A DNA stretch of 64,000 nucleotides from Dryococelus australis (lineage: Eukaryota > Arthropoda > Insecta > Phasmatodea > Phasmatidae), in NCBI GenBank assembly GCA_029891345.1, contig CM057005.1, positions 66,845,760-66,909,759 of the forward strand, read 5' to 3'. The notes beneath the pieces are model-generated. The model worked only from the letters and a program-made list of their open reading frames with translations. It had not been told where the DNA came from and made no database searches. Shown here piece after piece: positions 1-64,000 of this stretch. A program made the translations under genes and the position numbers. Within the stretch, counting starts at the first letter, position 1. Each line of letters starts with the position of its first letter.

Positions 1-1134
1 TCACTATTGATTAATGCTTCATGTCACCACCCAGAAAATATTGATGGCGGACCTTGAATCACTGTTTTGGGGATTTACTTCCCTGCTGGCGCTGGGACTC
101 TGGCTCAGTGCGTAATGTATAGCTACGCTTGTGGAGTATTTTTGCAATTTAACATATTTTCATCAATAAATATTAAATGATGTACATTTGTTTCACTCGT
201 TTTACTCCACAATTTCTCTGATATTCATAACCCTCCCTACTATCGTTTTTGGGGTTTCTATTGGTCAAATGTTGATTCCCTGTAGTAAATTTGTGTTCTA
301 TGTAATTAGTAGAGTGGAATTATACCACTTTTCAAAAAAAATTTTCTCCAAAAAATTCATTTAATTTAGTTAGTGCTCACCAAATCACTCGCCATTCATA
401 CGGCGTATACGAATACGCGCTACACAACCTTGGTTCATTTGACCACACTACACAGACACACTAATCACCGCACATATATTATAATTTACCTTTTCCCTTG
501 CTATAATAGCATAGAAACACTTGTAATTTCAAATCAATATTAGATTCAACACTTACAACAAAATGGATTGCAGTAAAACACGTCACCGCCATGTTATTAA
601 AATTAAAATTGCGGTATGCATCGCCTACAAAGATAAACACCATCTATGAATGAGGCTCTGTATCATCTACGATATGTATATTTATTCTACTAGTAATACG
701 TTTTATCCTCTCATCAATATAGACCAGGTAAGCCTTGAGTAATTCACCAAAATGAGATAATGTTCTGACAGTGCTCCATACCTGTGTTGTTTACCTGTAT
801 AAACCTCAGTGCCGTGCTATAAATATACCACGGTAATGACATTTTACGCATTAAATATTAGTTGCAAATCGTATTCTTACATGTAAAACAATTTAGCGAC
901 CCTATATAAGTATATTCTATGTAAATTATACGTATTTTATAGCATAAATGCAGCAATCTTGATCACCCTCCTCCCTGTCATTTTTTTTTACAGAAAACTA
1001 TTTAATGCCCTTCCAAAATTCCTAGTAATTATGATTACTAATAATGATATCTATCATATCCAGGTATTATTTTTCCGATTTTCGAAAAAAGCCTGTATTC
1101 TTAAGAATTACCTCACTCTGAATCACCATCCCCA
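1..1134. other. AT-rich DNA with no recognised gene
   Basis: I see no coding region with recognisable protein content, no RNA gene and no terminal repeats. The only open frame (959-1141) is low-complexity and matches nothing known to me. The missing first exon(s) of the TLDc gene could lie here or upstream of the window, but I could not find a start with a Met-Gly N-terminus followed by a splice donor. Confidence 0.5.
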
Positions 1135-1394
1135 GGTATAGTGAAATCCAAATGAGAGAATATTGTGCAGAAGTCCAAAATGAGTCAGGAGAGTCAATTG
1201 TCACTACACAAAGGGGAGAGTTTGTTCAGTTCAGTAGTGACAACTTTCGAGGAAGGTTAGGTGAGAGCTGATCCGTACGTCCATATTACCTGTTGAATAA
1301 CACATAAGTCGTGCAGTGCAGTATTGAACAGCTTGGTATAGTGAAAGCCAATTAAGAAGATAATGCGCAGAAGACAAAAATGTGTCGGGTGCAT
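1135..1394. repeat. Degenerate direct repeat, ~57 bp, offset ~203 bp
   Basis: The block starting GGTATAGTGAAA at about 1135-1191 recurs at about 1338-1394, each running through a GCAGAAG core to a GTC-GG end. The second copy stops just before the TA target of the mariner-like element at 1411. This may be a tandem duplication with ~203-bp period, or remains of an older repeat that served as insertion target. Confidence 0.5.
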
Positions 1395-1410
1395 GGGGTA
1401 ACATAATGTA

Positions 1411-1650
1411 CAGGATGAGTATAAAAGAATACCCCGACTTTGAAGGTCTATTATATCAAAACCAAACAACCTGCAACCTTGGTTGACCAATTAAATGAAC
1501 CATGGTACCGTGAAATTTGTTTACCACGTCGTCATAAATGTTCAATGTGACCACCACGAGCGACCCAAATGACATCTACGTGATAATTCAAACTTGTTCC
1601 ACAGTTTTGTCAACATGTCCGGTGTTACTGTTTGGATGGCGTCCGTAACT
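1411..1650 (+). repeat. Left long terminal inverted repeat of mariner-like element
   Basis: Read as its complement, this arm matches 2665-2905, with shared blocks such as TTGGTTGACCAAT, CAAATGAACC and AATGACATCTACG. The right arm includes the last codons of the transposase, so this left arm is partly an antisense copy of the transposase 3' end. Similarity fades at about 1645-1655. Confidence 0.8.
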
Positions 1651-1802
1651 CTCTGTTTGAAGTGGTGAGGGCGAAACGAGCTCGCATTCGACGCATCAAT
1701 GTGAAGGGGACGGTCTGATGTTTCCTTTGTGTGCCGAGAGATGACACTGGGAGCATCCGTCGTCGCACTATGAGCATGTGGGATGTGTTAGTCCACATCA
1801 CT

Positions 1803-2741
1803 ATGGCGATGGAACAACAGAAGGCTTTCTGTGTTATTCAGTAACTGTTCAATATATTGTATGGTGGTTTCATCAGCTCCGTGACACAGGGTGCCTTTGC
1901 AATGGGAAAAGTTTCGGGTAGCCGCGTGTCTGAAGAGAATGTGCAACTGATTCAGCAAGCGTTCATTCACAGTCCAAGAAAATCAACTTGACAAGCTAGC
2001 CGGGAAATGCAAATCCCTCAATCGGCGGTACAGACAGTGTTGCAAAAGCGATTGCTATACAAACAATACAGGTTACAGCTTGTACAGGCTCTTAACGAAA
2101 GGGATAAAGTACAGCGACGTGATTTCTGCATGTTTGTTCTTGTCCAGAATGAGTTAGACGATGCCTTCATGTCTAAGTTGGTTTTCAGTGATGAAGCAAC
2201 ATTCCATACAAATAGTAAGGTGAACTGACACAATGTGTGGATACGGGGTCAGTAACATCCACATGAAACCACAGAACACGAGCACGCTTCCCTCAAAGTG
2301 AATGTGTTTTGCACTGTATCCAAAGACACGGTTTTGTGCCCTTTCTTTTTTCACAAGCCCACTGTTACTGGTATTACTTACTTGGATATGCTCGCAGAAT
2401 GGTTGTTTCCTCCGTTAGAAGAGGTGGCGAGAGACTTTATTTTCCAGCAGGATGATGTGCTACCCCATTGACACCTAGCTGTTCGCAGATACCTGAACGA
2501 GACGTTGCTGCAATACTGGATTGTTCGAGAAGCAGCTGGTGACCAGGCTCTTCATCACTGGTCCTCAAGAAGATCTGACCTTACTCCATGCAATTTTTTT
2601 CTATGGGGGTACATAAAGGATTAAGTATTTCGTCCACCATTGCTGGCTAACATTGACAACCTCAAAACAAGAATTATGGACACTATCCAAACTGTAACAC
2701 CAGACATGCTGACTGTGGAAAGAGTTGTGAGTATCGCGTAG
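1803..2741 (+). pseudogene. Mariner-like transposase, broken (DUF4817-type N-terminus)
   Basis: Translation starts with a MAMEQQKAFCVIQ stretch typical of the N-terminal helix-turn-helix of DUF4817-type arthropod mariner transposases. It then gives SEENVQLIQQAFIHSPRKS (second DNA-binding domain), LVFSDEATFH with the first catalytic Asp (about 2187), and QQDD with the second (about 2450). The third catalytic position, normally Asp in PCDFF, reads Asn (PCNFF, about 2588). In-frame stops after AFCVIQ, after SPRKST, after SKVN and in the HLAVRR region, and scrambled sequence between the two DNA-binding halves, show it is dead. The frame ends at TAG 2739-2741, inside the right terminal repeat. A short open stretch (2007-2228) survives in the middle. 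Confidence 0.85.
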
Positions 2742-2905
2742 ATGTCATTCGGGCTGCTCGTGGTGGTTACTTTGAACATTTATGAAGATATGGTAAACAA
2801 ACTTCACTGTTTTACGGTTCATTTGATTGGTCAACCAAGATTGTAGGTTGTTTGCTTTTCATATTATAGACCTTCAAATTTGGGTGTTTCTTTTATACTC
2901 ACCTG
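2665..2905 (-). repeat. Right long terminal inverted repeat, overlapping transposase 3' end
   Basis: This is the inverted partner of 1411-1650. Its inner ~75 bp are the last coding part of the transposase (through the TAG at 2739-2741), so coding sequence and terminal repeat overlap. Confidence 0.8.
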
Positions 2906-3018
2906 TATTGTGTAGCTACCTACACTCTTTCCTAAATAACCTTAAACTTTGCTCTTAAGAGTGAGAGAAGTTTGTTATATTTGATTCATCATTTTCAGCT
3001 TGTAAGTTTTATTATTGT

Positions 3019-4303
3019 CACTTCTGACCATGAAAATTGCAACACCAAGATTGCAACTGAAGGGCCCACATTGAGGGAATGCATAGAGCCGGGTAGGACA
3101 ATGACATGATTAGTTGTTCAGAGTGGCGCAGCACACGCACCAATGGCGACAGTAATGTGAGTGGTATATAAGTGTAGGTCAGGGAGCCACTGAGAGGTTG
3201 TGGCATTGCGTTTCCCTGAAGTTTGTTTGCCCAGGCAAAGTGAGCATGCCACATGGAAGAACACGACAACCATACAAAAGGTTTGACCACTTGGGAATTG
3301 TGGCATATCGGAAATGTTGGCTATCCTACTGCAAAATTAGTTCTTGCATTGGAAGAAATGTAACCACAGTGAAGCAGATATGGAATCAGTGGGTCAAGGA
3401 AGTGCAGGAAGTTGATGACCTCACCGCAGTCAAGCGCAATGACAGACATCAGGTGCGCATGGCAATTGCAGACCGTACAGCGACATCACACTCTGGCACT
3501 AAGGAGTTCAGGCATGTGGCACATTAATCTGTGTCCAGACGCACATTACTGTGACTGCCACTGACTACTTACCATAGGGTCTTGTGGCTTCAATGGTGCA
3601 TGGAATGTTAGGCCTAGAGGTATGAATGTCATGCCATAGTCTTCTGCTTGCAGCACCATGGTGCTATGTCTGACAGTACCGTGGTGCATACCTAGCCGAG
3701 TCCTGCATCATTAACCATCGCACCAACCCAGCACCTTGAGTTGTGGTATAGGGTGACATCAAATTCCATTCCTGCTCATGCCTAGTCTGCATCGCTGGTA
3801 TGCTGACCAGCAACTTTTACATTTTGGAGGTGTTGGAGCCTGTTGTTGACCACTATCTTCAGGGCCAGTATGGAGACATTGTACCAACACATTCACAACC
3901 ACACAGTACTTATCATCTGAAGGTTTCTGGATGCCCACCATGTTTCAGTTTTCTCAACCTACGCATTTGTCAGATCTTCCACCCAAAGAAACTGTATGTT
4001 TCATGGTTGGACAATGACTGGCCTGCCACTGGATCCTTGCAGCCACAATGAACAAACTTCAGACGCACGCTGAAGCGACATGCTCTGAGGTATCCTAGAT
4101 GTAAATCAAAAGTCTCTCTCCCTCTCAATGACATATTGTGTAACAGCAGAGTGGGGCCACACAGTACTGATTTCTCCATGTTCTATATATCATGCCGAAC
4201 TGCAATAATAAACATTTAACATGTTTATAAAGGTAATTCTATCCAATAAATCTAGCTGTGATAGCTCATGTTCTTGGTGTTGCAACGTTAATGGCCAGTA
4301 GTG
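3019..4303 (+). mobile_element. Tc1-like DNA transposon, decayed
   Basis: Both ends carry the same inverted repeat: the left reads CACTTCTGACCATG then TTGCAACACCAAGA, and the right is the complement of TCTTGGTGTTGCAACG then ATGGCCAGTAGTG. TA follows the right end at 4304-4305; the left flank is no longer TA. Total length is 1285 bp, slightly short for a Tc1-like element. The interior matches a Tc1 transposase in several frames, so the element is an inactive copy. Confidence 0.8.
3246..4180 (+). pseudogene. Tc1-like transposase remnants
   Basis: The N-terminal part (3246-3527) reads as the paired DNA-binding region: RFDHLGIVAYRK, then IGRNVTTVKQIWNQWV, the typical second helix-turn-helix, then DRHQVRMAIADRTATS. 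After a stop at 3525-3527 the middle is scrambled. The segment ILEVLEPVVDHYLQG (about 3819-3863) matches the region before the second catalytic Asp. A further frame gives LPPKETVCFMVGQ then LA and TMNKLQTHAEATC, equivalent to the SPIE..WSMVGRRLA block near the C-terminus. At least two frameshifts and several stops are needed to connect these parts. The family is clear; the catalytic triad is not intact. Confidence 0.75.
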
Positions 4304-5034
4304 TACTTTTTTTTTTAATTGCATACAAGAAAACAAATTTTGCTCTTGATAATTACAATTTTTTTAGTACTTTTAAATACTCGTAGGGCTACATAAATTT
4401 TAAAACTGCACTTTGCAGGCCTACTGTCATACAAAACCTTTAATTGTTGCCTCTCTATCAGTTTCTTGAACTTCATATTCCGCTGACATCATTCCCAGTT
4501 CCATTAGACATTGCTGCAACACTGTAGATCTTAAGCAGTTCTTAATAAGTTATAATTCTGAGAAGCCCTTTTCTCCAGATGCAACAGTCATAGGGAATAA
4601 GATTTGGATTGCCATGTGGTTACATTTGGTTAGTTCTCATAAATGCCTGGGTAGCATGGGAGTGTAGTACCATATAGAGGTCTGTTTATTTGTTTTGGGA
4701 TTTTTATAATCAAACCTAAAAAAAATAAATTAAAAAAAAATAAGTATGTTGACTGCCTTCACAGTTGTATTTTGAATGTCATAGAATACTAAACAGTTCT
4801 TGCAAGATACTCTTTGTTTAACAATTTTTTTTTTTCAAAGAAAACATAAATGTGCAGGCTTTTGTAACATCTATACAGTAAGCCCTAGGTTGCTGGTCTC
4901 GCTGATAAATTTACAAATGGCAAATTGGACATATTTGTGGACATTGTTATCAACAGCATCTGTAAGAGAGTGATTGTGTCAATACAGCTCATATCAGCCT
5001 CAGTACTTTGTAAGGTGGGCAACTGTTTCCTTGG

Positions 5035-5283
5035 AGAGTCGAATCTCCTTGATCTTTCACCAATTGAGAATTTTGGGGACACAATTGGATATCAGTTGAG
5101 AACACCCTCCCTCCCACCCTCACTAAATGAAGATGAACTATGGACGTGGATCAACACATGGTCCATAATACCCCACAACATTATCGGGACACTTATTGAA
5201 TTGATGCAGTATCGGATTCATCAACATACCCATCATAAAAGGTCCCGCTGCTTAACGGATCATCCTGTATTTAGGCCACTGTA
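5035..5283 (+). pseudogene. C-terminal fragment of a second Tc1-like transposase
   Basis: The frame holds LSPIENFGDTIGYQLR, the block around the third catalytic Glu of Tc1-type transposases (usual form SPIEHVWD.IGRRLR). It is followed by NEDELWTWINTWSIIPHNIIG and ELMQYRIHQ, matching the usual DELW..L..EW..IP...I..LI.SM.RRI tail. The open frame runs 4925-5284, but only the part from about 5035 looks like transposase. There is no N-terminal half and I found no inverted repeats. It differs from the element at 3019-4303, so it is a separate insertion. Confidence 0.7.
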
Positions 5284-6034
5284 GCTTTGACTGTATGTGA
5301 AAATTAAATTATTTGTTCTGCATCTGTTTGGCTGTCTGTGCATGTAGTTTGGTCTGTTTTGAAGCACTCCTTCATGGTATAGCATTTTCTCTGTCAAGCA
5401 ATTGTACAAAACTGTAAATGTGTGAAACTTGTTACTGGTGAAAATTACACATCTGGTCAGAGAACGCAGTCACGTAGTTTTTCTGTGTCATAAGCTACGT
5501 TGCATCTGGAGATTTTGTTACTCGAAACTACACAGATGAGGTTGATTGTTTGCGGGAACGAGTCATCAAGGGTAAACTATTTCGGATGGAGTAATCTGAA
5601 GCAAATAGAGATAAAGAAATAAATGGAATATACAGTATCCCCATTAGTTTCATACCTACGAAAAATTCACATTCTGGAACATTTATAATGCATTTTTTCT
5701 TTCTTGATAAAATTATATGACCCATAAAATTAAATTAAATTTCTGCTTATTTCTGTATAAACAGTTTAGGCTGATTTACTCTCTTGTTACATGTTTTTGA
5801 AGTGTTTTTGTTGCTTTACTGTAAACCAAAGGTAACAATCATGTTTAATGTATTTCATTTGCTGATTAATTGTCACTTGACAGTGTTATCATTTCAAGTG
5901 TTCTTGTTGAACTAAGTTTAGGCCATTTTCATTAAATATATTCTTCCTCTCCGTTCAGGAAAAGTAAAATCTATTGTTAATCTCTGTGTAGATACTTGTA
6001 CCATTGTCTTAAGTAATTTTTTTTTTTATTTTAG

Positions 6035-6247
6035 AATTTTTGGGAGAAGCAACTAGACAAAGATCTCCTGACACTTTTAGTGAACTACCTGTCAGGTGGA
6101 AATAATGGCACAGTGACTTTTGATGATTTTGCAAAACTTTATGTGCACCTGACCCGTGGCTCCAGTGGTGAGAAAGCTGACGTGATATTCAACGTCCTGA
6201 AGAACAATAAAGGAGGTGGTGATGTTTCCAGCAAAGATATAATTGAG
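6035..6247 (+). CDS. MEAK7: MEAK7/TLDC1-like gene, first visible coding exon
   Basis: This internal exon has a T-rich acceptor ending TTTTAG at 6034 and donor GTAGGT at 6248. It is 213 bp (71 codons) with phase 0 at both ends. It encodes NFWEKQLDKDLLTLLVNYL, then NNGTVTFDDFAKLYVHLTRG and KADVIFNVLKNN, ending SKDIIE. This is the helical, EF-hand-like N-terminal region of MEAK7 (mTOR-associated protein, eak-7 homologue), a TLDc protein reported at lysosomes to support mTOR signalling and S6K2 activity in mammals. The preceding ~50-60 residues, with the Met-Gly myristoylation site known for the family, are on exon(s) not found. Assignment rests on collinear similarity of all five exons to the family. 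Confidence 0.85.
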
Positions 6248-6961
6248 GTAGGTTGTACATATTGAAAAGCATATGCTAAAATGGCTACACACATTGGAAA
6301 CCAGATGATGGATTTTCGCATGTGGGAATTGTGCCAGACAATGCAGCTCAACTGCAATTTTTTTAGAGGATCTTCCGTTTCCGTGGCCCTTGCATCCCAC
6401 TACTGCTCCATATCCACCTCATTTCACCCTCATTGGCTTTCAAGACCTCGCTAATAGCCGTCCAAGCCTCTCCACTTAAATTAAAATGAAAAAAATGCTT
6501 AGCGTTGAGTTAAAAATTGCAAACGATGATGCTCAAGGAGTCAGACCATGACTTATTAAGGCAGTCTTGCCAAAATGTCAGTAGTATTGTGTTAGTTTGG
6601 CCAGAGTAAGGCACTTCCACAACCACTTAGAGGTGAGCTCTGAATTCCATCCATAATTTCTAAGTACTGACAGCTAGGAGATAGTATATTGTTACCATTT
6701 TTTTTAGGTAACTCTGATTTATTTTTATATATTACTAGTATAATGTCAAGCTTCAGGAAAAATGATTTTATAAAGTAGGTCAGTCAAACAACCATTTTCC
6801 ATCAAAAACATATTATAAAATAAATTTTTGGCATCTAAAAAAATTAATTTGTAAAGATGTGGTTTTGCATTTTCAAAATATAATACTTATCTGTATTGCA
6901 AAAATAGACTTCTTACATTAAAATATTTAGATTTGGAAATTTAAGTCACCAACCAAAGTAA

Positions 6962-7027
6962 ATATTATAAAGGACACTCAGAGTGTGTTTTGAAATATCC
7001 ACATACATTTCTTGAAAACAGTTCATG
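6962..7027. repeat. Left copy of ~65-bp duplication flanking the gypsy insertion
   Basis: Begins ATATTATAAAGGACACTCAG and ends CAGTTCATG, directly abutting the truncated pol sequence. It matches 11150-11214 with only a few differences (ATTATAAAGG against ATTTTAAGG, and one C/T near the end). Confidence 0.9.
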
Positions 7028-8790
7028 GCCGCTCTTTTCCATCCTGCATCTGAGATACCACAGCCTTGATTCCAACATCGCTAGCATCAGTATCCAGAGT
7101 AAATTCACCCTCTCTACTTGGGTAGCCCAGTACTGTGGAAGATATCAGAATTTCCTTTAGTCTATTGAAAGCAATTTCGCACTCTGGGGTCCAACAAAAT
7201 TTTCTTTTTGCCTCAGTCAATTCATGCAGAGGTTTGGCGATAGTGACAAACCCAGGCACAAATTGATGGTAGTAAACACATAAGCCTAGAAAACTTCCAA
7301 TTTCAGTTTTATCCTTTGGTAGAGGCCACTCTATTATTGCTCTGGTATTCTCAGGGTCTTTTTCAATCCCATGGGCTGATACAACATGGCTCAAGAAATT
7401 AATTATCTTTTGAAAAAGGTGACATTTCTTGGGAACCAATTTCAGATTGGCCACAGTCACTTTCTGAAACACAGAATCTAAGCTTACCAGATGCTCTTCA
7501 AAAGTTCTTCCTGTGGCCACAATGTCGTCTAGGTACACCTGACAAATCTCTAAGGGCAGAACTTTTGCCATTAGTCGTTCGAAGGTGGCAGGGGCATTGC
7601 ATAGCCCAAAGGGCATAACCTCGAATTGCCAGGTTCCATTCCCTTGGACACAAAAGGCAGTCTTTTCCTTGTCTTCCCGGGCCACCTCGCACTGCCAATA
7701 CCCACTCTTCATGTCTAGAGTGGAAAACCACTGTGAACCTGCTAGGCTATTCAGAGTGTCATCTATCCTAGATAGTGGGTAAGAATCTTTCTTTTTCACA
7801 TTCTTAAGTTGGCGGTAATCAACACAAAATCTAACAGACATCTTTATTTTTAACAAGCACAATGGTAAAAGACCATGGACTAACTGATGGCTCTATCATA
7901 TCTAAATCCCTCATCTCTATCAGAATACAATCGACGACCTCATATGAAGCCAGCGGTAGTCGCCTTGGTGACTGCTTTATGGGTCTGGCATCCCCTGTGT
8001 CGATGTGGTGGCATGCAACATTAGTTCTGTCAAGGTAATTGGACTCGAAGGAGAAAGCACCTCTATTTCTCTGTAACAATTCTGAAACTGCCCTCTCCCG
8101 TCGCCAATTGAGGTTTTCTTTCGTTCTTGTCAGCAGTTCCCGACCTGCTTGCAAAACCCTATTGTGGCCCCCTCTTCAAGGCGGATAGCATGGTCAGACA
8201 AATTAATCATCCTAACAGGCAAACTGTCCAATTTTGAGAATCAGTGTCCTGGCTACAATGGCACCATCGGGTAAAATGCCACCTTTCTGAGCTGGTTCGA
8301 TCATGCCCAATCGCCTGACAAATTTCCCTGACATTTGCCTGGAATATCAACTTCGCCAGAAGCAGGGAGCACAGTTGACGATTACACACTACTGGGCAGC
8401 TCGTTGGCGAAGATAAATCTCGTCATGTTGACACTACCAACTCTGTATTACCTACATGTAACACCCCCAGTCGAGTATCAATACAGCATCCCAGCTTACG
8501 TAAAACATCAAGACCCAAAATGCATTCATCCTCTATTTCTGCTATGCATATGTCATGCTCTATGTCAAGGTTACCAAGCTGTAAGAGTACCCTTCTCTGG
8601 CATTTGACTGGTGTGGTCTTGCCCATTACTTTTGTTTAATAGCAGTGATCCATGTTCTTATCAGATAATAGCTGGAGGGAAGGCCCAAGAATGTCAAGTC
8701 TTACCACTGTTATAGTCGCTCCTGTGTCAACGACCATCTGACAAGAAACATCATCTAGGCTCCCCTCCAGCAATATGGCATTGGAGTCTC
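7028..8790 (-). pseudogene. pol: gypsy pol remnant: protease, RT, start of RNase H
   Basis: The protease shows VVDTGATITVV (catalytic DTG at 8720-8728), a stop after DHCY, then CILGLDVLRKLG (the flap-side ILGLD motif). The next frame (8154-7831) gives HIDTGDARPIKQSPRRLP and MIEPSVSPWSFTIVLVKNKD, the usual N-terminus of gypsy RT. A frameshift at about 7850 leads into RFCVDYRQLKNV, WFSTLDMKSGYWQ (first catalytic Asp), MPFGLCNAPATFERLM and VYLDDIVATG (catalytic YLDD). The final part has FLGLCVYYHQFVPGF, then FTLDTDASDVGIKAVVSQ, the first RNase H Asp. The reading frame ends at the truncation. Intact active-site motifs but several breaks suggest moderate age. Confidence 0.9.
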
Positions 8791-8842
8791 GATCTTTGCC
8801 CCTCAAGACCGGTGTTTACAAGTTTCCCAAAGACATTCACTC

Positions 8843-10114
8843 TCACCTGCCCCTTGACTGTTGCTTCTGCTGCTGTTGCTGAGGACAGTTGGCTCTCAGG
8901 TGCCCCGGCTGTCCATACATCCAACATTCCGGCCGTTTGGGTGGGGGACGGCGAGTCTCCGTAGTGCGCACCCTGGAGGCGATGTCCCTCATGAACGTCT
9001 GCAAGACCTTCGACATCCTCTTGAGGCTGTCGTCCTCCCCTTCATCAAGCATCACTGCCCACACTGGATGTCTGGGGACTGATGACTGCCGTACTGACTC
9101 CACTTCCAGTGCTGGAGCCAAGACATCCTGCATGGTGTGAGGCACAGCTTGCTGCACCTCGGTGTCAGCGATGGCATCAATGAAAAATCCTACGGCGATG
9201 ACATCTCATGCCTCTGCCGAGCATCCCTCCAGAGACAGGTGCGACAGCCTCACGATGTCCTGCCACAGCTCCTGCAGTGGTTCGCCGGGTCGCTGGATGC
9301 AGCGCAGCGCACCAGTGTGGAATATTCTAGGCTATGTCGTTCTGACAGCAACTGTAGTATGCTCAATGCATGTACCCTCAGTACATCTGCCAGGTAGTAT
9401 GCCCGCTGCTCTTCTGTCCAGCCATTCAGGATGGCAACGATCTCAAGCTGGTGCCGATACTCGCACCAAGGTGTCTGTCCATCGTAAGGGGCGGGCTTAA
9501 TTGTGACGCCTTTACCCCCCCCCCCCCCCACCCCCTGCTGGGGTGTACCTATGCTGCAGAACTGGCGGTGACCTCTACCTTCTTCTCTCTGCCCGCACTC
9601 ATCTCGGCAGTGACCAAACTCGGCTCCTCTTCCGCCCCTGCACATTGTCTCTCCTGCTGCTGCAAGAACTCCTGCCATTCCTTCTTGAGGGCACACACAC
9701 CTCTTGATCCACTTTACACTCAACACTGTCCAACCTCTCGCTCACATTATCAATTTTCTTGTCCACACAATCTGTTTTATTGTTCTCCAACTCGCTTACA
9801 CCTTCTATCTTTCTGTCCACATTCTCATTCACACTGTCTATTTTCTTGTCTACAAGTTCACTAACACTAATAATTTGGCTATTTATAGATTCTCTAACTC
9901 TATCTATTTTACTATTTACATTTTCATTTATGCTATTAACAGATTCACTAATACTACTAATTTGACTATTTACAGATTCACTAACACTACTAATTTGACT
10001 ATTTACATTTTCATTAACATTATCTACAACTCTATTTATTCTACTATTTACAGTATGTATTTTGCTATTCATATGGCCACTCAAACTTTTGATTAAAGAG
10101 CGGAGTGCTTCCAT
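8843..10114 (-). pseudogene. gag: gypsy gag remnant: coiled coil, capsid, zinc knuckle
   Basis: The first frame (10114-9599) starts MEALRSLIKSLSGHMNSKI and continues as a run of VNSQISSVSESVNS-type heptads for about 110 residues, a strong coiled-coil prediction. A second frame (9726-9250) carries the capsid block KPAPYDGQTPWCEYRHQLE, LNGWTEEQRAYYLADVLR and LLSERHSLEYSTLV, typical of Ty3/gypsy Gag. A third (9157-8843) gives KRPECWMYGQPGHLRANC, a CCHC zinc knuckle whose second Cys is Tyr, followed by a Gln/Arg-rich tail. A C-rich run at 9516-9529 marks one frame break. Three frames are needed, so no Gag can be made. Confidence 0.85.
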
Positions 10115-10243
10115 GTCTGCCTACATTCAAAAATTGCATTCAAAAATTGCGAAACAATTCCTTGCCCTATTACAACAATTATGGTGATATTTACAAATAC
10201 TAATTAAAATTATTTTAATATTCTATTTTTATAAAATGCCTCC

Positions 10244-10261
10244 ATCCCACTTCTGGCACCA
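10244..10261 (-). promoter_or_regulatory. Primer-binding site of the gypsy element
   Basis: Read on the - strand, TGGTGCCAGAAGTGGGAT begins one base after the LTR end. Position and the leading TGG mark it as a tRNA primer site; I do not assign the tRNA. Confidence 0.75.
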
Positions 10262-10262
10262 G

Positions 10263-11149
10263 TGTTACAATTTCTCTCTCTAGAAATGAAGTGGGCTATA
10301 CCAAGTTCGTTAAGGGATGGAGGTCTTAATCAAATAAAATAATTAATTATAATTTCCTTTATTTTAGTTACAATAACTACAGCAAAATTCTCTGAACTCA
10401 AATTCTCTCAATAAATTGAAATCACTTACTGATCACAATTGACACCAATTAATAAAATTTATAATTACGACAAAAAAATCAATGAAATTAAATACTTAAA
10501 GATCAGTCCCGTCAGACAGTGTATCAACCTATTCAAACATTATATAAAATTTGTGTCCAAATTGACAGTTTGAATATTTACACTAATATCTGTATTACAC
10601 TTCCATTCAGTCCCACCTTAGTTCAATCCATGTCCCGCCAGTCGCAAAGTTCTAGAGTCCTCCAAGCGCCCTCACGCACAGTAGGCTTCACTCGTCGGTT
10701 TCACACCCTCTCGTCCCTTCAAGCCACAAACACCTCACTCGCCGTCATCCCGCGATTTCCAGTCATCGTCCACACTTATTTTTGCTCGCGCACATTCGGC
10801 CAGGCGGCCTCCATCAAAGACTGCCGGCCGCTGGGTTGCGGCAGTATATATAATGTCTTAGGCCGCCACCTAGAATCTTCCCCAACTCCGCGTGATGCGT
10901 CGCAAAGGGCTGAGGCACCAGCCATCTCACCAGAATATTCTTGTGGAGTCGCTAAACGTATCGGAAGCTCTAGCGGATGAAAGGAGGTCTGTGACGCCAG
11001 CAAGTCTCGCGCTGTCAGCATTCGCTGGATTCCCAGAAGGGGGGGATCAGGAGGTCGCAAGCGCTTCGTTCCAGGAAGAGGGTAGGGTAAGTGGGTCTCC
11101 GATTATGGCGGGGGGGCAGCTGAGTTGGCACCAGCCGCAGCACGTAACA
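10263..11149 (-). repeat. 5' LTR of the gypsy element (887 bp)
   Basis: The termini are TGTTAC and GTAACA, a perfect inverted pair. On the - strand there is a TATATATA promoter box at about 10844-10852 and an AATAAA poly(A) signal at 10368-10373, both in the expected order. The inner boundary meets the primer site, and the outer boundary meets the 65-bp duplication exactly. Confidence 0.85.
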
Positions 11150-11214
11150 ATATTTTAAGGACACTCAGAGTGTGTTTTGAAATATCCACATACATTTCTT
11201 GAAAATAGTTCATG
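11150..11214. repeat. Right copy of ~65-bp duplication flanking the gypsy insertion
   Basis: Begins directly after the LTR terminal GTAACA and ends TAGTTCATG. It is the partner of 6962-7027. Confidence 0.9.
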
Positions 11215-14200
11215 TGAGAGTGTTCCAACAAGATTACCTTTTGTGTTGGGATTTAGGCATGCTGATTAATCATTTGTCTTAACAAATCATTTCCAAGCTA
11301 GTGTTGCTCAGTTTCATGCAAAATTAGGGTGGCAATCCCCATTTGTTTTATAAGAGGAGATGATTTTGCCAATTGCATTTTCAGAGGTGTAAGATCTCAG
11401 TTATACAAAACACAATTCATTGATTTGTTACGTAATCAAAAGTACTTTCTGATATTTGTAACTAAAGGCATTTCAGAACTCAATTTTAGGGTCACATAGC
11501 TTCCTTAATAATCTTTTAAAGGAAAAGTGTTAGACATGTTTGAGACGACAGTTTGTCTCATTACCAGTTGAAAATTACCTTCCGCACACCCCAACTTGAC
11601 TGCTTCACTACGCTGCTGTTCCTGCCTGCCCGCCTGTACTTGCAACGCATTATTGATCGACGAGAAATTCACAAAAATAATCTACACTAAGAGACTTTGC
11701 GGATTATGAAGAATGAAAATGTCCTTACCTTTACTGGAACTGATGTGTGCTATCGACAAACGATTACGTGCTGTGTATTTCATCAGAGCGCGAGGTCTCT
11801 GCAGATGCCTGGCCTCATGGTACCAGCTATACTGAGCTACAGTGACACAATAGTTCATAGACTTGCTGCCTTGGAGTGCGGTCATCGAGTGCCAGCATAG
11901 CGGCATGCACTGTACATGAATAGACTTGCCACAAGTACTTTATTTCCTAGAAACATAATATTTCTCGAAGGTACCACTGGTCTTTGTTGGATAATTTTAA
12001 ATAAAGGCTCTTTGTCCCTGTAGTGGTGGTGTTGTTCCCCTTACCACAATGTAGAATAAATATTCCCTCAGCTGACTGGCGTCAGAGACTCGGCTGCTGG
12101 GATCCAGACCAACAACAAAAAGTGTAGTAAACCTTCATGCATGTAGGGCCCGTCATGCCAGGTAGAAATTATTGCTTTATAGTCAAAAACTGGACCTGGG
12201 ATGGATATTCACATTAATATACGAGAAATTAAAATGTAGAATATTTCCATATTGGTAAGATGCTGTTAGTTAACATTTTGGAGTTTGTTTCAGCCTTGGT
12301 TATTCAGAATAATTTTTGTCACATAGAAACTAATGTATGTAAAATGAAAGTGAATCATAGCCATATTAAAGAAGGAAAATATAGCATACAGAGTTCTTGC
12401 ACATGACTTAGAATATGTTGGAAATGTCATGTAATTTTTTTAAAGTACAGGAAGCCTTAACATCACATGAAATTATGATAAATGCTTGCGAGTGTTTTAG
12501 TAAACAAATGTTACGTTAAGTTCAAAATTCTTTAGAGAATTTTGGCCAATTTTTATAAGAATTGTGCTGTGTCATAATTGCTTAAAGCAAGGTGTTTTAA
12601 GGCTGTTTTATGAATTATTTCCTCAGCCTAGAAAAGGAATTACCAAAATAGTGAGATATTTTCATAATCAGGTCAGTATTTTGACCAAATGGGTTAAATG
12701 GTTTGAATCCTCAAGGCTATTATATGTGTGTTTTAAAGGATTTGCTGAATATCAATACTTCCAGTCAGTATTATGATAAGTAGTGTTGTGCACTTGATAT
12801 TTTGTATGATTATTGTAATAATGTTGAATACTATTTCAATTATAAAAGCTTTTCCCAGACAATGTGTGTGTATTATGTAGATTTTCATGGATTTTTAGCA
12901 CTTTCTGCCCTTCAAAGGTTTTGGTTGATTTTAGAATGACTTGTGTTGTTGGTTTTTTGTAAAAGTACATCTCTTGCGTTGTCCTGCTCTGCAGGGCGTA
13001 GCAAGGGCTTTGTGTTTACATCCTTTTTGTAAGGAAATATCTGCCAGAGTTTGTTAGTGCTGTTCAAAAGGACTCTGTTTGGGTAGGGCCGTTCGACACG
13101 TTGGTCTCGATGATAGCAGCGATGTTCTCGACGATGTCGACTTTGACGTGTCAACCTCGGTATGTTGAACTCAACATGTTGACCTATGTATGTCGACTGA
13201 CATGTCTGCTTCAACTTCTGCATGTAAATTTTGACATTGACAAATTATTATTGCCTGCTTCCTCACTGTGATGTTATTATAAACTTTGATATTGACATTT
13301 AATTAATGTCTACATCCTCACTGCAATGGTGTTATTGGTGTTATATAGAATTGGTTACAAACTAGCAACAACCTTTATGCTCATTTTAGTTGTAACGTCA
13401 AAATCTATCTCCATCTGGAATAACACCCATATTGGAAGCTATATCAAGTGCAACACCTTCAGCAATTATTTCCTCTATGACTGTAGCTCAGTCAACTGAT
13501 TTAGGTAAATGTTCTTCTTTGAACCGTGGATCAACTAACGTCACTATTCTCAGCACACAATTGTTTCTGCCAATTTCACATGTGTCTTCTTTAAAGCCCA
13601 TTCAGTGACATATGATTCTCCCTCCATGTAGTTGCAAAGTTCTTCCAATGGAGAAATAACTTCAGTGACAGCGTTCAGAACATCATCTTCAGTTGGGTCT
13701 TAGAGGAGATGATGGTGCTTTGCTTTGTACTTATCCTGAGTAAACACGGAACATAACGTCGCCTATTGATTTACTACAATCTAAATCCGAATTGGTGAGT
13801 ATTGGGCAATTGATAATCAGTGCCTGATAACTATCTAATTGTAATTAATATGATGGTTTAATTTCACTAATTTACTTGTGATTCCCACTGAATGTCGATA
13901 ATTCCACTGCCATAAGTAACTTGTCCCCTGTTAATTTCCTTGATTTGCCAGTCGGCAGTAGCTTATCAACTGACGGTTATTTCGCCGATTCTAACTAGAG
14001 TGTACAGCTACAATCTGATGCAGTGTGGATGACTAGCGAGTGGGTGAGGCAGAAAGTATGTGAAGAATTTTCTTCCCTTACCAGTCAGCTGCTTGACGAA
14101 ACTCGTGTCTTATTTTTGTAGTTTTCGTATCATGTTACTTCAAATGTGGCAAAACTATGAGCATTAAAAATGACCTTATTTACTAATAAAATTACTGCAC

Positions 14201-15362
14201 TTCTTTAATCTGATAGTAGAGGCAGCTGTACAAAGCCCAGCCATTCTTATTCACATTGATTTCCTATTGTTAGACAAATGTGGATTCCTTTATTTGTACT
14301 TTATTTTTACATATTTTATGTTGATTCATGCTCATAAGACTCTGCTAACCACACAACTGTATGCATGAAGTATTAGGCATTGTGCAGGTGATGTTAAAAT
14401 GAAAAATAAAAATGAATGCCCGCTACTTTTCCTGAATTTTTAAGGTCAAACTTCCATCAAAAATCCTAACACACAGAGCGTTAACAATCATGTGCAATGC
14501 AATTGCGTGAGAAACTTAACGGCACACACCACTGCCCTGTATTCCTCTCATCTTACATGACGGTTATCTGTTGCCACCTCTCTTCCTCGCTGTGTGCTTC
14601 CCTTTCCATTTGGCATGCTGTTTCATTCACAGTTTGCCTTTGGAAATGTACAGTATTTTTAGTAATATTGTGATTCATTGCTAAACTATAGAAAATAGCT
14701 ATATGCTGCTGCAGACTTTTTTGTTTGTACTGGTTTACTGAAGCAGGATACATAAATGAATTGGGCATTGGATAATATCTTGTTGGAAGTTCACATGGTA
14801 TGTCAATTGTTTTCTGTCACCTTTACATAATCGACTCATCGTTACACTAAACAATTGACACAATACCGAGGATTAAAAAGACATTTTTTTTTTTAATTTG
14901 AATTGATTTTTGACACAAATATATAGTTTTTTCATGGTATTATTTGGCAGATTATTACTGAATTGTGCAATGTTAATATGTAATTTTTGTAAAAAAAAAA
15001 AATTTAATAGTGTTAACTGAAAAGCATTACCTATCACCCCTAAAAGTTTGTTGCAATGATCCTGTTACAACCTGTATATTTTTTTATGTATGTGTACCCA
15101 CAGAACTGTGTGACATGTCAAAGTCGACATAGACATATAATGTATGTCAATGCATCAATATTATTTTGAAAATCTGTTCGACATGCTATAATCATCATCA
15201 AATTTTGTAATGGAATCAATTTTTCAATGGTTGTGCAATACATCTTTAAAAGCAAAAAAAAATTTAGCACACTGTAAGAGTCGAGAACAGTATGTGAAAC
15301 AAAATGTGAAAAAACAGAACTGTTCGTAGGAAAAGAGTACATCTGGCAACCTTGTGTATATA

Positions 15363-15782
15363 CAGTCTGTTCGGAAACTCTACGCCCAAAGTCCAGACAT
15401 AGTTTCTTTAGATCAATAGTAACAAAAACCTCATACACTTACATTCAAAAACATATGCTTATATCAAATAATTGTGTTCAACGTTGCAGTGTACAACACC
15501 TGCAGAACAAGGTGGTGCGATCATGCATGTAGGACAAGTTGCATAGCTCATAGGCACGTGACACTAAATTATCAATACACATCATCGTGCGCCTACTTCC
15601 TATGCAACTTACACGCATGATCACGATGCCTTGTTCTCCAGGCTTTATACACAACAACTTTGAACACAATTATTTGATATGAAATTACGTTTCCGAATAT
15701 AAATGTGTAGGGCTTTTGCGTTTCTATTGGTCCAAAAAAAAACTATGTCTGGAGTTTGGGCACTGAGTTTCTGAGCATCTTG
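15363..15782. mobile_element. Foldback (near-complete palindrome) MITE, TA-flanked
   Basis: Flanked by TA at 15361-15362 and 15783-15784. The left arm begins CAGTCTGTTCGGAAACTC and the right arm is its inverted match (complement starts CAAGATGCTCAGAAACTC). The arms pair over about 190 bp each, sharing TCCAGACATAGTTT, ATCAAATAATTGTGTTCAA and AGAACAAGG, with a short loop near 15570. There is no coding content. TA target and ends suggest a non-autonomous Tc1/mariner derivative. It sits in intron 1, ending 94 bp before the acceptor of the next exon. Confidence 0.85.
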
Positions 15783-15876
15783 TAGAGCTGGTTTGCACAG
15801 ACCAGTTAAAATCCTTTAGCCTAGCAAAGAGTCTTAATTTCAACCCTCAGGATTAACAATGATTTCATTGTTCCAG

Positions 15877-16420
15877 TATGTTCACAGCGTTGTTTCCACA
15901 TTCTTCAAAATTGAAGAGACCATTCAGGCAAAGGAATTTGTGAGCTGGACAACAGTCAAGTGCACCCTCACTGATGAGGAGGTGCACAGGCTCGCCTGCG
16001 TGTGGTGTCAGAAGCTGGCTGACAAGTCGAGCCCAATCAGCCACGACGACTTGGAGGCATGGCTGTCGAGAAGCAGCGAGTTTTGCACTGTCCAGACGCA
16101 CGTAGTCTTCCATCTCTACCGGTTCAGTGAGGAAAGGACTCAGGCGTTGATTCCAGAGTGCAAGGATCTTGCAAAGATGAAGAAGTTCCCGTCGATACTC
16201 GACCTGTCACACATGCTGTTTCTCAACATGGCTCTTCCCTTGAAGCTGCAGACAGAGTGGAGGTTTCTGTTCTCCACTGCAGTGCACGGAGAGAGCTTCT
16301 CCAAAATGATTGGTCACGTAGTTGGGCAAGGCCCGACCCTTATCATCATTAAAGATACTGGGGGCCATATTTTTGGAGGGTTCGCCTCGGATAGCTGGAA
16401 GATTGGGCCTAACTATCTTG
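15877..16420 (+). CDS. MEAK7: MEAK7/TLDC1-like gene, long exon with start of TLDc domain
   Basis: Acceptor TTCCAG ends at 15876; donor GTAATG starts at 16421. It is 544 bp, entered in phase 0 and left in phase 1. The first ~110 residues form the helical middle region (YVHSVVSTFFKIEE; DDLEAWLSRSSEFCTVQTHV). The TLDc domain then begins: SILDLSHMLFLNMALPLKL, EWRFLFSTAVHGESFSKMI, GPTLIIIKDTGGHIFGGFAS and DSWKIGPNYLG. The WR.LFS..HG.SF and FGGFAS.SW blocks are TLDc hallmarks. GC content and codon use are clearly higher than the surrounding intron. Reading past 16420 would meet a stop within a few codons, as expected for intron. Confidence 0.92.
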
Positions 16421-19400
16421 GTAATGAAAATTAACACATTTTTATAAAGTATGTTGTGATATTGTTACAAAAATAGCATAGGATCTAAGTGTTTACACTG
16501 ATGCGTGCCTGAGGGGAGATGAAAAATAGAAACACAATTACTTTGAGGGGCTGGACCCATCAAATAATGATCTAAGACCTTTGGTGTTAAAAGTTAGTGA
16601 CCTTTGTCACACAACATTTAATAGAGAAAGTGGAGGTCTTAGTCACCTTGACAGTTTTATTGCATGATGCCAGAATCATGAATTTGAGCACCTTCATACT
16701 GAACTGGCACATGGCCAGTGTAGAATACAGGTTGGGTGGCTTGTCTCTGGGGCACAAAATCTAAAGCCACTGTCATGGCCCTACAAGTTGGCAGTCCCTT
16801 GTTTACACAATTACCTGGAAGCTTGTTGTTCATCGGAGGTAGTGGTGTTGCCGACTGGAGACTTACCCTGTCGTGGCAAGGGCTGGTGGTCTCCTTGGAG
16901 ACTCGGGGATGGTGAAGTACTCTGGTTCTGTGGTGTACTGCTGACAGCTGTGGGTAGATGAATGGGACCGTACAACCAGGGGTTGGCGATACCAAGTGCA
17001 GGTTCTTCAACCCTTCTGAAGGCTTCCAGTATGAGATGTGGAGGGCCTTCAAGTTTAATCAAAGGGTGTAAGAATGGTATCGACAGTGACAATAAGGAGG
17101 GCTGAGGCCCCTCTGTAGGGCAGGTGGTAAGAACTCTGCCCCGCTCGGAGGAAGTGCAAAGTGCAACTTCTGACAGGGTCCCAAAGCACTCTAGTTTCAG
17201 GGGCAGTAGTTGCTGTTTCAACCTTCTCTGTTTACCTCCCTTCCAGGTGTAAGGCATGGGAGATTAAGGGTACAACTGAGACTGCACGAAAGTAGAGCTG
17301 GTGCTTGCGATTCCCTATAGTGTACTTCTGAGTACCCTGTCTTGCAACGAGAGAGGTACCTTGTCTTCCTTTCGTCCTGCCCTATGAGAAGCGGTGGACA
17401 GAACATTGGATTGATCAAGTTACTTCCTGACTGAAATACCCATGTGTGGTATCCGCAGGTGGTCCGATGGTTAGACTTGATTCCAGCTCTTTTATGGCCT
17501 CATAAAGAGTGGTGGTGGAGTATTGAATGACCTGAGTCACTAATTCGCCTGGCGGAGAGATTCCTTTTGGTATAGGCTCTACCAAAATCTACCAGGCGGC
17601 AGATCTCGGGTGGCCACTTAATGGGTGTGCTTTGGGCTTGTTGCCTGGTTATGACGCCAGTTTCATGTTCTAGGTCGGAACTACGTAGGAAAACTATGAC
17701 TTTTACACAAACAAAATCAGCATACTGAGAATAGGTAAGATTCATGTGTTATTATTTACATAGTAATAAAAACACGGTGGCAATGTATTACCTCCTACAC
17801 TAGATTACTTTGACATGTAAGTTACGTAGGCAATCCAGGTGAAGGCAACCTGGTAATTAATCTAATGGGTAAAGGTGAGAGTTAGTGTTAGAAAATTAAG
17901 TATTCAACAACTTTTTCCTAGCAGACTTGTGGGTTTGTTCTGAAGGAACAAGAAGGGGGGACGTCTACCAGAGGGGTAGAGTCAACAATGGCAGCACTGT
18001 CCGGTGGGCAAGGGGAGGTTTTGAAGGGACATCGATGTGACAGTTACCAAGGGGTTTCTGGGTTCAACACCAGCGGGTGGTAAGGAGCAGAGAGACGTCT
18101 TCAAGAGCCTGTGGATGGTCCAGTCTCCCAGAAGCAGGGTGTCTGCGATGGCTGCAGCGGTGATATCATCTTCTGATAGTGATTCCGGCCTAAGAGAGCG
18201 GTGGAATCTGCGGACTTCCAGTGGTTGCGCACCCTGATGGTTGCCTCGGACCCTGTATGAGAGCTATGGAGGAGCAGAGGCTTGTAGAAGAGCAATTCCA
18301 TGGTGGTGGCTGCCTCCAGCCCCGAGGAGGACGATGGAAAAGCTGAGAGTGAAGATTTTTGGTGATGCCAGACATTTTATACTGATGTCGTATAGGTGCT
18401 CTATGGGGAGGTGTATGGGTGGGGGAGGGGAGTGGGTGATACCCTCAGCTGCAGGGGTTGAAAATTCAAGTACTGAGGCAGCGCTATCATCCCTTATCTT
18501 CGGGTGCTGCTGGAAGCAGACTGGGTGCTGCCATCCCTCGTCGCACTGTGGAACTAGCATGGCCAGGTTGGAGGGAGCTGTGGCTCAGTCGACAGTACAA
18601 TCTTTGTCGGGGGGGGTGTTGATGTGATGGTTTCTTGGAGATTCTGCGCAAACAGTATAAGCCAAGATCACGTTTGTGTTGTCTCTTCTGACATTGCGCC
18701 ATCTTACCCTGTAGGCCACGTGTCCCTTCTTTTCAATACTGTGTGGGTTAGCGACTTGCCAAAGGGTTAAGCATCACGCTCAAAATAGGGTAAAGTCGTT
18801 TATACAGAGCGCATCAAAGATGCGGAATGCATCATGCATCAATACAGTATAAATTTTTATTAGTAGATTAGTGACTTTTCTGCTGTGGTACCTGAATAAT
18901 TTCTCCTCATGCCGTACAGGAATGTCCCAACTAACCATATTTACTACAGTTATTAGAAAACCTTTGTATGTGATGCACTTCCCTAATTTTAGAAGCAGCC
19001 ATGAAGGAAAAAAAAATTTTAAGGTACGTCAGATGTACATATAAAAATGGCAGAGCTTAAAAATATTAATGAAAAACATTACTAATTATTTTACTTTAGA
19101 CAGCATAGTCTTTTTCTCCTCATTCACATACGTGGTAAGTTTAGCTAGATAGGATACTTTGCACTCTATAATGTGCAAAAAAAATATGGGAAAACTATTT
19201 TCTTCGTCTTCCTCTTTTTCCAGTCTTGTATGTCAAGTCACAGCCTCTCCTGCATGAGTAATAATTTTGAGTACTTTTAAATGAACATTATTGCTTACAC
19301 ACATTCGTCTTGCATTCTTAAAACAATGTTTCACTGGCCCAGTAGAAATAATGAGTTGGCAAAGCTTATTTTCTAAAATATGATGTTCCATAAACATGGC

Positions 19401-19971
19401 AGAAACTACTCACAATAGTGCAACTGTCTGTACCACCAGTGTTGAAAGCACCAAAGTCAGTATCACGTTTGAAATTGCTGGTATAACTATGATCAAAAGT
19501 AACATATATTATATAAATTTTTGAATAGGACTTACAGGGTACTTTTTTGGAAACATTTAGGGGGGGGGGGGGGAAGCTGCCTATATAACTTGCAAAACTA
19601 GAGTATCACTGTCATATTAATTAATGTTCCTTTTAAAATCTGTAAATTTCAACATATTGATTGAAATATTTGAGTGGTGGTCTGCTTGGTAAATCTTTAT
19701 TGAATTAAACCTAAGAAAAATAGGTTTTGAAATCTCTGCTCCTATTTGGTGTGATTTGTTGCAACCATCTTAATTTTGTTAAAAGTGTTCATGGTGGTCA
19801 GTATGGCTGAACTTCTTGTCATGTAACTAATGAGTCTGAACATAGTGTGGGGTCAAAGTGATCTGTATGCCTAACTGAACAATGTAAAACCAGACGTATA
19901 CAATTTTCTTGCGCGGCGTGAATAATCTTGGTATTAATGGGTATAGAAAAAGTTATATGACAATGTTGCAG
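16421..19971 (+). other. Intron 2 of the TLDc gene (3.55 kb)
   Basis: Phase-1 GT-AG intron. It contains LTR copy A (about 16640-18780). From about 18781 to 19971 I see only AT-rich sequence, a G-run at 19561-19573 and no gene. Confidence 0.8.
16640..18780 (-). repeat. Long LTR, copy A of the A-G family (approximate ends)
   Basis: Sense is the - strand. A TATAAAATG box lies at about 18373-18383. The family motif CAGGTTGCCTTCACCTGG lies at about 17838-17855, followed by a TACCTCC-containing block, and the ACCCATTAAGTGGCCACC block at about 17608-17626. Two frames then encode the U5 protein blocks: HPLIKL followed by ALGIANPWLYGP (17257-16811), and ALDFVPQRQATQPVFYTG (about 16763-16710). The two blocks lie in different frames, so this copy is degraded. 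No internal region adjoins it, so it may be a solo LTR. I could not find a target duplication. Confidence 0.65.
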
Positions 19972-20090
19972 GTGACAGCACTTGTTTCCTCTTCAGCCTG
20001 AAGCCTTGCATGATGGTTTATGAAACAACAGGATACAACAACCATTATCAGTATCTGAACATCCAACAGCAGACAATGCCAAATGGATTG
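19972..20090 (+). CDS. MEAK7: MEAK7/TLDC1-like gene, TLDc exon
   Basis: Acceptor TTGCAG ends at 19971; donor GTGAGT starts at 20091. It is 119 bp, entered in phase 1 and left in phase 0, completing the Gly codon split by intron 2. It encodes GDSTCFLFSLKPCMMVYETT then GYNNHYQYLNIQQQTMPNGL. The CFLFSL.P...VY...GYN.HY.YLN..QQT.PNGL pattern is the TLDc core. Confidence 0.92.
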
Positions 20091-21519
20091 GTGAGTTTCA
20101 TTTGTTTTCTTTGTAGCCATTCAATGTAATGCCAATAAGCTTACCTCATGACTCCATAGTGGTCACTTTTACACGGGAAAGTATAAATGTAGGCATAGTA
20201 TAAATTTCTAAATTTTTTTAATTTTTAACTGTTAGCTATATTATAATTATGCTTCTATGTCATGTTATCACTGCCTTTCACAAGTTTAACCAATTTTATA
20301 TAGTTATTCTAATACTGGAAATAAATTTTTTTGTATTCAGCAGATGTAATTCGCCCCTTCCCATCTCTTTAAATGGCGTTTGTCATGTAAGTTGTAAAGT
20401 AATAACTTTTTGGCGGACATGGCTTTAGCACATATTTTAATCATTAGTTTTTTTTGTGTGTGTGTTCATTGTGGAATGTGTGATCTCTTATCTCTCCCAA
20501 CGGGAATGCTAGGGGGAGGGTAGTTTTAGCAAGCTTTTTTGGAAGCTGTGATTTTTGGTCTGTCTTGATGTCCACTTCACAGCATTCACACATGTTAGTT
20601 GAGGGCTACCTGATTTTTTTATATGAAGCTGTACCATTGTAAAATAGAGGCATTTTCATAATGAAGCCAAGTGGTCAACAGTTCCTTAGCAAGCATAGAT
20701 AAGTAAGGAGAGATCCAATTTTTTAGTGCTACGGTCGTCAAGACATCAGCACTGTCAAAGTATTCCCTCATATCTCTGATGGTGCTGCAGCTATTTGAGA
20801 TGCTTACGTATGTGAGGCTCTAACTTTCTAAGCTCACTGTTCAATGTGTCTAGTGTCATTTACGTTCTGGGTTATGTGTTTGGTTTACATTAGTGTTGGA
20901 GTGTCTTGAATATTATAATTTTGTTCTGACTCTAAAATGTCTTTATTACATCTTGTAAGACACTATAGTACAATATTATGTATTTGAAAAAAGTGCATCT
21001 CGTAAGGTGCTCAGCATATTTTTTTAAGAAGATCAACATCATATTACACACATATTGACATACATGTGTTACTCTACAAACCATATACTGTAGTTGTCAT
21101 GCTTACGTGGTTATGCATGGAACTTTTTAGAGGTTAGTTTAAAAAATACAAAAATACAGGATAAAATGTTGCAATTTCTTTGCCATCATTGTTAAACATT
21201 TACAAATTGAAGAGAACTGTTATTATTTAAACAGGTGAATTGGTTGCTTATTTGCATTTATTCCTGTTCTTTATTCATTACATATTTTCATGGAGTTAAT
21301 TAAAAGGATTTGTGCAGTGTTTTGTGGATTTGGATTTTTCACCAGGAACCATATTTTAAATGAGCTGGAATTGGACTTAGTGGTGTAACAGAGAGCATGA
21401 GAAGCTATGATTCCGGTGGCTACAATTTTAAACTTGTCATCAGGAGTGTGGTATTTTTAATCCAAACTATTTATAACAATCTTATCCACTTCCTCAACAA
21501 CCCTGACATGTGACCTCAA

Positions 21520-23110
21520 TTAAAATGGTGATGGCGTCACTGTCAGAAAAGGGTTCTGTAGTACCGGACAGAGGCACTGCCTAACTTACTGTGGTGAAGT
21601 TTGGGTTATTTGCTGCCTATTGGTCACCCTGCTGGAGTAAGTGGCCCTATGGCACTGCACAAAGTCAGGTGTGGTGATAACGGCTCTACACACTGATGGT
21701 GTGGACAAAGGCACTCTTTTATCTGCAGTGGGCATCACCTGGGTTAGGTTGTAGCTCTGCTGCTGGCTGGAACTGGTGCCCTGTCCTGGGCCGGCGGTGG
21801 TGCTGCTGCTGGCGGGGCTGGTTGGCTCTCGTGATGGGCTGCTGGTCCTCGCAGACCTGAAGTAAGGGCTGGCAATGCCCAGTGGTACTGGAAGACCCAG
21901 TCGTATGCACACTATGAGTGGGTGCAACTCTCCTATGATCTTCTGGGGTGGCTGGGAAAGGGGCCTAGGGGGAATTGAGCAACATGAGCTTGGTCTCAGA
22001 GGGAGGGGCTGCTGAGGGCAGACAGCAATGGGTTGCAGAGCAATTGACTATGGGGCAGTTGCTGCCATCTTAGCTCTCCACCTGGCACCACTTCCATGGG
22101 TGAAGGTCATATGGTAAGGTACTGCGGTCTACCACAATAAGGAGGAACAGGCAATGAGTTCCGTGGCTAAGAGTATAACCTGTCAGGGGCTAAGCCAACC
22201 AGAATCTGTCCTGTCACTCCAACCGGTGAAGTACAATGCGGTGGATAGAGTCGATTAGCTGATCTGGATGTCTAACCTCTTCATGGAGTGGGTTCGTAGT
22301 GGTCAGGGCTCTGCCATACGTGCGCGCCAGGTACCTTAGCTTACCTGGTCTACAGTATAGGTGGCCATTTAATGGGTTATGTTTTATGACATATGTGAAC
22401 CCGGTTAAAGGTAGCCCACAGTCCTATCAATATGCCATCTCCTTGTTCTCCTTAGTAGGTTTGACGTCTACGAGTAAGGAAGTCACAATGACCCTAGAAT
22501 AAATACTCTGGGTTATGTAAGATGACGTGTTTATTCCCCATAGGAATAGACATGGTGGCCCATACTATCTCCTAGCTATCAATGAACTATAACCGGCGGA
22601 AGTAGTCTGCGTTAAACCAGGTGAAGGGGGCCTAGGGCTAAACTAAACAAGAGCAGAAAAAGACTTGGTAGCTATGATAACAACTGACCCTAACTTAATA
22701 TATGCTGTTGTCCAGAAGGGACTCTGTGTTCACTACCAAAGTGATAGTGAGTGTAAGAGAGATCAAAGACTTCTTCAGGGGGTCGCTGGGCGAAGGTCTG
22801 GAAGACTTCTTGAAGGTAACGGTGGTCCTTCATGAGAAAGGTGGTAGGCAGAGAGCTCCAGCACACGAGGGGGTTGAGCAAACTGTAGAGTATCAACTGG
22901 CATTTTGGAGCTGCGCACTCTTGTATATAGACGGCCGGGTGCGGGTCCTTCGGCTTCCTTCAGGTGGTGCTTATCTTGGGCTAGAGCTCCTTCCTAGCTG
23001 CGCAGGCTGCAATCTCGTGGAGGAGGCTGGAAGTGCAGTTTCTGTGTATATGGGTTGCGTCACTCCTGCAAGTTTAGGGGCTGGGTGGTTGGCTTTGGTC
23101 CCATGCTGCG
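21520..23110 (-). repeat. Long LTR, copy B of the A-G family (approximate ends)
   Basis: Sense is the - strand: TATATA box at about 22922-22930, AATAAA at 22531-22536, then about 1.0 kb of U5. The AGGTGGCCATTTAATGGG family block (plus strand) is at about 22361-22378. One uninterrupted frame (21927-21586, 113 codons) holds both U5 protein blocks: HPLIVCIRLGLPVPLGIASPYF compressed around 21926-21861, a Ser/Gln/Pro-rich linker, then TTPDFVQCHRATYSSRV (about 21681-21631). This is the only copy where both blocks stay in one clean frame from the first block. Confidence 0.65.
21586..21927 (-). CDS. U5 open reading frame of LTR copy B
   Basis: 113 codons from an ATG whose second residues are HPLIVCIRLG, then PLGIASPYFRSARTSSPSRE, a linker rich in Ser, Thr, Gln and Pro, and TPDFVQCHRAT near the end. 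Upstream in the same frame, without a stop, is SIPPRPLSQPPQKIIGEL, so the frame may begin earlier. The same two blocks recur in the other copies. No known domain is recognised and there is no signal peptide or membrane segment. If the LTR layout is right, it would lie in the leader of the element's RNA, upstream of gag. It could instead be a non-coding conserved segment that happens to stay open. Confidence 0.4.
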   Translation of the reverse strand: MHPLIVCIRLGLPVPLGIASPYFRSARTSSPSREPTSPASSSTTAGPGQGTSSSQQQSYNLTQVMPTADKRVPLSTPSVCRAVITTPDFVQCHRATYSSRVTNRQQITQTSPQ

Positions 23111-23119
23111 GTGATTAAC

Positions 23120-23300
23120 GGACACATGACGTCTGACATAGTGGCATAGGCGGTCTTGGCTGTCATGTCATTGGGTGCCTCTTGCCTACGGGCGTGCTTG
23201 TTGGATCCAGAAGCAAGTCGTCCTGGGTTCAAACCCTGCTTGAGGTGACGTGATGTCACGTAAAAATGAGATGGAGTAGTGGTTAGTAATTATGTCAGTA
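23120..23300 (+). repeat. Possible tRNA-derived (SINE-like) segment
   Basis: TGGCATAGGCGG at 23142-23153 fits the RNA polymerase III A box and GGTTCAAACCC at 23226-23236 fits the B box exactly. The spacing (84 bp) is longer than in a normal tRNA and I cannot fold a tRNA. No other copy was seen in the window, so a SINE call is tentative. Confidence 0.35.
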
Positions 23301-24243
23301 CATGTTAATCGACCCCTCATCCCCTCCCCTGCCATATCTGTTATAAAGTTGACTCATCTGGTAGAATTCTGATGTGTGAGTGATGTAGCACTGTCACTCA
23401 AAACACTCAAAATCGTCTGGGTTGGTTTTTGTAGCACTCCTCTTCCGTGCTTGCTCTCTGCTCTGGCAGGTTGGTCGGGTGAGGGCCCTGCAAATGGGTT
23501 TTCCCCCTGGGGAGAATAGCTGTCACGTATAATGTACCGGTGTCTGGTAAATGCTTGCATCTCTTCTTTAGTTACAAGAAATGTGTTGCTCACACAAATC
23601 AGCCAAGGGCTGTGATTTATTTACGTAACTTGACAGAGTTTTAACCTGGAGTAAACCAATTTACAGACGTATACATGAAAAAGAACTCAAACACTGAGGT
23701 GTATATTCTAGTCCCAACCACGAGGGATGTGTCAACTTACTGCGTACCTGCTGTGGAACTAAAGGCGTTTTTAAACTGGCCCTGCTCTGTGGCTTCCTAA
23801 CTGGTCGCATGCAGGTAGTTTACATGTGACAAGTTTCTACCTAGGGCCGGCTCTAAGCTTTTACTTACCTAGGCCGGCTTCTACTTACATAATACACAAC
23901 ATGAGTTACCCTTTTTAAATTTAATTACATTACCAATTGTCATATGGGCCACCTACAAATAATAAAAAACATAGATCACTCAAAATATTACAATATTTAC
24001 AAAAAAATTACTGGTGGTGTACCAACTGTACACTTTGCATTATTGCAGTCCATTTTTCTTTCCTATGGCTGTCTTTCAGCGTGGGCTTTACGTGGTGTGG
24101 GAAGTCCTTGATTTACACGGGCAGCCTCACTTCCTGCATAAGGCTTCGTGTTGTGGAAACAGCCATGTGAATTTAGCCATGGGGCACCATGGTAACTCTT
24201 AGTACTGCCCTGGCTGACCTTGGGAGGCGGGGTGGCATCACCC

Positions 24244-24687
24244 TCATTCAGTTGGTTGTGGGTAGGTTGCTGGGCTCATCGGGGTTGGCATTGGCCAGCT
24301 CGGGGTCACCAGGCACTGAGGCACGACTGTTTGTCTCCTCCTAGAGGGGCGGCGATACGGCAGGGACTTCTCTTCTTCCCCTGACCCCTTGGGTCTGCTG
24401 GGCTCATCGTCCCGGGCGGAAGGCGGTAGAGTTGCGGCCTCGCTGCCATCCGGCGTCGAGGTCCGGTTGGTAACCATGTCCTCCTAAGTGGATGCAGTCG
24501 AGGTCACCGTCAGAGATGGGAGCTCTTTGGGTTCCCCTACCTCGTCGGCACAGTTGGACTCATCCTTCTCAGGAGCTGGGTTGGCAGCTGAGGTCTCAAG
24601 GCCATCAGGCATCGAGATGTTGCAGGTCGCCACGTCCTCCCAACACTCAGGCAAAGAATGAATGGCCATAGAGCGGACACCAAACAA
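24244..24687 (-). pseudogene. Gag-like Pro/Glu/Asp-rich fragment with 52-residue repeats
   Basis: One frame on the - strand with a single stop near 24483. It holds two tandem units of 52 residues (156 bp apart): WEDVATCNISMPDGLETSAA.. and EDMVTNRTSTPDGSEAATL... The protein is acidic and rich in Pro, Ser and Glu, followed by a basic RRPSRRRQ stretch. Copy D has a similar tandem arrangement in its gag region. I infer that this is part of the internal region of a member of the same LTR family lying 5' of copy B; no capsid or zinc-knuckle motif confirms it. Confidence 0.4.
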
Positions 24688-25684
24688 GCCATAGCTGGAG
24701 AAAATGTAAGTTTACAGGAGCAGCCAATTGCAGCACATGCAGCATCTCGCAACCATAACTTTGACTCCTGTTACACAATCAGATTGGTGAGGGCCCTACC
24801 ACCTTCTAATAATAGTGCAGAACTGAAACACTGGGAACTGTGCCACCAATACATCACCAAATCCAGACAGGCACCTGGCTTAAACATAAGAACCCCTCTA
24901 TTTTCTGCCTCTCCTGTGTTCGCGTCCTGGCCGCTAGGTTTGCTGTTGGCCAACTACCTCTCACCAGACTGCAGTGTGCCACCACTGTAATGTATAAACA
25001 AATAACAAACAAAAAAGATATGGCAGCCTCCAGTAACATATAAACAGAGGTGGCTGCCTCCAGTAGCATGTAAACAAAGGTTGAACAAAGGTGAGTAATT
25101 GGTTGTGCTGGGGGGACCTTCGGAAATGGTTTTTTAATTAAATTTTTTGGGGTAAAAGTAAAATTTTGAGGGAAAAAGGGAAAAATTGCTGCCAGGGTTA
25201 AAGCCTTTTTAATGAAGAAATTTTTTTAATAAAATTTCATAAAATTAATTTTTAAGTAAATTTTTTGAGATTTCTTAAAGAATTTTTTGAATATTTTGCG
25301 TTTTCAAAGTCATAGGTCCTGATCCCGGTCACCTGGCTTGGAGTCACTGATCCCAGTCAACGGAGTCGCTGATCCCTGTCAGCATTTATGGAAAAAAAAT
25401 GGGTTACTTCTGAGGATTTTTTTTGGAATTTTTCAAGAATTTTTTGGATTTGAGTTTTTTTGGAATTTTTAAATGTTTTTAGTGTTTTTTGAGGTCAAAA
25501 GTCCTCGGGTCAAGGTCAAAGGTCACACGGGTCGGAGGTGAAAGATCAATGACATCCAAGATGGCGGTCGGGTGATGTAACAAGATGGCAGTTTCCTGAA
25601 TCTGATCCCCTTGTCCCCAAACCGGCATATCCTTACTACTATTGTTATTGGTATATGGTGAAGTATTTGTGTATAAAGGTTAGT

Positions 25685-25902
25685 CAGGGTAAAGTGAGCA
25701 CTTTTGAAAGCCCTCTCATGTGGAGTAATAGCCAATAAATATATTTTATTTTAACCTTAGACGTTAATTTCCCATTGCGGTGGAATATACACATTGTATT
25801 TATTACTAACATGGCAGTATTTATTTTGAAAGGTGGTTAAAGGATACAAAATTACTGCAAGGAAAAAGTAACTAGGGCTTCAAAAGTGCTCACTTTACCG
25901 TG
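25685..25902. mobile_element. 218-bp MITE with ~30-bp inverted repeats
   Basis: The left end CAGGGTAAAGTGAGCACTTT continues TGAAAGCCCT. The right end is its inverted form (complement CACGGTAAAGTGAGCACTTT then TGAAGCCCTA). There is no coding content and no clear target duplication, so the superfamily is unassigned. Confidence 0.75.
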
Positions 25903-26643
25903 AACAGCCTGTGCAGTTGTCTGCAGAGTGTGAAATTCCTTTATGACATTAAGGTTACGATATTGAAAGTATGCGTGGTTTGGCTCAGTTATTTCATTCT
26001 TGAAAAGAATTATGCAACACATTTTTTGCCTGCTGATTACTGCTAATGCTGGTGTCTACTAGCTTATATACAGGATTTATCTAAATTACACCATCAAACT
26101 TTGGCTGCAGATTAATCATAAAAATGAAGTTAAAAACATATATACAAACCTATGATCTAAAGTGAATTATGAGGGTGGTACACATCATCGAAGTTATAAA
26201 TACTGAATAAATGATTTAAGACTGAACTCTGAATGTGTATAATGTGTAAAGTTAACTGTAACTTGCGAATTAATAATCCACATTTTAAATCCCAAATTTG
26301 CAGCAGCGTCAGGAAAATTAATTTAAAATAAGGGTAATAACCGTGATTATTTCATTGACAAAATTTGATGACAGCGACAGACAGATATTATGGTGTTTAC
26401 AGATCTTTGTTTCGTTACACATAATCAAGACACCCAGTGTTCTATCTTGAATATTTTCTGTAATATTTGTAATAAATTAGTGCTTCAGGTACAATTTCAA
26501 AGATGTGTACACTGTCCTTATGATTCAATTCACACTATATGTCACATATATGTTTTTGCCTTTTTTTTTTATCATGACTAACCTGTTGCCGAACTTTGTC
26601 GGTCTAATTTAGTTACATTCTGCACATAATTTCTTGTCTGCAG

Positions 26644-26847
26644 GGAATGGGTGGTCAGTTCAACTACTTTGGCATGTGGCTGGATGCAGCGTTTGGCTCT
26701 GGCCATTGCAGTGAGACGTGCACAACCTACAAAAACTGCCCCATGCTGTCCTCCAGTAAGAATTTCACTGTAAGCCACGTGGAAGTGTGGGCAGTGGGCC
26801 CCAAACCGAAGTCTGAAGATGAGGACGAAGAAGAAGGTGAAGGAGGG
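26644..26847 (+). CDS. MEAK7: MEAK7/TLDC1-like gene, exon ending the TLDc domain
   Basis: Acceptor CTGCAG ends at 26643; donor GTGAGT starts at 26848. It is 204 bp (68 codons), phase 0 at both ends. It encodes GMGGQFNYFGMWLDAAFGSG, then CTTYKNCPMLSSSKNFTVSH and VEVWAVGPKPKSEDEDEEEG. The GMGGQ.NYFG.W.D..FG.G and CTTY....L.....F....EVWAVG patterns are diagnostic for the TLDc C-terminal half. The acidic run after EVWAVG is a linker of variable length in the family. Confidence 0.93.
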
Positions 26848-27798
26848 GTGAGTTGAATTTTTGAGCTGAAAACTAGTTATACACGTATTTGTTATATTTG
26901 GATGTGTTCAGTGGCGAAACAACTAGGAGAGGGGCACATATACATTGCACCCCACCCTTCCCCACAACCTAAACTTAGTAGAGGGTGCCAGAATTAGAGT
27001 AAATTGGCAACGAAACTGATAAGTTGATATATTGTATACATTCTCTAATGAATTGTTGTAATGTATTTACAGTATAATCATTTATTCTTCTTTGCTTCTG
27101 GGTTGTACACTGTTCTTTATCTTCTATAGGCCATTCACGGTTACTTCACACTTTTCTGAAGGCCTGCCAAAGTTCTAATTTTGGTTATCGATTACGTATC
27201 ATTCTGCTACATGTAAACATAAACACTGCCATGTGACTATGTTTTAATTGTCAAATGCTTGTGTACTGTTCAGCTGTTCAAAGAATTTAGCCATACTTCA
27301 AAAACCATTTTGTACGAATGTTCACAATTTAGGCCTATAACGATATTTAGGTCAGCTTTATTACTTTTTAACAATGTCTATGTTGATGTAGTTCTTACGG
27401 TTACTATTTTACATTGTTAACATATTTGTTATACATGATATAGCACATTATACATAATACATGTTAATATTTTGCAGTGACTGTTTTTAACCTCTTGTTA
27501 TTGATATGTCTTGGGTTATTTCATTAAAAGAATGGCCTCAGTTGAAATAAAAATTTAAATGCAGGAAAAACCAGTCTAATGAAAATACACAGTAAATTCA
27601 AGCACGAACTCGTATAGCTTATTTTTTGTGCATAGCGACGACAAACTTAAAAGATAGTGGTGAACATGGACACAAATAGGGCTACCGTATCTTTTATTCC
27701 ACTCATATTTCGATGAATTGGTACTTAGTTTTCTAGGTTTATTTCAGTATTTATTTTAAATTATCTGGCTGGGCTTTGTATTTTGTTGGGGTTGTACA

Positions 27799-28137
27799 GG
27801 GTTGCCACCTTTCTTTCAGTGGAAAATTCCCTGACATTTGGCAAACTTTTTTCTGTAAGGATTGAAGCCTTTGCTGCATTACAACACAGTTTTACACCAA
27901 AATACTTCTCTGTTCTTACAAAATTGCTCCCTAAATGAATTGCAAAGGAAAATGTGTAAGAATTTTGTTCACAATCATCTAAACAACTTTATGTGATTCT
28001 AGTAGTGGTGCAAGCTTGAAGAAAGAACCGGTAAAATATAGTATGCCTTTCACAGAATTCCCTGACATTTAGCTAACTTATTCAAAATTCCCTGACGTTT
28101 CCCTGTTTTACAGGTTTTTCCAGATGAGTGGCGACCA
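27799..28137. mobile_element. MITE-like repeat with short inverted ends
   Basis: The left end is GGGTTGCCACC and the right end the complement of GTGGCGACCAT. The interior repeats AATTCCCTGAC three times. The ends are imperfect and no target duplication was found. Confidence 0.45.
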
Positions 28138-28249
28138 TGTTGTAGCAGAAATTCAAATGATGGAAACGTAAGCACATTACACAATTGTGTTTCAAACAAA
28201 CACAGTCACAATTGAAACTTATAAATTTCATGTGTCCAATATTTGCATT

Positions 28250-28293
28250 CACACACACACACACACACACTCACTCACACACACACACACACA
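28250..28293. repeat. (CA)n microsatellite
   Basis: About 22 CA units with two interruptions (CTCA). Confidence 0.95.
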
Positions 28294-28696
28294 GAGAGGT
28301 CCAACGTAACGTAATGGCAACAATACTCTTTCACACACACAGTTGTCACAACGTACTTTTCAGTATATTTATTCCTGGCTTAGAAAAACAGATTTATCAC
28401 AACATCGTAACTTGCCTAGGTAGGTTTAAAAAACATAAGAAGTACGAACATGTCACTTTGTTTAGAAACACCCCAACGATCATCGCCGTAGCCAGTTGCC
28501 ACTTCTGCGAACTTCAGATATGTAACCGTCCCGCCATCACATCTAACTATATTATAATAATATTTTTAAAATATAATCTTGTTTCAGTTGTAAATTAAAA
28601 ACTCAAAAATCATTATTTTTTGGTGTAATAAGTATGAGATATTATAAAATTGAAGACATGTATAATTTTTCTGCTGCTAGATGCGCTGCAAAACCT

Positions 28697-28698
<2 letters not shown>

Positions 28699-28729
<31 letters not shown>
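28699..28729. repeat. (AG)n microsatellite
   Basis: About 15 uninterrupted AG units. Confidence 0.95.
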
Positions 28730-28732
<3 letters not shown>

Positions 28733-30340
28733 TGCTCTGCTTATTGAATTTTCTTTCTCGGGCGAAAAAAAAACACGATGTCATTATGGTCTGTGCTTGG
28801 TAATTTGTGCTGATATTTTTAACTGTAACAATGAAGTATATTTCCTTCAATGCTACCTAAAAATTCAAATATATTGATGGACAATGTTTAATTTACAAAT
28901 ATATCAAAAAAGTAGGTTAACAGAATATTTTAACTGTGAACTATTTCTTACTAGCCGCTGCCAACACATCTCTGTTCTCACTGTTTTTTATTCATATTTA
29001 ATACAAAATAAATATTACAAGTTATAGAAGATACCAAGTAAAAGTTTCATTTATTCAAGAATACAGTACTTTAAAGTGTTATATATTTGTGGTGTACAAG
29101 TTATTGAAAAAACAGGTTGACATACTATGCCAAATGCAATTTTCCAAAGGTTTGTTTCAAAAGATCCAAAGAAACCATGAATGGACTATATGCACCAAAA
29201 TGAAATTTATGAAGGAGTGAAGCTGTCTAAAGAGGAGCACCTAAAGACTTGCCCCTCCTAAATTGGCAACATTTCGCTATTTGGCGTGTTCTTAAATACA
29301 TTCTCTATAACCAATATGGGTAAACGCTTATGTTTGCAACTACACTTGGTTTGTGGGTTTGTATCAAGTTAAAACTTTTTTCCCAAAAAAAATTATCGTA
29401 AAATTTTATTTTTGTTTCTCCATTTTATGTTTCATTTAGAGTAATTTTAGTCAAATAACACTTGCAGCTAGGTGTAGAATTTGGAGTACATACCATTGTT
29501 TAGTATAGAGAGTGCACCTTAGGGCAGAATTAACACCTACAGAGGTGATGGGTCTTTTAAGTGGTGCCCTGTAGGTGCCCATTGGTCGAGACAGCAACAG
29601 AATGCAAAGACAAGGCCGGAAGGAACTGAAATTTCATGGAAATGCCAGTCTGTCCTTAGCACCAACTGTCACATTTTCCACATGTAAAAATTCAGTATGA
29701 CTCTGTTTTAAAAAAAAATGAACCTTGATTGCCGAAGTATGAGGCAGACAATCTGATCACTCAGGTACATCAGGATCCCCCGTAGAACAAATAACTTAAT
29801 TTGTAAATAAGGACAAACCACAATTTTTCACAATAACAGTATAGTAGTTCAACACTAAAATCAATTATTATAAAAATATATAAAAGGACAGGAATCCAAG
29901 TATTCGCAGTCTAGTACTTGTGTATAGGCACACACAAAGTAGGACTACACTTTTTTTCCACGTGGTTGTACGATCGCAGCATGTTGCTGACTAAGCTAAC
30001 TTCATCCTCTTTTGGACTGTACTCATGTTTACTCTCATCAGAACAAGGTTTTTCATTTTATATGTTTTTGTATGCTCGAAGTAAGTGTTGTGCATGTAAA
30101 ATTCTTACCACCAATATTTCCTTACATTGTTTACAAACCAGAAATCACTGTCCTTTTTACCTGAGACAACCTTGCATGTAAATGATTTTGCAGTTGTTAC
30201 TTCACAGTTTCAAAGAATAAATTTATTAATTCATTGTTCCATTTTAATTTGAACCTATCCATGTTACCAAATTGTATTATTTTGTGCAAGAATGTATGTA
30301 ATTCTCAATGAAAGTCCATGCTGTCAATTTTATATTTCAG

Positions 30341-30451
30341 TCTAAGAAAAGCATCCTTGATGTCGACCTTGGGGCCAAAGCTTTGCTTGAATTGGTTGGT
30401 AAATCTCAACACAGTGAAGGAATCAGAGAAATAGATGCGGATGAAGATTAA
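30341..30451 (+). CDS. MEAK7: MEAK7/TLDC1-like gene, last coding exon
   Basis: Acceptor ATTTCAG ends at 30340. Encodes SKKSILDVDLGAKALLELVG, then KSQHSEGIREIDADED and TAA at 30449-30451. The SILD.D..A.ALLE..G...HSEG.RE..D.ED tail is conserved from insects to mammals in MEAK7, which fixes both the exon and the gene end. The five exons together give 1191 nt (396 residues plus stop), against about 456 residues for the human protein, so only the N-terminus is missing. Confidence 0.93.
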   Translation, partial: SKKSILDVDLGAKALLELVGKSQHSEGIREIDADED

Positions 30452-30456
30452 ATAAA
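30451..30456 (+). terminator. Possible poly(A) signal overlapping the TLDc gene stop codon
   Basis: The last base of the TAA stop begins AATAAA. If used it would give a 3' UTR of only ~20 nt. Several more AT-rich signals lie further downstream, so the true end is unknown. Confidence 0.35.
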
Positions 30457-33254
30457 CATACATATTTTATTAGTCAATAGCACTTGGCAGGTACAGTGTG
30501 GCATCTGTTGAAGCAAAGGTATGCGACCAGGAAACTTATGTAAAAATATTTTATATAATAATTTTATTGAAAAATTGGCACTGCAGCTGACAAAAATGTG
30601 TAATGATTGATGGAGCTTCTTTAGGGCAGATTTTTTGTATTAAGGTTTGTGTTTTCTAAAATTTAGGTAGGCATTTATGGAAAAATTGATTTTGAAATAT
30701 GTCTTAAGTCATTGATGACAATGTAAAGTTGCTATTCTTTTATTTTGCAAAAAAATATATCAGTAGTTAGTATTTATACAATGAGGTTATTCTCTTATCA
30801 TTCCTTGTCTGCAAAAAATTATAATTTGCATGTTTGTCAATTATAGTGCCAAATATTAATCTTGAACACTTATTATGTGTTCAAATACAAGTTTCTATAA
30901 ATGCCTTCAAAGATAAATATCATACACAGTAATAAGTATTGTATATGAAATATAATGTCTGTTAACATGGTTGTCTCATATCTAACATTATCTGTGCTTT
31001 AAACACACTGGTTTTGTATTTTTTTATAAAATGTTTAATATATTCTACAGTCCGTGTGCACAATTTCTGTGATACAGTTATTTCAAAAATAGTACTGTAC
31101 ATTGCTAGTAATGATTAACAGTCATTTCTGTATTAGGAGGAACAGATATAATAACACACACTTGTTTAACTTACTTTGAAAACAGCTGTTTAATGTGTAT
31201 GTGTATTTGTGTATTTTATATTTTTGGACACATTTGAAAGAGTATCTGAGGATAGAGTATAGACTTACGTTATTGGTATAACTGCTTTTGTCTCAACTAT
31301 ATAGGTATGTGTTTGTGTGTGTGTTTTTAATGTATTGTATATGGCTCTACACAGGCCTACTACAGGTCTGGAAAACCTTAGAAATGTGGAAAAGTCGAGG
31401 AATATATAAATGATGAGGGAAAACCTGGTAAAGTCAAGGAAACTAGTGATGGATCCTGGAAATTTAAAACCTACAAAATGCTTAAGGCCAATAGATTTTC
31501 TGTGCAACCAGAACATTCTCATTAGCAATTCAATAAATTTGTTTAAAAATTATACGGTACCAATAAAAAATTTGTTCTGAGAGAGAGAGAAATATCACCT
31601 TGAAAATAAAGAATTGTACCGTATTTGGGCTATACATTATTTTCAGGAACAAGTTCTGCGTGTTTAATTTTAATCACAATTTATAAAGCAGTACTATTTT
31701 CATTAATTTTTTTAATACAGTGAAACCCTGTTAAGTTTCAGAAAAATACTGAAAAGTGTGTGTTTTCTAAACAGAAAAACTTCTTAAAAGGGTAAAATTA
31801 TCTATTTGTAATAGACAAAGTGCAAACTTTTTAAAGCTTATTAAGCAAGCAAACTTCTTAAGAGAGTTTTGCTAAATGATTTAAAAGTTTGGAAATATCT
31901 TTATTTTTATCTGGAAAACCTGGAAGATTCAGGAAAATTATATGTTGATATCATGTAGCAGCCCTACGTGAGTTTTAAGGTAGTGTTGAAGTAGTTTCCA
32001 CAATTTTAAGGTAGTAATTTTTTTTGTTGCTCATTCTGCTTTAGGTGTTCGTTAATGTTAATTTGTTGTTAATATGTTACAGTATATATTTATTTCAATG
32101 TTTCTGAAATTATTTTTAGTTTAGCTTGTCTCTGTAATTTTTTAGTAAATTTGTGTTTATTGTACAACCAGTTTTACATTAGGCCTTTACAAAAAGTAAC
32201 TTGACAACCTGGCAGAGTCAACTGGGTTAACTCAGTCATGTAACCAGGTTTGCTTGATGGCCAAGTGTTAACTACATTGTTATTGAACGTTTGAAAGCAA
32301 TTCAGAGTTTAAGATGGCAGGAACTCACAATAAGCCTGAACATTTAGTATGTTTATTAAATGCTGTGCTAGATGATAATACAACGAACAGTTTTTGTTCA
32401 ATTATTTTATGTCCAAAGAGAACTCAAAACTTAAAAAAGAGACACTATTAAGATGCGCTATGCAAATACAATACATTTGTATTGAGTGTCAGGTTAGTAG
32501 AAGATTGTCTTCCATCATAGCTACTTGAAAAATGCCTCCCAACTGTTCATCTAACAAATATATGATGATCACTTCCATACACCTTTCAACACCATTTTTA
32601 CAATTGCCTTTGTTGTTGGTTTTGGGTGTGTTGTTTATATATTTTCATGCGTTTTCACTTTTGTCATCTACTGAAACCACTTTACTGTGGTGTACTGTCA
32701 AGCAGGGTTAGCCCGGAGTTGATCAATTTAACTTGGTAGTTTTTTGGAAACACCTGTAAATTTTAATGGCGTCACTTATTGAACGCTCTGACTAAAATTT
32801 TTAAGCTAACCAGGTAACAGAATGACTTTTCATAAATGCCTGTCGTTTAACCGTACGTGCTTAACACAAGCATTCCAAATGAAAACACCAAATTTAAAAA
32901 AAAATGTTTTACGTTGAGATCAGAACACTGCAACATGCAAAGGACAAAACTTAAAAAATGGTTATTACTGACTGGGTGAGCAGTTGTTGGTAAGACCAAT
33001 AAATCAGTGGGTCATAACTTTTCTGTCTACATTATCAGCGCTTTTCTCCTCCTCACCAATGAATTGGAACAAAGGGAAAGTTATTGCTCAAAGACTAAGA
33101 TACATCCGTTATTTTTTTATTTTTGTCTTATATCAGTGTGTCATATGTTCTAGATTCTGAGGTGTATGTTTTGTAAAGTGAGGTGTTTACTGGTAAGCTG
33201 CATTGTCCTTTTGCAAATTAAAAAACAATTAAACAATATTGGTTTTGGTATTTA
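30457..33254. other. AT-rich intergenic or 3' UTR DNA with faint TIR elements
   Basis: No gene. Two weak candidates: 31350-31970, with ends resembling AGGCCTACTACAG and the complement of GTAGCAGCCCT around CTGGAAAACCT motifs; and 32181-32848, with ends GGCCTTTACAAAAAGTAAC and the complement of ATGACTTTTCATAAATGCC. Neither has a target duplication I can confirm. Confidence 0.4.
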
Positions 33255-34530
33255 GGGCTGGTTTCACCAATAAAGCTCAAACTATTTAATCTCAATTAGT
33301 CTCCACATAATCTCGATTAAGCATAATGTGCGTTCCACCATGCACTTAAACCCAATTTCTTCTAGTTAAGCTAGATTTAATATTAACTTCCCAATTTTGC
33401 CCAGTTTAGCACCTTTAATCTCGGTTAAATGTGAAAATAGAGTAGGCTTGTACTGCATATCGTCTGGATAAAATAGTGCAGATGTTCATAAAATGTTTTG
33501 TGCATGTTTTGTTACATATTAAAAATGCAATGATTTTATCTAATGTAACAATCTCGAGTGGAAAACAAATTTATCTTCACACAGTGGAAGCATGTATTTT
33601 GGAGTTAATTATTCATTTATAGTTTTCTTTTGGAAACTGTTTGCAAACAACAAAATTGCTTGAATTTGAAGATATATTTTATGGTAGAACTTTTCCTTGT
33701 ACAAAACTATTCTAAGTAATACTGACTCACACTTCCTTGATTGTACAGATAAATGTAATCTAAAGATTATGATGTTCCTGGTGTGTATAGGTTGATATTA
33801 CATCAATTTTCAAAAATATAACCATTGACACAATCGTGGTGCACAATTTCTTCCTACCACACAAAACTTGAATAACAAAACAGATAAAATGTTTCCTATC
33901 ATTATATTATAATATAAACTAAAGGATTTAATATTACCTAAATTAATATATGGATTGCCCAAGTGAACATAGGCAGTTAACTAAGATTTCAAGAATCAGC
34001 TAACCTACAAACCTGCACATAAATAAGTGCTCTAGAGTTCAATCCAACCTAAAGTAGTATTGCTTGAATTACAAGTGTAAAGAATCTAATGCAACATAAC
34101 CTTGCAACAATAGTTTAACTTAATACGTAGGAAACCTTAAATCACCAGGTTTATAGGCTAACCTATTCTACCTTTAATTTGATTATTTGATTTCCATTAT
34201 ATATTTTTTGTAACAAGAAAATGGGGGACAACAATGTAAATTATTTTTCTGCAATATTCAACAATATTCACAACCACTGCAAAAAAGCAGTTAAAAAGAG
34301 AAAAAAGTGCATTCGGTACTCTTCAGCAACTGATCAGGTATTTTCGCTACAATTAAGGCCTATGTGTAGCAACGAGACATAGTAAAGCCAAGTTTAATAA
34401 TCTTGATTAACTTAAACTAAAGAGTACCGTGGTGAAACACAACACGACTTTAAACTCACGCTTAAAACTAATCAAGTTTTGTTAATCTCGTTTAAGAGAT
34501 AAACTTATTCTTTGGTAGTGAAACTGGCCT
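33255..34530. mobile_element. PIF/Harbinger-like non-autonomous element, TTA-flanked
   Basis: The left end is GGGCTGGTTTCACCAATAAAG and the right end the complement of CTTTGGTAGTGAAACTGGCCT. TTA flanks both sides (33252-33254 and 34531-34533), fitting the 3-bp target duplication of PIF/Harbinger. Subterminal zones repeat AATCTCGATTAA/AATCAAGATT-like words. No transposase is visible in 1276 bp. Confidence 0.65.
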
Positions 34531-34612
34531 TTAATTGTTGTGGAAAATCTTGTATTTATGTAGGAAAGCCATCAGTTTATTCTTGCCTGAGATCAGTGTG
34601 TCATATTTTAAG

Positions 34613-34745
34613 TACTCAAGTGTATTTTTTTTTGTAAAGTGTACTTTGTTTTGATGTGTACTCAAAGTGTATTTTTTTGTAAAGTGTACTTTGTTTTGGT
34701 GTGTACTCAAGTGTATTTTTTGTAAAGTGTACTTTGTTTTGGTGT
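34613..34745. repeat. Tandem repeat, ~45 bp x 2.9
   Basis: Three units beginning TACTCAA-GTGTA, with a T-run, GTAAAGTGTACTTTG and TTTTGGTGTG, starting at 34613, 34659 and 34704. A single related unit lies at about 33170-33200, on the other side of the PIF-like element. Confidence 0.85.
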
Positions 34746-36853
34746 AAGTTGCATTGCCTTTTATGAATTTATTTAAAAAATAAATTAAACCTTGTTAGTT
34801 TATAATACTTAATGATCATGCAGCTTACGAGTACGTACTTAGTAACTGAATTCTTGTATAAAATATGTACACCAATTATTAGATGGCTAACAAATTACAG
34901 TATATTGATATGTAATAGGTATGAGCTCAGAAGTATTTATTTTGTCCTAATCTAAACAAGTAATAAGTTCAGGTAGAGAAAAAGGTTAAAATTTATGTTG
35001 CAACATCGTCAGGTGTAAATATCATTTTAAATAAGGATAAAATATATCTTATAATAATGAAAACCCTGCATTTTGGGAAGTTAGTAAGAGTGCATTAGTA
35101 AAGTCAGTTTTTATTGGTATACTCTACCCACATTATCATGTAAATAAACTGTTTGGGCAGTAGACCAAAGGTGAGATAAATTTATTTTGTTCTTGTTCTT
35201 CTTATACGCGTTCCTAATTTTGGGCAATGAATTGCCAACAAAACTGTCAAAATCACATAATTTATGACTGGTCAAGAGCCTAAATTTTTTTTTCTAAATT
35301 TTGGGAATATTTCATGATTTTGTGACATAAAATACCAATCGTATGAAAAATTTTATTCTTAATTTTTTTAGTATAAACATAAGAGTTTTAACTAAAACTA
35401 TAAATTTTACATGTTTTGAAAAGTTATTTCAACACGAAGTTTTGTTTCAGCTAAAATGTCCATTGAAGTTACAAAAGTGACGTCAATTTCTTTGAAATCT
35501 GATGCTTGGTTCACATGCAGCAAGGGTTCAACTACTTGCTATTTTTACTTTAAATTTTATCTCAAAAGTTAAAATTGAAATATGGGAACCCCATAACAAA
35601 TTTCCATGTAGTATTTGTGACATTTTAACTACAATAACATAAACAATTATGTTAAGCTGTAGCATAACATTCATTTTGTTCAATTGTAAGATTTGTACAT
35701 AGCCGTAAATTTCTAATTTCTATTACTTCTTTCATTCATTTTTTAAAAGTCATTTTCCTCACTGTTCATAATTTTAAGACTGTTATTACACATCACAATG
35801 AAAAAGCATGAAAAATCCTTGATATGTAGAAAATTATTTTACCCTTTTGAATGCCCCTGTTTGCATTTGAATTTTCAACATGCACAATGTTATATGTAAA
35901 AAATTGTTGGTAATGTGAATATATTGTAGTGGAAGTGTTCGAAAATTTCAAAAGCACTTATTTATGTGTACAGTATGCTAACCAGGAATAGAACCACATG
36001 GTTTTGTATATTCCAGTGGCGAAAATGTAAATCCAGTGTTCTAACATTGATGTATCATTTCCACTTTTTGTCGCCTTTTCAAACTTTGCCCTGACTTCAA
36101 CACAAGAAAACACATCCTTTTTAAGGATGTAAAATTGTATTTTTGGCCCTTATGTTTTCATATGGATATTTGCTCTAATATTCAGTTCTGTTTCAATTAT
36201 TCCTCTGATAGTATAAATTGCTTGAGTCAAGTTTATCATGACAAGCGTGTAAGCTTGAAGCAAAGTTGCTGTGCAAGCCAACACGTTTGAATCCAGTTAA
36301 CTGCTCTCCACATGTCAAGCTCATGACAAGCTTGATTAGTTACATCTTCTACAATCTTACCTTGACAAGCTGCAAGTCTCATCTGCAAGCTTGCCAGTAG
36401 TAAGTATGTACCATTCGTGGGATTTTGGCTTGGATAACACCCAATATAACAAGTTCGCTCGGCAAGGCAAATTCAAGTCCAGTGGCAAGCTTGCCGCAAT
36501 CATACGTACTATTTGGTAAGGTTGCTGGTAGACTCTTAAGAAAAGCAGTTATTCAAGTGTGGACAAATAGTTTATTCTGCTATTGTTTCATGTTAATAGG
36601 CCATAAAAATGTGTTCAAATCGAAAAATTGTAGTGCTGTTCACAGTAATTATGTGTATAGGTACTCATTGGCAAAGATGTATTTATTCATATGAAACTTC
36701 TTGTTTCCTTTATTGAATTTTACAAGATTCATACACAATTATGTCATCGGCCTAGTGTGTCCTGGGCATAATGTGTTTTGACATTCATTATGATACACTG
36801 CTGTTTTAATTGTGTTTAAAGTGCACTTGCGCACATGCGCACACAGTTCTTAC
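34746..36853. other. AT-rich intergenic DNA, no gene recognised
   Basis: Nothing coding. 36230-36500 is enriched in TGACAAGC and CAAGCTTG words in both orientations and may be the remains of an element with internal inverted repeats. The 36425-36694 open frame overlaps it and matches nothing. Confidence 0.5.
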
Positions 36854-37538
36854 TAGAGCTTAGACAAACTCAGTTTTTGAAATCAAAGTTAACGCAAACT
36901 GTACATGGAATATTTTCCTCGAACCTGAACTTGAACCGAACTATAACACTGTTCATGAACCAAACTCAAACTGAACCATTCTACAGTTCACCGAACTTGA
37001 ACCGAACCTGAACCAAATTAAAAAAAATAAAACAGTGTTTACTTATTATAATAATACTCCTAAGTTAGTTTGATCGTTACTACTACCAACTCTTCAAGAA
37101 CATAGTCAACAATTCCCTTTTTTTTAATACTATAATACCACCATAAACACAGTACACAACAGCATGAAACCTGTGTGCAAAAGTGTCATCTATGATGCCA
37201 TTTTGTTGATCGCTGTGCCACTGTCAATCACAACTTGTTACCTAAACTGGTAAATTTTTCCATATAGTGCACACAAAACGTCATTAGTGCTCTGTACCAA
37301 TTATAACATAGATTTCTTGTGTGTTGTTAATATGTACTTGTATTTTACACAATATGTATTTAGCATGAGTTTTTTCTAACTTTATTATTATGTTTGTGTT
37401 TGTAAATTTTAGAACCCAACACAAACGGTTGTCAGTTTTTCAAATCGAACTGCTGTCGAGAAATATTTTCCGAACCGAACTTCATTTAACCTTTAGGTTT
37501 GGGTTCAGTTTCAAATTCGATCATTTGACCCATCTCCA
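36854..37538. mobile_element. hAT MITE, older copy
   Basis: The left end TAGAGCTTAGACAAAC pairs with the complement of the right end (TGGAGATGGGTCAAAT). Subterminal GAACCGAACTTGAACC-like words recur in both arms, as in the copy at 39253-40174. Flanking 8-mers GTTCTTAC and GTTTTCAA agree at 5 of 8 positions, a possible eroded target duplication. Confidence 0.6.
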
Positions 37539-37810
37539 GTTTTCAATGCAAAATTACAGAATTTTTTTTGTAAATCACATCTTGCATTTGGAGGAATAGA
37601 CCAGAGAGACATGTGCATGCAACCTCATCTTTTTTTTTCTGCAGATCTGTGCATTGCTTGGCCTTGATAAAATAGTTGAGCAGGTGTAAGGGTAAGCCCA
37701 AAACATTTGTTTGTCTTGTTTGCAGTTATGGCTGTGATCAACTTGAGGAAGCATAATGTGGATTTGTAAATCAGTTGTATTGTTTTTTTTTTGTTTGTGT
37801 GTGCACGTGT

Positions 37811-37811
<1 letters not shown>

Positions 37812-37854
<43 letters not shown>
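37812..37854. repeat. Poly-T tract (43 T)
   Basis: Uninterrupted T43 followed by C6. It creates a spurious poly-Lys frame on the other strand. Length may be unreliable in assembly. Confidence 0.95.
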
Positions 37855-38783
37855 CCCCCCTGCACAGTCCATATATGACATATTTTCAGGTTTTTTTCTG
37901 TTTCAGAATATTTATAAAAGCCAAAAGAAAATCTTGTATAGCTCCATTTATAATAGTATAATAGTATAGTATGTAATGGGATACATTAAATTTTATATGG
38001 GTCTGGCATTGCACCTTTATACATGGAAAATTGAAGCTATTTTGATGTAGAAAAATAATGGGGAGTATTTGCCTCGATTGAGTATTCTGGATTGTAACAA
38101 AACCACGACTTTGTATTTTGGGTTTAATTTAAATTGTAAGTTGATAATGTTCATTTTTTTAATGTTCGGTTCAAGGCATAAGGTATTCTCAGATTAAATC
38201 TGAGGAGAAAACCAATGGAAAAACTTCATTTACAAAAACTATACTGTTTGTCCCAACTAATAGCAAAGTAACTACCAATTACTAGCAATGGAATTAAATT
38301 ACTCTTGTTCTCAGCTTTTTTTTTTTTTCTTCCGAATTGAGTATAGTAATTAGTGGCATACGCAAAAGGGGGCCCTATCCCCTTTTTCATTTTCCATAAT
38401 GTAAGGGTTATTTTAAAAATTTAAATTATAAAAAATTGGTATAACATTATTAGTTGATAAAAGAATTTTATTTGCAAAGAATTATTACTTTATTAATAAT
38501 TCATGCCTTAAAAATGAAAAATGACTGATTCCACAGATAGGTTTTACAGTTTCCAAATTTAACCACCTTTCCAAAACGACTTCCATTAGAGATTACTGCT
38601 TATGCCACTGAGTATTCACCACCTAAGATGAAGTACTTAACTACAATTAGTGAATACTGATATATCCTGTAAGTTATCAGGTGTTCAACACAAAAATAAA
38701 AACTACAAGTAGCATATGTTGACTAAAAAGCAACTGACTGCCCTGTTTTCATCTCTGCTATAATTGTAAATGAGATATAAGTG

Positions 38784-38808
38784 TAGCATAGCATAGCATA
38801 GCATAGCA
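38784..38808. repeat. Pentanucleotide repeat (TAGCA)5
   Basis: Five consecutive TAGCA units. Confidence 0.9.
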
Positions 38809-39252
38809 GCTGCAAGTGCCTCATTAAGAATGGCAACGACATTGCTGTGATGTAATTTACATTTATTGAAATGATTAACCTTTGTAAACTTTGCAGAACA
38901 AGTTGCTGATTGTGTCTCGCTAGATATGGTATTTATTTATCAAAGTATTTAATTTTGTGATAAATCTCTTTCATACTGTAACTAATTATTTTGTGTGTTT
39001 TAGTCTTTCCTGGAAATTTTACGTTACTAGAGAAGGACTTTGTATCTTACTGTACTTTGTAGCATTTGAACTGAATTATTTTGGGTTTTTAGTATTGATC
39101 CACAAAAATAATTTTCAATAAAATTATGTGAAAAGACTGGAAACATTGGGGAGTGTTATAGATATTAAACTTGCGTAATTCTCTTCAGTGTGTGCTCTGA
39201 ATGTGATGATATTGTTGCATTTAGTTGATCATTTTATCGTTAGTCTTTCTAG

Positions 39253-40174
39253 TAGAGGTGGGACGAATCCAGATTTTGGCACTAAAATAAACTAGAATTT
39301 AACCTTGAATATGTTTTTACTGAACCGAACTTGAACCAAACCATTCTATAATTCATTGAACTCTAACCAGACTCTAACAAAACTTTTAAAAATGCCTTAT
39401 CCACACATTTTGCCTTTACAATTTAGCCCTTAATTGTTCAAGGATATAACAAAAATTAACATGTAGAACCACCTTAACAATTCCATGTCTAATAGATCAA
39501 CACGAAGCATAAAAAATAAACATATTTATACATACAACCTTCACAGCTCAGCCCCTATTTGTTCAAGCATATAACAAAGAAATCTGTATAACCATATCCA
39601 CAATTACACCTGTAATTGTTTAAACATGTAACATAAACAATAAACATATACAACCTGCACAGTTTCACCACTAATAGTTCCAAAATGTAATGGCCAAATG
39701 ATTACTAATTTGGAAGGGGGGAAAAAGGTAAGAAATTAACTTACGATTAACTTAAGGTTTTTCTAGATTTTTAAAGAATTGTAGCAAATCACTTATTTTG
39801 TGTACAATAATTTATAAATTTAAAATGCCATAAGTTATTAAATGAAAGTACCTGGTTTTATGCACCATAAAGTTCAAGATACAATGTTGTCATCACTGGT
39901 ACAGATTTAGAAACATACGATGACTTGTTTTGAAAGTTTTGGTGTGTTGTGTCCCATGGTTGTTATTTTTCAGAGTCTTTGTGGTGAAGTAAGTTCGTAT
40001 CAGAGTTTGTTAATGATGTTGGTTTCTGACAGATTTTCGAGCCAACACGAACTCGTGTAAATTTTTTGAGCCGAACCATAACCAATCTTTTACGTGGCAA
40101 TCAATTTCAAATTGAACTGAACATAACCTTAAAGTTCAGGTTCGGTTTGTAATTCAAACGTTCGACCATCTCTA
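39253..40174. mobile_element. hAT MITE with perfect 8-bp target duplication
   Basis: CTTTCTAG lies immediately on both sides (39245-39252 and 40175-40182). The ends are TAGAGGTGGGACGAA and, inverted, TAGAGATGGTCGAAC. The 8-bp duplication and TAGAGRTGG terminus are hAT hallmarks. Subterminal regions are rich in GAACCGAACTTGAACC-type words. It is 922 bp with no transposase, and related to 36854-37538. Confidence 0.9.
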
Positions 40175-40182
40175 CTTTCTAG

Positions 40183-41508
40183 AATTGCATTTTTTTTTTT
40201 TTTTTTTTTTTAAGTAGATTTCGTGGATTTTTTTTTCCTTCAATGTATGTAGTATGTACTGTATGTACATTGTAGTGAAGCATTTAATGGTGTATTTATT
40301 TATGTGTGGTTGATATGTGAAGTTTCATGATTAGTATTTTGCTGTTGGTGTAGTATATGTTTTATTTTAAATATGTATATTTATATATACTATTATCTTT
40401 TATGCTTGCTGTAGGCATATTCTAGTCAATTCAGTGTTTGTTTATTCATTGTTTAAATAATTAATTATATATTTATTTACTTATTTATTGTTGAACGTGT
40501 GTATTTATTTGTTGTGTTGCCAATGCTATGTGTATTATAAATAAAATAATCATTGTTTTGTTATAGTTTCCTTTTGTTAATACTAGTTTGGCTTAATGCA
40601 TTTAGTTTTGTTCCCATCATCATCATCACAGTTGATATACCACGTAGGCATTCTGTGAAGTTTTACTCGAGTATTCACAACAAAAATCCACACTGCATGT
40701 TACACCTAAAATATTAAATTTCAGCTTAACTACCTTACAGTCATTCTTTTGATATGTTTGTTAATATATTTTCTCTAACCTATTTTTTAAAACCACTGAA
40801 ATTTGTTTGATAAAGAGGAACTAAGCATCATGGATCACCTTTATAAAAATTTTAAGCAATAAAAATTTGAGTCAGTTGGTTCACATGTTGTTTTTTCCCT
40901 TGAAAACTTCAGAGTCAGTTACATCTCTTTTGTATAACCTAAAACTACCTTGCCAACTTCTCAAAGATTTAAAACACACAGCACAAAAAAAAATTTGCAT
41001 AACTACATTAAATTATAACTGAAATGAATGCTTTATTCTTGCCATTAATGTTCTCATAAAAGAGCAAAATATTAAAGGAACACCATTTTAATAGTATTCA
41101 AGAATCTGTGAGTGTAAAGAAATGTGTGTAGTACATCTTAAATTTGTGTAAATACATGTACATACTGTAGTTATGTTGTACTGTTTTCGGTGGCTGTTTT
41201 ATTTATCTGAATTATTGATTTTTATGAATGTTCATTGTGTATCTATAAATGTCTAACTTGTAGAGGTGAGAGAGATTGTCAGGAGGTTGAAAAGCACCTG
41301 GCTTGATTTTGAAAGTACCTTAATTTTGGGCAAGAAATAAGGCTGTAGCATAGCCAAACCTTGGCATGGAACATAAATTTCTTATCCCTCAACTGTGAGC
41401 ATGTGCTGTTACACTGACTTGAGATTTTTGAATTCCTAGTATTGGTCATAATTTTATTTCCCTCTCGTGTAACCTTCTTTTCAGCTCCTTCGATGATGAA
41501 ACCAGCAA
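40183..41508. other. AT-rich intergenic DNA, nothing recognised
   Basis: Only T-runs and AT-rich sequence; no coding frame or terminal repeats seen. Confidence 0.6.
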
Positions 41509-43629
41509 CTTCTGACCAAGTGCGGATTTAGGGCGATGCGACAGGTGCCACTGCACAGGGCGTGTAAATGTGTGTTCAAATTATAAAACTATTATTTTAA
41601 TGAACATAACGTTATGTAGTTGTAGCCAACCGAATGACAAATGTGTAGCATATCTAATGTTGGCAAATTCAGAAACTAAGAAAGCTTGCAAAACAGACTA
41701 CTATATCATCACGGTCGGATAAAGTTTGAAAACTACTATTATAGTGCTAGTAGCTAACAGCTGGGCGAGAGGCATGGTCAGTTAGAGTTTCTGTTTGCCA
41801 TCCACATAGGGCGCTGAATCCTGAGCCATGAACACGCATTCCCTCCGTGTTTTTCTGATGTGCAGTCACCAGAGGTATAAGCAATGTTGTGGATGAAATG
41901 CTTCACGTCACCGCAGCCACAGGAACTGAACTCTTATAGTCTATTCGCGGTTTCTTCGCCCCCTTTTGAATCAAACTTTCGAAAAATCTCCCCATGTATG
42001 ATGTGTTTAGATATTTCCAACAAATGTCTTGTATCACAAGCGTTTTATACTTGCGTTCATAAAAGTAACTTTTTTTTTCTGTAAAATGAAATGATATTAA
42101 TTTTTAACTATAAATTATGATGCTTCATTTATGAATAATTTGAATAAAAAGCAGTGAGGAAATAAGTATCTTCGTACTGCTTGGTAATAAATAGTTCTTA
42201 TACAAAATACTGTTTCGTTGAGTGTGCACGAATGCAGTGCGTTGTCTGACGAGGGGGAGGAATATCCTGGGAGTATATCTTTAGCAGGGCTTCAGAAAAG
42301 AGTGAAGTAAACGTGAATGGATTATAGAGGCAAGTCTGTTTTATTTTGATTGGTTTTTTTTTTTTGCTTATTCGGGGTGGAGTCAAGAAACTAAAATTTA
42401 AACACTTAAGTGCCAGGCCATTTGAATATTTAGAATAGCTACATTATTTAAACACACCACCAACCTACTACACGCACATACGAATGTGCACACATGCATG
42501 CACACACATGCTCACAAATATTAAAATTTTGGTCAATCACACCTAAATATATTTTATGTTTTCAAGATATAAACTGTTTAAATAGAATCATAATATGTAA
42601 AAATTTTTGTTGTATCTTAGGGTTTTGCTGTCTGAATCTAAAAAGAAAAATCTTCTCCTTTTATTTTTATTTTAAAATTTATGTTTGTTATTTGGATACT
42701 TTTTGTGACTGATCTCTATACTTCAGCATAACTCAGCGAGTAAGGGAAAGTGTAATGTTCAGTAGGACTGTACTGTTGCTGTTTCAACTTATGCTCAATA
42801 AGAAGAAAGCACAACAATTAAGCTTAATGAACTATGAATAAAGCGAAGTTTTATTTTTCTGGACAGTGTAAGTTGGCCCTTTACTATTTGTTTGGTGGTC
42901 GTGTACCTGTGTTGGGTCGACAGTAACATAATAAATACTCGTGATGATATTGCTGACATCTTAGAGTGAGATGTGTGTTACAACTCCACTTCAACTTGTA
43001 CCACAGGTTTTGTTATGACTCCCTAAAGAAAAATTTGCACAGATTTCTATGTGCATAACAATTTTCTGTTTTCCACAATTTCACTTGGCTATGGGTTATT
43101 TTCTGTGTCAATAGGGGAAAGAATTGAAATATTTACAAAGGGGTTAAGGGCCAGTTTGTAGGTGCTAGAAATAGTAATTACTACATTGCTTCTCGGCAGA
43201 TTGCATTTTCAATTCAGAAGCTGTCACAATACAAGCATTATGCAATAAAAAATCAAATCTGCAATTATTTTAAGTTCTTATTAGTTTAGTAAATATGAAT
43301 ATAGCATAGCATTTGACCTCACTTTTATTTTGAATTATATGTTCATAATATGTTACTTTTCGTGATTCGGCAAAGTGATAATACTTTCACACAGTAAAAG
43401 TGACACTTTCAAAATGTTAACATTGTTTTTGATAAGTAAAGCTCATGGCAGTGTACATATTTACACGAGGCGGAATCATACCAATTAGCTGAAAATATAA
43501 CATATCTGTGCTTTAGAAATGTTTGCATCAATATGAATAGCCTTTATGTTGACACATGCCAAGCTATCTATGAATGTGCACTGTTACAGTGGTTTTTGGT
43601 AGCGTGAGACCAAACACGTTGGGGATCTG

Positions 43630-45430
43630 TTACTTATGTGTATAGCTTGCATTTCGTGCCACCCACTCTCGCTGGATGCGTTGGTTGGCGACTGGAAGCA
43701 AAGTTGTTCACTACTGCAATGGTAACTGGCTTATTTGAAGAGACTTTGACTGGCTTCAGTGTACCTGACTTACTGATAATTGCTTCGGTTGGAGGTCATG
43801 GGACAGATGCTGGCTGGCTGGAACCGATGAAGCTGGTGGAGGGTCCTGTGCTCTAATATTGTATCGCCGTACACAGTATCGCTGATTCCACGATATTGAC
43901 TCCTGGCTCCAGAACCAGGGGTTGGCTGCCCCGTACCTTACCTCGGTACCCTGTACAAGCCTTTGAACCACGGGGTGATACTCTCTAGTGATGTGAATGT
44001 GCACCGGGAAAGGGATGTATTCAATCACTGACGAGGAAGGTTTCTCCAGGAGTTGGGCGAGTGATGCTCTGTCCCGCTCGGCTTGCCTACTGGGGGTAGG
44101 CGGCAATAGTTTACACTCCTATTTGGCAGTGGTGTAGGTCGCCTTTTGCTCCTCTCTCTTGGAGCTTTGCCTTCTACCAAAAGGCATAGAGATTGGTTAG
44201 ACATTTAAGATGTTTGCTGTACGTCGTGAACACAAAGACAGTTCCCTATATAAATGTACGTCCAATAGCAGTTGACGGCACGAGTTCAGTGCTCTAAATC
44301 AGTTGCCCCGCCGTTCTGCACAGGACCTGGAATGTTGACCCATGGCCTTCCTACTACGTTTGGGTGTAGGCCGCAACAAAGGTAGGCAGTCCGTCTGGAG
44401 CAAATATCCTGGCAGGCACTGTAAGTGCTCTGGTAGGATGCAACTCGAAAAGCCTGCCTAGTCCCTGTTGGATGAGTTACTAGTGGTGGTAGCTTTACCG
44501 TTCTATCCCCAAAGGTCTAGAATGGGTGTCCGTCGATTGGTGTATGTCGTAGACGTACGGATTCCTGATGGGCCTCTGCAGTCCTACACTATGGTTCGTA
44601 CTAGTATGAAAAACCCAGTCTCGGTTGACAACGTACAGTAATACGTTTCTAGCGGTCAAAGGAAATATCTCTAGAACAGATTCTTGTCGGGAAAGGAACA
44701 CATTGTATTTATTGAATATAATAAGTACAAATGACCCGTGCTACCTCTTAACCAAGCAGAAGTGAGTATGGAAGTAACCTACACTAGACAGGTGTAGGTG
44801 ACCTGTTTCTAAGCTACCCAAGATATCTAGTGCATTGATGGCTATAAAAACAACTTAGTCGCAGCTACTCTATACAAGGGGCGACTAGACGAGACAAGTA
44901 GAAAACGGGGTGCCACTACTTTAAAAGCAGTGGTTGTAGTTGCCTCTACCAGCAAGTAGAGGTGGCTGCTGGTCGTTGTCAACAATGAAGCCTCTGGTAA
45001 CTGCTGGCTGCCGAAGACTATTGAGCAGTAGAAGACCCCAGCATACAAAGTGGAGGAGCGAACTACTGGAGAAGGAAATAATAACTTGTGAGCCCGGTCG
45101 TGCACTGACTTTTATAGTCCGAAGGACAGGTGCAGCGCCGGGCCATGGTGGCAGGTGTGACGTCTCTCTTGTGCGAGGCCGGGGTAGCTACCGTCTGCCC
45201 GGTCGCTTGGCTTTGTGCATAATCGACGGCGCTCTGTTTTCCCCCGAGGCAGTTAACAGCTTGTAGGCTCTCAGCGCGGGGTGGGGGTGCTCGCTGGCTT
45301 ACGCAACCGTATTTTCCGTGTTTTTGGAATAGCCGTCCAGGGTTGTGGCGATCCAAGATACTTGTGTAATAAGTTGGTGGGTTTGACTCTCTCTCGGGTG
45401 AAGTAGAAAAGTCAGATGAGTCTTAGTTGT
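43630..45430 (-). repeat. Long LTR, copy C of the A-G family, nested in hAT
   Basis: Sense is the - strand: TATAAAAG at about 45107-45116, the AGGTCACCTACACCTG motif at about 44790-44805, AATAAA at 44708-44713, then about 1.08 kb of U5. A frame (44106-43756) holds VIEYIPFPVHIHITREYHPV then VVQRLVQGTEVRYGAANPWF. The second block reads VVNNFASSRQPTHPARVGG (about 43714-43658) in another frame. GC-rich against its AT-rich host. No internal region adjoins, so it is probably a solo LTR. Exact ends were not determined. Confidence 0.65.
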
Positions 45431-45570
45431 ATATATTATACAGGAAAGCGGCATGCGTCAATATTTACAAAGTATACATTGATTTTGTGTAGTTCATTTA
45501 TGTTATTTTACTTAGTTCGTTAATGTTTTCAGACATTTAGCACCTGATATTGTCGACTGTCAAAATAGGG

Positions 45571-46600
45571 CCTAAGAAGAAACTTTCAGGGGTGAAAACA
45601 AGAATATGAAAGCTGAAATACATGCCGAAGAAAAGAAAAGCGGAGAAAGCGTAAGGAAATTTTTCAAGCATGAAAATTACTATGTATTATGTTTTACCTG
45701 CTGAAGCTGTAGAAAGTGGGGAAGCTAATACATTAAACCAACAAACTACCCATCAAGAGGAATCCTGTACATCTAGAAGTGTTACTATTAGTGATTGTGG
45801 AGCACCTGGCCTTACTGTCACTGAAAACGTATGCAAAGAAGAAAAATACAGTTATTTTTGTTGGGATTCGGAAAATTATGAACAGGAGGATGAGAATGAA
45901 AAAACATTGATTTTATTTATTTATAGCATATGGTTCATCGATACAATTTTGGAAAGAAAATAATTAAAATAAAATATTTAGTGACTTCAACTACTTTATC
46001 GCGTCAGCAGACAAATCTTTGATATCATCAGTGGGTCCAGCGAATGCGACAAACTGCAGAAGAGATATTCCTGAGAGATTTTTACTCTAGATAAAGTCCC
46101 ATTTTTTTAAAGAATGCTTTAATCTCTTTGGTGATTATAAACTTGTGTGGGGATTTATCTACTATTTAGAAAAATCTACCTCTAGCCAAAGAACATTTGT
46201 CTGCCCAATTTAGAAATCTTCATGAAGCTTTGCAGGAGGGTGAAAATACTGGCACAAACCGAGCAGAGTTGGAGGACAATTGTTAAACCTAAAGTTTACC
46301 ATTCCTTCAGGACATGGTTCACCTATGCATTTTTTTCAGTTCATAAACTACAGCTCCCCCTATGTTTGGATTGCTCTGAGAATTCATTTGACAATTCTTA
46401 TATCGGTGACTAGCACCAAAAGGAACTTTTCAGAATTGAAACTAATGAAGACGTACTTGTGAATGACGATGCTAAACGGACAGCTGCCCTCTCTAACTAT
46501 TCTTTCAATGGAAAATTCCATTACACACACATTAAATTTTTCACAGTTAATTAAAAAAAATTTCTGAGGCACTGGATTGCAAGGTTTCATTCTGTTGAGA
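45571..46600 (+). pseudogene. hAT transposase remnants (ZMYM/FAM200-type)
   Basis: The start reads PKKKLSGVKTR, a typical N-terminus of this transposase group, and an open stretch (45670-45963) follows. Near the end, ILISVTSTKRNFSELKLMKT (about 46397-46455) matches the conserved hAT C-terminal dimerisation block (PVTVASAERSFSKLKLIK in related proteins). Stops and frameshifts between these parts make it non-functional. Confidence 0.7.
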
Positions 46601-47280
46601 TATTTAAATATTAAGATTTCTTGGTAAGTTACTTATGCCAGTATAGCTTTGATTTGACTGTGTTTGAATGCTGTTTTACATTTATTCATTTTGCTTTTGG
46701 AGTAAATTGGTTTTCTGTGCTTACTTTTTATTTAGGGTGAATTTTCTAAAACAAAAAGGCATTTGAAGAGTTAGATATTTATAATCTAATGTGTATAAGT
46801 AGCTTCAGTTCAGGGTTTGACACATCTGTTAATATTGATTTTGTAACTAGGCGTTATGTCACTCCTTAATTTTAAAAAAAAATTTAAGTTGCTAAATGGC
46901 ACGTTTCAATGGCTGTTTTTATTAGTTACACAACAAGAATGTTATGTTTGGAAAATTTTTCTGTGTGTTGTAATAAGAGAGAAAAATCCTAGGTTACCAA
47001 AAATAAAGAAGTTGAAAAGCAATATTCAAATAAAAGATCAAATCAGCAATTTGGTACATGTTACATTTTATATGTATTACCAGTTATTTCCAGGAGTAAA
47101 AGACGAACTTAAAATTTTAACATTTTTAAAAAAATAGCCAGAATAGGTTTCTTTGCATGGTAATATTTGATGTCACCATCGCCCACCTTTTACACTTTTA
47201 GGAAGATTGGGTATGGGGGTGCGCCCATTGCCAGTCTTGCACAGGGCACCACTTCACCCAAAACCGGCCCTGCTTCTGAC

Positions 47281-49199
47281 ATAGGTTAGTTAATGAAAGT
47301 TACATGACACACTCAACTGCCTCTAGGAGTTGTTGGCATTATATAGTCAAACTGTATGTGCATGTGTGTAGGAACACCTTGTGTGTGTTCATAAATTATC
47401 CATATTAGTTTATTGCATTGACAAGAAACAAATGCATGTTTTTAAAAATGTTAAAACTGGTTTTATTGTAAGTGGGAAGAATTTCCATTGAAACATGCTT
47501 TGGTTTGCCATTCTTTTGAATATGTTATTGGTTGACGGTACTTGAGGTGTCCAGAGGAAAATGTTATTTTTTGAACTTGAATGACATATCTTACACAAAA
47601 TTAAATTTCAAGTGCCTGCATGTTCAGAGAATGTCTTGATACAGGACATTGTTGCTTAAAATATCTTGAAATAATGGAAAAAATATAGTTCACTGCTTAA
47701 ATGCTTAAATGTATGCAGTCATTCTTTAAATTTAGCAAATCTTGTGTGTGTTACATAATGTCCAGTATTGTAGAGTACTGTATAGGTATGTTTCATAGCT
47801 CTTTTAGAGTAACATGTTAATGAGTCAAATCAAACTGGGTTTAACTCAGGTTGAATTGTAATTTTGAGTCTTCCAACAAACTTTATAAAGGAATTCAATT
47901 TCATATTGCAGTGTTCACTTGAGTTCAAGCTGTACTGATGTAACAAAAGTAGCAGTTTTCATAATTGCATACCAAGTTAATTTATGTTAAAATTCATTTG
48001 CAAGTATTATAATATAATTTTAGCTGCATGCAAAATAATGGATTTAACACAGTTACTGTGTTGTAATGAATAGTCAATAAAATTGTTTTTCTGTGAACTT
48101 CATTTTATTTGCACTATAAATTCAACATGCTGAGTTAATTGGTGCTATGAAAATATTAGAGGGTTAGCAAAAACATTTCACTAGTAGGTTTTTTTTATTA
48201 TAAATTTTTGCACTGTTCAACTGTGTGAAAATAATAATAATAATAATAATTTGAGTTGCCCAATAGCACTTTTTTTTTTCTAAGTTTGTAGGGAAAAATT
48301 TTATTTTGAATACAAAGTCGAATTTTTAAAATATTCTATTCGAATTTTCAAAGCTTTGTCCATCCCTAAAAAAATACAATTAAATAATTTACTTAATATT
48401 GATGAAATTTCACAGCATGTATCACAGACAAGTTTGTGCAGCCATAAAGCATGTAGAAGGAGAGGTTTTGTTTCATTAATTTGATTGCCCTGCTGCAAAA
48501 AAAAAACCTTCACTTTTGTAATTGCTGCTCATCCAGTGTTTCTAGAATAATTTTACTCTGTAGATAAAGTCAACATAAATTCTGCTTCAACGAAATCAAA
48601 ATAAACTAAACAGATTTGCTTTAATTTACAAGGATATATTTCTACTTCAGCCCTAGGTTGTAATTTCCAAGTTTATGTAACACTCTAAAGTGAGCTTTCA
48701 GAACTTTTTACTATGTTAAACTTTCAAGCTGCATAGATGTGTTTTCAATCCCTGTTAATAGGTCTGGTTTTAAATGTTACTTTAAAAAAATATGTGTGAC
48801 TTAAGTGTGAGATTGGAAACTTAGTGTGACTGGAGAGCTTTAAAACTATTAGTTCAGGCAAATATTTGCATTTTCTTGTGTTTAAAAGCACCAAAATATG
48901 TTGTGATAATTTTCCCACTACATTGCCACAGATCATCATTGTAACTATGTATATCTTGCCACTTTGTTTCTCACTATATTTACTAGTGCACAGTTTACAA
49001 GTAGACCTGCATCCCATTATACAACCTCCTGAAAAAAATAATTTGATGTATAATTTGTTTGTTGAACAAGTTAAAAGATTTTCTTATATAGTTTTGTAGT
49101 GCATACAGTACTTTGTGTGTTGAGGTGGGCAAGAAAATTGACCCATGACGTCTTTTTCAATAATGGAGATTAGACGACTTCCACTCCATCCTTAGTTCA
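47281..49199. other. AT-rich intergenic DNA, no gene recognised
   Basis: Contains an AAT trinucleotide array (48229-48250). The open frames here are short, AT-rich and unlike known proteins. Confidence 0.6.
48229..48250. repeat. (AAT)n microsatellite
   Basis: Seven AAT units. Confidence 0.9.
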
Positions 49200-51060
49200 G
49201 TTTAGCCAGGAGACTGAAGTTTGAATTTTAATTTGTCCCGACGTAAAGTGAGATTGTACTGTCTGCCTTGCAGATTGTTTTATTCACCGACCCACCATAA
49301 CTGCTTAGATGCAACAAATTCTTTTACTTCCCGCAAAATAGCATTAGTAGTAGGAATATCGTTTGCCTTTGCTTTTCTTCCCGAATTAGTATAAAAGGAG
49401 AGATGGCCCTGGTCTTCAGACCAGTCTCCATTTCTAGCGCCAGTCACTCACAGCCGACTAGATTGAGACCAGTCTTCATTTCCAGCACTTGTTGCTCGGA
49501 TCTGACCAGCCTGCACCCTTTAAGGCTTCACTTATAGTAGCCTTCATTCCCAGCGCTCACCTCTGAGGAATTGACCAGAATATTTTTTGTCTCCAGCCGT
49601 TGCTCGGACACACTACTCTACACTCTGTCTCATCGTTTAAGCTACGCTTACAATAGAGTTGGGTTACGTTAGTTAGGCTCTCTCCCAGCTACGTACCTCG
49701 CTATACCCACTCGCTCTACAGTATACGGACGTATCTGTAATGGACCTACCCCTGATGTCCTTCTCAGGACTCATCCTGTCATGTCCATGCTTAGTGTACC
49801 TAGCTACATGTCAGTTTCACCACGTTACTTCGTTGCACACAATCCACACGTACAACAATGCAAAAGGAGATTGCTTAGACATTCAGCATCACACCCAGCA
49901 TTCCCCTGTTTTATCTCCATTTGCCTCTGCCGATCATCATAGCAGTGTATTCTAGCTTCCCGGCCAGTACAGGAGTTAGAGTGCATTCACCACCTGTTAT
50001 CTTCCCTTGTGGAAATAAAATGTGGGTCGGCTTTCACCTTGAGTTCTTTCCTGTAGATATGGCACCTTTCTGTAGTTACTCTCACCTAACAATACCGCAG
50101 GTGATCACGGGAAATCTACTCAATCGAGCCAAGACACCTACTTTATACGCACTAGCCTAGGCCGCCCTCTCCGCCAACCCCCCGGGGATTGAAGGAAAGG
50201 AGGAGCTATACAGGTACACTGTCCTGAAAACAGCTTGTTGGTTCGGTGTTCGTCGGCCTTTCCACAGCAGTCTCCCCCAAGAGAGTCTGAGTCCCCTGAG
50301 TTGGGAAGCCTGGGACACGGCCACACACCCGTGCGACTTTGGACAGGTGAGGCCTGGCTTCCATCATGTACTGCAGTCTCTGCCAGGCGTTGGAATAAGA
50401 TGTCTGCCAGTCCCCGGCCCGCACGTGATGCTAAATGTAAGTTGCACAAGGAGCCTGCAGTCTTGGTACAGTAGTAGTGGGGTAAGTCCACTTCCCAATG
50501 CCCTATTCCAATCGGAGAAGGCTGAAGGAAAGAGTTCGGCAGAGCCTCTTGTCTTGTGGCCAATCGTACGAGTATCAGCCCTCCCTGGTGTCTTACATAT
50601 CTAGCTTAGAACCCCAAACTCAAGCATCTTCAAGACCCAGTGGAAATCGACATACCCAGAGATCTGTTTGACTCTTCAGTGGCCAACGGCTCGACAGAGT
50701 ACCCTTCATGAGTAGCAGAACATTAGAGCCAACCCGAACAACCACCTACACCAGTCATCGCTTACTTGGTTCCTACCATACTGCGTCCTGCTCCTCCACC
50801 GAAGCCTCTATCCACACCAGCCTACTCCACTGTACCAGTACCTGCACTGGTCAGAACAGACGCCACTCCAGCAACTCGTCGCCCAGGTATTGCCAAGAAA
50901 CGAGTGGCACCCAAGCGTAGAATTGTTCTACCCACACCTGATTTCGTGTCCTGTCACAAAGCCACCCGGCCAGTTCTTTATAACTGGAAGGCCATTAGAA
51001 CTGAAACCCCCTCACATTATAAAAGTGTCTGGCTTAACTGCTAGCTAAAAGGGTGGAGAC
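49200..51060 (+). repeat. Long LTR, copy E of the A-G family (approximate ends)
   Basis: TATAAAAG at 49390-49397, followed by three degenerate GACCAGTCT-CATTTC-AGC repeats (49400-49580). AATAAA lies at 50014-50019, then about 1.05 kb of U5. The U5 encodes VEIDIPRDLF (about 50641-50670), then in the frame 50766-51044 PVPALVRTDATPATRRPG and LPTPDFVSCHKATRPVLYNW. No gag follows, so it is probably a solo LTR. Ends are estimated from loss of GC richness and of family similarity. Confidence 0.6.
50766..51044 (+). CDS. U5 open reading frame of LTR copy E
   Basis: 92 codons, open also upstream through TPVIAYLVPTILRPAPPPKP. Pro/Ala/Thr-rich first half, basic stretch AKKRVAPKRRIV, then TPDFVSCHKATRPVLYNW. 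The last block matches copies A, B and G at DNA and protein level. No known domain. Alternative: conserved LTR sequence without translation. Confidence 0.4.
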   Translation: MVPTILRPAPPPKPLSTPAYSTVPVPALVRTDATPATRRPGIAKKRVAPKRRIVLPTPDFVSCHKATRPVLYNWKAIRTETPSHYKSVWLNC

Positions 51061-51387
51061 AATCTACTAAGTCAGACAAGTGAGTATATATTCCTGGTAC
51101 ATGCATCAAAAATTTTGATTGTTTTCAGAAATAATGTGGCTAGATTGTGAAATCATGGAAATTATTAATTTAATTACTATGGCATGAGTTGTTTCACTTG
51201 TCCTTACATGGATATTGTGTGTAAATTTTAATAACGAAATGTATAATTTATGTTTAGATTTTGTAAAGCAGTAGTTCTATTAAGTGTGCTTGTAAAAGCT
51301 TTGTTTGTATGAAAACTATGGAGAAATACAAATGGGGATTTTAATGTAAACGTTTTTGTGTTTTATTGGTTTGTTCACCTAATCTCC

Positions 51388-51486
<99 letters not shown>

Positions 51487-52149
51487 CTGTTTTATAACAA
51501 ACATTAAATGACAGGAAGGAGGGGTCTCTGTCATTCAAGCAATAAATATCATTGAAAAAGGAATGTCTGTAATCTTGCAAAGAAAAAAATGGTAATTATA
51601 TGTTTGCTCACACTTTAGAAACCTAACATGCATTGTTGCAGTTTGTTGCAGCATTCTCTTGCATATACCTCAAAACTGCCTTTGGTGTTGTAAATTTTTT
51701 TTTATTTTTCCCATGAAATCTGTAACACATTTAAAACAAAAGGAATTAAATTATTATCAAAGTTTGTCAGTATTTAGAAAATGTATATATATATTGAAGC
51801 TGGTTTTCTTTCCATGATAAAGATTTTCAGACAGTAGAAACTTTGCAATGTATTTTTTATTATCCTTTACTTATGAAAGTGGCTCATTCTGAGGAAACAT
51901 AAGTTTTACACTTTCTATGCTCTTTCAGTTGTGAAGGATGTACCAAAAATAATTTTAATATTATGTCATGTCACAACTGGGTAGGTAATAATATTATTAT
52001 GGTGTCAAACGTAATGTCTAGTTTTGCAGCAAGGAACAAAGAAAAAATTGAAATTGAAAGGCAAAAATCTTACCTAGAATCAATTTGTTTTCATTACTTC
52101 TTGAATAATGTAAATCAAATCAAAAATTCTTCACTTTGACGTGTGATGC
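51061..52149. other. AT-rich spacer with long TA microsatellite
   Basis: No gene; dominated by the TA array at 51391-51483. Confidence 0.7.
51391..51483. repeat. (TA)n microsatellite, 93 bp
   Basis: Uninterrupted TA array. Confidence 0.98.
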
Positions 52150-53770
52150 TCTTCGCAGCTATGATGCGTACCTGACTTAGCCTCATCTGAGCGCAGTTTC
52201 ATTTTGCTAGGAAAGTAGTTTTAAACAGTACTAGAAGAAGGTAGTCACATGCCTACAGGGTACTTTATCGCATTGAGGAGCCTGCCGCATCAGTGATTCT
52301 CCATGCAACAGAGATGCTAGTAGATGACACCAGCAGAGATTGAGGGGTGGATCTTATCTCCCTCTTCACCCCTTGCCTCCTCTCCAGCAGTCAACCAGTA
52401 CATAGGGCCCTGCGAGACCTGCAGAAGGCAGTCTGTTTCTCCTCCACTGCTCTGTACAGGGATGGAGAACGCCACCAGCGTTCACACTCTCTAGTACGCC
52501 TTGCTGATTCCAATGCTCTCTTAAGGGCCCGGATGAAACCTACTTTTGGCGTCAAACCCACCAGAAGCATCTTCTGCGCCTGTGGCAACATCCTTCAGAC
52601 CTGGACTCCACACAAACAGCTCCTTCTGCGCTACCCTCTGGTAATGGTCGTCAACTGTCCCTTCAGGACTACTACTCCTGCCTTACTGGATGGTAACAGT
52701 AATCCTTACTACTACCCTTCTGGTAGCAGTTACAAACAGTCGCTTCAGGACAGCACAGACATATAGTTAAGGAAAGTTGTAGTTAACTGCTTAGCAGTGT
52801 TATCTCCTTCCCAGTAGGTTAGAACTAGGTCGCCCCTGGCTATATGCAGGTTTAACTTCCATATCAATTCCAAGTTAATTTTAGAAGTTGGTACAGGCCA
52901 CTGTGTATATTCTTACTGAATATATATGTGGTCTACACTTACTTCTGGGTACTGATTTTTGAGTGTCACTGTTAACCTCCCATTGAAACCAGCCCACTAA
53001 AGTGAAGCCGGAAGACCTAACTAACCAAAGCAATATAACACGCCCATTAGACTGCCACTCATGCTGTGCCCCAGAGTATAGTACGGTAGAGACTCAACCA
53101 TTAACACCACCTCCATTTTGTGGCTAGCCATCCAGGCCGACCTATACTCCGCCACTGCTCTCTATGGGGCCGGAAAGGAGTAAGTGTTGGTTCTGGGGGA
53201 CTGAACCCTGTCAGTACACCCAAGTGCCGTGATGTACAGTCTGTGCCAACCCACAACTCTCCACCGTACTCTACGGGGTCGGACGAAAGGAGTATGGGGT
53301 ATAAATATTGCCTGTGTGGCTGCGGCCCTTGGCAGAACACATTGGAGAGTTAAAGTCACCAGCTTCACTTTTGCGAGACTGTAATTTGTACCTTCTCCTA
53401 TGCTGTACACCCAGAAGGGTGGTGTATGCCTTCAGAAATAACCTGAATTGTGGTCTAATTCCTCTTGCACTTGGCAATACATCCCTGTGGGACAGTTCAC
53501 ACCGCTCACGCACTGGAGAGGCCTCACCTCCCAGTGCCACCCCAGCCATTCTTTCTCCCTCTCATCAAGACCGCTGGTTCACCATACCCCCTGGTCGAGG
53601 CTATCTACAGAGAGGAACCACCTCTGGGCATAGCTAACCCTTGGTTCGGGGTCAGCAGCACACCATGTCCCGGTGGGACTCGCAGCAGTCACCTGCCTTC
53701 ATAGCATCTGGGGTAGCAACATCCAAGAAGCAGCAATCAGCTAGGTAAACCCATTGTTAAGGGCCAGCCC
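52150..53770 (+). repeat. Long LTR, copy F of the A-G family (approximate ends)
   Basis: Family landmarks on the + strand: AACTTCCATAT block (about 52855), degenerate poly(A) region TGAATATATATGTGG (about 52917-52931), CACGCCCATTAGACTGCCACT (about 53040-53060). The frame 53465-53704 ends PYPLVEAIYREEPPLGIANPWF, the first U5 block. A further block reads RRAVIVVRLVRLSPRL downstream of 53770, where copy D's gag begins on the other strand. A 139-codon open frame (52347-52766) precedes these and matches nothing I know. No TATA box is clear. Confidence 0.5.
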
Positions 53771-53779
53771 ATTCGCCGG

Positions 53780-55091
53780 GCTGTGATAGTAGTTCGGCTG
53801 GTGCGATTATCTCCTCGGCTGATGGCACTGGAGTCAGAGGCCCATGGGTGACCTCTGTCTCGATGACCGGACTTCTGGGCATATCCTATTGTCCAAGAAG
53901 TTGTGTCCAGGTATCTGTCTAGGCATCTAGCAACAACATGACCTTGGTGGCCATCTGGGGCAGTGGTATGACCACTTCGCCTACCACCTCAGTGGATGGT
54001 GCCCGAGTCAGAGGCCCATAGGGAACCTCCGTCTCGATGGCGGAGCTGTTTTCTAGTTCGTCAATCAGACTGGATTGGTGTCTTTTCTGGCGAAGTGACT
54101 TCGAGAAGACTTCACCAGGAGATTTCAATTGTGCTTGGTGTCATTCCTCCTCAGGCGGCGACATTCTGAATGTATTCTGTGGGAGCATTCAGCTGCTCGT
54201 CATTTAAGAAATTCCACTGGGGCTGGAATGTAAAAAACTAGCCCCCTGCCTGGGGCCAGCCTGAGCCTCAAGCTCTCTGGGAGGAGGTAGCCGGTCTTCT
54301 AGAAGGGCTTCCTGTGCTGAGTCGTCTATATCGGCTCTGTCTCCCTCGCCCACTCTATTAATTCCATTACCATCTGTGGTTTCGGGCTTTCTAAGAAATT
54401 CCTGAGCTTCGCTAGGAGTAATCTGGTAATGTTGTGTACGTTAACTCTCTCCGAACTTCATTTCAGGGAAAAGATATTAGTATATTTGTAACTTCTGGCA
54501 TATTAATATCCCAGCCTCCTCGTTGATGGTCTAGGTACAGCTATGAAAATCGGTGGTGAGGTTGGCTAGCATTTCTTCCCCAGTGGACTGGGCGGGGAGG
54601 CGGCACTTAGTTGTCCCTACTCGGTGATAAATTCACCATATTTTTGCCATCACTCGAGGGCTTTGCCTTTGAGTTTAGCTTGCGCCCTGCTGACCCATTG
54701 TTTCTGCTGAATTTCATTGCCACAAAATTTTTTTTCGCAATCGGTGGTGAATGCGAACAGGTCCTCGTGGGGACATGAGGATTGTGGGGGAATGGTTCTG
54801 AACACAGGATGCAGCGGACTACGTTAATACCATGTCCTAGGCATGTCACCCAGCTGCAAAAAGCTGTCTGTCTAGTGCGGCATTCCTCGCATAAAAATTC
54901 AAGACTGCCTGTGTACTACATTTCATGCCGGCCAAACCCAGGCAGGTGTAATGAAATTTATGCTGACAATGCACACATTCTGTACTGTAAGTCACAGTGC
55001 CGGGGCAGTTGGGTTTATGGCAATGCTCAATAATGACTTCGGCCATGGTTAGTTTGGCTTGCTCTGGCTCGTTCACTTCTGTGTCCGACAT
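53780..55091 (-). pseudogene. gag: Gag remnant of LTR element D with two zinc-binding modules
   Basis: Follows the D primer site on the - strand. The first frame (55091-54846) has EHCHKPNC, then TECVHCQHKFHYTCLGLAGM: C-x2-C-x4-H-x2-C as in PHD/RING-like treble-clef fingers. A frameshift leads to INVVRCILCSEPF with a degenerate H..C part (54849-54607). Element G carries the same pair. Further downstream is a 58-residue tandem repeat (174 bp; starts near 54050 and 53876 on the sense strand): AIETEVPYGPLTRAPSTE and VIETEVTHGPLTPVPSAE. Several stops; pol is absent before copy F, so the element is truncated. Confidence 0.6.
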
Positions 55092-55231
55092 AGTGACTAG
55101 GTTTCTTGACCTTCATGAGGTGTTGTAAATCTCCCTGAAGTCTGGTTTGTTGGTGATTAGTTCCCGACTAGGTCACAGGCTCGGGGTCGCACTGGCATAG
55201 TTCTGCTTAACTTTCCTGGTTAAGCACAAGA

Positions 55232-55249
55232 ATCCCACATTGGGCGCCA
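55232..55249 (-). promoter_or_regulatory. Primer-binding site of element D
   Basis: Sense strand TGGCGCCCAATGTGGGAT, close to the complement of the 3' end of animal tRNA-Lys, as in many Ty3/gypsy elements. It lies just after the LTR end (AAGAAGTTTCC precedes, similar to AAGAATTTTTC in G). Confidence 0.8.
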
Positions 55250-55254
55250 GGAAA

Positions 55255-56330
55255 CTTCTTGACTCGCGACATCCTTTGACAAAGGGGCACATTACAGCTC
55301 AAGTGTTTTGGTTAGTGTGAGGGCAAACAAACCTGAGTGAGTTAAACTCAGATCACTTAGTGCGAAATAGGAGCCCTACCAGTGTAAAGGACTGGACGTG
55401 TGGCTACCCGGCAATCTTGAGAGTGGTCCCAACCTACGCCTGGTTGAGACCACTCTCACTTTTATACATGGGTGTTTGGTGATCTGTGGTGGTGGCTGAC
55501 CCTGCTGTGGCACTGGTGAAGGTGAGCTGGCGCTGGTACCAGGACCTGATTGGCTGCTGGGTCATCTGGGGCTGGCACTGCTGGTCGTCATGGCTGGTTC
55601 GGTGGGCTGGTGTCCCCTGATCCAGGGGTTGGTGATGCCGAACCTCGCCCCTGATAAAGGCCTGGATAATGGGGTGGATATGTCTTGGTGGGGGATTCAA
55701 ACAAAGCAAGAAGAGGAGCTGGAGGGACTGACCTCCCCAGGCAATGGGTGGCTTGAGCTCATTCCCAGGGACTTAGACTGTCAAGTACAGTTGAGTTGGA
55801 GTTGAGCCCTTGTTTGTACTTAAAGGCGGTAGCAGCCTTTTGTCTCTCTTTTAAATACTACTCCGATGGGAGTAAGGCATGAGGAGAAAGATACACTACT
55901 AGCCCCCCGAAGGTGAAGCAGGCGACGTTCGTCCCTATCTAGGTGTTTTGGGTGTGGTATCCTAAGCGTCAAGCCCTCAGACTCAGGCTAATACTACCTC
56001 CAGCACCAGAAGTGCGATAGATGGAGTATAACCTGGACTGATTGCCTAGCACCAAGAGGGTTAATTTCCTAGTGGTTGTGGCTCTACCTTTCTATACACT
56101 GGTGTGAATAGAATGGGTGGCCGTCTAATATGTATGTTCATGAAGTACGAATATTCCTGAAGGGGAATTCGCAGTCCTGCAGTAGGTTCGGAAACTGGTT
56201 TAGAAAATATTCCACGGTCTCCTGTTGTTCCTTGGCAGACCTGAAGTCTACTGGGAAGGGTTCTAGCGACACATGGAATAATATTCTACAGCAGGGTAAA
56301 AACGTTTATTTCTGTATGTATCGGGTATGG
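55255..56330 (-). repeat. 5' LTR of element D, U5 side
   Basis: AATAAA at 56305-56310 (sense is the - strand), then about 1.05 kb to the primer site. U5 block 1 reads HPIIQAFIRGEV then, in the next frame, FGITNPWIRG (about 55690-55610). Block 2 is degraded but its DNA still ends CCAGTCCTTTACACTGG (about 55376-55392), matching CCAGTTCTTTATAACTGG in copy E. The rest of the LTR (U3 and R) is displaced to 58115-58400 by nested insertions. Confidence 0.65.
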
Positions 56331-58114
56331 TATCGAGCCGATACTTTAGTATCGGTTGTAGACAATGAAATCAGGTTATTACTTTCTTTAGCTACAAAAA
56401 TTGCCGTATTTCGGTTTGTATACTCCGTACATTAAAACAAAAAGAAAAATAAGAACAAATGCCGTATTTACTCGTGTATAGCATACCCTTTTTTCCCCAA
56501 AATAAAGGAAAAAATTTCTGGGGTGCACGCCATACACAGAAGAAAAAGAGGAAGGGGGGAGTGGTAGCCATAAATTGTCCGGGGATCGCAAACCAGAGAG
56601 CTGTGACATGTTTAAGGCCCCCCCCCAAAGTCCTCTTTGTTTCCATGGCAGAGGTTAGCGAGTCATGTTAGTTGAGGATGGTGGGATAAGGGATGAGGAG
56701 ACCCTTTTTTTTTTTATATATAATGGTAGTGTGACATTTCAGCACAGCAAAAAATAGGGCAAAAATAGAGCCGGCCGCTGATAAAAGAAGAAAGGAGAAA
56801 AAATAAAAACGAAGCTGGAAATGTTGAGTAGTAGGAGCCGGAGGTTTCAGGATTTTTTTTTTATTTTGGCTTTTGGCACCCAAGTTATTTAATTAAAAGT
56901 ATTTTCCAAACATCACAATCACCACACATTAATGTAAAAATAATAATTTGTTCCATACTTGCTATCAGGGTGCCACGAATTTTTGGTGCAATTTTATTTT
57001 AAAGAAATTTTTCGCTGGAACTTGTTGCAAAAATAATGGTGCTTGCTATACACGAGTGCACGCTATACATGAGTGCGCGTTATATACGAGTAAATATGGT
57101 ATGCATCGCTCAAAATAGTTGCATCTAACATCACTTGTATTTCAAAGCAAATGGTTTCACCTGAAAAGGTTATGCAAACATTTTAACAAGGAATTATTAT
57201 TTGTAAAGATATTTTCTTTTGTGTTTAAAGGTGGTTTTATCTGGTAAGGTTGGTGTTTCATTGTATCTGGCATAAAATTAACATGACTTTAAAACTTAAT
57301 ATTTATTTGACTCAAAGGGCAGCATCTTCGTGAATTAAATATTATCCCCCAAAAGCATATACTCTACTGCTTGTCAGCAAAAAATTGTTTGAACATCGAG
57401 CAACTTGTATTATAAGTGTCCATTTTCAGTAACTTCTTGCAGGGAAATCGGAGGATTTATACTAATTTATTTCAATAGACATGCATCTTTGAATAAACTG
57501 ATAGTATGTAATATGCCTATTCGACACATTTTGCCTTCTAATAATGGGTAGGTAAGCACCAAGCCAAGTGCAATGTAACTCATGACAGAGAAAATCGGAG
57601 GGCATGGTTTTGAATGATTAATTATTAAAGGCAGTGAAGGAATCAATGATCGCCTCATTTGTTTCTCAAAATTACAAGTTTTCTTTGCAGTAAAATATCA
57701 TTAATTTCTTTAAAAGGCAGACATTTGCCACATTTGCTAGGTGTCACCAACAGGTAGCGGCGTAGAGAGGTCACCCCCCCCCCCCCCAAAAAAAAAAAAC
57801 CGCCCCCTTCTCACGTAAATCAACAAACATGACACTGCCCGATCGAGAATTTCTCCATGTGCTCTTAGCTGACAGTGCACATAGGATATTTTAAAATTTG
57901 ACTTGTATTTGGTGTCATATTATTTGCATTTTCAGAGGGTTTGGAAGTTTCAGGTAAGCTTGCATTTAATGTCGGATTACAATAAATTATATACAGTATT
58001 TTAAGACATTATTTTCTTTATTTAAATGAGTATATGAGAAATGTTTTTATGTATTATTAACAGTAATACTTTTTATAAAAATTCAGTGCGAAGGGCATTG
58101 GTATCGAAGCAACT
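56331..58114. other. Insertions splitting LTR D
   Basis: AT-rich DNA that separates the two parts of LTR D. It includes the MITE at 56462-57099; 57110-58114 shows no gene and a C-run/A-run at 57773-57800. Confidence 0.5.
56462..57099. mobile_element. 638-bp non-autonomous TIR element
   Basis: The left end CCGTATTTACTCGTGTATAGC and right end (complement) CCATATTTACTCGTATATAACG form the inverted repeat. The right subterminal zone holds three degenerate copies of GCTATACACGAGTGCA. No protein coding. Superfamily not assigned; no clean target duplication. Confidence 0.75.
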
Positions 58115-58400
58115 CTAAAACAAAAACACGGTGATTTGTACTACCTCCTATCAAAAAAGAGTTTAACGGAAGCTGGCTATACTTTACAGGTGAAGGTGAC
58201 CTGTTTCTAAGCTGACAAGGTGAGGTGATTATAAAACAACTAGACTTTAACAAAGCTACATGTTATCCTGTAGGGGACCTGGATTTTTCTGAAGGGAACT
58301 AAAGTGTAAAATATTTGACGACTTAAATGTAGGGAGCTTCTGAAGGACGTATGCAAGGTGCAGAAACATCTACGAAGTCTTGGGGATGTATGTGATTGCA
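58115..58400 (-). repeat. Displaced part of LTR D
   Basis: On the plus strand ACACGGTG then TACTACCTCCTA, AGGTGAAGGTGACCTGTTTC and TAAGCTGAC match the same-order blocks in copies A (about 17770-17850) and C (about 44740-44820), which lie just 5' of the poly(A) region in sense. This segment therefore continues copy D beyond the nested insertions. Confidence 0.6.
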
Positions 58401-58631
58401 TTGCAGAGAGAAAAACAAAAAAGAGAAATTCGTTAAATAAGTAAGTTTATGAACATAACGTATAATAAATATTTGATTTTTTTAAATTATTTTTTCAGGT
58501 GCTTAATTTGTAAAATTATGTAAATGTTATTTTCATAATCAGCATTGATAATTTCAAGTAATTAAACGACAATATTGTAAATGTTCTTTCACATAATTAT
58601 GATTGCAGATAATTACACTTCTGGCATATTA

Positions 58632-58899
58632 TTACATCTGAGCAGACATATTCCCTTGTGACTGTGCATAGCAGTGCAGGACATCTGTGATCATGCTCGG
58701 CAAGCGACGCTCTCTGTAAGTGCTGCTCACCAGCACGTTGGCAACGTTGCGCATCTGGGTCTGTTGGTAATACTTCTGGCAAGCATCCAGGCAGTGCCGC
58801 TCCATGTACCGCTGCTGAGAAAAGGGCTTGTTGCACACGGGACAGTGCCACTCCCACTGGTGGTGCTTGCGGGTGCGCTGGTGTGCACGTAGGTTTGAC
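58632..58899 (-). CDS. Terminal exon of a C2H2-type zinc-finger gene
   Basis: On the - strand, acceptor TGTCCTCAG precedes 58899 and the frame runs to TGA/TAA-type stop at 58632-58634 (about 88 codons). It encodes SNLRAHQRTRKHHQWEWHCP: the tail of one finger, then a full one, WHCPVCNKPFSQQRYMERHC followed by LDAC (C-x2-C-x12-H-x4-C, a C2HC variant). A non-finger tail follows, rich in Gln, Arg and Ser. Base composition is GC-rich and codon-like against AT-rich flanks. Upstream exons should lie at higher coordinates but 59250 onward is transposon, so they are beyond the window or lost. Could be a retained fragment of a duplicated gene; I do not name it. Confidence 0.65.
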
Positions 58900-59249
58900 C
58901 TGAGGACACAGATACTCTTAAATGCCATTTAAAATCAATCTCTTGTATATAAGCAATGTCAGCGTGAAGTACATATAAGACAGGAATTGTGTTGTTTGTA
59001 GTGAACGTATTCATCTCGTGTTAAGCCAATCGGTCACTACTCAAAATGAAGTTGATTTTGGGTAAATTTTTTATTTAAGTAGAACCCTGGTTTGACATTG
59101 TTTAAGAGGACAGTAAAATAAAGTGTTATATGCAGGAAGCAGTATTACACTTGCAGGAACACATCAAGTGAGACAAAATTGTAATGTAATAATGTGACAC
59201 ATGACATCGTACCACAGCACACTGCTAGATGCCTCTACAAGTACGAATC
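58900..59249. other. Spacer between zinc-finger exon and LTR G
   Basis: Putative intron side of the zinc-finger gene; nothing else recognised. Confidence 0.5.
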
Positions 59250-61068
59250 GTCGCAACCAGTGCCGCCCCTATCCAGCTGACTGAAGGGGAATGATCTGCC
59301 AGAGCATAAATAGCGGGACGTTCACCCGCTCATAACCAACCTCTCTGGTTATAAGCCAGCGTCCCTCCCACAAGAGAAGGCGAAATGAAACTGCAATTAA
59401 AGTTCTTGTCCACTCTCTACTAAATTTCTTCATCTCTACTAACACGAGCTTGTTCCACACATACACTCTGTCTCCTGTAGCATTTCTGATTAATGCATGA
59501 ATAATTTTGAATTCTATTATGTCGATTGGGTTTTTACGGTGTCTATGCCAGTTTTTCCCAGTCTATTCTAGTGATAGCTTAGCTGTAAGTACACTTAGGG
59601 AGGTAGTCATGGCCCCAATTGCAGGCCATGGCTGCTCAATCCCTCTTTGCCGTGATGCATGTATCCTTGCATGATTTCCTCTCCTTGTAGGCATAAGGTG
59701 TCTAGTCCTGCCCCACCCACCAGGCTTTCACTTAAGACTTAGTCATAGGGTAGTTAGAAAAAAATCCGCTCGTAGCCAGTTTTCATTCCTTCACCTCATT
59801 TGTGCTGAACGAACTTATCAGTCTGCGTCTCTCCACCACAGCCCTAGCCAGAGATATGACTGCTAGCTTCGCTCCTTAAACCTACCCTCCTTCACCACAT
59901 GCATGCCGAAGGAACTAGCTCTCCTTGACTCCACCATGCTCGTCGCCGGGGTCATCCTCTCTAGCCTATCTTCACCGCATTCGTGCAGAAGATACTACCT
60001 GCCATGTCGTCTTCATACTGAGACACTGCATCTCCTTCTGGGCAACACATGCATAGGGAGTAGTACCAGTTTGAGTTATTTTCATAGCATTCATCTACCC
60101 TACAATTTTGAGGCCAGCTTGCCTGCTCAGTTGCATACTATCTCCAGGGAATTTCGGTGCCATAGCTAGTGTTCCCTGGGTGTTGGGAGACTGTCCCCTC
60201 TTGAGACACTCACCCACTTGCAGAGACTGTCAATGGTGAAGTCTGACTCTCAGTGCTCACTGTGTTTAGGTGCCGAGTGCTGAGATAGGGTGTTCTCTTG
60301 GGTCAGCAGACGCTACGTGTGGTTGTACACCAGGTAGGACCACGCATCACATGCAGTCGCTTCACGGACATGAGGTGTATGACTTAGTCCAAATGTCCTA
60401 TTCCTATCAGAGTGGTATCCAAGAGAAAGTCAAACAGGTGCTAACTGCCGCTTGGTGCTTATAAGAGTTTACCCCCCGCCTCATCGCTATGCTCACGCAG
60501 CTTTCCCCCAAGGATCAAGCCCAAGATTCACACCGACTCCAGCTTCGAGTCGTACCAGAGATACCTCAGGACCTCTTCAAGTACCCCATCCGTCTAAGTG
60601 GAGAAACACACCTATGGTTCGCAGTCTCATTAAACTGATCAGACAAGTCCTTGGGACTCCCCAACTCATACTACAGGGGAGTAGAACCAGTGGAGCCTAC
60701 ACAGCCGCATGTCACAACCTTTGAGCCATTGATCGCAAACCAATCCAGTTCACACTCACATCAGCCAAGGTTGTCCCAAGTCAAATCGCTGCTAGGGGTT
60801 ACGCATCGCCCAGGTGCGCCACTGAGAGCTAACCCTTTAAAGCAGAAGATCACTCTCACAGAATCCGAGTTTGTGCCCTGCTGCAAAGCTACCAGGCCAT
60901 TCCTCTAAACTGGACGTGCACCAGTGCCATGCAAGGACTAAGAGAGAAACCCGTAATTCCCATCAGAAGTGTGCGCCTTGCCTAGCACCCGACAAAACAA
61001 GCATCCTTAAAGTAATGACGACCTTGTCAGCCCTGAGGCATTACGCAGCAAGAATAGGTAGTAAGAAT
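59250..61068 (+). repeat. 5' LTR of element G (long LTR, approximate start)
   Basis: A CATAAATAG TATA-like box lies at about 59303-59311. From 59780 to 60110 there are four degenerate repeats of TTCACC-CAT-GTGC-GAA type. No good AATAAA was found. The U5 encodes VVPEIPQDLFKYPIRLSGET (about 60558-60617), SLIKLIRQVLGTPQLILQGS (about 60625-60684) and SEFVPCCKATRPFL (about 60864-60905) in different frames. The end is fixed by the primer site at 61074. Confidence 0.6.
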
Positions 61069-61073
61069 TTTTC

Positions 61074-61091
61074 TGGCGCCCAACATTGGGC
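61074..61091 (+). promoter_or_regulatory. Primer-binding site of element G (tRNA-Lys-like)
   Basis: TGGCGCCCAACATTGGGC matches the usual tRNA-Lys primer site of Ty3/gypsy elements at most positions. Confidence 0.85.
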
Positions 61092-61159
61092 ATAACTGCG
61101 ATAGTGTCGACTAAGCAGTTGAATCAGGTCAACCAGGCCATAGTCAAGCCAAGGACGGA

Positions 61160-62330
61160 CTTTGGAGAGTCCCCTGAACACCCCATGGCACTCAAATCCG
61201 CAACCAGAAGAGAACTATTTACACGAGCGAGCACAAGCTCAACTGCACTGTTGCGAGAGCAACCAAACACAGCCACTGTTCTAAACCTAATTGCTCCAGC
61301 ATGGGTACATACAGAATCCAGTGCGCCCATTGCAACCATGGTTCTACTACTCCTGCCTAGGGTTGGCAGATGAACCGTGCTACACCGATGGCCTTGAATA
61401 CTGTACAGTGCATACTGTGTGGGGAGACCTACCACCATGGATGCATAGGTTGGCGAGACGAGCGCATAACCCGATCAGGAATGGTATATCAATGCGAAGT
61501 CTGTCGACAGGCTGCCCAATACAGACCACACAACCGAGGAACTGTCTCTCACTTCAGCATTGCTCGTAGCATATGAGGGCCCCAGTTACCAGATTTCGCG
61601 AGATGACCTCACGAGGACCTCCTAGTGTTCTCCGCCGAATGTGAATGGGAAATTCGCACATACGATGTCCTCGAAAAGCAATGGGTCTCACAAGCACAAG
61701 TCAAGTTGAAGGGTAGTGCCCTCAAATGGTGGCAAAAATAAGGAGAATTCGTTTCTGATTGGAGCAACTCAATAGCCGACTCGCGCAACAGTTCACTGGA
61801 AAAGAGGTACTGGTGTGCCTCACTACAGAATTCTACAGCCGCGCCCAGACACCAGACGAGGAAAGTTGTGTGCTGCAGGTACTCGTCTGTTGTTACACAA
61901 ACTCAGAAACATTTTACTCATTCCCAAGCCACTCACTGAGAACGAACTGGTAGTCCATGTGTGGGAAGTGGCATGCAGCTTTATAGTGCAAGCTGTCCTG
62001 GACCGCCCGAAGCCAAGCAAGTAAACAGAGCCCAAGAAACCCATAGAGCGAAAACTAAATATGCAGCCACCTGCCCACTCTGCCTACTCCTCGCCTACTG
62101 TCCCGCATACCATTGGTACTGCCCTGCAAACCATTTCAACAAGGACAGCCCACAGAGGCCAGCACCAAGACAAACATCTGAGGAAGAACGGTGCGCAACA
62201 CGTATACCACATACCACCCAACCTAACCCTAGCAATGAAGACATCCCATAGAAGGGAAACACTGCTGTCGGCGGGCAAAAAGGGGCGGCCCCGTCGGACA
62301 AGAAGGGCAAACAGTTCAGCTATTAGATGA
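61160..62330 (+). pseudogene. gag: Gag remnant of element G with two zinc-binding modules
   Basis: After a degraded N-terminus, one frame gives IQCAHCNHG and the next continues FYYSCLGLADE (61318-61375): C-x2-C-x4-(Y/H)-x2-C, collinear with CVHCQHKFHYTCLGLAGM of element D. A second module follows: VQCILCGETYHHGCIGW, then MVYQCEVCRQAAQ (61400-61510), a complete Cys/His set. The capsid region begins FSAECEWEIRTYDVLEKQ and KLKGSALKWWQK (about 61630-61738), typical of Ty3/gypsy Gag. The later part is scrambled. At least three frameshifts or stops. Confidence 0.65.
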
Positions 62331-62479
62331 AGAGGCTGACCCACCCGAAGCCCCACACACACAGCAGTTCAAGACAATGAGAGGAGCTTATTAGCACTGC
62401 TCGACTCTGCAGCATCTGGCAATTTCGCACTAAGAGACATACTCGTGGACGAGAAGAGAGCATTCCTACGCCTGCAAAC

Positions 62480-64000
62480 AAAAATGTGAGAATGGCTAAG
62501 CCAGAACGCACATTCACTGTCGACGGTCGTACGACCCTCATTGTTGAGCTCCCCAAGATCAAATCCCAAGTGGAGTTCGCCGTGTTACCTGACATCCAGG
62601 AAGAGCTTATACTAGGCAACTCATGGCTCAAATGGCAACAATGCATAATGAACCACGGGCAATGTAAAGTATACCTGGGCGGCAACCACTGCGTAACCAT
62701 GAATTGGGAACACAGTCTCGACAACCTGAAAGCTCAAGCTCTCCATGAAGAGGAAATCAACCATGAGCTTTCCGAGACACAGTTCCAGCAACTGAAAGAA
62801 GTCCTCGACGAGCACGTTGGTGCTTTTGGAACTAGAGGTACACTTCGGGCATACGAGAACCATCCACCACGAAATCCTGCTCAATATGACTGCACCTGTC
62901 TACAACAGACCTTTTAAGGTCTCTGCCCAGTGACACCACCTTATCATGAATCAACTTGAAGACATGAAATGCCAGGAAATCATCAAACTGTTGGACTCTC
63001 GTGTTGCATTAGTTCCGAAGAAGGACTGACAGCTACAGTTCTGCGTGATCTAAAAAGCTTTGGATGACGTCATGCTTCCGATTCCACCTCCTGCCCTCGA
63101 CCTAGCGCACACACTACATGACATAGGACAGGCCAAAATCATCAGCATCTTAGACATGCAGTCTGGCTATTGGCAAATTGTGGTGTACCCCCGACAGCCG
63201 GAAATACACAGCATTCACTTCACCAGAAGAAGAAACCCTCCTATTCTGTGTCATGCCCTTTGGGCTCAAGAATGCTACTGCTACTTTTCAATGGTCGATG
63301 TCGGCCGGAGTCTTAACAGGATATGTTAAGCGATTCTGGTTTGTATACCTAGACGATGTGATTATCTATTCCAAAACCTGGGAGGAACACCTCACACACT
63401 TGCAATAAGTATTGGAACATCTGGAACTCCACAGTATGATGGCGAAGCTTTCAAAGAGCCACTTCTTCAAGACTTCCAGAGAACACCTGGAGCACATTGT
63501 TTCAACAGACGGCAACTATCCTCAAGCAAAGTTCATACGAGCGATACAAAAAGCCAAGGAACCTCGCACCAAGAAACAGCTCAGACACTTCCTTGGGCTG
63601 TGTGACTGGCTCTGATACTTCGTTCCTAACATCGCAGACCTCATGATACACCTGCACCTGCTATTAGGGAAGGAAGTCCAGTGGCGATGGGGCCCGAACA
63701 TAGCGCTGACTTTCAGTTCTGAAGACCAGTTTCGAGCACATCGAACACCTACATCGGCCACAAGGAGAAGGACCGCAGTTCCGACAGACCGATGTGTGCA
63801 ATAACGGCTCAGGCACTGTATTGTATCAAGAGAACCCGGGCAGCAAACCTGTGGCTATCACCTATACCAGCACAAGGCTCAACGCCACGGAACAAAAGTA
63901 CCACACAAACAAGCAAGAATGCCTCGCAGTTATATGGGCCATCCACAAATATCGCTACTATCTGGAAGGAACTCATTTTATTTTAATAACAGACAGTAAG
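62480..64000 (+). pseudogene. pol: Pol remnant of element G: protease, RT, RNase H (runs off the window)
   Basis: The protease C-terminal part shows VEFAVLPDIQEELILGNSWL (ILGNSWL motif). A long linker follows (ETQFQQLKEVLDEHVGAFG). RT begins near 62890 in a broken frame, then IISILDMQSGYWQIVV (first Asp), LFCVMPFGLKNATATFQ, FVYLDDVIIYSKTWEEHL (catalytic YLDD), REHLEHIVSTDG and KKQLRHFLGLCDWL. RNase H remnants include LNATEQKYHTNKQECLAVIW and THFILITDS up to the window end. Stops and frameshifts recur every 200-300 bp. Integrase and 3' LTR should lie beyond 64000. Confidence 0.85.

What the first reader, a model, noticed from the sequence alone, without database searches (positions are those of the whole stretch)
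59250..61068. A long-LTR retrotransposon family whose U5 encodes a conserved short protein
Seven loci (A 16640-18780, B 21520-23110, C 43630-45430, D 55255-58400, E 49200-51060, F 52150-53770, G 59250-61068) share, in sense order, a block like HPLI..IR.G.PLGIANPYF and, after a Pro/Ser/Gln/Thr-rich linker, DFVxCHKATRPVLxxW. B and E keep a clean open frame; A, C, D, F and G are frameshifted but still recognisable. Because the poly(A) signals lie upstream of this region, the reading frame would sit in the 5' leader of the RNA, ahead of gag, and not at the end of pol. I know of no described Ty3/gypsy protein with these blocks. Coding versus non-coding conservation is not settled.
Basis: partly seen in the sequence, partly recalled or inferred. 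Interest (0 to 1): 0.75.

Follow-up and report, generated by a model that had tools for sequence, protein, structure and literature searches.

The report
Hidden protein gene inside retrotransposon LTRs
The long repeats that flank a group of retrotransposons in this large animal genome contain a reading frame for a small protein that evolved under protein-coding constraint while the elements were active; no protein of this kind at this position turned up in the papers searched.

Summary
The loci carry diverged relatives of one reading frame in the 3' part of long repeats with LTR ends (six of seven clear, C weak at E 0.056; reversed window, no hit). In families E and G the frame runs from a retained ATG (14 of 16; 11 of 15) to a retained stop (13 of 16; 10 of 13), about 170-183 codons, closing about 107-121 nt before the LTR end in most open copies listed. 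Within a family no clear signal is seen, as expected if copies decay neutrally after insertion. A retained AATAAA lies ~1.1 kb before the LTR end in all three families, upstream of the frame, which fits U5; no RNA evidence was available. The protein is basic, with a predicted N-terminal three-helix bundle; no sequence or fold relative was found. The elements are Ty3/gypsy-type, Osvaldo-like in architecture. An accessory protein is my best reading.

The parts
59195..61050 (+). LTR of copy G (followed by a primer site, so a 5' LTR; lacks ~330 bp present in relatives, at 60107/60108)
   Evidence: ends read; homology limits; gap seen
60393..60908 (+). U5 reading frame of copy G, broken; ATG at 60393, recognisable pieces 60393-60461, 60465-60635, 60639-60905
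61074..61091 (+). primer-binding site, 16 of 18 bases complementary to the host tRNA-Lys(CTT) 3' end, 23 nt after the LTR end
61403..61520 (+). PHD-like Cys/His motif in the gag region of copy G (read by eye; a relative scores as PHD)
   Evidence: PF00628 E 1.2e-5 in L074
62486..62917 (+). open stretch that by eye looks like the protease/RT-start region of copy G; no Pfam match
49139..51108 (+). LTR E with no element interior beside it, flanked by AAAAT on both sides
49811..49816 (+). initiator-like TCAGTT in LTR E (motif kept in 13 of 16 copies), candidate transcription start
50014..50019 (+). AATAAA of LTR E (14 of 16 copies), candidate poly(A) signal
50498..51001 (+). U5 reading frame of copy E (ATG at 50498; in three pieces in this copy; usual family stop near 51001)
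21504..23310 (-). LTR of copy B (3' end at 21504; 5' end not fixed, 23310 is only the limit used)
21586..22110 (-). U5 reading frame of copy B: ATG at 22110 in a short piece closed by a stop, then the open stretch 22047-21589
   Evidence: genome search of A not answered
43549..45461 (-). copy C, ~1.9 kb genome-wide repeat; frame similarity weak (E 0.056)
52136..53793 (+). copy F, ~1.7 kb genome-wide repeat; frame piece 53459-53701

Best explanation
The 3' third of the LTR of these Ty3/gypsy-type elements is a protein-coding gene. SHOWN: the frame has retained ends and evolved with third-position excess between LTR families, in this frame only. INFERRED: transcription starts in the LTR upstream of the frame, and polyadenylation in the 3' LTR happens upstream of it too, so the frame lies in U5, in the 5' leader of the genomic RNA ahead of the primer site and gag. 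Because everything between the RNA start and the primer site is copied into both LTRs during reverse transcription (general knowledge), a gene in this place makes the LTR long and puts a copy of itself in every solo LTR. INFERRED, weaker: it works as an accessory protein made from the leader (binding RNA, or helping transcription, export or evasion of silencing), not as a structural or catalytic protein, since gag and pol domains are encoded elsewhere.
For: Cross-family codon test with DNA-only alignments: E-G over the whole frame 0.507/0.560/0.381 (504 columns, 0 of 5000 permutations), first 60 codons 0.570/0.591/0.361 (p=0.0006); E-B 0.428/0.441/0.344 (p=0.0058); G-B in the same direction in both alignment modes, not tested for significance. 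Start and stop are kept better than the average commonest codon (E 14/16 and 13/16 against 0.735; G 11/15 and 10/13 against 0.683). No codon column with 40% or more stops over 180 (E) and 223 (G) codons. The starts of natural copies look alike between families (MPYS in L068/L070, MSYS in window G, MTFT in window B; by eye). AATAAA at median 1119, 1167 and 1105 nt from the LTR end in E, G and B. Primer site against the host's own tRNA-Lys. Confident three-helix prediction (pLDDT 92-93 for residues 11-50). The sequence beyond the LTR end of an E copy (L059) matches the interior of a G copy (L008) by translation, 47% over 110 aa, so the families share an element interior.
Against: No RNA, ribosome or protein data. 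Within families no clear codon periodicity. Only 1 of 16 copies in E and 1 of 16 in G has the frame uninterrupted. Parts of the frame are weak on their own: E-G last third p 0.05-0.06; E-B first 60 codons p=0.048, middle 60 p=0.29. One of six upstream control frames falls below 0.05 in each of two alignment modes (0.049; 0.018). AATAAA retention in G (10 of 15) is not unusual for that family: 13.6% of columns are kept as well. Retained ATGs lie between the candidate start and the frame's ATG in E (49858 in 14 of 16; 50018, 50147, 50423 in 8-10 of 16), which argues against simple scanning. B copies were chosen by protein similarity. No known fold or family gives a function.
Confidence: 0.68

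Rival explanations
1. The frame is coding but lies in U3: transcription starts downstream of it or the poly(A) site is downstream, so the protein is made from the 3' end of the RNA as with the MMTV superantigen.
For: Promoter and poly(A) positions rest on short motifs only; no transcripts.
Against: The only AATAAA kept by at least 45% of copies lies ~1.1 kb before the LTR end and upstream of the frame in all three families; in E an initiator-like site kept in 13 of 16 copies lies about 200 nt before it. The frame closes about 80-121 nt before the LTR end in most open copies listed, leaving little room for R and U5.
Confidence: 0.15
2. The frame is the first exon of a spliced message (an amino-terminal extension of Gag or of another product) and not a free-standing protein.
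For: Donor-like GTRAGT sites near the LTR end: E at 51080 in 7 of 15, B at 21589 in 17 of 29.
Against: The frame closes with a retained stop before the LTR end (13 of 16 in E, 10 of 13 in G), and the E donor lies after that stop.
Confidence: 0.1
3. Non-coding conservation: an RNA structure or packaging signal, with the open frame by chance.
For: U5 and leader regions of retroelements carry RNA signals (general knowledge). Within families no codon pattern is seen.
Against: Between families, changes avoid first and second codon positions in this frame; the shifted frames do not show it and the upstream blocks hardly do. Window copies that blastn hardly connects are connected by translation.
Confidence: 0.05

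Closest known systems
Osvaldo lineage of Ty3/gypsy (Culex members in PMC3286476; section 13 and passages read)
   Same: LTRs of about 1-2 kb, primer site for tRNA-Lys; target-site duplications mostly of 4 bases in its Table 1
   Different: No LTR-encoded protein is mentioned in the section and passages read; reverse transcriptase phylogeny not tested here
Retrosat2/RIRE3/RIRE8 ORF0 of rice (PMC3485330; passages read)
   Same: Extra ORF without firm function upstream of gag-pol in an element with very long LTRs
   Different: In the passages read ORF0 is described as upstream of ORF1 and not as part of the LTR; no sequence comparison made; plant elements
MMTV superantigen (recalled)
   Same: A protein encoded inside an LTR
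   Different: Lies in U3 and is expressed from the 3' LTR; here the frame is next to the primer site, downstream of the AATAAA
Walleye dermal sarcoma virus OrfC and the Ty1 Gag start in the LTR (both recalled)
   Same: Coding sequence in the 5' leader, or starting in the LTR
   Different: OrfC lies after the primer site; Ty1 Gag reads through the primer site, whereas this frame stops before it

Membership tests
Ty3/gypsy LTR retrotransposon | LTR with inverted terminal bases | tested here: met
   TGACGC-type starts and GCGTCA-type ends in E, G and B copies
Ty3/gypsy LTR retrotransposon | short target-site duplication | tested here: inconclusive
   AAAAT on both sides of window E; of 31 loci with both ends guessed by motif, 28 had flanks on both sides and 2 of these gave a perfect 4-base duplication (L060, L003); many of the guessed 5' ends are unreliable
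Ty3/gypsy LTR retrotransposon | tRNA primer site just inside the 5' LTR | tested here: met
   16 of 18 bases against host tRNA-Lys(CTT) in G; a PBS-like word with up to 2 mismatches after the LTR end in 7 of 91 loci, window copies included (no control run, I estimate about one by chance)
Ty3/gypsy LTR retrotransposon | gag and pol domains | tested here: met
   in L074, which holds parts of two oppositely oriented elements: Arc C-lobe 6e-8 on one strand, RNase H 4e-21 and integrase core 2e-4 (below cut-off) on the other
Ty3/gypsy LTR retrotransposon | two matching LTRs on one copy | not tested
   G runs off the window; no full copy was put together
Osvaldo lineage | LTR of about 1-2 kb | tested here: met
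   E 1970 nt, G 1856 nt with a ~330-bp loss
Osvaldo lineage | primer is tRNA-Lys | tested here: met
Osvaldo lineage | reverse transcriptase branches with Osvaldo | not testable with these tools
   no reference element sequences held
LTR superantigen type (MMTV Sag) | frame in U3 | tested here: inconclusive
   AATAAA lies upstream of the frame in three families, which speaks against it, but no transcripts
Known protein family | match to Pfam, PDB sequences, or solved or viral folds | tested here: inconclusive
   18 members scanned against Pfam, only one weak hit (E 0.31); no PDB sequence match; no Foldseek match under E 0.001

The most novel reading that the evidence does not exclude
A lineage of LTR retrotransposons keeps a gene in U5, so reverse transcription writes it into both LTRs and every solo LTR is a promoter plus a complete accessory gene; the long LTRs of Osvaldo-like elements in general would then be long because U5 is coding, and the many solo LTRs could supply the protein in trans, or have been taken over by the host.
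Probability: 0.4. Interest if true: 0.75.

Novelty: new variant of a known kind. Interest (0 to 1): 0.62.

Why it matters
LTRs are mostly treated as regulatory DNA. A conserved gene in U5 would explain why some Ty3/gypsy lineages have LTRs of 1-2 kb, would mean that solo LTRs of these elements carry a gene and not only a promoter, and would add an accessory protein to a group known mainly for gag, pol and env. It can be tested in other insects with Osvaldo-like elements and in transcriptomes.

Full report
What was checked. The window lies in a 3.4-Gb genome in 646 contigs. LTR E runs 49139-51108, flanked by AAAAT on both sides; LTR G runs 59195-61050 and is followed after 23 nt by a primer site that matches 16 of 18 bases of the complement of the host's own tRNA-Lys(CTT). 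Homology among copies of E, G and B stops near these ends. Of 91 loci (88 fetched and the three window copies B, E, G), 7 have a primer-site-like word after the LTR end (no control run, about one expected by my estimate); the others are solo LTRs, 3' LTRs or too decayed to tell.

The reading frame. A profile from 18 natural frames, chosen for being open, finds six of the seven loci clearly (C only at E 0.056); two of them (B, E) are in the profile; the reversed window gives no hit at E<=1. Two protein queries gave 151 and 150 matches from 150 scored candidates each, out of first-look lists of 8106 and 13688 (capped). C and F are genome-wide repeats of 1.9 and 1.7 kb; their LTR ends were not checked, and the search for A did not complete. 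blastn at word 7 connects the window copies hardly at all, while translations connect them.

Coding or not. I used family E (window copy plus 15 of the 39 other scored copies of DNA search), family G (window copy plus 15 of the 39 other scored copies) and family B (window copy plus 29 of about 150 copies found by protein similarity). L001, L009 and L039 (the window itself) and L074 were left out. Alignments were made on DNA alone. Between E and G the mean pairwise identity over the frame is 0.507, 0.560 and 0.381 at codon positions 1, 2 and 3 (504 columns; none of 5000 permutations as extreme); with another alignment mode 0.505, 0.567 and 0.391 (p=0.0002). The first 60 codons give 0.570/0.591/0.361 (p=0.0006), the middle 60 p=0.016, the last third p=0.058. 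The two shifted frames give p 0.82 and 0.999. Two upstream blocks in three frames each give p 0.049-0.86 in one mode and 0.018-0.89 in the other, one value below 0.05 in each mode among six. After the stop p=0.39. Between E and B the frame gives 0.428/0.441/0.344 (p=0.006), carried by its last third (p=0.007) and first 60 codons (p=0.048), not by the middle (p=0.29) (all). Between G and B the direction is the same (0.475/0.522/0.372 and 0.432/0.470/0.378 in two modes, no test). Within families no clear pattern is seen. The simplest account is selection on a protein while the elements were active and neutral decay of each copy since.

Extent. The start codon is ATG in 14 of 16 E and 11 of 15 G copies; the stop is TGA in 13 of 16 E and TAA in 10 of 13 G copies; the mean retention of the commonest codon is 0.735 and 0.683. 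B has an ATG at the matching place (window 22110; about that column in 15 of 29 copies). The frame is uninterrupted in only 1 of 16 E and 1 of 16 G copies. From the first ATG, three natural products (L068, L070, L088) are 176, 170 and 182 residues with pI 9.67, 9.95 and 9.65.

Position in the LTR. Each family has one AATAAA kept by most copies (E 14/16, G 10/15, B 18/27), 1119, 1167 and 1105 nt (medians) before the LTR end, upstream of the frame. In E and B fewer than 3% of columns are as well kept; in G 13.6% are, so the G case alone is weak. In E an initiator-like TCAKTY is kept in 13 of 16 copies about 200 nt before the AATAAA (no chance control). I infer that R lies around 49.8-50.0 kb in E and the frame in U5. 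Retained upstream ATGs mean that simple scanning would not reach the frame first.

What the protein is. AlphaFold2 gives a confident helical bundle at residues 7-54 and low confidence over much of the rest (the domain alone, without alignment, mean pLDDT 75). No significant Pfam, PDB-sequence, PDB-fold or viral-fold match.

The element. L074 contains, on one strand, a PHD finger (1.2e-5, above cut-off) followed by gag with an Arc C-lobe (6e-8), and on the other strand RNase H and integrase pieces of a second element; L008 has a partial PHD match below cut-off (0.0087). The G copy has the same Cys/His pattern after its primer site (read by eye). The sequence after the LTR of an E copy (L059) matches the interior of L008 by translation. 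Long LTRs and a tRNA-Lys primer match the Osvaldo lineage as described for Culex (PMC3286476, section 13 and passages read), but no reverse transcriptase tree could be made.

Judgement. The shared frame is real; coding constraint is shown between families; U5 placement is likely; function is open. My boldest reading is that the gene's position ahead of the primer site is itself the reason for the long LTR.

Noticed in passing
L074:775-1080 (+), L008:1087-1500 (-), window about 61403-61520 (+): PHD finger (PF00628; above cut-off in L074, below it in L008, by eye in the window) ahead of the Arc-like capsid region of the element, an unusual domain for a Ty3/gypsy gag as far as I know; one paper search for PHD finger with gypsy, LTR retrotransposon and Gag listed 5 papers; in the one opened for it the single PHD mention is a host gene.
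   Followed up: partly
window 56311-58106: Another repeat of ~1.8 kb (13157 first-look candidates, scored copies mostly 80-85% identical) nested inside locus D.
   Followed up: no
window 9599-10114 (-): Open frame of near-tandem, coiled-coil-looking repeats (by eye) on the same strand as another Ty3/gypsy-type reverse transcriptase frame at 7026-7862 (-).
   Followed up: no
window 61051-61073: 23-nt spacer between LTR end and primer site in G, longer than the few bases usual for retroelements (general knowledge).
   Followed up: no
window 60107/60108: Copy G lacks about 330 bp that its relatives have between the two conserved parts of the LTR; the AATAAA kept in the family maps into this missing part.
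   Followed up: partly
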